Both the position numbers and the translations under genes were made by a program. This document shows positions 1 through 64,000 of a stretch of DNA of 64,000 nt, piece after piece. The DNA comes from Watersipora subatra. Taxonomy: Eukaryota; Bryozoa; Gymnolaemata; Cheilostomatida; Watersiporidae. The DNA is taken from the NCBI RefSeq assembly GCF_963576615.1, contig NC_088714.1, positions 27,090,558 to 27,154,557 on the forward strand, in the 5' to 3' direction. A model generated the notes under the pieces. That model did not search any database. It worked only from the letters and a program-made list of their open reading frames with translations, and was not told where the DNA came from. Positions within the stretch are counted from its first letter, which is position 1. Every line of letters begins with the position of its first letter.

Positions 1-1121
1 ATATATCTCTATATATAACATATATCATATGTATAACATGTATATAACATATATATATATCATACCGATAACATGTATATAACATATATCTCTATATATA
101 AATCTCAGGGTCTGTTGTTTGTCTGATTAAAAACTAGGAATGAAAAAGCTGCAATGGATTTTAACTCTACGAACAGGCGCGTCTAACCATTACGCTGAGC
201 CGCCCTTGTAGCTTGTATCCTGTTATCGCCATAACGATAGGTATGTATTTTATATTATTAATTAATATCACCTTTTGCGTTTCCTTTTTTCTAAGGTTTT
301 TTTAAAAGCCTTATAATCATTTCCTATTTTTTAATTCGGCATTTTCAAATGTGTCGTTACACTCCTTCAATTTCCAGTTTTCCCTAAGGGCGATCGTTAA
401 AAACAAAAAACCGATATCCAATTTTTACATTTGTACCAGTATCAAAAGGCACCTGTATCATGGTATTCAAAATTTGCTAGATAGTTTGTGCTGCAACAGT
501 AATCTTTTTATACACACACTTCTATGTACTCATTGTTATTATTAATTTAACGTATTCATAATTTTTATTTTGTTTTCTCAGTTCGTATTAATTGTATCAG
601 TATCAAATCATTTTTCATTGTAATCATTGTAGTAGAACAGACTATCTAGCCATTACTTGCTAAGTTTTTCACGTTTAAACACCTTTACAGTTGTTTTATT
701 TTTTCTTTAAAGTTATTAGAACTGCATAAAACACTTTTCCCATGATACGAAGTTTGATAGTTAAAATGGCAAATGTTGTATATTTTAAATAAATATAAAT
801 TTTCTGTGCAAAAATGATTTGATTACCAAGCAATCCGATTACCGAGCACCTAGCATAGATATATATATATATATATATATACATGTATATATATATATCT
901 ATAAGACATATAGCAATACGACATCGAGTTCGACTCTGATAAAAATCGATTCACACAACTATTTGGATGGTTGTGCAAAATATAGGCTATTATACGGCGA
1001 TTTTTGAACCATGCACTCAGCCTCTCACCCTTCACAAAGTTCAATCTTACAACATCAGATAGTGACACAATCATTTGCGAAGCGTGCCAATGGTAACAAC
1101 AACTGTATAACCTCGATTCAC
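1..1121. repeat. AT microsatellite and R1 repeat copy 1 (intron 6 of the ligase gene)
   Basis: Bases 1-110 are an imperfect TA/ATAC tract. About 230-960 is one copy of a dispersed repeat, here called R1, also found at about 6560-7090 plus 9000-9085 and at about 28020-28156 plus 35995-36560. The shared marks are a 'tttttacatttgtaccag' block, a 'tttttatacacacacttct' block and a TA microsatellite followed by 'acgacatcgagttcgactc'. Bases 165-215 read on the minus strand resemble a decayed tRNA. No further exon of the neighbouring minus-strand gene was recognised here. Confidence 0.6.
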
Positions 1122-4100
1122 CTGAATGGCAGATGAAATCTTCTGACAGTTAGATCGAGGTCCGCGATAGACTGGAGTTCTTCCTTCCCGGTCTACTGTG
1201 GTAGCATATTCAACACCTTCCTTGCGTGTACAATGTACAGCCTTCTCTAACCTCTCTATAACCTGTTTTTGTAAGACAAACAAATCCAAATTGTAGATCA
1301 TCAAAAGTTTATACATGGTCTACGCAAAGTTTACACAATAATTTCATAGGCTGTCTTCCTAAGACACTCAGCAATAGATAAATCTAATAGATTATGTTCA
1401 AACAAGTCCAGAATGAATGTTAAACTCTGGCAGCACAGACAAAGCTTTTCCCAGCAATTCCTGGTTGGCAGCAAACAGGTCTTGTTAAATGACTAAATTT
1501 GTACATGTTTCTTTTATCGTGTTACATATGGCTACCATGGGATTTGTGAGAATATTACGCAATGATGGTACTTTCTATAAAGGTCACACCAAACTTCCAG
1601 TGTTTGAGCATACGCACAAACATACGAACACAAATACACTTTTATATAGTCAAACCAAAAGGAATGCTCGATATATGACATCTAGAGCCAACCACAAGTG
1701 CATATATATTATAAGCACGTGTGTAAATAAACATATCTATATATAAATAAATATATGATATGTATATGTGACAATTGAGTTATTTTCCTTATCTATTAAT
1801 AAAAGTGTAATCAAACAGCAATCGTTTGTACTAATATCCATCAAAATGATTTTAACTGCTACTTGCTCTGACTAAGGGTGACTGCGGTATTTGATTTCTT
1901 CAACTATGATTTTAATCTACAACTGAACATGAACTGTTTCCGAATGAATTATAATAGATTATCAACACACGGTGGTTTGTTTATTAAATGAACTGTGACA
2001 ACAGCAAATCTATGCTTAGAAAAACAGATTGATGAGCGGACAACTTTAATCATGAGTAATTTTTTCATGAAACAATTTTTCTTTGTTATGCTTACGCCTG
2101 AACAGTAGCACGAGTCATTGACAAACACAGAACCTTGTAGTTGTTGTTAATTGCTATCCGCTCAACTAACAAAACTTGATGCTTTATATAACGCACCATG
2201 GACACGTCCTCTTCTGATGTCTGAGGTTTTTGAACAAGGTTTCAGGCACTTAACACTTGTTACAAAACAAACCAGAACAATGATATAGTGATATCATTGT
2301 GGGAACACTATCATTGCACTTAATTCTTTGTAAACAGATTGTTACAGAAATTGAGTTTACTTGAGTACATTATATCATCATTGCAAGTGCCCTAAAGACA
2401 GCAAAGTTTAGCCCAAGTTGAACATTTGCTTTACTTTTATCCAATGTATGTAAATACGAGGTGAAAAAAGATCATGCAGTGTCCTATACTTAACTACACT
2501 ACTTGTACAAAAACATGTACACATATGTGTATATGAAGTATTGCTTTGGAAGCAACTAAAATGATAGTCATCGGTATTTCAACAACTCATTACACAAAGG
2601 ACATATCAAGAGACAAATATATAATTGGTTTTGGCATAAATCCAAGCAATAAGAAAATATTACTGTATTGTGCCATTCTTTCAACTGCTTGAAGCAATTT
2701 GGCATTAAAACCTTTTTTTAAAAAGGTTTTAATACAAAATTGCTTCAAGCAGTTGAATACAAATATAAAAAAAAGCTGCCTCACCTGGTCGTAAGTATGT
2801 ATTTCATCATTGAGCAGCATCACACAAAAACAGTTGCTGCTTGTTTTACTCGCAGACGAGTTGTCCAGTTCAGATAGAGGGCGATTGTACTCCTGTCGGA
2901 CAAGAACCGTATAACAGTGCTGTAAAACGACATCTATCAGCACCTCTGCTCTTCGCTTGATGTCCTCCGGCAATCTTGCCTCAGGATCCTAAATCAGGAT
3001 GAGTTAACATAGACCACTTTAAGCCCAGAAATGCCCAAGATGGATAAAATACTTTTTCAGCGAGTACAGTTCAAATGAAGCTAAAGAAAGTAAAACAACT
3101 CCAAAGATGAGGAAAAAACAGAAAACAATTCCAAAAAAGGAAAGACAATCACATAGAGATGAAATCACTCACGACTAAAATAGTTATAAAACCACCACAC
3201 AGGAAAACTTATACTCGGGTAATGTTAAATAGAAGATGATTCCAAATTATAATAATTTAATCAAAGGGAAGTCATTAACTTCTAAACAAAGGGAAATTCG
3301 AATAAATGTAGTGATACCAAATGAAAAAAGTACAGCAAAAGACGTTTTGGAAGATCAAAAGTTTGAGATATGAGAAGTTTGGGTGCACTGTCCAGAGTTG
3401 AGGAACAAAAATTAGAATCTAACATAAAGTATTATAATAAAATCTTATATAATAATACAGTAAACGCTTCCATAATGTAAATTCCAGATAACGTAAAAAC
3501 TTTCAGTGATGTTTTCACTTCCTAAAACGTAAAAAGTTCCATATAACGCAAGTTGGCCAGTCGGGCAAGTTTTCAAATTCTATTTGTTTGTTCATCTCGC
3601 CACACTTGCGAAATAAAACACCTTCTGTATAGTGTTATATGTAACTTGTATAAGCGTTATATATGACTTTCGCGACATTCTAGTTCGCCGTAATAGATCG
3701 TTAAACCTGTCGACAAAAAGGAGAATAGGATTAGCTGCGCAAATGTTCATAAATGCAAGGATGATGGATCGTGAGCGTGTTACAGCATCAGTCTACCAAT
3801 CTAAATGTCACGAGTTGAAGTATTGTCGAAAGTTATTTTTTATCCTAACCTTGACCCTAAGTACAGGATAAACGACGACTAGATAGATCCGCTTTTTATA
3901 TTTAAAAGATTTTGTTGTTTTGCCTTATTGTAGACGTACAAAATATTTGTTATAAGTTTTACTTTGCAGAATAGACTTTGCTGTTTAGAAAAAATAAGCA
4001 AATCATTGTAAATGAACATCAAGAATGTGCAGTCACCATCAACTTGTTGTAAAATTACAAGTAAATCATGGCCTATAAAACCAGTGAGATTGGTCATATA

Positions 4101-6338
4101 AAAGGAGAAAAATTGTCAATGCAAATCAGTAGTACTGCAGTTACGGTACAGCCCACAAATTAAAAGAGTTAAGTCAAGTTTTTTCCTTTTTGCATGGCCA
4201 AAGGGGTGAGTTTGGAAAGATCTTGGAACAGATTAGGCAATTTACATGTATTTTACCGTTATTATACCTACTGCACATGTATAATATAATGACTACATAC
4301 TTGCTTGGTAGCGAGGTTAGCCTTATCATGCTGACTGCAGGCAGGTGCAGTCTTCCATGCATCTACATCTCCGCAGTCGCAATAACCACTTCCTCCTGAA
4401 GTGTTTATCTGTAAACATATACCCAGGCAAAATAAGAAATCTGCTCTTTTACAAATCAAACACCAATGGAGAAATTACCTGTCAATGTTCAGACTAATAC
4501 ACATTGGTGATGAGAGACAAAAAAAGAGCGATTCAAAATTTGAAGATATTCTTGTTACTACCAGAAGAATAGAACCCAAATGGGAATAGAACCCAAACCT
4601 GTTGTTTAAAGCTGTTCATACAAACCTTTGTCATATTCATTCAAAGGGAAATCTTAGAAGACAACTAGCTTGTGGTGGAAATGAATAAAACAAAATCGAT
4701 ATAATGTTCATTAATCTATTTTAACAAATGAAAATTTACCGGTTCAATTTGTACCAACATAGACCAACAAAAGAAGGCAAAAACTGAGCTAAAGAGAGAT
4801 ATACACAAGAGAGATACAAACATGTTCATTTCAACATAGACATCAACAACACTGACAACGTGTAGCTGATGCATTGTCAAAAACCAAATTCATCTGCGAG
4901 TGCAGCATGCCATTAGCTTGCTAAAGTTTGTTATAAAATACAAATGGCTGGTAAGATGAAGTGACTAGTAAAAGAATGACATAAGAATTGAGAAGTAAAT
5001 GAATACTAGACCTCTACCCGGTATTTGTGCGTCTTGTGTCCGCTCAGGTGAAAGCACTGCATGCAGAGAACACATGTCGGATCCAAAGCACAATCCCTAC
5101 AGCTGTATGTTGGTTCTCCATTCCTGAGTGCACGACCGCAGTATAACGGAGGGTCATCAGCTGCCTTTAGATTGTTCAATATCGATGACGGGTCATCGCT
5201 TTGGGTTATGAACTTATCGAGTGCTGTCAATAGCTTCTTTTGTTGCTGCCTGTAAAATAATTATCTTATGTTTTGCTTATTTACCTCTATAAACAAAATA
5301 CACTTGAAATCAATGTTTTATATAAACAATGGTGTCTCAGAAAACAGTTTAGTAAAATATACACATTTAGGAAGCATATAACAGCAAGACGTGTTCTTGA
5401 CATGTTTATCGAACACCAATTATAATAGTTTGTAAATTTGTTGAAACAAAGCATCCAATCATTAACTACCGATGCCTTAAAATACGATTTTAACTCTTTG
5501 GCTACCGTAAGCCGATGTATCAGCTTTCGCGGTAATAGAAGTACAGACTGTAAACTGATGTATCGACTTATCAATAGGGTTTCACTTTTCTTTTCATTGC
5601 GAAGCCTACACATTAGCTAGATCTAATAAAATTTGGTCTCCAATCGAAAAATTTTCCAGTAAGCAATTCCATTTCTAATCATTTTTCAAAACAGGAAAAC
5701 CAAATCGCTATCGGCAAAAATAAACTCAAGGCGTTCTTTCAATGCAAAGGAAGCGTCAGAAATTTTGTTGTGAGAGTGGGATTCACTAAACAATTTTATA
5801 CTTATCTTGTAGAAAAATTGTTCTGAATAAGATGCATTTTACAGTAAAACGATATCTGCATTAATTCACGAGATATTGCATAAATACTAGCGGTATATCG
5901 ATTTTTCGAAAATCCTTTTGAATTATTTCAATCAGAATAATAATTTGGTCAGAATTTAATGCAGCAGTGAAAGAGTAAATGTCAGGAAAAAACCCTAGCA
6001 TGTTGCCGCACAATTATGTTAGTTTTTTTTTGTTTCAGTTTTTGTAGCAGAAAAGTGGATTTGATCAATGAGAGTTCAGAATTGCTATGACTCCTCAACT
6101 AAATGTTACCCGGGCTTCAACAGTAAAGAACAGTGACGGCAATAAGGATAATGGTGGGCATGGCTACTTACTCCCTTTGCTGAGCTGTTAGCTCCTGATT
6201 ATATGCCCCAGGCACGGCATCTTTCCATTTTGCATACAAAGTCTGCTTCAAATTACTGTAATCCTATGAAATGCAAAAAATAGAAATACTGTATAGAATG
6301 GTCAACCAATAATGTATATATATATGTATATATATATG

Positions 6339-6369
<31 letters not shown>

Positions 6370-9300
6370 GACATATACGTATATATCTGAGACAATGACA
6401 CACAGTTTGCTACTGCCGCAACAAATCTATACTTGAGATCAAATAATATTCATGTCCGTAGCCATGCTAGCATTATAAGCTCAATACCACGAGCTCACAT
6501 TAACATTACATTTACATACATATTATATTATGAACTAAATATTCAAACAATTATGACAACAGTTGAACACTTTCAGCATTCAGAAAAACCATAATATCAT
6601 CTCATCTGATAATCATCTTGCAATCGCTAAAACAGATCTCATTTTTACGTTTGTACCAGTATCAAGAGGTACCAGTATCATTGTATTCACGATTTTACTA
6701 GATAACAAAATTGATGTTGATGTAGCTTGCAACGATAACCTTTTTATACACACACTTGTATGTACTCGTTGTTATCATCAGTTCAACATGTTCATGATTT
6801 TTATTTTGTTTTCTCCGATCGTATTAATTATATCAGTATCGAATAATTTTTCATCGTAATCATTGTAATAGAACAGATTATCTAGCCATTACTTGCTAAT
6901 TATTTCACATTTAAACACCTTTACAGTTGTTTTATTTTCTCTCTAAAGTTATTTGAACTGCAGAAAACACTTGTATCACGGTACGAAGTTCAAAAAATTA
7001 TAATAGTAAATGTTGTATATGTTATATGAAAATTTTCTGTACAAAAACTATTTTATTACCCAGACAATGCTGGGCATTCTTCTAGTATATATACAGTCAA
7101 ACATGGATAACTCGAACTTCAAGGGACCGAGCAAAAGTGTTCGAATTATCAGAGCATTCAAGTTATCAGAGCACTGTCACAAGTCCATATATTTACTTAT
7201 TTATTAGTAGATACATGTACATATACAAACTATAATATAAATCAAAAGCACAAATGGCTCGTTTCAAATTAAATGCTTCTAATGTAAAGTTTAAAACGTT
7301 TTCATGAAAAAGTATAGAGATTTTTCTACCACTTGAGATTGGTTTGTTGTTTGAGGTGATGTTATTGCCAGGACGTTTTTCAGATTGACATTGGCAAAAC
7401 TTGATCGTTGTTGAAATTCTCAAAAGAAAAGACATTTTTTTCTTTTGGGGTTTTACCCACCATCAATTTTGCCGTTTTTTCTTGAAGTTTATGCAGATTA
7501 CTTTACTTTACCTGGGATTCGTTAAGAGCAACACTCCGAGGCAGTTCAATTAGAAGTTTTACGAGGTTTTACGGTACATTCTATATCACTCACGCTTTTT
7601 TAATAGATACTTATTGAATGTACACACGTATTCTGTGTTTAGGTCAAACGATGAATAGTTTTTTGTAGCTCAAACAACGTATACGTTTAATTACAACATT
7701 TTTTAAGACGTTTTAAACATTCAACATTCCGACGTTGATTCAACACGGAATCAACGTCGGAAAACTATTCATCACGGGTTAGCCGAGTCACGCACTCAAA
7801 GATTTTCGCCACGCACATACAAAACAACATGCGATTTTTGTTTTGTATGTGCGTGGCGAAAATTCTTGCGCGCGTGACCCGGCTAACCCGTGCTATTCAT
7901 CGTATCGCTGTATAAATCAAATTTCATCAAACTTTTAGAAAAGTCGTTGACAAAAATATTTTGCCGATGGTGGTAATAACGACGCTTATGAATTACAAAA
8001 AGATGAAGTTTACCTCTATGGCTTTGAATAAAGTGATTTTCTAAAGCGAAAACAACCGTTTCGGTAGCTGTTGGGCAAAAAAACAGTTCGAATTAACAGT
8101 GTTGAATTCGAGTTATCTATAGCAATTTATCATTACGTGGGAACGGACCAAAGGAAATGTTCGAATTAACCATTTTTTCGAGCTATCCGTGGACGAGTTA
8201 TCCATGTTTGACTGTATATATATTTATATACAGTCAATCATGGATAACTCGGCCACGGATAGCTCGAACACATGGTTAATTCGAACGGTTTCTTTGGTCC
8301 GTTCCCACGTAATGATAAATTGCTATAGATAACTCGAACTCAACACTGTTAGCTCGAACTGTTTTTTTCCAACGGCTACCGAAACGGTTGTTATCGCTTT
8401 AGAAAATCACTTTATTCCAAGCCATAGAGGTAAACCTCAACTTTTTGTAATTCATAAGCGTCGTTATTACCACCATCGGCAAAATATTTTTGTCAACGAC
8501 TTTTCTAAAGGTTTGGTGAAATTCGATTTATACCAAACATCCGCTTAGCGATCGCCCTTCGGAAGCGAGGTAAAGTGAGGTAATCTTTGCATAAACTTCA
8601 AGAAAAATCGGCAAAATTGATCGTGGGTAAAACGCTCAAAAGAAAAAGATGTCTTTTCTTTTGAGCATTTCAACAACGATCAAGTTTTGCCAATGTCAAT
8701 CTAAAAAATGTCCTGGCAATAACATCACCTCAAACAACAAACCAATCTCAAGTGATAGAAAAATCTCTATACTTTTTGATAAAAACATTTTAAACTTTAC
8801 ATTAAAAGCATTTAATTTGAAACAAGCCATTTGTGCTTTTGATTTATATTATAGTTTGTATATGTACATGTATCCACTAATAAATAACTAAATACATGGA
8901 CTTGCTCAGTGACAGTGACCTGATAACTTGGACGCTCTGATAATTCGAACACGTTCGCTCGGTCCCGTGAAGTTCGAGTTATCCATGTTTTACTGTATAT
9001 ATATACATATATATACGTCATAATGCAATGTCTTATATATATAAAACAGCAATACAACATAGAGTTCAACTCTGTTAAAAATCCTACCACCTAATATTGA
9101 ATTTCATTTGCTGAACTTTTGAAATCAGAATTATTTATATCGGTGAGAAGCAACAGCTGACTTAGTCTACAGTTTAATCTTATTTCTACATATGATTAAT
9201 AAAAGCACCCTATTTCAAACAAATTATATAGCTAAAAAGCCATAAAAAGCTTACCAATTGATGGCAAAATGGAAAACAAAAGCTTAAAATCACTTGAATA

Positions 9301-11358
9301 GAACACATTTTTTCTTTATGTACCTGACATGGCTATAAATATACATCTAGCTAATGAGTTGTTGCAAATGCAGAGCCCATGTTTCAATTATGATTCGTGC
9401 CAACTGTCATTTTCAATAACAATGGCTTTCGAGTATTTTAATGATGACTTGTCTATTTGCCAGTAAATATACTTTTAAATGTTTTTTGTTAGTCTTCTTA
9501 GTCTGCATGGTTGGCTTGGTTTAAACAAATGGTTTAAACCAGCCCGAAAAAACCGGTTTTTATGGTTTTTTCATTATTTTTTGTTAAAAACATAATATTT
9601 TAAGCTCGTAGTGGTTCATGTGCGGTAGAAATGCAATTATGTGTAATTATCAGCTTGGAAGTTTATTTAGGACACAGTAGTGAATTGATGGCAGAGCTCA
9701 AGTTGAAACTACATAAAATCCTAGCACAACAATGAATTAGTGAATTTCATTTTCAATTGGTTTTATCAAGTGATATGATGATCTCTTTACTGATGAAATA
9801 TAAAAACCATGTGAAATATACTAATCCAATCATCATCTCTAATAATGAATGAATACTTTCTCAAGTCTGGCCAGTGAGAAAGGATTACTTATAATTAGAA
9901 ATTAAAACAATAAAATTCCTTTGGGCAAAAGCTTTAAGTTTGCAAACTAATATTTCATTTATTGGTCACAAGCCAAAGTTGTTGGATTGTTAGAATTCAG
10001 TTTATGAAGTTTGTTGTGTTTTGAAAAGTTTTGAAAGGCAAAGGTTTCAAGGCAAAACGTAATAGGTGTGCTGTCGTAATGCGAGGTCACGCAGATAGGC
10101 TTAAAGCTCATGTAGCCAAATATCAAGCTGAAAACACCAATTTAGACAGTGATGCTAATATTCAGGTGATAGAAGTTGAGTCATCTGCCACTGCTCCAAA
10201 CACTAGCAATGCATCTGCATTATGCTCTGCTCTACACTACCACACAACTAATCACTGGGATTAAAGTTACTACTTATACATAGAGCTGTATGTAAAATAT
10301 TCACTTTATGTGATAAGATTTCTGCTCTGTATTTCATCGACCATGTTGGATTTAAGACTCTGAAATTTCCATATGTTTTCTCTCTTTCTTCCATTAAAAC
10401 TCCCACAGTACCATCTTTAACAGATGATTCCACATATGCATGTTCAATACTCAATCATGTAGCTATAGTAAGTGATGTTAAGTAGACTTAAAATTGCAAA
10501 AACCTTGGTGAAATTATAAAAACTCTAAAAACCGGGTTAAACCATAAAAACTGGTTTAAACAAAAAAAAAACCTGGTTTTTTTCATAAAAACCGTGATTT
10601 TTTCCAACCCTGCTAGTCTGACATGTTTGGTTCACTCTGAAAAATGTTTAGGCAAGAAGGGGTGAAAATGTTTTATAGGCTACATATGTTTTTGTTGTTG
10701 GTAGCATATTTGTTTTAAGCATTCATATTTATGTGTATATTATGCTATTGTAAGTTGTTGATCATTATCCATACAAAATAATTACATTCTCATCTAAGAT
10801 GCATTATAGTGATTGGATGTCTCGGTCTTAACAGTAAACGTCGGCTACGTAGATTTGTTAGAATGATTGGTGTTGCAAAACACGCTAAAAATTCGGTGAG
10901 CAGAATGTCTCGTGTGATCTAACAGTGTGCTAAAGAGAGATATACCGAATGCGTTATGTACTAAAGACATCTTGCCGTTAGGATTTCTGTCGTGTGTGAG
11001 CATTCGTAGTCACCAATCTACTGAGGTTATGAATATTGTAGGCCTATAACGCGTCTAATAAAATATCTAATACGACGATCAGACAAACATTAGCTTCAAA
11101 AAGCATGCAAATGTTACTCAGATATTACACACATTTGGGCCGGCCGATTAAAACAATGTTAGCATCTCGATTAACATAACTGATAAAATCGAAGAAACTA
11201 CGCATGACATTATCGAAATGTATAAATGAGTATTTTAGAATAACGTAATATGCTCAAAAAACATAAAATAAATAAAACTACCAATATAACCACATTATGA
11301 CCTGTGAAATTACCTGTGAAATTTGTACATCACCAAAATAAACGGGCATTTCTTCCAT
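1122..11358 (-). CDS. UBR1/UBR2-like: UBR1/UBR2-type E3 ubiquitin ligase (N-recognin), first six exons; 3' part off the left edge
   Basis: Exons, 5' to 3': 11314-11358 (start ATG), 6172-6263, 5018-5249, 4301-4408, 2785-2988, 1122-1262. All joins use GT-AG and keep one frame, giving 274 residues. Residues 83 to about 152 form the UBR box zinc fold that binds basic N-degrons: C83-G-R, the run YSCRDCALDPTCVLCMQCF, two H-K/T-H residues, then C133-D-C135-G-D and C147-S-Q-H150. Residues about 190-270 match the ClpS-like pocket for bulky hydrophobic N-termini (LLNDEIHTYDQ, then TTVDREGR). The last exon aligns without gaps to the 47-residue UBR1 counterpart as I recall it. This is the ubiquitin ligase of the N-degron pathway, acting with an E2 in cytosol and nucleus. 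The RING and cap domains lie outside the window. Exon 1 is the weakest call: it is 5 kb upstream, short, and chosen for its ATG, CAG/GTAATT donor and phase. The end of exon 3 could instead be six bases later. Confidence 0.88.
1263..2784. other. intron 5 of the UBR1/2-like gene, with a hairpin
   Basis: No coding signal beyond the flanking exons. At about 2690-2757 an imperfect inverted repeat with roughly 28-base arms and a short A/T loop lies just inside the intron after the exon ending at 2785, so it would fold next to the 5' splice site of the transcript. Confidence 0.5.
2989..4300. other. intron 4 of the UBR1/2-like gene, with a mariner-like end fragment
   Basis: No exon recognised. About 3454-3560 begins with a 'tacagtaaacgcttcc' end resembling the terminal repeat of the short element at 14017-14203, followed by repeated 'aacgtaaa' strings. 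It looks like a decayed Tc1/mariner-type end. Confidence 0.35.
5250..6171. other. intron 2 of the UBR1/2-like gene
   Basis: AT-rich intron between the exons ending at 6172 and starting at 5249. I see no gene or recognisable repeat in it. The shorter intron 3 (4409-5017) is likewise plain. Confidence 0.5.
6300..7091. repeat. TA microsatellite and R1 repeat copy 2, 5' part
   Basis: About 6315-6370 is a TA/TATG microsatellite. About 6560-7090 matches the copy at 300-860 for several hundred bases, including the 'tttttatacacacacttgt' block and the 'acctttacagttgtttt' block. The copy is interrupted at 7092 by the inverted element pair and resumes at about 9000-9085. It lies in intron 1 of the ligase gene. 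Confidence 0.6.
7092..8216. mobile_element. TA-flanked inverted-terminal-repeat element, left member of a head-to-head pair
   Basis: The left end reads 'tacagtcaaacatggata' and the right end is its inverse, 'tatccatgtttgactgta'. Both sit in TATA context, as expected for Tc1/mariner-type insertion. At 1125 bp it is longer than its partner at 8229-8997 because about 7530-7905 is extra. That extra block holds three nested inverted repeats (7727-7762, 7803-7862, about 7777-7891). The partner copy shares an 80-codon open frame with this one, but it lies in non-coding repeat sequence and shows no protein family. Non-autonomous. Confidence 0.7.
8229..8997. mobile_element. second copy of the TA-flanked element, inverted relative to the first
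   Basis: 769 bp with the same ends as 7092-8216 but in opposite orientation, separated from it by only 12 bases of TA-rich spacer. Together the two form a 1.9 kb palindrome inside R1 copy 2. Internal segments resemble the M1 MITE family ('gtttgaggtgatgttattgcc', then 'aaaacttgatcg' motifs). Confidence 0.7.
9506..10612. mobile_element. non-autonomous hAT element with a BED-finger remnant
   Basis: Ends are CATGGTTGG (left) and CCAACCCTG (right), near-perfect inverted repeats of the hAT type CAGGGTTGG. Flanks give an 8 bp target duplication, TTAGTCTG at 9498-9505 and CTAGTCTG at 10613-10620 (7 of 8 equal). Terminal regions are rich in short 'ggtttaaacc' and 'aaaaccgg' palindromes. It lies in intron 1 of the ligase gene. 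Confidence 0.75.
10031..10264 (+). pseudogene. BED zinc-finger fragment of a hAT transposase
   Basis: The frame contains NRCAVVMRGHADRLKAHVAKY, the C...H...RLKxH pattern of BED fingers from hAT transposases. The second zinc-binding residue after the last His is Tyr rather than Cys, and the preceding half of the finger is degraded. The dimerisation and catalytic parts of a transposase are absent, and the frame stops after about 77 codons. It sits inside the hAT element above and is a remnant. Confidence 0.6.
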
Positions 11359-11488
11359 AGGAAAACCGAATCGCCCTCTTGCGTAAAGGTTGAATACAGG
11401 TCAAGGATAGCTTAAAACTTACAGCAATTACAAGGAAAAATGACCTCTAACTGTTAGCATCGCAACTATTTAAAGTATATCACATGAC
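11359..11488. promoter_or_regulatory. shared bidirectional promoter between the UBR1/2-like and BBLN-like genes
   Basis: The two start codons face away from each other with only 130 bases between them, so both 5' UTRs and the core promoters must lie here if exon 1 of the ligase is right. No strong TATA box is seen; 'tatttaaagtat' at about 11468 is the closest. The segment is richer in GC at the ligase side than the surrounding introns. Confidence 0.55.
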
Positions 11489-14400
11489 ATGAAGATGGCG
11501 GAAGATGTAAAATCAGATAAAGATGAAGAACAATCAAATAACCAAGATCACAATGGTCTACTACTGCCTGATTCAATAGAAAATTATGGAACTGGTAAGT
11601 GCGATTTTTGTTTAATGTGAGGTCACTATAGATTATTTATCTTTTTATTTGCTGTATCCTTACAGACCGGCCAACCTTGGAGTGGGGAAAGGAGTGAGTG
11701 TCTATTTTGGGGGCAATGAAAACGTGAGGATTTGAAAAGTGGGGTTAATTTTCGTAGCATATAAAACATCACAGCGAAATATAATATAGCTCCATATGGA
11801 AACCACATGTCGTCAAGGTGGAGGTTATTGATAGATGATAATGCCACAAATATGTTTATACATAGTTGTTTATTAGTAGTAAGTATATGATTACTACTTG
11901 AAGATTGAGGCAAAAAACAGGGTTGCTTGGGTAAAGGGGGCAATTGCGTGACCTGGGCGTGAGATGTGTGAGGCATGGGACAATTGCGTGAGTCTCACGC
12001 CCAATGCGTGAGCGTTGGCAGGTATGTGTATCTACGAATGAGAAGCCTAAATGAAAATTCTCCTACTTACTTTCCGTAGAATCAATTAGCTTGCCATGCG
12101 TGTGAATACGCGAAAATGCGCCTGAATTTTATTTTCAGGTAAAGAATACTTTGTTTATTGCAGACGTGATGTCTATATTATTTTTTTGTTGCTCAATGGG
12201 TGGTAAATACGGCGTACACTCTGAACATAAGAATCCCATTGAAGGCAATCTCAGTGCTTTAACCCTTGTAAATCTCATTCTTGCACTTGCATAGTTGCTC
12301 AAGATGTAGCTGTTTGTTTATGGTGAATCATTGCTTGCATGGTACCATGATGTTGGACACAACAAGAAACAAGTAACCTTATTATGTTTTGGAAACCAGC
12401 AGTTTTAAATTCGTTGTCATTCATGCAAAGTTGTGTTAATCAAACAAAGAATAAGCAAGGAAGTGTTTATGGGGCTGTGATGATAGCATTGTTATGATGG
12501 TACTATTGTGATGGTTGCAACACCTAAATTTTTTTGTATGTTAAAAGATAAGATACAGTTATAGTCTGATAGATAACATACATATAGTCTGATGTGTGGC
12601 AACTGGTTACCAATCAACTAGGACTGCTACCAGTTGCTCTGAAGTCAGTTCACTTTGCTGATACAGCTCATCAAAGGCAATTCAGCCTAGCTAACTTACA
12701 TGTAGCTCACCCCAACTCATCTACAATGTAGCTATATTCAATATGAATAGGCAAGCTTTTATTGAGTTTCATCAATACATTGCCGGTAATCTGCTTTTGA
12801 AAACTGCAACTTTACAGCAGCTGCTGTAAAGTGCTGATAAAGCTGTCGAGGGAGTTTTGATTTACCTCGAAACATCAAGAGTTTCTGTATAAACTCAGCA
12901 GTTATTTATGATGATAAAAATAGAAATGGTGTATTTTGTGAGAATTACAAGGAGTTGATGGATCCTATACATTGCTGAGAACTTTAATAGACATTGTCTG
13001 TTGCGGTTGCTTTGTGTGGTTCTTATATTTATATGCTTAAGCACGTCCTCACAAGCTTTGTCCTTTGAACTCCGTGGTCAAGGCTGCTATGAATAAATGA
13101 CATGGCTGTTTAAATAAACCATAAAACTTGAGTAATAACTAGATAACATGACCATTTGTTATGTTATCTTAATTTTGACTTGGTTGAAGATAAACCAAGT
13201 AATATAGCCAGTTTTTGTCAGTAGTTCTATTTACAATTGACATGCCAATTCGATATTATGTCATGATATACTCTTGCATATATGTCTATGCATTTTTAAA
13301 CAAAAGTGCATGCAAAACTGGGTTCACTATCTCGTAGCCCTTGGTCTGGAGAATAGAGAAACAAGTGATGGCTAAGGCACAAATTTAGAGGTTCCATTCA
13401 AACCGAAAACCTTGACAAGTATGTTTGTTGATCATTATTTAAAATATGCATGTATATTTTATCACCCATAGTATCCGGGATCACAAAGATATAAAGCAGT
13501 AACAAAAGAATTAACTATTATTAATGTAACCGAGTCACTAATTGTTCCATTTGCTGGACAATCTTCTACTGATCATTTTTTATGATGGGCTCGTAAATAT
13601 CAAACAGTGAATATCAAAGTGGTGGTCTAATAGAGATGGCGTTCAATTAAAGGGTGACACTCTAGTTTTCAACCCTTCTCCAGGCCTATAGTGGCATTTA
13701 AATAAAGTTGGCGCTCACATAGATGTTTTACGGTATATTTTTTACCTCTCATAAATCCAGGTCCTATGATGAAAACCTTGCATGACATAACAGATTTCAT
13801 TGGTTTAGTTGATAATAGTACATGAATGTTTTGTATTTTTGTAATGAGAATGTATATCTACCACTCATATAAAATCAAAAATTTAATACTCAAAATGCTA
13901 GCACCTGTTTAAAAACATCCAAAATGAACAGGTATTCTTTCATGCAGACTCATTTTTCCGTTTTAATAACTAGGCAAATCTTTAATGATGCCTTTACTAA
14001 ATATGCTGAAATCGGGTACAGTAGACCCCCTCAGCCCTAAACCCATCCCCTCCGATAACATAAATAATCCACTCTGAGAATGTTTACATTGTAGTGAGTT
14101 TACGCTGTACCAAGTGTAAAATATATGTAAATAGCCTAATCCGTTCTGAGTGGAAGTTATGTAAATGATTTACGTTATTTACGTTATAGAAGCGTCCACT
14201 GTACAAGCTGTTTGGTTTTAGTTTTATGCTGGAGTAGAAGAAGAAATCAATTATAGTCGTGATTGCACACTTGTCACTCCCTTATTGTCATTGTATTTTT
14301 ATTAAAGCTGCTGATATCCTCTTCACCCCTGCTGAGTTTATGACGGATAGCCTGACTCTCAGGCTAAAGTTCGCTGCGCGTTTTCTGTGTTGAAGCGCGT

Positions 14401-15644
14401 GTTTCTAGGGTTTAACAAAAAAAACCATGATTTTTTTACAAATCGTTTTTTTTTCAATTTAATCGGTTGTTATAATTCTTTTTTAATAATTATTATTTTA
14501 TTGCCTATTTTTCTTATGCAACTTGTCGGTGACTTGCATTGTACATCAGTATATGGTAAACCCACTTTTCAGTGTTAGTGACTTACATGCTTTAGTTTGA
14601 CAAATTCTTATATATTGTTACATTCAACATCCATATAAAATGCTAATGTGCAAACTACATCTAAGTTAGTCGAGTCAGTTTTACATGAAAAGGTGCTATG
14701 AAATATTTAAACTCATTTTTCCTTGATGTGGCCGATCATGCAAAATATAAATATCATTTATCCATTTTTTTAGTACCCAGCAGGTTTCTTATTTTTGATT
14801 GAACAAAACCAAAGGTAGAGAATACTGATCAATGCTTGCACTTGAGATGATTGCAGTATAAGGAGTTTGATATCATAATATTATTTATTAAACAGAGTAG
14901 TGAGAGGAAACTACTAGTTACAGTTGCTACCTCATAATTAATCCTGCTGAGGTTTAATAAATAAACTCATAGATCCTAACTTCAAATGTCCTTCTGTAGC
15001 AGTGTACTACACATACAGTCAATTATCTCCACCATATTTGTTAATTCATGACAGACAAGCTTTACAGATTTGTTATACACGCTTCAAAACAAGATTGTTT
15101 GACTAGAAACAAGAAACTTGAAAAACAGAAATCCTTTTGAAAAAATTTGGAAGACAAAAAATTATGATTTTTTTGCTGGAAAAATCATGATTTGAATCAA
15201 TAGTTTAAATCATTTGATTTTTGTGTATGAACCTGCTCGTTTCAGTATGATGGGTCCATTAAGCATGTGGTTATCTCAAATGAAAAGGACCTATACGTTA
15301 TTAGCTAATGGGAAGGTTTCATAGTTTATCAAACGATTTTGCTTTTTCAAATCCAAATGAATAACAAGAGTTCAGTTAACAAAGAATGTGGCAATTCTGT
15401 CGGTGTGATACATGACAAAAATACCTTTTAGGAATCTTATAGTTTTGTCTACATTGTTGTCTTCTTTTTGACAGAGTTCACATCACTCTCTGACACACTC
15501 GCCGAAGTTGATGCAGCACTTCAGGCCCTCGAGTCGCAAAGTGATGCCCTTTATGACGAAGCAAAGACAATGCTAGATGAAGTTAAACAGGACAAGGCAG
15601 GTGTTAGCGCGAGTGAAAAAGGAGAGGATAAAGCTGTAGAGTGA
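11489..15644 (+). CDS. BBLN: bublin coiled-coil protein-like (BBLN / UPF0184 family), two exons
   Basis: Exons 11489-11594 and 15475-15644 join in phase (G/AG makes a Glu codon) across a 3.9 kb GT-AG intron to give 91 residues. The N-terminal third is acidic and low-complexity. Residues about 36-77 form a heptad-rich helix, E-F-x-x-L-x-x-x-L-x-E-V-D-x-x-L-x-x-L-E-x-x-x-D-x-L, matching the core of vertebrate C9orf16/BBLN in length and in the Glu, Leu and Asp positions. BBLN-family proteins are small cytoskeleton-associated coiled coils, linked to intermediate-filament organisation in nematodes. A second in-frame ATG two codons later could also be the start. AATAAA lies at 15836-15841, 191 bases after the stop. 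Confidence 0.72.
11595..15474. other. intron of the BBLN-like gene
   Basis: AT-rich intron without further exons that I can support. It contains the short inverted-repeat element at 14017-14203 and otherwise non-repetitive sequence. Confidence 0.5.
14017..14203. mobile_element. short mariner-like MITE
   Basis: Starts 'tacagtagacc' and ends 'gcgtccactgta', imperfect inverted termini flanked by TA. The right part has repeated 'acgttatttacgttata' units. The end resembles the fragment near 3454. Length 187 bp and no coding capacity. Confidence 0.45.
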
Positions 15645-15835
15645 CCTGTAGGCATCACGGATGGTTGTCAGGATTGCTGGTCTCGTTGAGTAGGACTGCA
15701 TCGGTGTAGAGGTCTTGACTTGTCGTTAGATGACCTCTGTATTCATACCATGTCGTTGAAGAGTATTGTAATCCTGTGAAAAGATGTCTTAGTTCCTATT
15801 TTTTCTTTTGTACGCAATACTAAGTGTATTATATT

Positions 15836-15841
15836 AATAAA
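15836..15841 (+). terminator. poly(A) signal AATAAA of the BBLN-like gene
   Basis: Canonical AATAAA in the 3' flank of the BBLN-like gene, 191 bases after the stop codon. Confidence 0.6.
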
Positions 15842-17210
15842 TTGATTACCAAGGATACAATATAGACTCTGTGAGTAGGTAATTTTTTTTCCAGAGAGTT
15901 ACATTTGATTTAACCTACCTTATTTAACCGACCTTATTTCACCGACTTTTGACAGCAAAAGAGAATCATACCATGTGAAAGTGAAATAATAACATGGGAA
16001 TTTGTGACATAGTCCATGGATCCATAACATGGCATCTAAAACAAAAATTCTTATGATATGCACGTAAGTATCATCTAGATATAGGACAGGCTAGTTGTTT
16101 ATATCAGGTGTGCACAGTGAATATTGTTTATGGGGTGTAGCTATGACGTGGATGGGGACTATTATTAATATTTACATGCTGTTCAGCGTAACCTCTGACC
16201 TTTTCTCTAGTACAGGTTGTATCAAATTCTTTAAAAAGCTTCCCATTGTCTAGCTTGTGAAACGGAAAGTCTTGCTTAGTTATTTGAAACTTAAAAAATT
16301 AATAGCTACAATTGTAGAAAAATATTTTGCATTTCAGCTGCGCAATAACAAAAATAACTTTGACCTTATCAATATCCCTATAGTCAAATCCATTTCAACT
16401 AGCCGTAAGCCCTAGAGCTGTTCATCTCAAGTGGTTGGACAATTCTTATTTTATGTTCCCATTGATCATTAGCAGTCTGAAATTACTCACAATAAAAATA
16501 TATATGTGTAAATATTTTATCCATTAATAGCCGTGAAAGTAGTGATGCAAAGCCAATGCACCATAGCATGGCTAATCCAGGTCCTGAAAGTCGGCAACCA
16601 ATCCTCAGGGCAGGCTATCCCAGATTATCCAAGATATGCTGGGCCACGCTAAATTTATTAATGCATCCTATCTCCCTGGAATAAACAGGAAGACTGCCCC
16701 AGACCTCAGACATCTGGTATGAGATTTGTCTCTGGCCACAAATTGGCATAGGTAAAGAGTTTAGACTTATTAACATCGGGCCATTTGCCTGACCAATAAA
16801 GCCCAAAAAAGTCCCTCTAATTGGGAAAGTAATGACGCGGCGATAATCTGTAAGCTCAAAATTTTCTCAATTTCTTGATTTTTTAATAAAATTCTACCTA
16901 AATGTATAGTAATGTTATAACGGAATATTAAATGGATCAAATAGAAGAACAAGTCAGTTTTTTATTTATCTTCACACGTATTTTGTAATCCCTTTTAGAA
17001 TTATGCAATTACAATGCAAGAATTGTTTGACTTATTTATCAGTTGTTATTTTGTGATTTACTGAATTGATTGTCAATTGATTACTAATTTTATTGTCACA
17101 GGTTTCACGGTGTATTAGAATCAATCAAAAATAAATAGAAAATTCTAGATGCGCATTTATGTAACCGTCCTCGCTCTGACTCATAAAAGTATTGCAGTTA
17201 GGTTAAAATG
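15842..17210. other. intergenic stretch
   Basis: No gene supported. A segment around 16560-16810 translates on the minus strand with a weak resemblance to the C-terminal end of non-LTR retrotransposon proteins, too short to call. Confidence 0.4.
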
Positions 17211-17604
17211 AACTTACACAAAACTTGGTTCTGTCAGAAGGTACCAGTATTTTTTATCATTTGTGATTGTATTTGATGTTTGAGGTTGTCTTATTATCAA
17301 AATGTTTCAAGATTAAAATTGATAAAACTTGATTGTGGGTAAAATGCTCAAATCAAACAAAAGTGTGATTATGACATCATCAATTGCAAAGAGACTGAGT
17401 CTTCAATTGCAATGATATCAACTGTAGTGACATCAATTTGCAGGTGTTTGTCTTCTGAGCATTTTGATCGCTATGAAGCTTTGTTGATTTTAATTTTGCA
17501 GCTTTCTGGCAGTGAGGTCACCACAAGAATCGAAAACAATCTCAAATGATAAAAAATATCGTTAATTTCTGATAAATTCTGCTAAAAGTTTGTGTAATTC
17601 ATCT
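17211..17604. mobile_element. M1-family MITE, copy 1
   Basis: Long imperfect inverted repeat. It opens 'gaacttacacaaaactt' and closes with the inverse 'aagtttgtgtaattcat'. Inside are the family marks 'gatgtttgaggt' and 'aaaacttgattgtgggtaaaatgctca' broken into halves on both strands. Related copies lie at about 36712-37112, 44931-45400 and 47981-48514, with a half copy at 19655-19775. No coding capacity. Confidence 0.65.
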
Positions 17605-17702
17605 TTAAAACTACAATAATTATAAATAATTGATTGAAAATAATTAATTAAAAAAAACAATTATTATAATCAGTGCAGCTGGTTTACATGCTCATACTTC
17701 AT

Positions 17703-17708
17703 TTTATT
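17703..17708 (-). terminator. poly(A) signal of paralogue 1
   Basis: TTTATT on the plus strand reads AATAAA on the minus strand, 57 bases after the stop codon of the gene at 17766-18314. Confidence 0.45.
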
Positions 17709-17765
17709 TCGAAACTTCAAAATTCACAAAAGATATTTCATAAACTTAAGCAAGTCTTAATTGGT

Positions 17766-18314
17766 TTACTCGCTGAGAGTCATCGCGCATTGTCGGCGTC
17801 CGATGTTGAACGCAGCCACCAGCACAAGAAGTCTCATCTCTGGTCGAATTCTAATTCCAGGCTTGAATCTAATCTGGACTTTCTTATTCATCTTGAAAAC
17901 GTTCGCGAAAGGCTTTTGGCACGTGTCGAGAAAAACTAATTTCTTGGAGGAAGGTGACTTATCATAAGTGAAGGCAACATTTCCGCAAGGATCATAGCCA
18001 GTCTTTTTGTGAATTCTTCCTCCGCTGCCATTGATATGGGTAACTTCGCAGCAATCGAGTGTAGCATTTGTGACAACCTTGATTATTTCCTCGGCATCCT
18101 CCGCTCTCCTCCAAGACTGTATATTGTGTCCCTCCCGCACTGTGATAATGAGTTCGCCTATCTTCGTGATGTGGGTACCGCATGGCGATCTATTCATTCC
18201 AGCAGCCAATTGATAGCCTGAATATTCAGGGCCGCTCTCTCCAAACTTTCTAATTTCGACAATATCCATTTTACTATAGTAGTCATCAAACGTTTGGCTA
18301 CACATTGGCTCCAT
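17766..18314 (-). CDS. uncharacterised ~180 aa protein, paralogue 1 of a three-gene family
   Basis: Single-exon frame of 182 residues starting in 'aagATGg' context. I do not recognise the family. It aligns with the proteins at 22633 and 26901 in three blocks: an N-terminal DDYYxxxxxVxI motif (residues about 10-20), IQSWRR (65-70) and a C-terminal VQIRFxPGIxI...LLVLVAAFNI block (about 145-170). No signal peptide is seen; the last block is a hydrophobic segment near the C-terminus rather than a long membrane helix. A buried C-terminal helix after alternating beta-type segments recalls tubby/LURP-one-like barrels, but this is only a shape argument. It lies opposite in strand to its two relatives and is Cys-richer, with a pair at 88-89. 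Confidence 0.6.
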   Translation of the reverse strand: MEPMCSQTFDDYYSKMDIVEIRKFGESGPEYSGYQLAAGMNRSPCGTHITKIGELIITVREGHNIQSWRRAEDAEEIIKVVTNATLDCCEVTHINGSGGRIHKKTGYDPCGNVAFTYDKSPSSKKLVFLDTCQKPFANVFKMNKKVQIRFKPGIRIRPEMRLLVLVAAFNIGRRQCAMTLSE

Positions 18315-19654
18315 CTTAAACTATTATTGGCAGCGTTGGTTCCAGCAGCTGAATTAGACACCAATAAGTGTGATGTCACACATAAGAGCTTACTATGCAA
18401 AAGTACATTCTTTAGATATTTACCCTAAACTTGATATGCAGAAAATTCGTTTCTATTACAATCATGCATACATTACAAAACTACAAACAATAACTCCTTA
18501 TTTTATTTTTCATGCATACTTAGTTATATTGAAAAACATAAAATACATAGATGTATGTAGTTTGAAATATTGTGCGTTGAGATCTATTAAATTAAAAGCA
18601 ATATTAAAACAACCTGGTTTTAGAATACAGTTATGCATGAACCCACTGGTAAAGCAAATGCAAAAACATCCATACTTGACTGTAACAGTCCTACTCTTAG
18701 TTGTTACTCAAGATTTGTTAAGGTGTTAACAGGTGTTAGGGTGCTAACAGGTGTTATGGTGTTAACAGGTGTTAAGGTGTTAACAGCAAATAAATTTCTA
18801 TTTATTTTAATTTCATTTATATAGAATAGGTAAAATGTATTTGTACTACAATTTGGTTGCTGTTTGTGCAATCATCAGGTGCTAAGAACAAGCGAGCAAG
18901 AAACGATTTGTATCGTAAATTCATTTTAATAAATTCTGTTTAAATATAATCAATAAATACCTACCATAAATACATACCTGCACTGCACTGGTAATAAGGT
19001 AACCGGTAGGAATAGTAAAGTGGACTGAGGAAGCCATAAAGGAAGCAGAAATAGTAACTCGCAGTCTCCTGGCCATGCATGGAGCACTCTACACCTACTG
19101 GCGGCTAGGCAATTGATCTGGTTATTAGGATAAAACCTTTAAATCTAAAAAAGTTAATGGCTGGTAGGAAGATATTCAAATTTTAACATGTGTGATTTCT
19201 TACAACCGGCAGTATTTCCTAGTTTCTGGTTTACTCTACCGTGGACCTCCACCGTACGACATTAGTTCGTTCTGGTGTTGGGTTCATAAGGCAAAAATGC
19301 CGTATGAAGGGGTATAGGAACCTATAGGAATTATCTATTGCAAACTCCCCTCGAGTAAAAACATTAAAACGTTATATACGCACTGTATACATTAAAAACT
19401 AGCAACAAACTGGTATCGTAACTATAGTTACCTATTTAGCGGTTATGATCTGCAATAAAATGCAACACTACTATGTAGAGTATGAAGTTCTAACCTTTGA
19501 CCTCCTTAGTGGCTAACCGCGGTGTGAGACAGATTTGGACAGCAACGTGTTTGGTACAATATCTTTTTGTGACGCTACATGACGTAACATAAACTTTGAA
19601 TTCACCTTATATAAATTTAGCTTATTGAACACGCACGCAGGCATTCACACGCAC
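18315..19654. other. intergenic stretch with an 18 bp minisatellite
   Basis: About 18714-18786 is an 18 bp tandem repeat (unit 'gtgttaacaggtgttagg'), 3-4 copies. About 19230-19330 has a 'ctccaccgtacgacatt' end that looks like the terminus of a DNA transposon, but no partner end was found. No gene supported. Confidence 0.45.
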
Positions 19655-19775
19655 AAACAGGATTTTAATCTTGAGACATCCTGGCAATCGGATCACCTCA
19701 AACATCAAAAACAAATGATAGAAAAATACCGATACTTCCTGATCAAATCTACCAACATTTTGTGTAAGCTCATCT
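19655..19775. mobile_element. M1-family MITE, right-half fragment
   Basis: Matches the right half of the other M1 copies: 'gattttaatcttgagacatc', then 'ctcaaacatcaaaaacaaatgata', then 'ttttgtgtaagctcatc'. The left half is missing. Confidence 0.5.
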
Positions 19776-20237
19776 AGAACAGATTCTCTTAGCGTTCCAG
19801 TGTTGGGTTAGGATCTCAGCTATGCTTGTAGTATTAGACTTCTGTGCCATGCTGCCGTATGCTGATTGGAGGAAGATGTTTACGAAGAGACTATAACGAG
19901 TCACATACCTGAAAGATATGCATAGTACTGTATAATAAGTACTGTATATAAGTAATACCTACAAGTATTTGTAATGTATCATGCTTACAAAGGAAAATCA
20001 CAAATATCTCAGTGCTATCTGGCTGCACTCCAATCTGGTAGTAATGATGATGCAATCCAGTTTGGTGATGTAAGCAATCTATAAACCTATTAACTATACA
20101 TCATATATTAACTATAACTATACAATATTAACTTCATAATTGATAGGTCTATGAAGCAAACCCTCGAAGATCAGTAGGATGCAAGCAGAAGCTGCGCTGT
20201 GTTTTTAAGGGCCATGATGCACTAACACTAACAATGG

Positions 20238-20440
20238 CTCTGTGATCTTGGCTGGACATGTCTGATTCCAGTGGTAAAAGAACCTCAACACCTCAACAGC
20301 TGGAGTCACCTCCAGTCGTAGAGAGCAGTTTAAAGTTTAATGCTATTCCAGTCACCACCAGCTGCCTTTTAAGGGAATTGAACCCCTAACCTGTGGTTTG
20401 CATGTCAGACGCTCCAGACCACTAGACCACGGCTGCTCTA
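20238..20440 (-). repeat. tRNA-derived SINE, copy 1
   Basis: Read on the minus strand, the head carries a polymerase III A box-like 'ggtctagtggtctggag' and a B box-like 'gggttcaattccc', spaced as in a tRNA. The body ends in 'gtccagccaagatcacag'. Related copies are at 40948-41140 (minus) and about 57205-57360 (plus). Confidence 0.7.
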
Positions 20441-21811
20441 TCAGTTTAGTTAAACAAAAGATAATATTTTTGCAGCTAAAACAATAAATGTAACTTACCA
20501 TGTATTCGTAAAGCATTAGAACTTGGTTCGTTGCGGCGAATTTAACAAACTATTTATTTGGCATCCTAAATCAAAGCATCTGCTTTAAAATGATTTTTGT
20601 GTGCCAATTGTCTTACTATTCCAATGATATCCAATTATTTTATAGATTTTCTAAATTGCTACGAACAAAAAAAAAGTTTTATGCTTTCCATATACTTTCT
20701 TTGTCCTAGATAATATATAATACAAGTGCTGAATAATGTGTAGATGATATATTGTTAAAGATATATTCGGTAAAATCGTATTATATATATATTTTACAAA
20801 ACGTAATTAGTAACAATTGTAATAAAAATATGCACAACTTCATAGTAAATATCTAGTAAGGTTTTAAAAACTTACATATTTACATACATGTACATATTCA
20901 AAACTTTGCTTGCATTATGGCAGAAAAATGGCTAAATGTTTTACAGATTGCTGTTATTTTGAACTTTTAAAAAGCAGCCAAAGAAGTATAATAGTGAAAC
21001 AAAAAACTAATTAAAATAGGTAGTTGTCAAAATGAAATATTTCGAAAACTAATCACTAATAAATTGATATACTTGTAATTATAATAAATAACTTTTACAA
21101 ATTATACTTAAAAGTAAATACAATATATAGCTATAAAATACATTTGTTAAGATAATAATTATAAATAAACTTACTTAGCAATCATGAAAACCAATATTTC
21201 ACAATATTATTATTTAGACTAAAAACAGCTTCAGAAATGAAAGACTTTAAACAAGTATTATGCTGGTGCATAACAATTTTTTCCAACACATATAATGTTG
21301 ACAATTAATTTTAACTTTAATAGGCGCATCACATCATTGAGAAGTTTTTAGTAGTAAATGTAATTGTAAAGTTTTAGTTTTGGAAAATTATAATTTAGCA
21401 TCATCAGTACTCAGCATAGCCTGTATCTACTTACCTGTGAAGGTTTCGGGTTCAAGGCCAGTGAAGAGCCATCAACTATGTATATTTTAAAACCCTGATC
21501 TTGTAATTTTGTTGAACACCTCTTCATTAACTGCATAAAGACTGGCAATGCTTCGAGTTCTTTCCTTTTTAATGGAAATTGGTTTATGTTTAAAATCGCT
21601 GAATGTGTTCATTGAGGGCAATTGTCCTTTATGCATGTGAAGCCGCATTTTAAAGTTTTTAATCGGATAGATTGTGGCACATTTATACGGGAAAAAAAAG
21701 TTCTAAGATTGTCAATTGAACTTGACATAGTTTGAACTGGGCTGCTTTTGTACATTAAACAAGCTGTAATGCGTCTGCTCTCATAACTCTTCCCTCATGT
21801 GAGAATTGGTT
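20441..21811. other. intergenic AT-rich stretch
   Basis: Strongly AT-rich with no gene, hairpin or repeat that I can support. Confidence 0.4.
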
Positions 21812-21957
21812 AACATCGTGGAATATCACGGAACATCACGGAAGATCATGGAACATCACGGAACATCACCGAACATCAAGGAACATTACGGAACATTACG
21901 GAACATCACGGAACATCACGGAATATCACGGAATATCACGGAATATCATGGAATATC
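21812..21957. repeat. 10 bp satellite (CATCACGGAA)n
   Basis: About 14-15 tandem copies of a decamer close to CATCACGGAA, with variants at the first, fifth and sixth positions. A few diverged bases separate it from a further 'cacggaacacc' at about 22110. Confidence 0.75.
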
Positions 21958-22632
21958 AAGTTCTAAGATTTTCAATAGAGCCTAGAATTGCTTAAAGGGG
22001 CACTAAATAGGTCTACTAAATAAGTCACTAAATTGATTTTGCGCATTAAATAGGTCATAGGGAATCTAATCTTATAACTAATCACCCAACTGAGAACTGT
22101 TTAACGTCACGGAACACCAACCTTATTATAGTAAAGATTATTCTAGCATTTTGGAGAGCGATCAGTTAATCTATTTGGTAGCGTGTCGGTTTACCAATGT
22201 GAATCTCAGAAGTTCACAATATTTTATGAAGCAGTTTAATTACTGCCTATATTATTTCTTAAGTGTGATGGTTTCAAACAAGATTACAAGATGAGAGTTA
22301 CATGTATATAATATAGCAGTGACCTTGACCTACTTGAACTCATGACCTTCACAGATGTTTAAAAACCCATAACCGTCTTTAACAAGCAAATACTTGTTTT
22401 TAATTGCTAAACATTACATTTTAATAGAAATATAACAAATATAAAAAACGATTAGGTTTTACTTTTAATAAGCTGAGATATATATGTAGTTTTTTAGTAG
22501 AAAAATCTAAAAAATTTAAAAAATACAAACGAGAAATTTTTTGAATTTGGTTTATGTTTATGCCAGTTGGAATAATAACAGCCCATACAGGAGTTACTAA
22601 ATAGAAGGTCAAGGTTTCGCTGGTCTAACATA

Positions 22633-23169
22633 ATGGCAAGACAGAACATATCAAGTATCGATGATTATAGTACTGTAAGCTATGTTGATATTTTAAAATA
22701 TGCAGCAAATGATGCAGCAGTCCCGGTATATTCGCTTGCATTGTCTACTGGCGGACTGGCTCCTGCCACAGTTGGGCAATGGTTTGTTATACAAAAAGAG
22801 CCGAACAAACAAATATGGCGCCAAGTCATTAATGGCCGAGATGTTTTCTGTGTCCAAATCCATGACGAACGAGATGAACATCAAGTACTACTACCTGAAA
22901 ATGCTTGTGGAGGTTCGGTGTTTGGTGCAGATGGATATCTCAAAGGGAACTTGAAATTCACTATAGAGCGGTCACGAAATGATTGTCTTTTTTCTGTGGT
23001 CTCCAATGCTAAAGATATTCTCGCTGCAGCCTATGCAGTAAAAAATCGAGTTCAACTTGTTTTTAGTGATAAATTTGAAATTCAGCCAAAAATAAAAAAT
23101 TTGATTGTTGTTGCAGTATTTAAATTTTCAATGCAAGAAAATTTGGTGCCCCTGCTTTATTTTCCATAA
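22633..23169 (+). CDS. uncharacterised ~180 aa protein, paralogue 2, C-terminus inside a minisatellite
   Basis: Single-exon frame of 178 residues starting in 'ataATGg' context. Same unrecognised family as the genes at 17766 and 26901: DDYSTVSYVDI near residues 10-20, QIWRQ near 60 and VQLVFxxxFEI...LIVVAVFKF near 145-167. After the conserved block the sequence LVPLLYFP and the stop TAA are read from the first unit of the minisatellite that follows, so the native C-terminus seems to have been lost or replaced. The conserved C-terminal segment itself is intact, so the gene may still work. No AATAAA is seen directly after the stop. Confidence 0.6.
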   Translation: MARQNISSIDDYSTVSYVDILKYAANDAAVPVYSLALSTGGLAPATVGQWFVIQKEPNKQIWRQVINGRDVFCVQIHDERDEHQVLLPENACGGSVFGADGYLKGNLKFTIERSRNDCLFSVVSNAKDILAAAYAVKNRVQLVFSDKFEIQPKIKNLIVVAVFKFSMQENLVPLLYFP

Positions 23170-23425
23170 AAACCCTGCTTTATTTTCCATAAAAACCCTG
23201 CTTTATTTTCCATAAAAACCCTGCTTTATTTTCCATAAAAACCCTGCTTTATTTTTCATAAAAACCCTGCTTTATTTTCCATAAAAACCCTGCTTTATTT
23301 TCCATAAAAACCCTGCTTTATTTTCCATAAAAACCCTGCTTTATTTTCCATAAAAACCCTGCTTTATTTTCCATAAAAACCCTGCTTTATTTTCCATAAA
23401 AACCCTGCTTTATTTTCCATAAAAA
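23146..23425. repeat. 23 bp minisatellite, about 12 copies
   Basis: Near-perfect tandem units of 23 bases, each made of 'tttattttccat' followed by 'aaaaaccctgc'. Only one unit shows a visible change (tttttcat). It begins inside the last codons of paralogue 2 and runs downstream. Confidence 0.9.
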
Positions 23426-25240
23426 GCTTTCAATTATAGAAGTTTTCAATTCATAGAACTCTATGAACACGTATTTGCTTAAACAAAAGTGAAAACTACC
23501 AGCCGTTCATTATATGTAGTTGAGAACTCTTTTGGGTTTGAAAAACAAATAATTTTATTTAATTAAAAATTTCAACATTGAGATTTTACTTTGAACACGG
23601 TATTTAAATTTTAAGTTGAACATTCTGCAACAAGAAAAGAATTAGAATTCACTAAAACTTGGCTGTCTTTTTAACATTTTGAATAAAAGCTAAATTATTT
23701 TCTTCTTTTTGCACTGTTGAACAGCGCTGAAATTCTGACTTGAAATACTACAATTTAAATATTTTATTTAGCGTAAACATGACATTGCATCAAGGAGCTG
23801 ATATACATACGAAGCCTACTTCATGCGATAATCAAAATTATCTAGTCGTACACTCTTTCCAAAAATATGACTATTGGAACAAATAAAATCAGTTTTTCCA
23901 AGAACTTTGCTGAGCTTCTGAGTTTAAGGGCCAATCAGATCTGCACTATTTACTTGTCTGCGAGATGATTGGTGCATGAGTGAATAACCAAACCATCGCT
24001 ACAGAAACAAATATCAGGCATCAACTAGCCAAAGGAGAATAAGACAAAAGCGAATTACTATAACCTTTTGAACTTTGTCACAGAAATCTACTCGATCAAT
24101 GATTTCTATCTATTTCTTCATTTTGGCATGCATTCATTTTTACTATTATTATGCATTCATTTTTGTTGAACGGCAAGAGTGGGTCTTAAAAGAGTTAGCA
24201 TAACAATATTAAAAAAATGTCCCAAATAAAATTTTTATTTTGTTCGGGTTTAAAAAAACTCCTTGAAAATATAATTATATTTTAATAAAATTGTCCAAGT
24301 TTATGTCATTATATTAGTTGATATCTTTGCTAAAATTGATTGGTTTATTCTGGTACACCTTTGACTACTTTGACAACATCTTTTGCTTTTGCATGTTTGT
24401 AAATAATTTAGATCTATAGATTTGTCTATGAAATTTGAGTAACTAAGGCTATGGCACAGAATAGCAATGTAATGCCCTCAATAAAGGCTAAACGTCTAGT
24501 AGTGAGGCTGTGTACTTGTGATCTGGCACCTTTAGCCCTGTTGGATATAATCTCATCAGCATTATACGAGCTGCTCTAGTATACAACATTTTGACATTTT
24601 AGGCTCATCAAATAATATCTCCCAACTATTTAAAATAAATTAAAAATTATAGCAGACTGTAATAATAATATAATAATAATAGATTTATTGTCTTATATTT
24701 ATTGGTTTGACTAATTGTTTGCTCAATGCTCATAAAAATATATTTTCTATCACTGCCCCAGACTTCGAGTGAGTAAGTCATACCACATATACATACTCTG
24801 AAATGGTATAATGATAATAAATAACGCAAACAAAAGGTATTTATTATTCGAAATTACTATTAATAAGGTATAGAATTACAACAAAAACTACTACAAAAAG
24901 ATGAGCTACAGCAAAAACATGTAATGGACATGCATATACAAAAATATAAAAAATTATATATATAAAGCAAAATAAAGGTTAAATATCTACATACTTTTCT
25001 ATGTTATTAGCTACTGACAGTTCCATGCATTTGCATTCCTTAGGCTCTACTAGGTGTAATAAGCCTACATGCTAGTACAGCCTGAGAAATGCGAATGCAC
25101 GAAATAGCCAGTAGGTAGAAACAGTGGTAAGCATACATTTAAACTTTGTTATATTTTATTAAAAGCTCCATTAAATTGTTGAGCACCTTCTCTTTAGTCA
25201 ATTTAGTATAATTTTCACTAGTATACTAACTTATTTGTCA
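23426..25240. other. intergenic AT-rich stretch
   Basis: No gene, hairpin or tandem repeat that I can support. Confidence 0.4.
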
Positions 25241-25358
25241 TACAAATATATAATATAAATATATATATATATACATACATGTTTATACATATATATAAAC
25301 ATATATACAAATATATAAACATATATACAAATATATAATATATATTATAATATACATG

Positions 25359-25389
<31 letters not shown>

Positions 25390-25394
25390 ATATA
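25241..25394. repeat. TA/TATACA microsatellite
   Basis: Imperfect alternating TA and ATATAAACATATATAC units. Confidence 0.8.
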
Positions 25395-25854
25395 CCAGGA
25401 GAACCAGGAGAATGCCCAGCACAGGTATTACAAATCAGCTTATAATTACTGCCAGGCAATGTAGTTGCCTGCCATTAGCCTGGCACTATACCAATGGCTA
25501 TTTTGAGTGAGCTAGTATTGCTAAATTTACTAATAAGCGCCGTGAGAGCAATCATAGCATGACGTTGCGCTGTAACGCAGAGCTGTGTGCGTATATTCAC
25601 TGACATAGCGACATATATCGCCCAGTGAGTCCATCAATATCGCGTAGCATAATGATTTAGCATATCGTCTAGAAAATGGGAGGTTCCGATATCAAATCTT
25701 CTGTGATACGGATTCTTTATCCCAAGAATTTAATAGCTATAGCTGGACATACACAAACCTTGAGATTTATGTATAGATATATATGTAGGCCTATATATAT
25801 AAGTAAAAGCGTAAGATCTGAGCAGAGTGCTCAATGATAAAATCAGAGCAAGTT

Positions 25855-26123
25855 AAAATCAATAAAACAGACTATAACTTTAGATAAAACACTTGATTAC
25901 TATTAGTTTCATGCTTGGTAAGAGCAATCTTCAGATAAATGTTAGCACCAGTTTTGGTTACTTATTTACAGCTAGAACTATTAAAATTACTAAAACTTCA
26001 TAGCTGGAAGATTATGGATTTTTCCTAGTGCTAACATTTTATCTGCAGATTGCTCTTACCAAGCATGAAACTAATAGTAATAAAATGTTTTATCTGAAGT
26101 TATAGTCTGTTTTATTGATTTTA
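25855..26123. repeat. long inverted repeat (foldback), ~95 bp arms
   Basis: Left arm 25855-25948 and right arm 26028-26123 are near-exact inverses over about 95 bases with a few differences, around an 80-base loop. No terminal duplication was found. It is probably a MITE or foldback element; a transcript would form a long hairpin RNA. Confidence 0.75.
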
Positions 26124-26700
26124 TATGTATATATATTTATTTATTTATCTTATATTTTATATAAGATACATATATATGTGTATATTATATATATGACATA
26201 TACACATATAAATATACCTATATACAATCAATATATACATATGTTTATATGTATGTATATGTGTACTTGTGTTTAGCAATATATATATTATACATTTGTA
26301 ATATATATGTATACAAGTGTACATGTATAAATTGTATATTTATATATATCTATGCATACATATATATTATATATTAATATATATATTTATATAAATGACA
26401 GATAAGTTAGTATAATTGTAAAAGTTGTACTATATATTATTTTAATATGATTCAATTATGTAATATATAATTATACAATTATTATATAGTTGTATAATTG
26501 TACATATTATAATCATACAATTATACAGTTATGAAACTATATTATACAATTATAATTATATAATTGTATAATATAGTTATATAATTGTAATGGTGCAATT
26601 ATATATAAGTATCTTATAAAATATATATATATATTTACATATACAGTTATATATATTGCTTTTAAATATATACTTGTGTATATAATTATAATACTATATA
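26124..26700. repeat. AT-rich satellite-like tract
   Basis: About 580 bases of near-pure A/T with TATA, TATACA and TATAATTGTA units, including many small palindromes built on 'ataattgtat'. Confidence 0.7.
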
Positions 26701-26900
26701 AAAAAGTTTAATATATGTATTAAATTTCTCCAAACAATTACTAAAAATAGGCCAATATTTTCAAGAATTTGGAATATTTAATAAACTAAGTGTTTATGTG
26801 ATTGTTGCAATTGCACAAATCATTTTTGTGGTATTGCTCTAATTACCCACTAGTGCATTCAGTGGCAGAGTTATAAAGAATACTTAAATACAAACACAAG

Positions 26901-27464
26901 ATGGCTTACTGTACAGTGCAGGCACGAAGCAAGCAGACAGATGACTATTACGCTAGTATTATATATGTCGACTTCTCGAACCAGGCTCCAGCTAGTACCA
27001 TTCCATTTTACACCGTACAAGCAGCTAAAACTCCTGAAACTCAAGGTTGTTCGGCGGTTCCAGTTGGTTCGCTAGCTATGATGCAAACAGATTGTAATAC
27101 TCAAAGTTGGAAAAGGAGAGATACCGATACAGAGTTGTTAAGTATCAAAACCCTCAGTAAACGAGATGAGTGGCATGTCAGGTTTGCATCTGGCGCTTTC
27201 ATAGGGTCTGTTGTCAACAATGAGGGACTCAATAAATTTGGAAACAAATCGTTTAACATAAAGCCGGCAGCCATTGGAAGAAGCTATGCGTTTACAGTTC
27301 AAAACGCGGAGCAAGAAGAGCTAGCCGGCATCTACGTCCTGCATGACAGAGTTCAGGTTACTTTTGTCATCGGACTTGATATATCGTCTGAGACGAAACT
27401 ATTGGTTCTCGTTGCTGTATTTAAGTTTGCGCTAGCAAGAAGTTTACTGCCAGCGAAGAAATAA
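26901..27464 (+). CDS. uncharacterised ~187 aa protein, paralogue 3
   Basis: Single-exon frame of 187 residues starting in 'aagATGg' context, like paralogue 1. Family unrecognised. It shares DDYYASIIYVDF (residues 14-25), TQSWKRR (about 72-78), HDRVQVTFxxGLDI (about 150-163) and LLVLVAVFKFALARSLLP (about 169-186) with the two neighbours. It has the best-preserved C-terminal segment of the three. There is no signal peptide. A TATAAAG at 26872-26878 lies only 22 bases before the ATG, too close for a normal 5' UTR, so it may be chance. AATAAA at about 27503 follows the stop by some 40 bases. A tubby/LURP-one-like fold is possible but unproven. Confidence 0.65.
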   Translation: MAYCTVQARSKQTDDYYASIIYVDFSNQAPASTIPFYTVQAAKTPETQGCSAVPVGSLAMMQTDCNTQSWKRRDTDTELLSIKTLSKRDEWHVRFASGAFIGSVVNNEGLNKFGNKSFNIKPAAIGRSYAFTVQNAEQEELAGIYVLHDRVQVTFVIGLDISSETKLLVLVAVFKFALARSLLPAKK

Positions 27465-27502
27465 TTTATTTTAGTATTATCTAGAATGCTTTAACGGATA
27501 TT

Positions 27503-27508
27503 AATAAA
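27503..27508 (+). terminator. poly(A) signal AATAAA of paralogue 3
   Basis: AATAAA about 40 bases after the stop codon of the gene at 26901-27464. Confidence 0.5.
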
Positions 27509-27972
27509 TAAAAGGATGACCAAGCAAACCAGTTTAATGATTTCATTTTGTTTTGAAAACATTATAAAAAACTGATTATTATAAAAAAAGCTTTAAAAAT
27601 ATTCATCAAAAATCAGACAATAAGATTAGTAAAAGAATTATGTTAATTATAACAACAATAAAACATAGTTAACTCGTTAGCATAGTTAACTTGTTAACAA
27701 CTATGTTAACAATTATGTTAACAATAAAACTAGTACATTATTGATAGATAGAAAAAGAATTCACAAAATATCTAATAATAGCTCACTAACATTCAATGAA
27801 AATGTTTTTGTTGCTACATTGGCTTAGGGATACGCTCGTTACTTTTTTTTTAATTTCTAAGTAAATTGAAAACTAATTCAGCTTATCTATATAGATCTAA
27901 AATTTGTCGCCGTCCTCTGTGCAGATGTCTGCCTGTTCAGTTGAAGCTATTAAACTCTTGGAATAATAATCT

Positions 27973-28156
27973 CTCTGCGCGCTGGTTTTGAACTCTGGGC
28001 AACTGTAATCACAAGTTGAAACCACTCGTTCAACCACTGAGCTATACAGTCCTTAGCATGCTAGCACTTTTATCATTTACCGTATACCTTATGCACACGC
28101 ATACGGTGCAAAGGTGCACGCCAAATGTGCACTTTTGATTACTAACTAATATTACC
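27973..28156. repeat. tRNA-like segment and left part of R1 copy 3
   Basis: Read on the minus strand, about 27973-28055 contains an A box-like 'tagctcagtggttgaacg' and a B box-like 'gagttcaaaacc', but the acceptor arms do not pair, so it is a tRNA-derived repeat rather than a tRNA gene. The following bases up to 28156 align with copy 1 near 180-270. The copy is split here by the BEL/Pao insertion and continues after 35994. Confidence 0.45.
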
Positions 28157-28752
28157 TGTAGCGAATCCCCTGGTTCGTAGTTATATTGTCACATACGGGT
28201 GATGAGGCATAGTGTATATTCTATTAAAAGTTTATTATATATGCTTGTCAACACCGTGAAACTACAATAAAACAATAACTCGATTGTCGATAAAGGTTAT
28301 TGAAAGTATGCTAATTATACAGGTAGCCATCTGCAAAGCCATTTAGAAACATATAAAATAAAACACATAAAATGAAAAATATAATATTTACCTTAATAAC
28401 ACATCCAGGAGATTGCTAAATAGTATGTGATTCTCCTTCTGTTTAACTCTTGATTATATGTGTATGCGATAGATATTGGTGTAATGATGAAACTTAATAC
28501 AGATAAAAGAAGGTATCAGCATCAAAAAATGAGGCTTAAAAACTACATGTTGTTGGCTCAAAGGCTGACAAAACAATGACACCTAATCAAGCTGTATGGC
28601 ACTGTGGCAAGTCAGACAGACCACACAAGACCATTAGACCACCCAAGATCAACTGGCATTCGCTCTGGGCAGGAACAGTGAATCACACTTGGTGACTAGA
28701 TATTGCAGTGCACTATCAAATTAGGAAATTTAACAGACAGCAGAACTTTACA
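28157..28752 (-). repeat. 3' LTR of the BEL/Pao element
   Basis: 596 bp direct repeat of 35394-35989. Mismatches are visible in the 'agaaggtatcagc' and 'caagatcaactgg' stretches only. Confidence 0.95.
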
Positions 28753-28792
28753 CTCCCACCTTAAATTTTCATAATTTTCAACATGATTGGTG

Positions 28793-31700
28793 CTAGCACA
28801 TATTATTTGATTTGACTGGTAAAAGTTTAATCAATTTCACAACTGGTCTGATTAGAAATTTTCCAGAGTTTTTTGCCTGTACACGGTTGCCTAACAGTAC
28901 TTTAGCTGAGCGTATTTGTCCATCTTGAGATGTGTAACAATCAGAAACTCGGCCTTTTAACCAGACATTTCTTGTTGTTTGGTCATCTTTGATTAATACG
29001 ATGTCACCTACTGCTATATTATTTGTTGTCTTGTGAACCCACTTTTGACGAGAATGCAGTTGGGATAAGTATTCTGTCTTCCATCTTTTCCAGAATACAT
29101 TAGCAATGTGTTGAACCGCGCGCCAGCGCTTGCGACTGTACATATCGGACTCATCAAAGCTTCCAGGGGGCGGTAGGGTAACATCAGATTTCATAGTCAG
29201 AAGCATGTTAGGACTTAGAGGCATGTCTTCTTCAGTAACCACAGATAGTGGTCTGGAGTTTATGATGGCCATGACTTCGTACATCAAGGTGCGAAGGTGG
29301 CTTGTGTCAAGCCTATCACTATGAGACTTCAAAAGAGACTGAAGGACATTTCTAGCAGTTCGGATCATACGTTCCCAAACGCCACCCATGTGACTGGCGC
29401 TGGGAGGATTGAGTTTAAACTCAAGCACGCCTTTTTCTGTTAAATCTTGAACAGCTCCAACAAAGTTGGTGCCCTGGTCACACCAGATCTTTCTAATAGG
29501 CCCGCGAATAGCTATAACGTTTCGAATTCCGTTCACAAAGGCTGTTGTGCTCATATCGTCCAAAACTTCAAGGTGCACTGCTCTGCTTGCGAGGCATGTT
29601 ACCATGAGTCCATATCGTTTTAGCTCTGTCCTTCTATCTTTGACCATGAATGGTCCAAAACAATCGATCCCACAATAGCTGAAGGGAGGCGATTGGCTAG
29701 ATCTTTCATGAGGAAGTGAGGCCATTTGGGGTGTTGGAGGTTTAGCTCGGTGGGATCGACAAGTAATACACTGGTGTATCAAAGAGGCTATTATACTTCT
29801 GGCACCTATTATCCAGTACCCAGAAGATCTCATCTTGGCCAATGTGAAGCATCTTCCTTGATGGGCCACTTGCTCATGAAGATGCTGAAGAAGAAGGCGA
29901 GTAAAATGCCCACTTTTGGGAAGCAGAATTGGATGTTTCTCAGAAAAACTGAGAGCTGTGCTGCGATTGAGGCGGCCTCCTATTCTCATTACTCCATTTT
30001 CATCCAGAAAAGGGTTCAGGTTGAAAACTGTACTCTTTGGATTTAGTGGCTGCTCTTTTGTCAGAGATTGCACTTCTGGAAAATGCTCAGCTTGTATGCA
30101 TTTAACTATGTACAGGAGTGGTGCGTTAATTGGCAGTTGAGTGCCCTTTAACTTGGCTACTCTATTGAGAAAGAATTTAGTGACTTTGATAGCTTTATTC
30201 CAACTAGAGAATCGCTGTAGTCGCTGATAGAGAGTTTGACTGGGACTAGAAATCGTTTGGACACAAAGGGATTTGACTTCAGGGTCATCAGGTTTTACTT
30301 CGGGTGTCAACTGATCAGGAAATTGCATAGGTTCCTTCCAGAGAAAATCTGGACCTGTAAGCCAGTTAGATTTTAACAGCTGAGTGATAGTCAGGCCTCT
30401 TGAAGTGTGATCGGCAGGGTTTTGATCTGTAGGGACATAGCGCCAATTTTCAGGACTTGAATTGTCTCTCACCTGCTGAACTCTATTAGTCACATAAAGA
30501 TGAAACTTTTTAGTTGTGTTTTTAATGTACCCAAGAACAATTTGAGAATCTGTCCAAAAGGTTTCTGTGGTATCAATCTCTAGCTCAGATTTAATAAATC
30601 TGGACACTTTAGCTGCGGTAACCGCTGCTTGCAGTTCCATGCGCGGAATGGTTATGGGCTTGATTGGTGCTACTCTGCTCTTGCTCATTACAAGTGAACA
30701 ATTTACTTGTCCTTGTGTGTTTACTAGTCTGAGATAACTAACCTCACCGTAACCACGAGTACTTGCGTCACAGAAGTGATGTAGCTCAGCCTTGAAGATG
30801 TCGCCAAAGTCTGTCGGTTGATAACATCTTTGGATGCTTATGTTTGTTAAGTCTGGAATAGAAGCTTTCCATTCCTTCCATAGTGACAATAAATCACCTG
30901 TCAGGTGATCATCCCAAGAAGCTGAACTTCTACACATATCCTGTAGAATGTTTTTGCCAATTAAAATATATGGCGAGAGGAATCCAAGAGGGTCAAAGAT
31001 TGAGGCCACCGTAGATAGTACACCCCGTCGGGTGTCTGGTTTTGTAGCAGTGTCATGGTGAAAGGTAAAATTATCCTTTTCAGTGTCCCATAGAATACCA
31101 AGTGATCGCTCTTGGGGAAGCGGATCAGAAGATAGGTCAAGACTAGCAATGGCACGGGCGCACTCACTTCTTGGAAGTTGTGACATCACTTCGCGGCTGT
31201 TGGATGCTATTTTGTGAAGTCTTAACTGGCCGGCAGCACATAGTTCACGTGTCTCATAAATGAGAGAAACTGCTTCAGCCTCATTGAAGACACTTGTGAG
31301 ACCGTCATCAACATAAAAGTTGCGGTGAACAAATTGATGAGATGCAGAATGGCCAGACAATAATGAATTATATTGATCGGCGAGAAATCGAAGTCCATAT
31401 GTTGCGCAAGCGGGCGAAGATCTAGCCCCGAAAAGATGCACTGTCATTTTGAAAGTAGCTAGATTTCCATCACAATCATACCAAATAAACTGTAAATAGT
31501 CTTGGTGCTCTGGTTTCACCTTGAATTGGTGAAACATCCGTTCTATATCACCCATGAAGGCTACAGGGTTCAAACGAAATCTAAGAAGAATGCCTTGAAG
31601 ATCATTCATGTGATCGGGTCCTTGTAGTAGAAAGTCATTTAAACTGACTCCTCCCACTTTAGCAGCGCAATCAAACACAACGCGAATACGGTCAGGCTTG

Positions 31701-33130
31701 CGAGGATGAAAGACACCGAAATGAGGAATATACCAAGAGTTGGTAGTGTCGTCGGTTGCCAGAACTGCTTCCCCCTTTGTGATGATGTCAGACATAAATT
31801 CGTGGTATTGCAGTTTATATATGGCATCTTTTTTGAACTTTTTTTCAAGAAGATGAAATCTGTGCATTGCAGTAGTTTTTGTGTCAATGCTGAGCGGTTT
31901 AGCCTTGAATGGTAATGGCATTGTTATGTAACCCTGCTTATCTTTATGAATTTGCTCTTTCATAATTTTTAGGAATTTGAGATCATCGATTGACATTGTC
32001 TTTATCTCATCAGCGTGATTTGTTTGAAAGTCAGAACTAAGAACTTTTAGTATTTGTTGTTCGAATTTATCTGTGTTGGGGAAGTCAGGAGTTTCTGTTT
32101 TGATTTTAAAAGAGATACATTTTCTAGTCGTTGGCTGTTGTACTGCCAAGTTTACTATTGTCCCAGATTGAATGGTATGAGCGCAACTGTTGTAGCTGTG
32201 TGCAGAGTTTGTGGCGTTTCCCATCAAGATCCAACCCAAGTCAGTGAGACGAGCAAAGGGCTCATGGTCTTCTCTACTGATTTCTTGTCTAGATATAAAC
32301 ACATGTGGAAGATTGTTTCCAATCAACAATCCGAGCTCGAGGCTGGCTGCTTTTTGAGCAGAGATGAACTGAGAGGCAAGATGTTGTAAGTGTGGCCAGT
32401 TTTGCACTGATGTGGCATTGGGTATCTCTTCTGAGTTGAAAGGTATTTTGCTTGTGCTTATGCACGGTGGAAGTCTACTTGCTCTGCTCTGATGGTAGCC
32501 ACGAACCAGCAGTCCTGAGGCCGCTTGGCGCATTGAATCAGTGCCCTCAGTATCAGTAAGTGTACTAATTTTCATAGCTGCATCACAGGTCTGTACATTG
32601 AGCTTGTCAAGGGTATTTTGAGTGATGAAGGTTCGATTTGAACCGGAGTCTAGCAAGGTAAACACCAGAACTTCTTTTTCAGGATTATCTTTGGTTGAAA
32701 TATACACTGGTATTGTCCATGACATGATATTAGCTGGTCTGGTGTCGGAACAGTTTAGGGCTGTTGCTGATTTCTCACTGTCTGTTTGTATTACTTCTAT
32801 AGGAGTCTTACTTTTGCTGTCTTTATCTTTTACGTAGTATTCATGAAATACTGTGAGGTGCTGTTGGTTGCAATTTTTCTTTATGCATTTCTCTGGAGAC
32901 CGACAATCAGTCATTCGGTGTCCAGGCTTAGAACATGCAAAACATAAGTTATGGCTCATGAAAAACCTTTCGATTTCGGAGTGTATTTGCTTACCAAGCT
33001 TGAAACAAGTACCCGTCGTATGATTGTTCATGTTGCAGTTCAAGCATGGGTATTTGTTTTGTTTCAGACCATTGGCATTGTAACAATTGTGAGACTTACC
33101 GTCAGCTATGGTTGCTGTCGAAAAAGACAT
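28793..33130 (-). CDS. pol: BEL/Pao Pol polyprotein (protease, RT, RNase H, integrase)
   Basis: Open frame of 1445 codons from its first ATG. In order: two CCHC zinc knuckles (C29-x2-C-x4-H-x4-C42 and C63 to C76), a retropepsin-type protease with D161-S-G, reverse transcriptase with Y-V-D-D at 606-609, RNase H with D788-A-S, an HHCC integrase zinc motif (H1085, H1090, C1121, C1124), integrase core residues D1156, D1218 and E1253 (34 residues between the last two), and a C-terminal DUF5641-like region with VGDIVLIKDD. All catalytic residues are present and there is no stop, so the protein should be functional. The frame is +1 relative to Gag and stays open upstream of this ATG, overlapping the end of gag by about 30 bases, so the real N-terminus may be a frameshift fusion. 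Confidence 0.95.
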   Translation of the reverse strand: MSFSTATIADGKSHNCYNANGLKQNKYPCLNCNMNNHTTGTCFKLGKQIHSEIERFFMSHNLCFACSKPGHRMTDCRSPEKCIKKNCNQQHLTVFHEYYVKDKDSKSKTPIEVIQTDSEKSATALNCSDTRPANIMSWTIPVYISTKDNPEKEVLVFTLLDSGSNRTFITQNTLDKLNVQTCDAAMKISTLTDTEGTDSMRQAASGLLVRGYHQSRASRLPPCISTSKIPFNSEEIPNATSVQNWPHLQHLASQFISAQKAASLELGLLIGNNLPHVFISRQEISREDHEPFARLTDLGWILMGNATNSAHSYNSCAHTIQSGTIVNLAVQQPTTRKCISFKIKTETPDFPNTDKFEQQILKVLSSDFQTNHADEIKTMSIDDLKFLKIMKEQIHKDKQGYITMPLPFKAKPLSIDTKTTAMHRFHLLEKKFKKDAIYKLQYHEFMSDIITKGEAVLATDDTTNSWYIPHFGVFHPRKPDRIRVVFDCAAKVGGVSLNDFLLQGPDHMNDLQGILLRFRLNPVAFMGDIERMFHQFKVKPEHQDYLQFIWYDCDGNLATFKMTVHLFGARSSPACATYGLRFLADQYNSLLSGHSASHQFVHRNFYVDDGLTSVFNEAEAVSLIYETRELCAAGQLRLHKIASNSREVMSQLPRSECARAIASLDLSSDPLPQERSLGILWDTEKDNFTFHHDTATKPDTRRGVLSTVASIFDPLGFLSPYILIGKNILQDMCRSSASWDDHLTGDLLSLWKEWKASIPDLTNISIQRCYQPTDFGDIFKAELHHFCDASTRGYGEVSYLRLVNTQGQVNCSLVMSKSRVAPIKPITIPRMELQAAVTAAKVSRFIKSELEIDTTETFWTDSQIVLGYIKNTTKKFHLYVTNRVQQVRDNSSPENWRYVPTDQNPADHTSRGLTITQLLKSNWLTGPDFLWKEPMQFPDQLTPEVKPDDPEVKSLCVQTISSPSQTLYQRLQRFSSWNKAIKVTKFFLNRVAKLKGTQLPINAPLLYIVKCIQAEHFPEVQSLTKEQPLNPKSTVFNLNPFLDENGVMRIGGRLNRSTALSFSEKHPILLPKSGHFTRLLLQHLHEQVAHQGRCFTLAKMRSSGYWIIGARSIIASLIHQCITCRSHRAKPPTPQMASLPHERSSQSPPFSYCGIDCFGPFMVKDRRTELKRYGLMVTCLASRAVHLEVLDDMSTTAFVNGIRNVIAIRGPIRKIWCDQGTNFVGAVQDLTEKGVLEFKLNPPSASHMGGVWERMIRTARNVLQSLLKSHSDRLDTSHLRTLMYEVMAIINSRPLSVVTEEDMPLSPNMLLTMKSDVTLPPPGSFDESDMYSRKRWRAVQHIANVFWKRWKTEYLSQLHSRQKWVHKTTNNIAVGDIVLIKDDQTTRNVWLKGRVSDCYTSQDGQIRSAKVLLGNRVQAKNSGKFLIRPVVKLIKLLPVKSNNMC

Positions 33131-33167
33131 GATTTTGTTGCTTTTGTCGCTTTTACCTTTTACTGAC

Positions 33168-34685
33168 TTATCTGTTTTTCCAGTCTTGATACGCTTTAGT
33201 CAATGTGTTGTTTAATGTGTCAGATTCATGAACTAGAAAGTCGATGAATTCTTGGAGTGGTGGAAACTTGCTCAATTTCTTCTCCAGTTTTGTGGCCTTT
33301 GCTGTCCATCTGTGAGCAATATGTAATGGAAGTTTTCGTATCAGCCGCTTGTTTACAGATTCAGAACCAAGGTTCAAATCACTATCACATTCTGAACAAA
33401 CTTCAAGAAAGTCAATGAAGTCTTCTAACTGTTCGCCGTCATTTGCTTCAATTTTTTGCCAGCTGAGTAACTTTTCCTCCATGGCTTCCGCCACTATTTC
33501 TGGTTTGCCATATTTGGTGTCCAGTTTCTTCCAGGCAAGCATCCATGCACTTTCTGTTTTTCTATAGCTGAGGCCCTCTATTTTTTGCCAGGCCTTGCCT
33601 GTAACATATTGCTGCAGTTTGAGCCATTTTTTGCCTGGTGTACATGAACTGAAATCAAAGGTTTCGAAAAAGGAGGCCTTCCACTGCTGATACTTAAGTG
33701 TCTCACCCTTAAATATGGGTGGTTCATCAGGACGCTGGCGAACCGTGTTGATTGCTTCAGCAAGAGCAACAGGATCAAAGACTGTAGTAGGGGTACTAGA
33801 AATCGTCATAGGAGAACTATCTGGGGAAGCTCTTGGAAGGCGCAGTGGTGTGATCACCTCATTGGCAGGCCGTTGTGATGTTTGTCGGAATAACTCATTT
33901 GAGTCTTTTAGCTGTGTTTGTCCTGAATTTAACTTATTGGTGACAGGAGGGCGCAACAATGACTCATTGTTATCTTCCAATTTTTCTGCTATTGCTTGTG
34001 CGTAAATCTGCTCACGTTGGCGCTCAGCTTCTAACCCTGCTTTTAATTTAGCTTGTGCTATCAGACTTTTATTTCTTTGAACTTGTGTCTGAAGTTGGAG
34101 GCTTTCCTCCTCAAGTTGTTGAGATTTTATCTCGGCTTGAAGCTGGGCTTGTTTAGTTGCAGCAGCAGCTTTTGCCTCGGCCTGCATGATTTTGAGTGAC
34201 TGAGAAAGTCTGCTCGAGCCTGATTTACTAGACCTGGATTGTCTAGAGGAAAGAAAGGATGAATTTTTGGATTTTATGCTTTCTATGTCTGGCTCAGCGT
34301 GCTTGGTTCTTGTTACCAACTTATTCATACGAATTTCTAACTGGTCGATAACCTTCCTGTTATCAGCAAGCACGCGATCTATTTCTACAATGTCTTCCTT
34401 GTCAGGTTGTAAGTCGCTTTCATGAGCTTCTTTGTATGCACTATGCAGTTTTGTGATATTAACTGCACCTAATGTGATTTCTCCATGCATGCTGTTAAGC
34501 TGTTCATAGGAGAGTTCAATAGAGTTATCTCGCAAGTCATTTAATGTAGCTTTGTGACTTACACTGAGATTTTCAATAGTTGCTTGTAACTCAGACTTAA
34601 TTGACTGTATTTTTAGTCTTGGTGAAAACCTCCTACTGGTAGATTCTTCACTGTGAACAGAAGCGAGTTCTTCGCTATCAGACAT
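33168..34685 (-). CDS. gag: BEL/Pao Gag
   Basis: 505 codons. The first third is charged and Ser-rich. Residues about 165-245 are Ala/Gln/Glu/Lys-rich and predicted coiled coil. Residues about 310-450 contain PxFKGETLKYQQWKASFF and KWLKLQQYVTGKAWQKI, the pattern of the DUF1759 Gag domain of Pao-type elements. Gag assembles the particle that packages the element's RNA. The zinc knuckles usual at the Gag end are encoded in the pol frame, which argues that Gag-Pol is made by frameshifting, or that the knuckles are delivered only with Pol. It ends in AGA-TAA-G. Confidence 0.92.
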   Translation of the reverse strand: MSDSEELASVHSEESTSRRFSPRLKIQSIKSELQATIENLSVSHKATLNDLRDNSIELSYEQLNSMHGEITLGAVNITKLHSAYKEAHESDLQPDKEDIVEIDRVLADNRKVIDQLEIRMNKLVTRTKHAEPDIESIKSKNSSFLSSRQSRSSKSGSSRLSQSLKIMQAEAKAAAATKQAQLQAEIKSQQLEEESLQLQTQVQRNKSLIAQAKLKAGLEAERQREQIYAQAIAEKLEDNNESLLRPPVTNKLNSGQTQLKDSNELFRQTSQRPANEVITPLRLPRASPDSSPMTISSTPTTVFDPVALAEAINTVRQRPDEPPIFKGETLKYQQWKASFFETFDFSSCTPGKKWLKLQQYVTGKAWQKIEGLSYRKTESAWMLAWKKLDTKYGKPEIVAEAMEEKLLSWQKIEANDGEQLEDFIDFLEVCSECDSDLNLGSESVNKRLIRKLPLHIAHRWTAKATKLEKKLSKFPPLQEFIDFLVHESDTLNNTLTKAYQDWKNR

Positions 34686-35393
34686 GATTTAGTTTGGGAG
34701 AAAAAGCTTGGAACTCAACTCGTATTGATTTAACCCAATGAATTCGAGGACACAACTCCAAGAAGGTGGCAACGCGATCTGCACTATGGTCAAACCTGTC
34801 AGAATTTTCAGCTGAAAATTGTTCTATTTTTTAACTTGTTTATAGCTATCTTACTAAAAAATGCCAAAATTTTTAAGACAATGCACTAGGTTTAATTACA
34901 GTAGGTTTTACTGACAGCAATCAATACAGGATTAGTTTTGAAATTCATACCACAAATTTTCTCTGCAAGAAATCAATTGAGACTATCACCCTTGTATGAT
35001 TCACTGCCCAATGACCAGAATCTGCACTAGTAGAATTGCTTAATTGCTAACGCACACTATTTAGTGAACAATTCAACTAGCTGCGTAAAAGGATTTATAA
35101 ATCATTAAAAAACAAAACACAAAACAAAGTCAATTGCTGTTGTTTAAAGAAAAAAGAAAAGGTAATGCGACTTATCAAGTTGGAAGTCAAGATGTCTCTG
35201 GCTGCGTGGCTCTAGCTGCTCGACTCTGGCTCCTTGGCATCACTTTTCCTTTGTAAATCAACGGAGTTTCACCTGGGCTGCTGGAGGCGAAATTAATGTT
35301 CATTGATATATATATATGTATATATATATATATGTATATCCTATATACGTCTGGCAGTTCGATTTCACTTCCGTTAGTGTGTGTAAGTTTCAC
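34686..35393 (-). other. untranslated leader of the BEL/Pao element
   Basis: Between the upstream LTR and the gag start. It contains a TATATG microsatellite at about 35305-35340. A primer-binding site starting TGG was looked for next to the LTR edge at 35393 and not found. Confidence 0.5.
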
Positions 35394-35989
35394 TGTAGCG
35401 AATCCCCTGGTTCGTAGTTATATTGTCACATACGGGTGATGAGGCATAGTGTATATTCTATTAAAAGTTTATTATATATGCTTGTCAACACCGTGAAACT
35501 ACAATAAAACAATAACTCGATTGTCGATAAAGGTTATTGAAAGTATGCTAATTATACAGGTAGCCATCTGCAAAGCCATTTAGAAACATATAAAATAAAA
35601 CACATAAAATGAAAAATATAATATTTACCTTAATAACACATCCAGGAGATTGCTAAATAGTATGTGATTCTCCTTCTGTTTAACTCTTGATTATATGTGT
35701 ATGCGATAGATATTGGTGTAATGATGAAACTTAATACAGATAAAAGAAAGTATCAGCATCAAAAAATGAGGCTTAAAAACTACATGTTGTTGGCTCAAAG
35801 GCTGACAAAACAATGACACCTAATCAAGCTGTATGGCACTGTGGCAAGTCAGACAGACCACACAAGACCATTAGACCACCCAAGATCCACTGGCATTCGC
35901 TCTGGGCAGGAACAGTGAATCACACTTGGTGACTAGATATTGCAGTGCACTATCAAATTAGGAAATTTAACAGACAGCAGAACTTTACA
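35394..35989 (-). repeat. 5' LTR of the BEL/Pao element
   Basis: 596 bp, upstream LTR with respect to gag; nearly identical to 28157-28752. Confidence 0.95.
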
Positions 35990-35994
35990 TTACC

Positions 35995-36560
35995 TTATAC
36001 ATTTGTTTTTTTGAAATTGTTTAAAACTAAGTTTTTGCTGCTATTATCTATTATTTTAATTTGGAATTTTTAAATGTGTTATTTTAATTTCAAACGTGCG
36101 TTACACTTCTATTTCTCGTTTTTTGTAAGGTTCGATTGCTGAATCAGTAAAGGCTAATACTTTTCACGCGGACAATTGTATTATCTTGAGTAGGAGTAGC
36201 TTCTACATTCTTTCTCCGTTCAGTCAGACAAAGGACTGGACAAAGACAGTCCCATATCTCATTTTTACATTTTTACCAGTATCAAGAGGTACCAGTATTG
36301 TCGTATTCAAAGTTATGATAGATAGGTTCTGCTAGAACAGTAACCTTTTTTTATACACTTCTACACTTCATAAACACTTCTATGCACAAATTGTTATTAT
36401 TTATTCAACATATTCAGGATTTTTATTTTGTTTTCTCAGTTCGTATTAACTGTATCATTGACAAATCATCTTTTATTGTAATCGTAGCAAAACAAAAATA
36501 ATTTAGCTATTATTTGCAAATTATTTCACATTTACATTTAAGACTTTCATAGTTTCTAGT
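35995..36560. repeat. R1 repeat copy 3, right part
   Basis: Aligns with copy 1 at about 270-690 and copy 2 at about 6590-6930, sharing 'accagtatcaagaggtacc', 'tttttattttgttttctcag' and 'ttgtaatc' blocks. Its left end is separated from 28156 by the retrotransposon. Confidence 0.6.
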
Positions 36561-36711
36561 TGAATGTGCAGCATATTTAGCCAATGATAACAGCCCTCAC
36601 TGGGGGGCTGTATATTATTGATGTAGCCACTCCTCAAAAAGTACCAATAATAAAAAATAGTAAGAAAAGTGCATCAATGTTTAGGAATAATAAAACAGCT
36701 GAAATAAGAAA

Positions 36712-37112
36712 AACTTAAACAGAATTTCAATAGATTTTATCAAAAGTATCGGAATTTTTTTTCCATTTGCGATTGTTTTTGATGTTTTAAGTGATCTGAT
36801 TGCCAAGATGTTTCAAGATTAAAATAAACAAAACTTGATAGTGATTAAAATGCTCAATTGAAAGTGCAATTGAAAGTGCGATGGTAGTGTCTATAATTGC
36901 AAGAAAACCAACAAATTAGAGATGCGTACCGCTTCAACTTGACCCCAATAGCCGATATCATATATCACAATGATAGCAATTAATTTCGTCCTTTCACACG
37001 GATTTTTTTAGGCGTTCTAATTTTGATAAGGTTTCATCAATTTTAATCTAAAAAGAAACAAAAAGATGAAAATTGCTAATAAAATCTGCAAAGGTTTTGC
37101 ATAAGTTCAACT
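36712..37112. mobile_element. M1-family MITE, copy 3
   Basis: Starts 'aacttaaacagaatttc' and ends 'ttttgcataagttcaac', with internal 'gcgattgtttttgatgtttt' and 'aaaacttgatagtgattaaaatgctc' in the first half and their inverse in the second. Confidence 0.6.
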
Positions 37113-40009
37113 TTAATAGCATTCAAACCTTTGATTCAGGTCAATAAGGTGACCTGAATTTTGTGCAATTGTGCAAAATTGTGCAAAAATATTTTTTGGT
37201 CAATTGTGCAAAAACTGATAGCTGAATTTCTCAGTTATTCTATTGAATGAAATTAAATAATTGTTGAAGCAGATATAAGACTACCTTTATTTGTATATCT
37301 GTCGATCACCTCCAATAATACAACTCTTCCAATTAGATTGTATGTTTAAAAAAAGTTAAACAATTCAGCGATGTGCTACGAAGTTTGTCATTAAAGTAAA
37401 GAAAAGGTTTTGGTAAATGATGTCAGTGCTTTCATGAATGTACTACTGAAATGTGCTGCACATAATGTATTGCACTATGTATTGATAATAAAAGATTTTT
37501 TGGGCTGTTGCCAAATATACATGTACATTTTAGCTAGCTATAAGAAAGGTAATGCTTTAATCAATCTAAAATTTGACGATTTTACGATTTTACATCAGAT
37601 TTGGCTTAACACCATGGTGTTAACATGGTGTTAGCAGTTGAACATGGTATCCATATGACTTTAAATTGACTGATAGGAGCAAAAAAATGACTTTTTGGGA
37701 TTTACATTAAAAAGGATTTATTTAATAAAGGCTTAGAGTAAGTCGACTAAGTATACACTAATATGGCACTAATTATACACATTCAGAACAACAATCAGCT
37801 GAGTATACAAAATAGCTTTGAAAGTCGTAACTATTGCATTATCTATTAAAATAAGAAAAGTTCATTCCATGTTTTGCCATACATAGACCTTTTATGAATA
37901 AATCCAAAATCCTTGATTGGAATTGTCTTTTCTTTGCGTATGCCACGTAACTGGCTTTTGAAATACTGTATATCTACGTTTGACCTTAGCATCTTCTAGT
38001 GCCATTCTCACAACAGCACAATAAACTGCATGGCATCTTAAAACTACTGAAAATAGATAAATATATTTGGCGGTATTTTTACATTTAGTTTGAATGGGAT
38101 TAACTAAATTTAGAAAGTTCATATAATTATACAATTACTGTGATTATATAAATTATATAGTCACAGTAATAGTATAATTATATAATATATAATCTTGTAT
38201 AATATATATAAATATATTATATATATACTAGAAATTCCACTGTCATACAGCCCACGACCAAAGTGATATTGGAAAAAAAGAAAGGGTACTGATGGTTGAG
38301 AAATCAATATTAGCAGTCAAATGGCACTGCAGTGCAATAGGATAACTGCAATGGTAGCTGTAATGTACTGAGTGTGGGTGTTATTATATACAACAAATAG
38401 CAATAATGAAAGGAGAAGATTATATGTTTATATCTCTCCCCCTGCAATAGGAGAAATGCAATATTGGCCAATATTAGAAGTAAAATGCACTGACATTATT
38501 AGAATAACCAATATTATTAATATAGTAATAATATAAAACTAATGCACAGTTTTGTTTACATTTCATAACATCATAGCTAACAATATCACGAAGTTGTGAT
38601 ATTTATATAGATCTTTATAAAATCTGTACTACGTAGTCATCGTTCTGTAGTCATCCAAACTTATAATTAATTTTTGTAATAATCTCATAAGAACCGTTAG
38701 AAAAAATATCATCGTCATTTCTTTTACTTACACTGCGTTGGACATCAGTTAGAATTCCAAAGTACTCAAAAGTTTCCAAAATGTCAGTTACTTTGTAATC
38801 GGCAAAAATGAAACGATTTCAGCACTCCTACGTTAATTACAGAAACCTTCGGCAATGCTATAGACTTGTAAAATGTGCACGTTATTTCTTTCGTGAGATG
38901 CGCACGACTTAATTGTTCTATTTTCTGTTGCTCGGCGTTTTAATTTCTGGTCTTAACTTTGATAAAAGTAAGGATTAGCAAGTATTAATAATGATTTTCG
39001 GCCAAATAAATTTGTCTATTTGTGTATAATCCAATCAGATGGGTTAGTTTTAGGAATTTGTGGTAACCTTTCAAAGGCTTGGTAACATATTTAAATAGGT
39101 TTATATATGCGTTTTGTATCATTATTATACTTAAACGACTTTACAGAAAAATAGTTAAATTTGTTGATAAGATTTTGTTACAAGGGTTTGGTGACGGCCG
39201 TTAACGGATAATTTTTCAGGAGTTGTATGCACATGTGCATTTATCATAAATCTCCCAAACCAATCGCTTCGCTCGTGTTTGGTCGTCGGATTATACTGTA
39301 GTTAACAACTTCTGACTATCTTCGTGTGCTTTGTTGGGACATTTTTCAGAGACATCTTCGATTAGCAGTTTAATGGATTAACAGTTTAATGGATTAACAG
39401 TTTAATGGATTAAAAGTCTAATGGATTACTAGTTTAATAAATGGGTCATAAGCTACATACAAATAATCTTACAGCTGTTGACTCTGACCCCCAGGTCATC
39501 AAGTGCCTCTCAAAAACTGTAGTATTTGTCGAAATTTCAGAAGCACTAATTTATGACAGTTCTAGTTTTGTCCAATTTTGGCCTATGTTTTATTTAATAT
39601 GTTAAATTACCTTTAGAATGATAATTATAGAATCGTAAGACATTCTATCACTTTAAAAATTGTGACAATTCTCAACTTAAGACCTTTCAATAAATGTTGA
39701 AATCTTATTACTTTCGTTAACAGCGTTAGGCATGGTTTCTCATAAACACAGAATGTTCTACACTCTCTTGTTCCTAGATATGTCCGTATTACACTCTCTT
39801 ATGTTTTAAAAAAGCGGAAATTGTACTCATATATGTAATAGCATTATGTATAATATGTAGTAGCATTATATATAATATGTAAAAGCATTATAGATAACAT
39901 TTAATAGCATTCTATACTATATGTAATAAAATTTTATATACATGTAATATGCGATAGCATTTTGTGGCTTTTGTATTAAATCATCCTTTTATTTTTACAA
40001 TACATGTAT
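37113..40009. other. intergenic stretch with tandem repeats
   Basis: No gene supported. About 38110-38230 is a TA/ATTATA-rich tract. About 39366-39440 is a 16 bp tandem repeat ('cagtttaatggattaa', about 4.5 copies). About 39830-39960 is a loose ~23 bp repeat with 'gtaatagcattatgtataat' units. Confidence 0.5.
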
Positions 40010-41136
40010 TTCTAATAAACTAACCAAGTACGTACTTTTAAAATCAACTCATAGAAAGCGTGAATTTTTAAGATTGAGAAGCGAATATAACACATTTGAA
40101 GGAAAACTGAATGCAGGTAGACACTAGCTATCTCCATGAACTTGGAACATTTCTCACAATTTCTGCAATCAGGAATCCTGTGAATTTGAACTAGCCCTAT
40201 CATTAGCTTCTGGATAGTTTACAAATCTCTACTAATATGTTAAGGGAAAAACAATAGAAGTTATGTAATTACAAGACACTTTTCCATAATGAAGGCAAAT
40301 TGTCCCTTTCATTTCTTACTCGCTAACAGATAAGTGTCAAATCTAGACATTAGTCTAAGAACAAAGCCACATCAAAAGAAATTCCCCATAGAAAGTTGTG
40401 TCAGTAGGAGAACAAAGACGCGACGGAGACCAGAGGCAGACAACTCAAGATATCAACTCAACTTCTCGTCTGCCGATGTATTCATACACTGTCTAGCTGG
40501 TTACCAGCTGGAGAGTGTACCACTATCATAATTTAAATCTAGCTAGTTCATTTCAAATATTTGTTGTGATATTTGTAACATTTGGTTTGTGGTCGAAGGA
40601 TAATTTCTACAAAAAGTGTATTGATTTTTAGTCAATGTTAAGCTTTGTTTGCCATAAATTAAGGGAAGAATTATCTTATCTTGTCAGTAGAATATGCAGC
40701 GATAGAGTTGCGAATTAAAGGTTTGAATTTAAGGTCTTGTTGAGAGATAACTTTGTACTGTTTTATTTCTACTTGCAAACAGTGTAATAAAAGGCATATT
40801 TTGGTTAAAGAGAGAACTGCAATATTGACCATGAGACATGTATGGCTCAGGCTATCTCTTTAAGATGGAATAAGATGTAGTGTATGCTTTGCTGACTGCA
40901 AGGTTGTGTGTGTGTTTTAAAAACATTGTCACACAAACTACTATGTTTCTGTGATTTTGGCTGGACATGTCTGAGCCTAGTGGCAAGGAAGCCTCAACAA
41001 CTGGAGACATGCCCAGTTGAAGCGAGCAATTTACAGTTGGATGCCACTGCAGCCATCTAGGCCGGCACTTCTGGGAATTGACCAACAAGCTGCTGTTCAG
41101 ATGTCCTAGAATCCAGACAACTAGGTTACAGTTGCT
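40010..41136. repeat. outer left arm of the large inverted duplication
   Basis: Matches 57190-58245 in inverse orientation, roughly 80-85% by eye, including the stretch around 'ctagccctatcattagctt' and the 'gagacagacaactc'-like block. A SINE copy lies at its inner end in both arms. Confidence 0.8.
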
Positions 41137-41140
41137 CCAA
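40948..41140 (-). repeat. tRNA-derived SINE, copy 2
   Basis: Same SINE as 20238-20440: 'ggctggacatgtctgag', 'gaagcctcaacaactgg' and the decayed tRNA head near 41040-41140. Its counterpart occurs at the matching place of the right arm. Confidence 0.65.
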
Positions 41141-42419
41141 TATTTACTATAATAAGAACTATAATAATATATTTACTATAATCATGTTTAAGTAAAGCAA
41201 TCTCTCGAATCTAAATTTCTTGTTCCAACGACCTATAATTTTATAGAGAGGTGTAAACTTTTTCGAGCTGGGTTTGAAAAAATCTCAGCTCTGTTCGTAC
41301 TTAAAAAGCAATAGCCTAGAAAGGAGTAATGTCCATGATGAGGTATTTCTAATATAACAGCAAGTGGTAAAGGTTTCAAACACACAGCCACGAGTACCAG
41401 AATCAGATTATTGGTAACCTCAAAGTTTTAAACTTTATTTTAGCTCAATTTAAGATTTCAAGATTTTTCATGATTTGTGTCCTCCTTTTTTAAATGACGT
41501 TACAGGTTTTTATTAAAGTTACAGGTTTTCGCTCAATCCAACCCACATGGTGTAAACAAATTGCATACAACCACTACAGATTATTTTAAAGATATCCGTG
41601 CTAGCTGCTTTAACAATCTTCCTCTTAATATCAGTTCTCTTAGCAGAAAAAGGTATTTTAAACACTATATGTCGTACTATATATTCGATTTTAATAGCTA
41701 ATTGTTGCCCTGTTTTATGTTGTTGTTTTATTATTGTTGTATGGCATAGTTTGAAAACATTTTTATTTGAAATGAAATTATTGCTAATAAAATAACATCC
41801 ATGTAAAGTGAAAAAGTGCTTAAAGAAGTAAACACGTTATTACAAACTTTTTGAAAAAATTAATAGAGGTTGATGGAGATTTTCAAATTATTGTTTGTAA
41901 ATGGCCCGTAAAATCTTTTTCTTCTAAAATTAGTAGTTAGCCTATTGTCTTGAAGAACTTTTAAGTTTTTTGTGCCAAATTTTTGAGATTAAATTTTTTA
42001 ATGTGGCAAACATTTTTGTCAGAAATATGTTTACTGACACAAACTAAGCAAACCAGATAATGACAGTGGGCATCCTTAAACTGTATGACTCTCAGTAAAA
42101 TGATCGAAGCAGCGAGTGAAGGCCAGGTACTAGAACTTTTGAGCAGCAAACGAAAATGGTATAAACAACTTCCAAGCTCAAATTATTTTATTGCATCATG
42201 TCACAATTGAAAAGCAATTCACTAATTTATGCATTATTGTATGTAAAGCAATAAACATAAAAATAATAATATAATAATATAAAAATTAGTTTAATAAAAC
42301 TTGCAAACAAATCTTGTTCACAATATTTCTTAAAACTTTTGGCACATTTTAGTAAGCTTGTCTTTATAAACTCTATAAACAAAAACATATTGATAAATAC
42401 ATGAAAATATTTAGTTGCT
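41141..42419. other. intergenic stretch between left arms
   Basis: No gene supported. A short frame at about 41598-41660 with a hydrophobic run ending at a GTATTT has no ATG and was not called. No clear match to the corresponding part of the right arm was seen. Confidence 0.4.
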
Positions 42420-42460
42420 GTTAACATGTAACGGTGAACAAACTCTCTATAGAGATTGGT

Positions 42461-42476
42461 GGCCTCAAGAAAGGCC
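42461..42476 (-). terminator. histone-type 3' stem-loop after the copy A gene
   Basis: On the minus strand: AAAAC, then GGCCTT-TCTT-GAGGCC, then ACCA. It is a six-pair stem (last pair T-G) with a four-base loop, the size and flanks of the replication-dependent histone mRNA end signal. It lies 63 bases after the stop codon. A purine run 'agagag' follows about 12 bases after ACCA, where U7 snRNA pairs in histone genes. No AATAAA is seen between the stop and the loop. Confidence 0.65.
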
Positions 42477-42539
42477 GTTTTGGGTCATTTGACCAATTAT
42501 AGAACAAGGAAACTTAATGAAAGGCGTAGACAGCGCTTG

Positions 42540-43019
42540 TCATTCGAGAGGAAGAGCTAAAGGACTCTCCAACCCATCTCCAGGTCTCAGTCTATTGCCT
42601 GTTTTAGCTGGAGTAAGAAATTCATCTACTTTCATATCCCTAGCGCAGGCATCGGCTCTGTGCCCTGAGAGGCTGTTCTGTTTGCGTTCAATGTACTCTA
42701 TGTACATGCATCTAACACTCTCTACTGTCGCTCTCTTCAAATTGATTCTGTAGTCAGCCATAACTTGTTTGTGCCTCCTTGCCCTTTGACCTCTCTCATC
42801 CAACCTTTTTAGTAGAGTGTTTAACTTAGCAACCTTCTTAGTTGCTACAGCTAATTGTAAGCTGCACTTTGTCCTCGGGGTGTAAAGCTTTTTTCTGCAG
42901 CAGCTGTTCCGATTTGGTGTAGAACCGTTGTTCATTCTGTTTCCATTCCTGGCAGTTCTCACGCTTTTCATGTTATCTGTAGGAGTTGTATCCATCTTTA
43001 GAAGAGGTGAGTTAGACAT
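42540..43019 (-). CDS. uncharacterised basic helical protein with CDK-type sites, copy A
   Basis: Intronless frame of 159 residues, 154 of which equal copy B at 54434-54913. Family not recognised. Residues 1-50 are polar with Ser/Thr-Pro sites. Residues about 52-120 are a Lys/Arg/Leu-rich, probably helical or coiled-coil stretch (KKVAKLNTLLKRLDERGQ). The tail is mixed and ends PLALPLE. TPNR at 34-37 and TPAKT at 136-140 fit the full CDK consensus (S/T-P-x-K/R). No signal peptide or membrane segment. The start follows a TATA box by about 50 bases; an open extension upstream runs through the TATA box and is not believed. With its histone-like 3' end it may be a cell-cycle-expressed nuclear protein, but that is inference. 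Confidence 0.65.
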   Translation of the reverse strand: MSNSPLLKMDTTPTDNMKSVRTARNGNRMNNGSTPNRNSCCRKKLYTPRTKCSLQLAVATKKVAKLNTLLKRLDERGQRARRHKQVMADYRINLKRATVESVRCMYIEYIERKQNSLSGHRADACARDMKVDEFLTPAKTGNRLRPGDGLESPLALPLE

Positions 43020-43067
43020 GGCTGTAGTAGTTAGTGTAAATGTGACTATAGGATGGGTGGCCTCCAA

Positions 43068-43119
43068 ATTTATAGGTGCTCATTTAAGATGCTCATAAGA
43101 AGAGCTGTGACATGATTGG
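43068..43119 (-). promoter_or_regulatory. TATA and CCAAT boxes of copy A
   Basis: Minus-strand TATAAAT at 43068-43074, 49 bases before the ATG, and CCAAT at 43115-43119, 40 bases further upstream. Both are conserved in copy B. Confidence 0.55.
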
Positions 43120-43150
43120 CTAATAGTATTATGGCTAATTAGCTTACACC

Positions 43151-43985
43151 TATTTGATTGGATAATCTCATAGAAAGACAAGCACCACTATTTCAAGGTA
43201 ACGCAAAGAGTTGTTGATAGGGTCTAGTCACAAAGTTTTAATCTTGTCAAATGCCAAATTGACTGATCTCTCAGAAGACAATGCATACTCACATCAGAGC
43301 AAAAAGAATTCATGCGTTATTTCTTGTTTTGCAATATTTTCTATTATATTCGGCTCCCAAAATATTGAGTTTATTTACATAAGCTTTCTCCTATTTGCAT
43401 CGTATATATATAGATTTTTTGAACTATAGCAAGATAGAAGTCCTATCAATCTGTCAGCAGCATTAGTTTGTATAATAATAGTAGATATGGAAAGAAGAGA
43501 AACCTTCAACAGTAGCTACTGATTCCATTAACACACTGCATCAAGCTGTTCAAAATGCTAGTCAGATTTCATTTTATTATTTGATTTTCCTTTCCATCAA
43601 ATGGTCATTATTAAAGTATACATAACACTACATATAGTGAAGTAACACCAATTAGCACATTTTCCGAACGTTTCTCGTCACCTAAGCTGTTATAAACTGC
43701 GTGAAAGTGGGCAACTCATGTCATAATCTACCGGATAATTTACTAATCTCTAGTAATATTTGCAGAAAAGAACAATACAGGAGTTATCATTGTAGGATAA
43801 TTTACTACTAAGAAACTATGAGTGCCTTTTTGTTTTGGTAGTAGATATGTGTCAGGGATAGTTAGGATTCATTCTATATGACAATATCAAAATAAGTCTT
43901 CAAGTAGCATGCGTAGGTAGTCAAAGTAGGCCAAAACTGAAACTAACAAATACGTGTCACATCTAGTCATCACTGCTGTTATATA
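43151..43985. other. intergenic stretch with a direct duplicate
   Basis: No gene supported. About 43690-43900 matches about 48830-49040 in the same orientation ('gcgtgaaagt', 'ggataatttactaatct', 'gtgcctttttgtttgg'-like blocks), a diverged direct duplication. The motif 'gtaggataatttact' recurs. Confidence 0.45.
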
Positions 43986-43995
43986 ACACTAGTAA

Positions 43996-44045
43996 ATATA
44001 TTCTTGTCCAAAAACTAGCGCAACCGGTACTGGACAAGAATATAT
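43996..44045. repeat. hairpin, 15 bp perfect arms
   Basis: 'atatattcttgtcca' and its inverse at 44031-44045, 20-base loop. First of five hairpins within 800 bases. Confidence 0.75.
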
Positions 44046-44150
44046 AGCAAATAAGTCAAAAGGGTATTTTAGTTTACAATTTGGGAGAATAGTTTAACAG
44101 TAGTAAGTTAACGGTAAAATACTAACCTAACCATTTTAACTTGAGTTAAC

Positions 44151-44183
44151 TTCAAATCTATTTAACGGTAAAATAGATTTGAA
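44151..44183. repeat. hairpin, 13 bp perfect arms
   Basis: 'ttcaaatctattt' (44151-44163) and its inverse (44171-44183) around a 7-base loop. Confidence 0.7.
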
Positions 44184-44358
44184 TGTACATGTATAACATA
44201 AATGAATTATTAATTAAATGTATTAATTAGCATTTAGAAAACATTTAGGAGAAACTTCAAAAAATCTAAAATCTTATTAGCAATATTGCTATCCATTTTC
44301 ACAAATAAACCATTTGGTTAGGTAAAATGTCAAGGGGTTTTCAGGTTTATCAAACCAA

Positions 44359-44416
44359 CCAATGCATTATCATTATTTTGATTGGTATACCAGTCAAAAT
44401 AATGATAATGCATTGG
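44359..44416. repeat. 58 bp loopless palindrome
   Basis: Two 29-base arms, one mismatch, no spacer; centre 'ggtatacc'-like. It could extrude as a cruciform or give a short hairpin RNA. Confidence 0.85.
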
Positions 44417-44429
44417 TCATTTGATCATT

Positions 44430-44491
44430 TGATCATGCTTGACCTCTTTGAAAAAACCTATAAGTTTTTTCAAAGAGGTCAAGCATGATCA
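44430..44491. repeat. 62 bp palindrome with 2-base spacer
   Basis: Two 30-base arms with one mismatch, starting 'tgatcatgcttgacctc'. It lies 13 bases after the palindrome at 44359-44416. Confidence 0.85.
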
Positions 44492-44744
44492 AAGGTGAAA
44501 GCCAAACCTACAGTAAAGGAAGCTTTTTTTCAAAATACTTTTATTTTTTTATTTTGTGACCAATTTCTGTTACCCAAGGCAAAACTAATTAGCTGTTGGA
44601 TTCTGAATGGCATTTATTGGATTAGCATTAATCTCGGTAAAGACTGTTAGCATTAATCCATAAAGCTGCTAATCCTGTTAATCCAATAGGATGTCAATAC
44701 ATGTCAAATCCTTTTGGAATGTCAAACCTTCAGGCATACAAAAG

Positions 44745-44769
44745 GTAATAAGAGATAATCTCTTATTAC
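44745..44769. repeat. hairpin, 11 bp perfect arms
   Basis: 'gtaataagaga', loop 'taa', then the exact inverse. Confidence 0.7.
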
Positions 44770-44930
44770 AATAATCGTCTAATTATATAGTGATATTTTC
44801 TAAATTTAGCCAAATTCCATTCAAGCTGGTTGTCAAGATGCACTAAATATACTCATCTAGTCTTTTGGTCATCATACCATCATAGGTCATCAGAGGTCAT
44901 CATCACTAGTTCTCTAGCTGCTCAGTCAAA

Positions 44931-45400
44931 GGTGAACTTGCACAAAACCTTATGTAGATTTGAGTAAAAAGTGTCAGTATGTTTTATCATTTGCGATTGT
45001 TTTTGATGTTTGAGGACTGACTGCCAGGATATTTCAAGATTGAACTCGTCAAAACTTGATCGTGTTTAAAATGCTTAATAGAAAACTATGTTTGAAATTA
45101 TGTCACTAGTTAATATCGCCGCTATAATTGATATCACTGATATCGTTGCTATAGTTGATATCAGCTATTGCGTTTAAGTTACAGCATTATGCGTCTCTAT
45201 TCTGTTGGTCTCTTTCCAAATATAAACATAATAATCACACTTTCTCCTAATCTGAGCATTTGAACCGTAACCAAGTTTTATCGATTTTAATCTTGAAACT
45301 TACTGGCAGTCAGATCGCCTCAAACATAAAAACAATCACATATGTTAGATAAATAGTGATACTTTCTGATAAAATATACTAAAATTTTGTGCAAGCTCAG
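44931..45400. mobile_element. M1-family MITE, copy 4
   Basis: Best-preserved copy: starts 'gaacttgcacaaaacctta', ends 'aaattttgtgcaagctca', with inverse internal halves carrying 'tttgcgattgtttttgatg' and 'aaaacttgatcgtg' motifs. Confidence 0.7.
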
Positions 45401-46120
45401 CTTTAGCAAGGTGAAACTAAGAGAAACTATAAGAACATAAGAACAAGCGTGAAGTCTGGCCAATTTTATTCAATTAGTACTTATCATGTTCAAATAATTG
45501 ACACGCTACAAGTAAATAGTTTTAAAAAAGAGTTCACAAACACCTTTTTCAACTCATAAATAGTTTTCCATATATGTGGGAGAAGCTATTTATAAAAGCT
45601 ACAAATGTATAATCATTTACTGCAGTACAATATAGCTCTTGTTTGCAACACGAACAGAAAAAAATGACTCTGGTATGTTTGTCAAAATTTAAAATAAATG
45701 TAGTAAACTGCAATGCAACCTAGTGTAAGATACCAGCTAGAGTTCTACAGAAAATAGAAATTTGTTTTGTAGAAAGTGGTAAAAGGAGGGTTTTTGTTGA
45801 AAACAGCAAATGTCTGCTAGCATTTGACTCCAATATACTGTAGTAGCTACCATTCATTATGCCAGCATTATGCTTTTTAGGCGCTTAGTTATTTGCCAAA
45901 ACAATATAATGCTAACACTATTACAGCAGGTAAAAAGTCTATGAATGAAGCTCAGACTACAAACAAAATTCTACAGAAGGAACATGAGTAGTAACTAAAT
46001 TGAAATATCAGCCCAAACAGGAGCTACCACAACAGCTAAACAATTGTTAATTCAGTCAAACTAGTATATTTGAATGAAAATGTCATACACCTTCCTACAC
46101 ATACCATGCTATGATATGAA
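45401..46120. other. intergenic stretch
   Basis: No gene or repeat that I can support. Confidence 0.4.
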
Positions 46121-46421
46121 GTGCCATTTGTAAAATTTTGTGATATCCACAATATAAAAACTTTTTTAGTATATAAGTTCACATGTTTAATATGTGAAAA
46201 TTCATGTTTAGTATGCTAACTTACATATTTAGTATGCCAACTTACATGTTTAGTATGTGAAAATTCGTGTTTAGTATGTCAGTTCACATGTTTTATATGG
46301 CAAGATTCATGTTTAGTATGCTAATTTTCATGTTTAGTATGTGAAGATATACTAATCTTGTGAAGATCTATACTAATCTACTATATTTTGTGAAGATATC
46401 ACAAAATTTTACAAATGGCAC
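46121..46421. mobile_element. inverted-repeat element holding a ~21 bp satellite
   Basis: Perfect 27-base inverted termini at 46121-46147 and 46395-46421. The inside is made of about eight variants of a ~21 bp unit built on 'catgtttagtatg', in two alternating types. Confidence 0.75.
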
Positions 46422-46588
46422 TCCATACTATGAAAAGAAAATTCAAAATTATCTGTAATCTTTTAAATGCATTGAACAGTTTAGTAAAGAACAAATAATG
46501 CTGCGTGGATTAAAGCTAACAAATACTTTGACAGCACCAAGTTCTGTAAGAGTAGATGACTTCTACACATACTCTAGAAGGATCCTCA

Positions 46589-47473
46589 TTAAAGGTTGAC
46601 TTGCAACAAAATTCACATTACAGTTATTTGATATGAAAAGATTCACCATGTCTTACTCTGCTGTGTTGTAGGTGCCAAATATGTGGAAATGTGATTACAA
46701 ACTTTTAAAAGATAAAAAACGGTCAGTTAATCGCAGCCACACGAGACCGCCGTAGTTTGGATTAGTTTTCTAAAACGGCTCAAATGTGACGTAGCTGTGA
46801 GAGATGGTTTCTGTTTACACTTTCATGCAACCTTATTCGTCGACATATTTTCACAATTATACTTCACGCATTCAATAAAATCATGACTATTGTCCTTACG
46901 CGTCTGTTTTATCGTCATCGTAATGCTGTCACTTTTAGCAGTGATATCCTATAACTTACCGTAAAATTTCGTTTAATTTTTTAGTCTTAGCTTGAAGGAG
47001 TACATATCATTGTCTGATAATCATGACGAGCCTGTTGGTCACTTGTGATAATCAAAAAATGCTGCAGAAATTATTTGCTAAGTATTAGGTCACATGATCA
47101 GATCACGACTTGCCGATTAGACCAAACCGAAACAAAACTGTAAAGTAGCGAACATCTATACTTGATACGGGGTCTTCGGTAAAACCCGAAGTGTTTGTCA
47201 TAAACTAGTGCTACGATAAGTTTTATATTGAGCTTTTCATTGGCCTTTCAATTCACGTGAGAACATCACGTGACAAGACAATAACCAAATTTCATGACTA
47301 CGCCAGAGAAATAAAAAGATTCGAATTTATGGCGGCTTTTCGTTTTTGAGCTTTTAAGAGCTTGTATTCACATTTCCACATATGTGGCACCTACAACACA
47401 ACAGAGTAAGACATGGTGAATCTTTTGATACTAAATAACTGTAATGTGAATTTTGTTGCAATTCAACCTTTAA
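46589..47473. mobile_element. ~885 bp element with ~110 bp inverted termini
   Basis: Left arm from 'attaaaggttgacttgc' to about 46700 and right arm from about 47366 to 'gcaattcaacctttaa' are near-exact inverses. The inside is unlike the neighbourhood, richer in GC, with 'cacgtg' sites and short palindromes, and has no protein frame. Non-autonomous DNA transposon of unassigned superfamily. Confidence 0.7.
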
Positions 47474-47804
47474 AGATACAACCAAGAGTCCTGTGTGGTC
47501 TTTTACAATGCTTGAAATATTTTTAGATTCACTCCTTTGAGATATATAAGTAGTACAATTTTCAAAATGAACAAATATAGGAATTCATTTTAATGATAGG
47601 ATGATGACAATTGTATAATCCGTTTAGAGCTAAATCAATATATCTATTTGTGATTAGCTCTAACTGCTTTTGGTTATCTGAACAATTGATATTTTAAATT
47701 AAATTTGACATCTACTAGAGTAACATTAAATTAACAGCTTAAAGGATTAACTCTACCAGTTTTAATGGATTATTGATTAACTTAGTAAGATTAACAATAA
47801 TCCT

Positions 47805-47900
47805 ATAGCTGACAGCAAAGATCTTATAGTTGACAGCAGTAATCTTATAGCTGACAGCAGTGGTCTCATAGATGACAGCAGTGATCTTATAGTTGACCAG
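47805..47900. repeat. 21 bp tandem repeat
   Basis: About 4.5 copies of a unit like 'atcttatagctgacagcagt'. Confidence 0.7.
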
Positions 47901-47980
47901 CATTCTGGTGGTTTAAAATTCTTACAACACAAAACCATAAAATTTGTCCATATTTTTGAAGAATAAAATTATTAAAATTT

Positions 47981-48514
47981 AACTTGCACAAATTTTTAAT
48001 AGATTTTATTGAAAAGTTTTTAGCAGCTGCGGTTTTTTGATGTTTGAGGTGATCTGACTGCCGGGATGATTTGACGCTAAAATCGACGAAAGTTTATCGC
48101 GGTTAAAATGCTGGGATCAAGTAAAAGTGTGATATTGCAATTGTTTTTGATGTTTGAGGTCATCTGACTGCCAGGATGTTCCAACATTAAAATCAACAAA
48201 ACTTGATCGTAGTTAAAATGCTCAAATCAAACGAAAGCGCGATTATGATGTCTATAGTAGCAAAGAGACTGACAGAAGAAAAACACTTAATGATGCAACT
48301 TAAACGCAATAGCTGATATCAACTTTAGCAACTAATGATGTCATTTCGCGACGTTCATTTTTTTTTAAGCGTTTTAATCGTGATCAAGTTTTGTTGATTA
48401 TAACTTTGCAGCATAATGACAGTCAAACCACCCAAATATAAAAAAAACAATCGCAACTGATAGAACAATTCTGATATTTTCAAATAAAATCTACTAAAAT
48501 TCATGTGCAAGTTC
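47981..48514. mobile_element. M1-family MITE, copy 5, partly duplicated inside
   Basis: Starts 'aacttgcacaaatttt', ends 'tcatgtgcaagttcattt'. The left half contains the 'tttttgatgtttgaggt' block twice (about 48030 and 48138), showing an internal duplication. Confidence 0.65.
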
Positions 48515-49925
48515 ATTTTTAAATTGAATGTTGATTAAGAAGGATTTTCACAGTAAAATGCTACAAGTCCACGATAAGCACTATAAATTTACCTTACACA
48601 ATTCTACCACGTAAGTTTGTATATATCAAATAGTGTGCAGCTTATTATGCTTTTTTGTGTGATACCGCAATGTGAATGCATTATTTTTTTCAAACTCATA
48701 GCAATTTTTAACATGCTAACATGCTGAGAGAGAGTATTATTATCCTTAATGTAGAACAATACACAGTCTATGCAATGTTTGTCTCTACTAGCCAGTAATG
48801 TGTGAACATGGAAATATGACCCATTAGCTACCGCGTGAATGCGTGAAAGTAGTCATCCAGTGCCATTATCTGATGGATGATTTACTAATCTGTACTAACA
48901 TTTAAAGAGAGAAGCAATGCAGGTGTGATAATTGTAAGAACATTTACTGTAAGAAAGCTAAAGCTGCCTCCTTGTTTGGAAAGAGATTTGTGCCAGTCCT
49001 AGATATAATTTCTAGTGTGTAACAATATGTTTAGTGCATAGAGAGACAGTTGCTGTCTCAAAACTGAAGAACAGACAAGTGGTAAACATGTCAAGAAACC
49101 TGTTTGTGTTCTCATCTGAGCAAATACTTATAGAATAGTCAATGCAAAATGTAGCTTAAATTCATGTATGTTTAAATTCATGTCACCAGATCATCAAAGG
49201 TGTGAAATAGGATAACCTGTAAGAACTCAAATTTGCAAAAAGACATTTATTTAAAATTTCCAGTGTGAACCATAAAATACAACTGGTTCATGACTGGGTT
49301 ACTTATGAATATCTGCTCATGTTTCAAAAGAAAAATCATGAATTAAAAATAAGTAACAAAATATCTTTTTTCTTTTATGATAATATGCGCCATATTCAGC
49401 TTTGGTTCTATGAATTAAAAACGTTGAATAAAAAAAAGTTGAGTGTGTTGTCATCTGTCAAGTTGTTTTTAGCTGACAAAAATTATTACTTAAATGCTAT
49501 GACTAACATAACATCAGAAAATTCAAATAAGCAATAAATTCCCCTATAATTTATGAAAAGATTTTTACTAACATTCTAATAAAGAGAAACAATAAATGTA
49601 AAAAAGTAATGTTACAACTTTGCCTTCCTTGCATGATGTCGCGCGTCATTCTTAGCTTTGGCTTTAGGGATCAAACATCACAAATGCAAGGGAATGTTTT
49701 ACGACCTACTGAATGTGTTATTTTGTCATCAGAGTTTTCTAGAGTTGACAAACAGTCACCATACTACAGATCATTGACTGAAGGTATTGATTTAACTGCA
49801 GTAGTAGTGCAACAAAGGCAAAAGGCAATAAAATTTAAAACCTAGAGTTGGTCAACAATTTGAAGTCTCGCATGCTTATACCTCAACAACTTCATTTTAT
49901 AAAACTCTCATTAGAACTAACTCAT
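48515..49925. other. intergenic stretch
   Basis: Holds the second copy (about 48830-49040) of the direct duplication with 43690-43900. Two 78-90 codon frames at 49265-49537 and 49609-49845 match nothing I know and were not called. Confidence 0.4.
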
Positions 49926-49929
49926 TTTT

Positions 49930-50478
49930 TTATTAACATCAGGAACATTAGTTACTAGATAACTTTATGCCTAGATAGAGTTCAGTATTTACATACTTCT
50001 TACTGTTTAATTTAAATATGATTTAGCTAAATTTAGATAATCACTCCCTAATTAAGTGATTAGTGTAATCAAGGATTATCTTTAGTTCCCTAAAGGTTGA
50101 CATTCTAATAAGCTCTGACACTCATTAGAGTATCATTAGATTAGCAGATCAACAGATTAATGGATTAAAGATTAACCATTATCAAGGAAGATAAATTCAT
50201 AGGAGAACATTAGCGGCAGCCCAGTAGCTGTCAAAAATGAACCTTTTTAGATGCTGCTGCAAAATAAAGCATCACACTTTAGAGATGACTTGTACAAACT
50301 TGCTTAAATCCTCCTAGACTCCTAGAAGAGTACATCATTTGCGTGTGTTATTATCCCACGAACTTGAATAGAACTTTCTGGCTGCCAATTTAGTAGTAAA
50401 CTCTATGTAATACAATAGCAATAGATTCTCTCTCGGTCATGTCTGCCTGACTCGCTAGAGTATAATTCATAAAATCTC
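49930..50478. repeat. inner left arm of the inverted duplication
   Basis: Inverse match to about 52033-52580, roughly 85% by eye. Shared blocks include 'tgtttaatttaaatatgatttag', 'ttccctaaaggttgacattct' and 'gcagcagcatctaaaaagg' (inverse). The mirror axis is near 51255. Confidence 0.75.
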
Positions 50479-52032
50479 CTTTCTAGCATTAGTAATATCT
50501 TTTCTGTTCATAAATCGGTCAGTTTGGTAATGAATTTATAACAAAATTATAAACAAAAGATAAATATAGATTAGCATTGATTTCTGCATCTTTAATTTTA
50601 TACAAGTATAAAACAATGTGTTACAGTATTTCTTTTATTGTACACTGTATACTCCTTTGAAGTACTATCAGATCCTTCTAGCATATACCATATACTACAA
50701 TAACATCTGTGACTGTCTGTCTGGTCATCAAAATCCATGATTAGATGTTGGGGAAAAACATTTTTTCCTACGAGATTCAAAGTCATCACACTGATCTTGG
50801 CTGACCAACACTCCAATCAACCGCCTATTGGCGGTTTGATTTTTTGACTACTTTTGATTAGCGTTATTTTCAAATAATTATACACATAGCTATTACACTC
50901 AAAGATCTCTCACAACACACTATACTGCCAGGGTAGTATTTGTAATAAAGAGTCAACTAATAAAATACCATATTATTTTGAAGCATTTAAAAACATTTAT
51001 AGCCATTTATGGCATTATTTTTTATGCTTAATTTTATTTTTGCCCTGTTCACTCATTTTTTTTCAAAGATAGGTTATATCATCATAGTGGTAGCATTACT
51101 TTGTATCAGTTTGTAAGACCAGTACAGAGACCACTTTATGAACTTTTTTAAACAATTGATTGCTTGCCTTAGACAGAACTACAGTAAAGTATAATATTGG
51201 CTGAAATGTGTGACAATAAACATAGAAGTTTGTTTATTGCACTCTCTATAATTAGGCTATCAAATATATACATTGTATATATAAAATATCAAAATATATC
51301 AAATATATATATTAAATCATTTTTAGTGTATTTTGATTGTTTGCATTTATTAGCGCAAAGGAATTCTTTCAAATGAAAAATAAAAACTGAATTCCTGCCT
51401 TATCTGTCACTCGTGCCTGTTTCAGTTTTGACACAGTAGCCGCCTGCATGTATAATGAAAGATTAACTTTGATGTTGTTATACCCCAGAAGTCATACCTA
51501 AAGCTGACACAGATCTGTTACCAAAACAAGAAGACACTTTTAGTCTCACATGGATGAATTATCTAGTAACTTTAACCACTGTATCGTGTCCTTCTTTACA
51601 TATCAGTAGACATTGGCAAACTATCCAGTAAATAATAACAATGGTTGTCCACTTTCACCCATTTTTCTCTATCGAAGATGACGGACAGATTTTGAACGTG
51701 TGCTAACTGATATAATTTCTATATGATTTTACTGCTACTTGATTACGTATAATTGAGTCATGACTGTGTGCTGTAGTATGAACAGAGAGTCAAATAATAA
51801 AATGAAATCTTGCCAATATCTTAAACAGCTTGGCACAATGTGTTCACCGAATCACTATCAAGGAAAAGGTGTTACATCTTTCAGTTGCCAAGTGTACTAC
51901 ACAAGCCACAACTGCTAACAGAGGATGTGACTCAATTACATTAATCTCTTTCTTTAATGATACTATAACGAATGTCAAATCTTAACAGAATGCCAACTTT
52001 TTGGGAACCAAAGATAATCCTTAATTACACTA
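50479..52032. other. spacer around the axis of the inverted duplication
   Basis: No gene supported. A 26-base palindrome ('aatcaaccgcct' and its near inverse) lies at about 50814-50840; a TATA/AAATAT tract at about 51260-51320 sits at the axis. Confidence 0.45.
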
Positions 52033-52580
52033 ATCTACGAATTATACTCTAGTGAGTCAGTCAGACATGACCCGACCCGGTGAGCATTTATTGCTGCTGT
52101 ATCACATTTATTTTACTATTAAATTGACAGTCAGAAAGTCCTGCTTAAAGCCATAGAATAATAAACAAGCAAATTATATATTCTTTTAGTAGTCTAGGAA
52201 GATTTCACCAAGTTTTTAAAGGTCATCTTTAAATTGTGATGCTTCATCTTGCAGCAGCATCTAAAAAGGTTCATATTTGACAGCTAGTGGGCTGCCGCTA
52301 ACCTTCTCTTAGGCATTTATAATCCGTGATAATGGTTAATATTTAATCCATTAATCTGTTAATAATTATGTTGATCTGTTAATCTGACGATACTCTAACG
52401 AATGTCAAATGTTATTAGAATGTCAACCTTTAGGGAACTAAAAATAATCCTTGATTACAATAATCACTTAATTATGGAGTGATCATCTAAATTTAGCTAA
52501 ATCATATTTATATTAAACAGTAAGAAGTATGTGAACACTGAACTCTATTTAAGCATAAAGCTATCCAGTAACTAATGTTT
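52033..52580. repeat. inner right arm of the inverted duplication
   Basis: Inverse partner of 49930-50478. It ends 20 bases before the CTA microsatellite. Confidence 0.75.
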
Positions 52581-52599
52581 CAGACTTTGTTCTAAACCT

Positions 52600-52600
<1 letters not shown>

Positions 52601-52687
<87 letters not shown>

Positions 52688-52790
52688 CACTACTACTACT
52701 AATATTGCTACTACTAATACTACTATTACTACTACTACTACTAATATTGCTACTACTAATACTATTAATACTACTACGAATACCACTACA
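52601..52790. repeat. (CTA)n microsatellite
   Basis: About 27 uninterrupted CTA units and then an interrupted part with CTAATA and TTGCTA variants. The long Val run in the reverse frame is an artefact of this repeat. Confidence 0.95.
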
Positions 52791-52813
52791 AAGAAACTAC
52801 CGATGTAATGCAA

Positions 52814-54299
52814 ACAGAATATAGCTCTGTAATTTATGTTACAAAGTTATAAGTAATTTTAAAGGAGATCATTTTTTTGTGTTTTAATTAATTAATAATA
52901 GTCTGTAATCCTTGATACTAGACAGTAGACAAATTTCAATAACTATGAGGCTAGTACATGTACTACTATTTACTAGTAGTACTACTAATAAGTATTAGTA
53001 CCACAATTTACTAGTACTGATAGTTACTAGTTACTGTAGTAGTACTATTTAGTATTTAGTAAGAATGCTATAAATACCTTAACAAATTATAAAATATTTT
53101 TGTGGTAATATCTCATTGAAGATGCAACGAGATACTAAAATAATAATTTACTTTCAATTAATTTCATGAACTGAATTGCCTTTTCACCACAGTTATATAT
53201 ATTTATGCAAACTCTACATTGCATCATTCAATTACAGTGACCTTTCCATATATCAGCAAGCAAGGAGACATTGGTACAAGATTTTTTAAAACTTTTTGTG
53301 AGTTGCTTTTCATTGTATGAAATTACCATTCTGCTTGTGTCAGTAATGACTGTCCTCAGAACAACCGTAAAACGCGGTGCACTTTTTGTGTCTAGTGTTG
53401 ATCTATAACTTATCCTCCGTACATATTATCTTAGCAAACTCTATTTATAGAGATACAGGTTGATGAATAATCAAAATGGCTCATGTCAATGTATTGAAAG
53501 TGGCTATATCTTGTCTGACCAACAATGGTGTAAAGAAGCTAAAAAAGCTATGTTTGAAATGGTGGTGATTTGACGATTCGAAATCCCCCAATATTTGAAA
53601 CAAATTCCCTTGCTATAAGAACTCATTCACTGCATCCAAAATTTATACACGTTGTTTACTTGTTCTACTCTTAGTATCTATGATAATTTTACAGTCAGGT
53701 TTCAAAAATTTTTCCAAAAGTCCGGTTTAAAACCGCTTCGCTTTTGGAAAATCTTTCAACTTGCAGATTCAAGCAAAATACAGAGCAATAAGACTGCTAG
53801 ATTCTGAATGCTACAGCTGATTAACTTAGGTAAACATAGTAACTGTCAACTTGGCCATGCAAGAATTAAACATTAGCAACAATACTTCATCAAAATATTG
53901 GGTATTCACACCCCATAAACTGACATATTTCTCGATGAATCCTAACTGAAGAACTTTAACAATGCTGAGACATGAAACAGTTTTGTTTTAGTTAATTTAA
54001 TGGCTACAGAAATACAGTTCCGCTAGCAATATATTTCTATTGTTTATCAACTCTTTAACTTTTAATGCTCTATGTATCACTGCTGCAATCAGGAATACTG
54101 CTGTTTTATAAATTATACAGTTTTCAGCTGTAGAAAATCTTTAATGGTGAGGAAATGCTGGATGTTTGATGATGTTTTTAAAAACAGCGCAATTTCAAGT
54201 TTTGTAGGTGATGCTAGCCTATTATAAATACGTAATCTCATTGAAATTAACTTAGGACCCTGATAGTTGTCTCTCTAGAGTCTAGCAGATGTTTATCCA
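52814..54299. other. intergenic stretch
   Basis: No gene supported. About 52940-53060 is rich in 'actagta' variants, probably decayed microsatellite. Confidence 0.4.
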
Positions 54300-54338
54300 A
54301 TCAAAACGAAGTAAGCTAATTAGCCATAATTCTATTAG

Positions 54339-54385
54339 CCAATCGTGTAACAGCTATTCTTATGAGCATCTTTTCGCCTATAAAT
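54339..54385 (+). promoter_or_regulatory. CCAAT and TATA boxes of copy B
   Basis: CCAAT at 54339-54343 and TATAAAT at 54379-54385, 49 bases before the ATG. The same boxes occur in copy A. Confidence 0.55.
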
Positions 54386-54433
54386 TTGGAGGCCACCCAT
54401 CCAATAGTCACATTTACTCTAACTACCACAGCC

Positions 54434-54913
54434 ATGTCTAACTCACCTCTTCTAAAGATGGATACAACTCCTACAGATAACGTGGAAAGCGTGAGAACTG
54501 CCAGGAATGGAAACGGAATGAACAACGGTTCTACACCAGCCCGGAACAGCTGCTGCAGAAAAAAGCTCTACACCCCGAGGACAAAGTGCAGCCTACAATT
54601 AGCTGTAGCAACTAAGAAGGTTGCTAAGTTAAACACTCTACTAAAAAGGTTGGATGAGAGAGGTCAAAGGGCAAGGAGGCACAAACATGTTATGGCTGAC
54701 TACAGAATCAATTTGAAGAGAGCGACAGTAGAGAGTGTTAGATGCATGTACATAGAGTACATTGAACGCAAACAGAACAGCCTCTCAGGGCACAGAGCTG
54801 ATGCCTGCGCTAGGGATATGAAAGTAGATGAATTTCTTACTCCAGCTAAAACAGGCAATAGACTGAGACCTGGAGATGGGTTGGAGAGTCCTTTAGCTCT
54901 TCCTCTCGAATGA
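54434..54913 (+). CDS. uncharacterised basic helical protein with CDK-type sites, copy B
   Basis: Intronless frame of 159 residues, the divergent twin of 42540-43019 11 kb away. Five residues differ (positions 17, 18, 28, 36 and 84 or close to these), four of them in the first 40; at least two silent changes were seen, so the pair is recent or homogenised. Not recognised as any known family; I looked for histone folds, protamine runs and geminin-type coiled coils and saw none. TPAR at 34-37 and TPAKT at 136-140 are full CDK-type sites. The Lys/Arg/Leu helix spans about 52-120. The start was chosen because it follows the TATA box at a normal distance in both copies. Confidence 0.68.
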   Translation: MSNSPLLKMDTTPTDNVESVRTARNGNGMNNGSTPARNSCCRKKLYTPRTKCSLQLAVATKKVAKLNTLLKRLDERGQRARRHKHVMADYRINLKRATVESVRCMYIEYIERKQNSLSGHRADACARDMKVDEFLTPAKTGNRLRPGDGLESPLALPLE

Positions 54914-54976
54914 CAAGCACTGTCTACGCCTTCCATAAAGTTTCCTTGTTCTATAATTGGTCGAATGACCCAAAAC

Positions 54977-54992
54977 GGCCTTTCTCGAGGCC
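54977..54992 (+). terminator. histone-type 3' stem-loop after the copy B gene
   Basis: AAAAC, then GGCCTT-TCTC-GAGGCC, then ACCA, again 63 bases after the stop. It differs from copy A only in the last loop base (C for T). The canonical form is GGCYCT-TTTC-AGRGCC with the same flanks and the same total length. A purine run follows at about 55006-55011. Confidence 0.65.
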
Positions 54993-55035
54993 ACCAATCT
55001 CTATAGAGAGTTTGTTCACCATTACATGTTAACGG

Positions 55036-56021
55036 CAACAAAATAGTTTTACGTATTTTTAAGTGTATTCACATGTTAACGACAGACGGAGTTTTAACAT
55101 ACATATAGAATATTTTTGTGTTAATTGCATAAAAATGCAGGTGGCAGCACAATAACAGATGGTTAGTTATTTACCCATTCCACATATAATAAGTGCTTTT
55201 AAGTTTGCATTATTTACAGAGAAAAGCTGTAGTTAACAAAAAATTTCTCAAACGTGAATTTGAGCTCTTGTTTGGCTTTGCTTTTGGCTATGCCCAATAG
55301 CCGCATCACTCTCGTTGTCCACTGAAAAATTTCTTATGCGCTTCCTACGGTTCTGTAGTAGGAAGCGTATACTGGACCAGTTTTTTACTAGACCAGTTCT
55401 GCGGAACAAGTTGGATTTGTGGCAACGCTTGAGCTAAGCAATATCTAACAACCCAAACTAGTAGTTCTGGTAAACTACTGGTTGAATTTTAACTTCAGGA
55501 GAACCCCTCTGAAATCTGCTCATGGCAATAATGTAAAGATACTCTACCGGCCAATTTATACTCTTTGTTTGTAAATAACAGAAAAGAGAATTCCTTGCTG
55601 CAAAGAGCATTTTGTAGTTTGTAGGCAACAACATCCAGGTGAATGAATATTTTTAAAACTTGCTGTTATTGCTGTTTAATTGCTGTTTAATTGCTTAACG
55701 TACATGTTAAAACATTCGTAGCCATGTGGTCTAGAACACCTGACCTCCTGAGAAATGAACACCAAACTGAGGCCAGGTGTTCTAGACCTGTGCAGTCTAG
55801 GTTTTTCTGATGCAGACTTCTTGGCGGAGACAGCTTCAATTGATGCAGCTGATGATCCGTAGCCTTTCTGATTTATTTTCTTTATCTCTAGTATGAATGA
55901 TTCCTTTACATGATTCTTTAGGCTCCCATAGCCAAAATCTTATTGAAGAATCTCATGACGTACATCTGTCAAATACGTAAATGCAGCTTTTATCTGAAAA
56001 TTTTTTCTTCTACTTTTACTT
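55036..56021. other. intergenic stretch with hairpins
   Basis: No gene supported. Hairpins lie at about 55336-55372 (arms 'atgcgcttcctac' and near inverse) and 55728-55788 (15 bp perfect arms, 'ggtctagaacacctg'). Confidence 0.5.
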
Positions 56022-56029
56022 AAAATTGG

Positions 56030-57157
56030 TAGAGGTGGAACGAGACACGAGACGTCTCGAGTATCGACCTGTCTCGTATCGGTCTCGTCTCGACTTAACT
56101 ATTGCCAAACTCGAGACAGGAAATAGAGCTAAAGCGCCTGCGCACGGTTGCTAAAACATGGCTTCTTGCGGTAGCAACAACTCCATATATTGTAATGGAT
56201 TGCGGGCAACCGCCTTTAAAGTTATACCCAGTCCGTTACTACCTGTTGCTATTGATTATGTTGGCCGCTGAGTCTAATCATGTAGTCCGGACACCGGCCC
56301 TGTAATATTTTAGTTCGGTTCTGTGTCCTTAAAACAGATACCGGGTCGTATCTAATTACTCTTCGGATAATCCAATTTAATAAATAAGACTTGCGGGTAA
56401 AATGTTTGTATTTTATCGTATCGTGTCTAAACACCAACTGTCCTTCATAAAATTCGGGCCTCTTTTACGTATATACTACCAATCGCGGGTAAAACTTGCC
56501 CGGACACGGAGAAACGAACGAAAGGCCGTGTCGACCATAGTCCGTGTTCGGTTAACAATGACGTTTTGTTAGCTCAATATAAGAATATACATGTGCATGT
56601 ATACAGTAATTAATATAATTTCATGAGTACAATTTAAATATAATTCACATACTACAGTTAATACACAAACAACACTTAACATTAATGAAACGATGAGAAT
56701 GAAAGTGTTATCGTGTGTTCTTTTAGTTGCGGTAATTCTTTGTAGAGCGACGGCTATCGGTTTCATTACATTAAAAAGTAAGAACTATTCAATAGATGGT
56801 AAAAATATACATGTACAAAGCAGTATGTTTATAATAATTATGATCAATCAAGCTCAAAATTTTTAGAATATATAACTTCGGTATTTTAGAGCTGTTTGTG
56901 TCACTTTTGTTAACAAAAACTACATGCATATCACTATTAAAAATTAATGTTGTATTTAAATCGTTTACACCAGGTGAAAATTCAATTTAAAAATAGTTTT
57001 ATTAATTTTATATATACCAAGTAGCTAGTACTTGTGTAGTGAAATCATCACCAAATGCTCATTATTTTACTGTCTCGTGTCTCGAGTCTCGAATTTTTAC
57101 AAGACAGTGTCTCGAGTCTCGTCTCGAACTTAAAAAACCTGTCTCGTTCCACCTCTA
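56030..57157. mobile_element. hAT-type non-autonomous element carrying a signal-peptide-like exon
   Basis: Inverted termini 'tagaggtggaac' and 'gttccacctcta', with an 8 bp target duplication AAAATTGG at 56022-56029 and 57158-57165, both typical of hAT. Subterminal regions repeat 'gtctcgagtctcg' motifs in both orientations. No transposase frame. It interrupts the right arm of the inverted duplication and so arrived later. Confidence 0.85.
56693..56777 (+). CDS. possible first exon encoding a secretory signal peptide, inside the hAT element
   Basis: From an ATG the frame reads MRMKVLSCVLLVAVILCRA then TAIGFITLK, a textbook signal peptide (basic start, 13-residue hydrophobic core, small residues before a likely cleavage after TA). 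It runs into AAAAA/GTAAGA, a good 5' splice site. No downstream exon was recognised within the element. It could be a captured host exon or chance; no expression evidence. Confidence 0.35.
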
Positions 57158-57189
57158 AAAATTGGTTGAGCTGTACGTCACAACAAAAA

Positions 57190-58245
57190 TGGATAAAGTC
57201 GGAACTTGTAACCTGCGCTAGAACATCTGGGCCAAAAAAGTCCTATTCCCCAAGAAATGGTGACCTTGGCCCTAGGTGACTGCAATGGCATTCATTCTTA
57301 AATTGCTTTTTGCACTGTCTCTAGTTGTCGAGGCTTCCTAGACACTGGGCTCAGATCTATTCAGACAAACTCACGGAAACATAGTTTGCGCTACACCTCT
57401 ATAAAAACACACACAACCTATGCTTGCAGTCAGCAAAGCATACGTCTTATTCGATCTTCGAGAGATAGCCTGAGCCATACAGGTGTCATGGTCGATATTG
57501 CAGTTCTGTCTTTAACTAAAAGATGTCTTTTATTACACGGCTTGCAAGGAGAGATAAACAGTACAAATTAATCTCTCAAAGAAACCTTGAATTCAAACAG
57601 CTATCTAGTAACTCTATTGCTGCATACTCTACTGACAAGATAAGATAATTCTTCCCTTAATTTATTGACAAACAGAACTTAACATTGATTGAAAATCAAT
57701 TGATTTTTTGCAAACATCACCTTTCGGCCACAAACCAAATGTTACAAATATCACAACAAGTATTTGAAATGCACTAGTTAGATTTAAATTATGATAGTTG
57801 TACACTCTCCAGCTTGTAGCCAGCTAGACAGTGTATGAATGCACAGGCAGACAAGAAGTTGTGTCGATATATTGAGTTGTCTGCCTCTGGTCTCCGTCTC
57901 GTCTTTGTTCTCCTACTGACAGCTTCCTAAGGTTAATTTCCTTTGATGTGGCTTTACTCTGAGACTAATGTCTAGATTTGACACTTATCTGTTAGCGAGT
58001 GAGAAATGAAAGGGACAATTTGCCTTCATTATGGAAAAGTGTCTTGTAATTACATAACTTCTATTGTTTTTCCCTTAACATATTAGTAGAGATTTGTAAA
58101 CTATCCAGAAGCTAATGATAGGGCTATTTCAAATTCACAGGATTCCTGATTGCAGAAATCGTGAGAAATGTTCCAAGTTCATGGAGATAGCTAGTGTCTA
58201 CCTGCATTCAGTTTTCCTTCAAATGTGTTATATTTGTTTCTTGCC
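57190..58245. repeat. outer right arm of the inverted duplication
   Basis: Inverse partner of 40010-41136. It includes a SINE copy in plus orientation at about 57205-57360, matching the one in the left arm. Confidence 0.8.
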
Positions 58246-61200
58246 TTTTAAAATGCATGCTTTTGCTGAGCCACATTTGGAAGTATACAGCTGATTCAGT
58301 AAACAATGACAGAAAATAAACTAATTTTGGTTAATAAATATATCTTTGTCAGTGTGTGTCTTAGCCCCATAAATGTCATGCGTGTTCACATTTCTTGTCC
58401 AAACTTCACTCACAAATGCTTCAAGGCTTCTACCAGGTCGCCAAAGTATTTGGTTTTAAAATTCCATCTATTTTCTCACAATCAGCATCTTAAACACTCA
58501 TCTGATTAAAACATTGAGAACTCCCTTACGCATGCATTAAAGACATCTGCCCTCTTTGAATGTGCTCATGAATTGCTGTCATAAAAACCGTTTAGCAGTT
58601 TGCATTAAAATCTACACACATGCTGCAGGCTATCTTATTGAAAATAAATGAATTGCTGGGCCTAATGCTAGTGAATTACTAAAATGTGTAACCCTTCTAT
58701 CACAAGCATACTGTCTATGTCTACATTTTAAATAATAAACTTGAATTATTTAGCTAACCTTTTGAATTATAAAACAATTTAAAATGTTAAGAGTTGAAGC
58801 TCATAAAAGAAGCAGTTACATTTCAACATTATTTCAAACCACATTTGGCTCCAGAAGGCTATTTGAAAATAGAACTTTTAAAATTTGAAACTATCGTTTG
58901 CCATGCAGTATATGAAATACTCAGGCAATGTATAAAGTGCACTGGGATTCTTGAGATTAGTCAAATAGAGAAACATATTTTAGCAGCTCACACCAAGGCC
59001 ATGTTTATTCAAAGTTTTATATAAAAAGTTGATTTAATACTACAAATTTAAACAAAGATAACAAGTTTTTACAAAAAATACTATTAAAACTTTTACCTAA
59101 ACTCTTTCCTTACTATGGGTACATAGTTCATAGGACTGTTTAGTGACAACTGGCAAAAGTACATCGGTATTCTTTTTGCACAAAAAACTTCAAGTCTGAA
59201 AAGTCCAACACGATTTGAGATTATCTTTTTTTCAGTTTCAATAAGCTAAAGCAGAAGTTGACTACATTTACTTTTTATTGTCTGCACAATAACAACAGAA
59301 ACCTTTTACAAAAATTTCTAAAGCAGATGTTGCTGATGATGGTAGCCATGACCAGAAGAAAAGCAGAAGAAACATCAGTTTTTGGCAACAAAATTTAGAT
59401 TTTGAAGACAATTGTCTCAAACATTAGCCAACCCTGTGAGCTGCAATTTTGATGCATCTATTTTACAAAAAACAAAACTTACCAAATGAAAGAGTTTTTA
59501 ACCAATGATGCCTCATTACTTTCTAAGATTAGTAGATAGTTTTGCTAAGTTTGTCTTTGTTTTATTTAAAACTGTCAAAGATAGAATTTCCACGTCGTTA
59601 TATCAAGAAAGTTGAAAGCCACTCATTAACAGAAGTTATGTGCCGATAATTTCCAATCATAATATTGCCAATAAAGTAATATATAATTTCCACCTACTTT
59701 ATAGTGTTTGAAGATGTTAACAGAGTAAAGCAGGTTTATACTTTCTTTAAAGAATGGTGCAAATTTATACTTTTATTCTTAGCTACATAATGACGTCCCT
59801 GCTGTGGGAACAAGTTGAGAATGGGCAGAAAACTTCTTTGTGTCATAGAAACAGTCTCTATTAAGTGTACTTGTAGCTGTGCGTATTCATTGTACAGAGG
59901 AAACAGCAGCATCTGTCTCGGCAAGTATTACATCTTTTCTAATAATGACTGGCTCGCGCTACATCACCGTGTGTCGGTGTTAATCATACAGCACTTCTGT
60001 GATCGTCTGTGATAACAATGTTTATGCTATCACAAAAATGCAAGCCTCCTCCGTGTTTACATCCGTAAATAGCCTTCGGCATAGCGCTTTCATTAAACAA
60101 TACTAGTTCCGCAACAACTGTCATGAAATAAATTCTAGATCAAGCGACCAGCGACAATTAATTCCCATTTCTGAAATAGTGCGCATTGCAAAGGCTGCCG
60201 TGGAAGATCGGTGAACTATTGGGACGGTTTGACAGCTGCCATCTTTTCAGACGAGTCAGCATTGCATTACGGTGCTCATAGTCAATGAGTAATTGCTGAG
60301 AGGACACACGACAATCGGCGATATAGTGTGAACCAGTTTTAACATCTCAGCTCGCCTGCATATGTAGATGAGACAGAGATACGCAGACAGTTAGTAATCG
60401 ACTTGAAATAAACTCGGTACAGAGAATAAACCTGTTCAAGACTTTGCGACTAGTCAGCTAGACAGACACTCTTTAAGTTGCACAAGAATTAAAAACATCA
60501 GCTACTGCTATACATATTCGAAAGATTAGATTAGCACACATATCCTTTTTGGAGAAAGAAAGGTATTTTAATAATAATGATAATAGAAATCAAATGCAAA
60601 GCTGACAGCATACAAACACTAAAATTGTGTGGTTTGTAAAACGGTCACTCGTTTTACATATCCAGTAATAGCAATGCTGTCATCAGACATTGCTAGATCA
60701 GCATTGCCACTATTGAATTTCTTGCTTCTACAACCCATGCGGTGGCCACTATTGCCCTAGGGGCTGTATAGCCACTCGTGGCAGAGACCTTCGTTAAGTT
60801 TCCATTGGGTGATAGTGTAGCGACACACTCCCATAATGCCATCTTGAAAATAGCTGTGCTGCTCTCGCTCGGTCGTGATCCAGCGACGCTGTGTGGAAGC
60901 GAAACACCCGCGTGATATGCCGTATTTGTGTCATGGAAACAGTCTAACAACCAATGAGAATGCCATCATAAGAGCATCCGTATCGCTCTCATTCTGTCGT
61001 GATTCAGTGTTGTGAAGCAGCATCTTGTGCTACATATAATAATTATTACAGGTTATTGATAATATTATTGTTGTATTAATTCATTTAGCAGTGACTTAAA
61101 AAAAATTAAAATTAGCACATACTCTCTGCAACATGGAAGTTTTGAGCTTTTTATGCGTTTGACTTGAGGCGCTGCACAACCACTGCTCTACTATACATGT

Positions 61201-61267
61201 AGTTCTCTATGGAAACAAGAGAACTACACGTATAGTTCCCAAGAGAAGTTCCCATACAAGAGAAGTT
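58246..61267. other. stretch without supported genes
   Basis: Several frames of 60-85 codons exist, but none shows a family, splice context or promoter I can support. About 60870-61030 contains a loose direct repeat of 'ctctcg/cattctgtcgtgatycagyg' type and 'catggaaacagtct'. Confidence 0.4.
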
Positions 61268-61310
61268 CCCATGATCTGCTTGTCGGTTTGGCCGACAAGC
61301 AGATCATGGG
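61268..61310. repeat. perfect hairpin, 19 bp arms
   Basis: 'cccatgatctgcttgtcgg', loop 'tttgg', then the exact inverse. Just upstream, 'gttccca(ag/ta)...agaagttccca' repeats and a smaller 'gtagttctct' hairpin (about 61199-61228) occur. Confidence 0.85.
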
Positions 61311-64000
61311 CCTGCGTAGCCTTCAGCACTGGTGCATCCAAATGTTACCACACTATTGCTGCAGCAAAAAAATTAGTAGTACTAACATTGATTAGAGAGG
61401 CCCTCAAGCACAAGAACTACTGCACAGAACTAACACAGAATTGGTTCTGCGTTGTGAAATATGTTTTTCAATTACCTTTTCAATATTGTTACCATTTTTG
61501 CATATTAGTAAAGGATTATAAGCTATATAGTAGACTATGGTCTCATACGTTGAAGCCCCCAGAATTGTAGCTGAGAGAAGGGGTGGCATTAATTCCCATT
61601 ATCTGCTGAACTCAGGCTAGGTGAAGTCTGAATAAACAACACACCGTACAAAGTTTGACGCCAGCTGAGCATCTATAATAATAGTTATAACAATAATAGT
61701 TGTAGCAATGTAAAATATAATGACATAGGATATACTATAATACACTGCCATACCATACAACATATATAGGGCAATACAATTGTAAAATATTACACAATCA
61801 TATAATACAATAATACAATGATCGAATATAATACAATATTAAAATAATATAGTTTAATATTTTATAATACATGTATAACATATTATAACTATAATAACAT
61901 AATATAACGTTTTAAATACAATATGACAACACAATTTAATATAACCTGTAGCATCAACAGGTGACTGCAAAAAACAAGACAATAGATGTAACCAAAAGTA
62001 TAGAGCAACAACGATATTTTTCATTATCCTCCAATACGTATATCAGCGTTGCCAAAATAAATATGAGGCTTTTAAAAGTATTAGTAAGCAAAGCATCTTT
62101 GTTACAACATCTGGTCTACCAGTCACCTTGCCTTACACCCTGATCAAATCATAGAGCCTCTCACGGTGTTCACAATATCAGAAATCACGAGGTGATTATC
62201 CTCTGTTCACAATGTGCACTCAGTAATGTGAGGAACCGACACTCAAATATGGGGACATTAAGGCAATCAGTGTCATGTCTACGTATGATCAAATTAAACA
62301 TTAACTGTTTTCATGCTGGCATGAGAAAGGTTTACTGAACCGTGAACTGTAATACCTAACTGGCAATATGGTCACGCTGTCAGGATTTACTTCTCCTGTT
62401 TCTTCTGCTTCAAAAGATGTTAAAATGCATTGTTTTGTAAATAATTAAATATCAAACATGGTATAAATACTTCATGTAATGATGGAGCATAGGTAGAACA
62501 AATGAAAGAAACAACCTCTCTCTTGAAGTTGTGGTTTCGACTGTCTTATGGTTTCCACTTCATTGCTGACTTACTGACAGTTCTGTTCTCAACTATCTCC
62601 TGATGTCTATCTGTATCAACATCTTGGATACTTCATGTTTGTTTTGCCATATCTTTGTATGAGAGCTTGGATTAACATTGGTTTCTTTCGCCATCACAGA
62701 TTTTTAAGTACATTAGCTTCTTCGGTAATCACAAACTCAAGTAGTTTAGTACAATAGAGCAAACAACTTCAACTAAAATAGTTTTTATTTTTTGCCACAA
62801 ATCCTCAAGCTTAAAAACTGTGGCACTAAAAATATAGTGGCTAGAATGTCTATGTTTTAATAACATAAAGGCAATTTCCAAAAAAGTTTAACTTGCAATA
62901 GAATTGTTACGCAACACTCAATGTAGCACAGGATGCAACCATATGTCACTTTACCTTTTGCTACTTTGAATCTATTAACTATAAATTTTATGCTTTTGGT
63001 AGCTGGGTGCTTATTTTCTGTTAGTATCTTAGGAACAATTGTCATTTGAACCAAGCGTTAATGTTCTTTAAGAGTTGTCAGTTCATTTCCTGGCAACAGA
63101 GTCCTGTCTTAAGGTCTTTACTGCGGAAAGCCAGTACATAAAACTACAGCGCTACCTATATAGTCATATCATCATGTGACTATAGAAACAAGCTTATTGA
63201 GTCTGCATACTTCAAAACTGCTAACATAAAATGTTTGTTACAGAATACGAGATAAAAGTATTTTACGACTGCACGACAACTTCATCAAGACTGTCGAAAA
63301 ATACCAACAAAGTAATACAGCTCAAAGTGTATCCATATTTATATCTTTCATGGAGTCTATAACTCAAATTGTACTACATGCAAAACCTTTTTGAAATTAT
63401 AGGAAAACAGTGTAGAATCCACACAAAAGCATAATTTACAGAAACATTTTTAATATCCAAAAATGGTTAAATATCGTGGGAGAGATTTATGAAAGAAAAG
63501 TCCACAGTTATAGCTATTGTTCATCACCTCAATATAGCGGAGCAGCTTACATTTTTGATGACTTAATGATACGAGAGGCAGGTTTGACTAATCCAAGTTA
63601 TCTATATTCTTTGTCAATAGTTAACTTGCTGCAACAAATTCTCAATTCAACTTAAAAAAATCAACGAGTTGTTTTAGTGGAAAATACAACTAAAGGTCAA
63701 CGTTAATATAAAAAGCGGTGTGCTGCAATTTTGAATGCTGATTCATTCTGCGATATATTTGCAATTGTCTAATGAGCTGGGCAAAAAAGAGAATACCAAA
63801 AATATGATATATTAAAATCTAAATGAGTCAGTTTACTTTATTTAGTAGACCATGAAAATAATATTTAAAAATTTAAAAAGTGGATGGATCTTTCAAAGTT
63901 TACAGTAAGAATAAAGTAGCCATTGGACCTTCATTTGAGTTCACAGGTACCCGTCTCCGATTATGACCAAGGATAACTTGCATCCAGTTTTCAACCCTTG
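61311..64000. other. stretch without supported genes
   Basis: About 61670-61950 is rich in 'aatacaata' and 'ataatata' units. The rest is AT-rich unique sequence with no gene that I can support. Confidence 0.4.

Follow-up and report, generated by a model that had tools for sequence, protein, structure and literature searches.

Can an animal gene that encodes no histone carry the mRNA end of a replication-dependent (RD) histone gene? Published statements, as far as the excerpts at hand extend, hold that histone mRNAs alone carry this end in animals, and within the excerpted part of the openly licensed PMC literature no animal non-histone gene with a histone-type end was found. The question is raised by a locus of the cheilostome bryozoan Watersipora subatra, located in a stretch of DNA of 64,000 nucleotides that was analysed as a whole and is termed the window below. 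A preliminary description of this locus proposed twin genes that have the promoter and the 3' signal of a histone gene and encode an S-phase-regulated protein that is no histone. As far as DNA can show, the histone-type signal is found again with few exceptions, and no recognisable histone is encoded; the S-phase regulation remains a suggestion drawn from these signals.

Organization of the twin genes

The locus contains a divergent (head-to-head) pair of near-identical ORFs of 159 codons each, with 5 amino-acid differences between the copies (Table 1). Both ORFs are uninterrupted, as was claimed, and introns are absent from their coding regions; the term intronless refers here to the coding part and not to the UTRs. 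ORFs of this length arise by chance in 1 of 30 simulated 64-kb sequences. The ORF program places the start of copy B at an upstream ATG (54362), which sits upstream of the TATA box (54379) of the same copy, while in copy A a length difference of 5 nt puts the counterpart of this ATG in another frame. The CCAAT and TATA boxes announced for each gene are present: two upstream CCAAT boxes and a TATAAA motif at -55 could be positioned in both copies.

Table 1. Coordinates of the twin genes and of their putative control elements in the window.
Feature	Position	Strand	Basis
Copy A, complete unit reaching from the promoter beyond the stem-loop, 94% identity with copy B	42384-43165	minus	block alignment
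Copy A, AGAGAG, possible histone downstream element	42443-42448	minus	read from sequence
Copy A, histone-type stem-loop GGCCTTTCTTGAGGCC, 6-bp stem, UCUU loop	42461-42476	minus	pattern scan; RF00032 29.9 bits over 42437-42481
Copy A, ORF, uninterrupted, with stop	42540-43019	minus	ORF list and copy alignment; no Pfam match
Copy A, TATAAA at -55	43069-43074	minus	motif scan
Copy A, CCAAT at -100	43115-43119	minus	motif scan
Copy A, CCAAT at -142, near the upstream limit of the shared block	43157-43161	minus	motif scan and copy alignment
Copy B, whole unit	54293-55069	plus	block alignment
Copy B, CCAAT at -137	54297-54301	plus	motif scan
Copy B, CCAAT at -95	54339-54343	plus	motif scan
Copy B, TATAAA at -55	54379-54384	plus	motif scan
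Copy B, third CCAAT, at -33		plus	motif scan
Copy B, ORF, uninterrupted, with stop	54434-54913	plus	ORF list and copy alignment; no Pfam match
Copy B, histone-type stem-loop GGCCTTTCTCGAGGCC, UCUC loop	54977-54992	plus	pattern scan; RF00032 30.9 bits over 54972-55016
Copy B, AGAGAG, possible histone downstream element	55005-55010	plus	read from sequence

The histone-type stem-loop

In both copies the stem-loop starts exactly 63 nt past the stop codon and follows the pattern GGCCTTTCTYGAGGCC, preceded by AAAAC and followed by ACCAATCTCTATAGAGAG. The GG...CC stem of 6 bp, the UNUN loop, the A-rich 5' flank (AAAAC) and the ACC-type 3' flank (ACCAA) are present in both, and the claimed distance from the stop and AAAAC and ACCA flanks are confirmed. 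The two stem-loops differ solely at the fourth base of the loop, a base that is free in the UNUN consensus of the histone stem-loop. In replication-dependent mRNAs, the stem-loop is found within about 100 nt of the stop, and a purine-rich element downstream of it pairs with U7 snRNA. The description also stated that length, stem, flanks and position copy the histone 3' signal, which is borne out with two exceptions: the top stem pair of both stem-loops is U-G rather than U-A, and the AGAGAG that begins at the 13th nt past the stem in both copies is a weak, short purine element overlapping a predicted small second hairpin. The latter is not a strong objection, since excerpts of a study on bivalve histone genes report purine elements in some genes only and at shifted places (PMC6210712).

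When 2 mismatches are allowed, the stem-loop pattern matches these two sites only in the window, as compared to a mean of 0.01 matches in shuffled sequences. A looser consensus returns one additional hairpin, on the plus strand at 295, which does not have the ACC flank. In 20 Mb of simulated sequence (one strand, like dinucleotide make-up), five stem-loops fit the loose consensus and none has AC directly after it.

The Rfam model of the histone 3' stem-loop, RF00032, aligns over its full length in both copies but with scores that stay below its curated gathering score of 34 bits. The E-values are 1.8e-6 (copy A) and 8.3e-7 (copy B) when the regions are scanned alone, and 1.7e-4 and 6.8e-5, respectively, when the whole window is scanned. 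Among the 31 rows that all families yield in the window at E ≤ 1, these two are the only ones of RF00032. Other rows, largely assigned to miRNA families at palindromes or simple repeats and also below cut-off, reach still lower E-values (down to 6e-8), so that the E-value of RF00032 is no proof by itself; furthermore, the two copies are homologous and their matches are therefore not independent evidence. Near-perfect palindromes with arms of 30 and 33 nt and no spacer are found at 44358-44417 and 44428-44493; these are probably short inverted-repeat elements, and the second draws sub-threshold miRNA-family matches. A scan with RF00032 had been proposed beforehand, a below-threshold score in both copies counting as refutation, and formally this is the result obtained. 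It is not taken as such because E-value, flanks and position agree, although it lowers the certainty of the assignment. What carries the assignment to the histone signal is that stem and loop, the two flanks, the strand and the spacing from the stop all agree with it.

The encoded protein

The protein is small and basic (18 kDa, pI 10.3, about 21% Lys+Arg, 9% D/E). No Pfam family is matched by either copy and no NCBIfam family by the protein (E limit 10; the filters used remove most matches above about 0.1). Solved structures (PDB) include no relative and no histone match, the single rows at E 1.4 and 0.96 being noise. A shared-word search of 5.8 billion proteins yields none at E ≤ 1 among 31 candidates, and the same collection queried with residues 38-145 yields none at E ≤ 10 among 8 candidates; as shared 5-residue words are required, fast-evolving orthologues would escape this search. 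Phages provide no match to the protein, and none of the 8 pattern matches in viral contigs or of the 63 in prokaryote genomes is confirmed as a relative, negatives that say little on animal orthologues because these collections cover phages, viruses and prokaryotes. The predicted model, built from two sequences and with a mean pLDDT of 49.6, displays a single helix (residues 49-115) between unstructured ends, a hint that the protein is perhaps one long helix without histone fold or winged helix. Neither the histone fold nor the winged helix of linker histones is recognised in Pfam or in this model (pLDDT about 50), in keeping with the statement that the protein is no histone.

Six of the eight prolines belong to S/T-P sites (shuffle P 8e-5). 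T34 (TPNR/TPAR) and T136 (TPAK) match the full CDK pattern, S/T-P-x-K/R, and KKLY at position 43 fits a cyclin-docking pattern. TPRTK at T47 does not fit S/T-P-x-K/R, and the CDK-type TPxK/R sites proposed for the protein are thus retained at T34 and T136 and dropped at T47. From these motifs, we infer that the protein may be a nuclear CDK substrate.

The best surviving of the alternatives, unlikely as it is, sees in the protein a fast-evolving relative of histones or sperm nuclear basic proteins, of the linker-histone or protamine-like line, in which the histone-type end would be inherited and not acquired. A pI of 10.3 in a histone-type unit is what such a relative would display, and linker histones also bear RD-type stem-loops according to excerpts of two studies (PMC5011920, PMC6210712). 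However, a family or a histone match is missing from the Pfam, NCBIfam and PDB searches within the limits given above, and the predicted long helix, although of low confidence, is not that of a histone. As to the protamine-like line, such proteins differ in composition from a chain with this Lys+Arg and D/E content and six S/TP sites.

No histone is recognised among the 10 ORFs in the window that reach 100 amino acids or more, 7 of which were scanned with Pfam in their listed form. Three related single ORFs of 178-187 amino acids, at 17766-18314 (minus), 22633-23169 (plus) and 26901-27464 (plus), form a small unnamed gene family; the latter two are 24% identical to the first, and above the Pfam cut-off the family has no match, the sole rows being weak ones to LURP-one-related and UBZ_FAAP20. 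At 2593-5260 (minus), exon pieces resemble a ubiquitin ligase of the UBR1/UBR2 type, which fits an intron-containing gene of a eukaryote. Of the three pieces, one passes the Pfam cut-off and two do not; the top solved match is named UBR2 (E 3.6e-19). An exon-like ORF at 15432-15641 (plus) has a sub-threshold DUF948 match and looks coiled-coil-like by eye.

Polyadenylation signals and annotation

Downstream of the copy A stop, the nearest ATTAAA is found at 244 nt and the nearest AATAAA at 347 nt, while copy B has neither in the 1 kb past its stop. The two signals of copy A would suit a dual-end gene, whose mRNA would end in the stem-loop during S phase and be polyadenylated at other times; H2A.X offers a published precedent (PMC7807067, in excerpt). 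We hold this to be quite improbable: copy B does not share the signals, and the twin-gene protein has no match in a protein set that includes W. subatra proteins. The presence of the latter is attested by the BEL/Pao-type ORF, 6 of whose best 120 matches (251 in all) are from this species. This ORF is the pol-like one of a BEL/Pao-type retrotransposon at 28793-34685 (minus), whose gag-like ORF is likewise uninterrupted, and it is 99% identical, over 87% of the query, to a W. subatra protein.

According to excerpts of the W. subatra genome note, the RNA-Seq libraries were of poly(A) RNA and the annotation was mainly made via transcript alignment (PMC12902671), which also counts against a polyadenylated form. 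A poly(A)-based annotation could miss a gene that ends in a stem-loop and has no known relative. The absence of the protein from the set fits a lack of poly(A) and is no proof of it, because annotators can miss any small orphan gene.

Divergence between the copies

The copies resemble each other over about 780 bp only, in a block that begins just upstream of the first CCAAT and stops about 65-77 nt beyond the stem-loop. In this block, 10 of 480 CDS sites are different, versus 25 of 286 in the rest (Fisher P 4e-5). Residues 37-159 have undergone 1 nonsynonymous and 3 synonymous changes (dN 0.0035, dS 0.039, dN/dS about 0.09). The N-terminal 36 residues carry the other 5 of the 6 nonsynonymous changes together with 1 synonymous change, with dN exceeding dS on these 6 changes only. 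Past the stop, the copies differ at positions 5, 19, 23, 49 and 72, the last being the free fourth base of the loop. The 34 following positions (73-106), which encompass the 3' arm of the stem, the cleavage region, AGAGAG and slightly beyond, display no difference, and 6 of the 38 aligned positions after 106 differ, all six changes being within 107-138.

As the synonymous sites are nearly unchanged too (overall dS about 0.04), the likeness of the copies is largely explicable by gene conversion or recent duplication. Together with flanks that do not align directly, this dS suggests a sharp-bordered duplication or gene conversion, as in histone genes. Inverted blocks of about 1 kb and 85% identity (40033-41061 and 57271-58285) flank the twin genes in mirror order, and weaker blocks in inverted order reach 64-70% identity. 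The 1-kb pair may be a repeat or a piece of an older inverted duplication. Three of the queried blocks (40033-41061, 43343-43943 and 44653-44824) have partial further matches in the window; as perhaps dispersed repeats, the blocks are not a neutral yardstick.

The unit might also be an inert remnant of a histone gene, with an exchanged coding part and now unexpressed or non-functional. The cluster of nonsynonymous changes in the first 36 residues and the failure of the protein, phage, viral-contig and prokaryote collections to provide a relative would agree with this. Nevertheless, both ORFs are open, the CDS has changed less than its surroundings, dN/dS is low over residues 37-159, on 4 changes only, and both copies keep promoter elements and stem-loop, which makes a remnant very improbable. 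Finally, a chance hairpin is extremely improbable despite the RF00032 scores below gathering and the lower E-values that other families reach on repeats in the same scan, as about 0.0002-0.0005 matches are expected when scaled to RF00032 alone and 783.7 Mb, and each hairpin follows an open ORF on the correct strand, at the correct position and with the correct flanks.

Proposed expression and function

The explanation that we consider likely, given the arrangement of the DNA, is a duplicated non-histone gene that uses the RD histone mRNA system. Its transcription, processing and regulation, as well as the role of its protein, are inferred. The unit would combine a TATA/CCAAT promoter and an intron-free coding region with a short 3' UTR, a stem-loop for SLBP and a possible U7-binding element; should the TATA box determine the start, the 5' UTR would be very short. 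The U7/SLBP machinery would cut the mRNA about 5 nt past the stem-loop, leaving it without poly(A). Translation would then take place in S phase, or draw on a maternal store, and the mRNA would decay together with histone mRNA. Because of the histone-type promoter and mRNA-end signals, the protein may be made only during DNA copying. Given a predicted long helix between disordered tails with many CDK-type S/T-P sites, it would most likely be nuclear and act in S phase, in chromatin assembly, replication or chromosome structure.

A broader reading is that the histone mRNA regulon of bryozoans has taken in a new protein that is no histone, that SLBP/U7 control extends beyond histones in at least one phylum, and that poly(A)-based annotation misses a hidden class of genes; we see the chances of this as evenly balanced. 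If confirmed, the case would contradict the published rule that reserves this end for histones in animals. If true, the twin genes would point to a candidate protein of S phase and demonstrate that such genes can escape annotation based on poly(A) RNA.

Comparison with known systems

According to excerpts of one study, histone genes are marked by core genes free of introns, by UTRs of small length, and by the presence of a stem-loop and a purine-rich element (PMC5011920). The twin genes resemble animal RD histone genes in their TATA and CCAAT boxes, uninterrupted coding part, short 3' UTR, 6-bp stem and 4-nt loop, ACCA flank, purine element and near-identical copies; they differ from them by encoding no recognisable histone, by the U-G top pair and by forming a single divergent pair. 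H2A.X, which has both ends, and Hydractinia H3.3.2, an RD variant at a single locus, likewise end in a stem-loop at a place apart from the main histone cluster (PMC5011920, in excerpt). Both encode histones, whereas the twin genes do not recognisably do so. On the protein side, the resemblance is with geminin, sororin and the like, small S/T-P-rich CDK substrates with a coiled coil: the twin protein is also small, S/T-P rich and predicted to have one helix, as are these disordered proteins, but family and PDB searches reveal no sequence relation to them, and their mRNAs are polyadenylated. The best reading of the locus is that of a known mechanism with a new kind of cargo, in which a unit of the RD-histone type would be built around a non-histone CDS.
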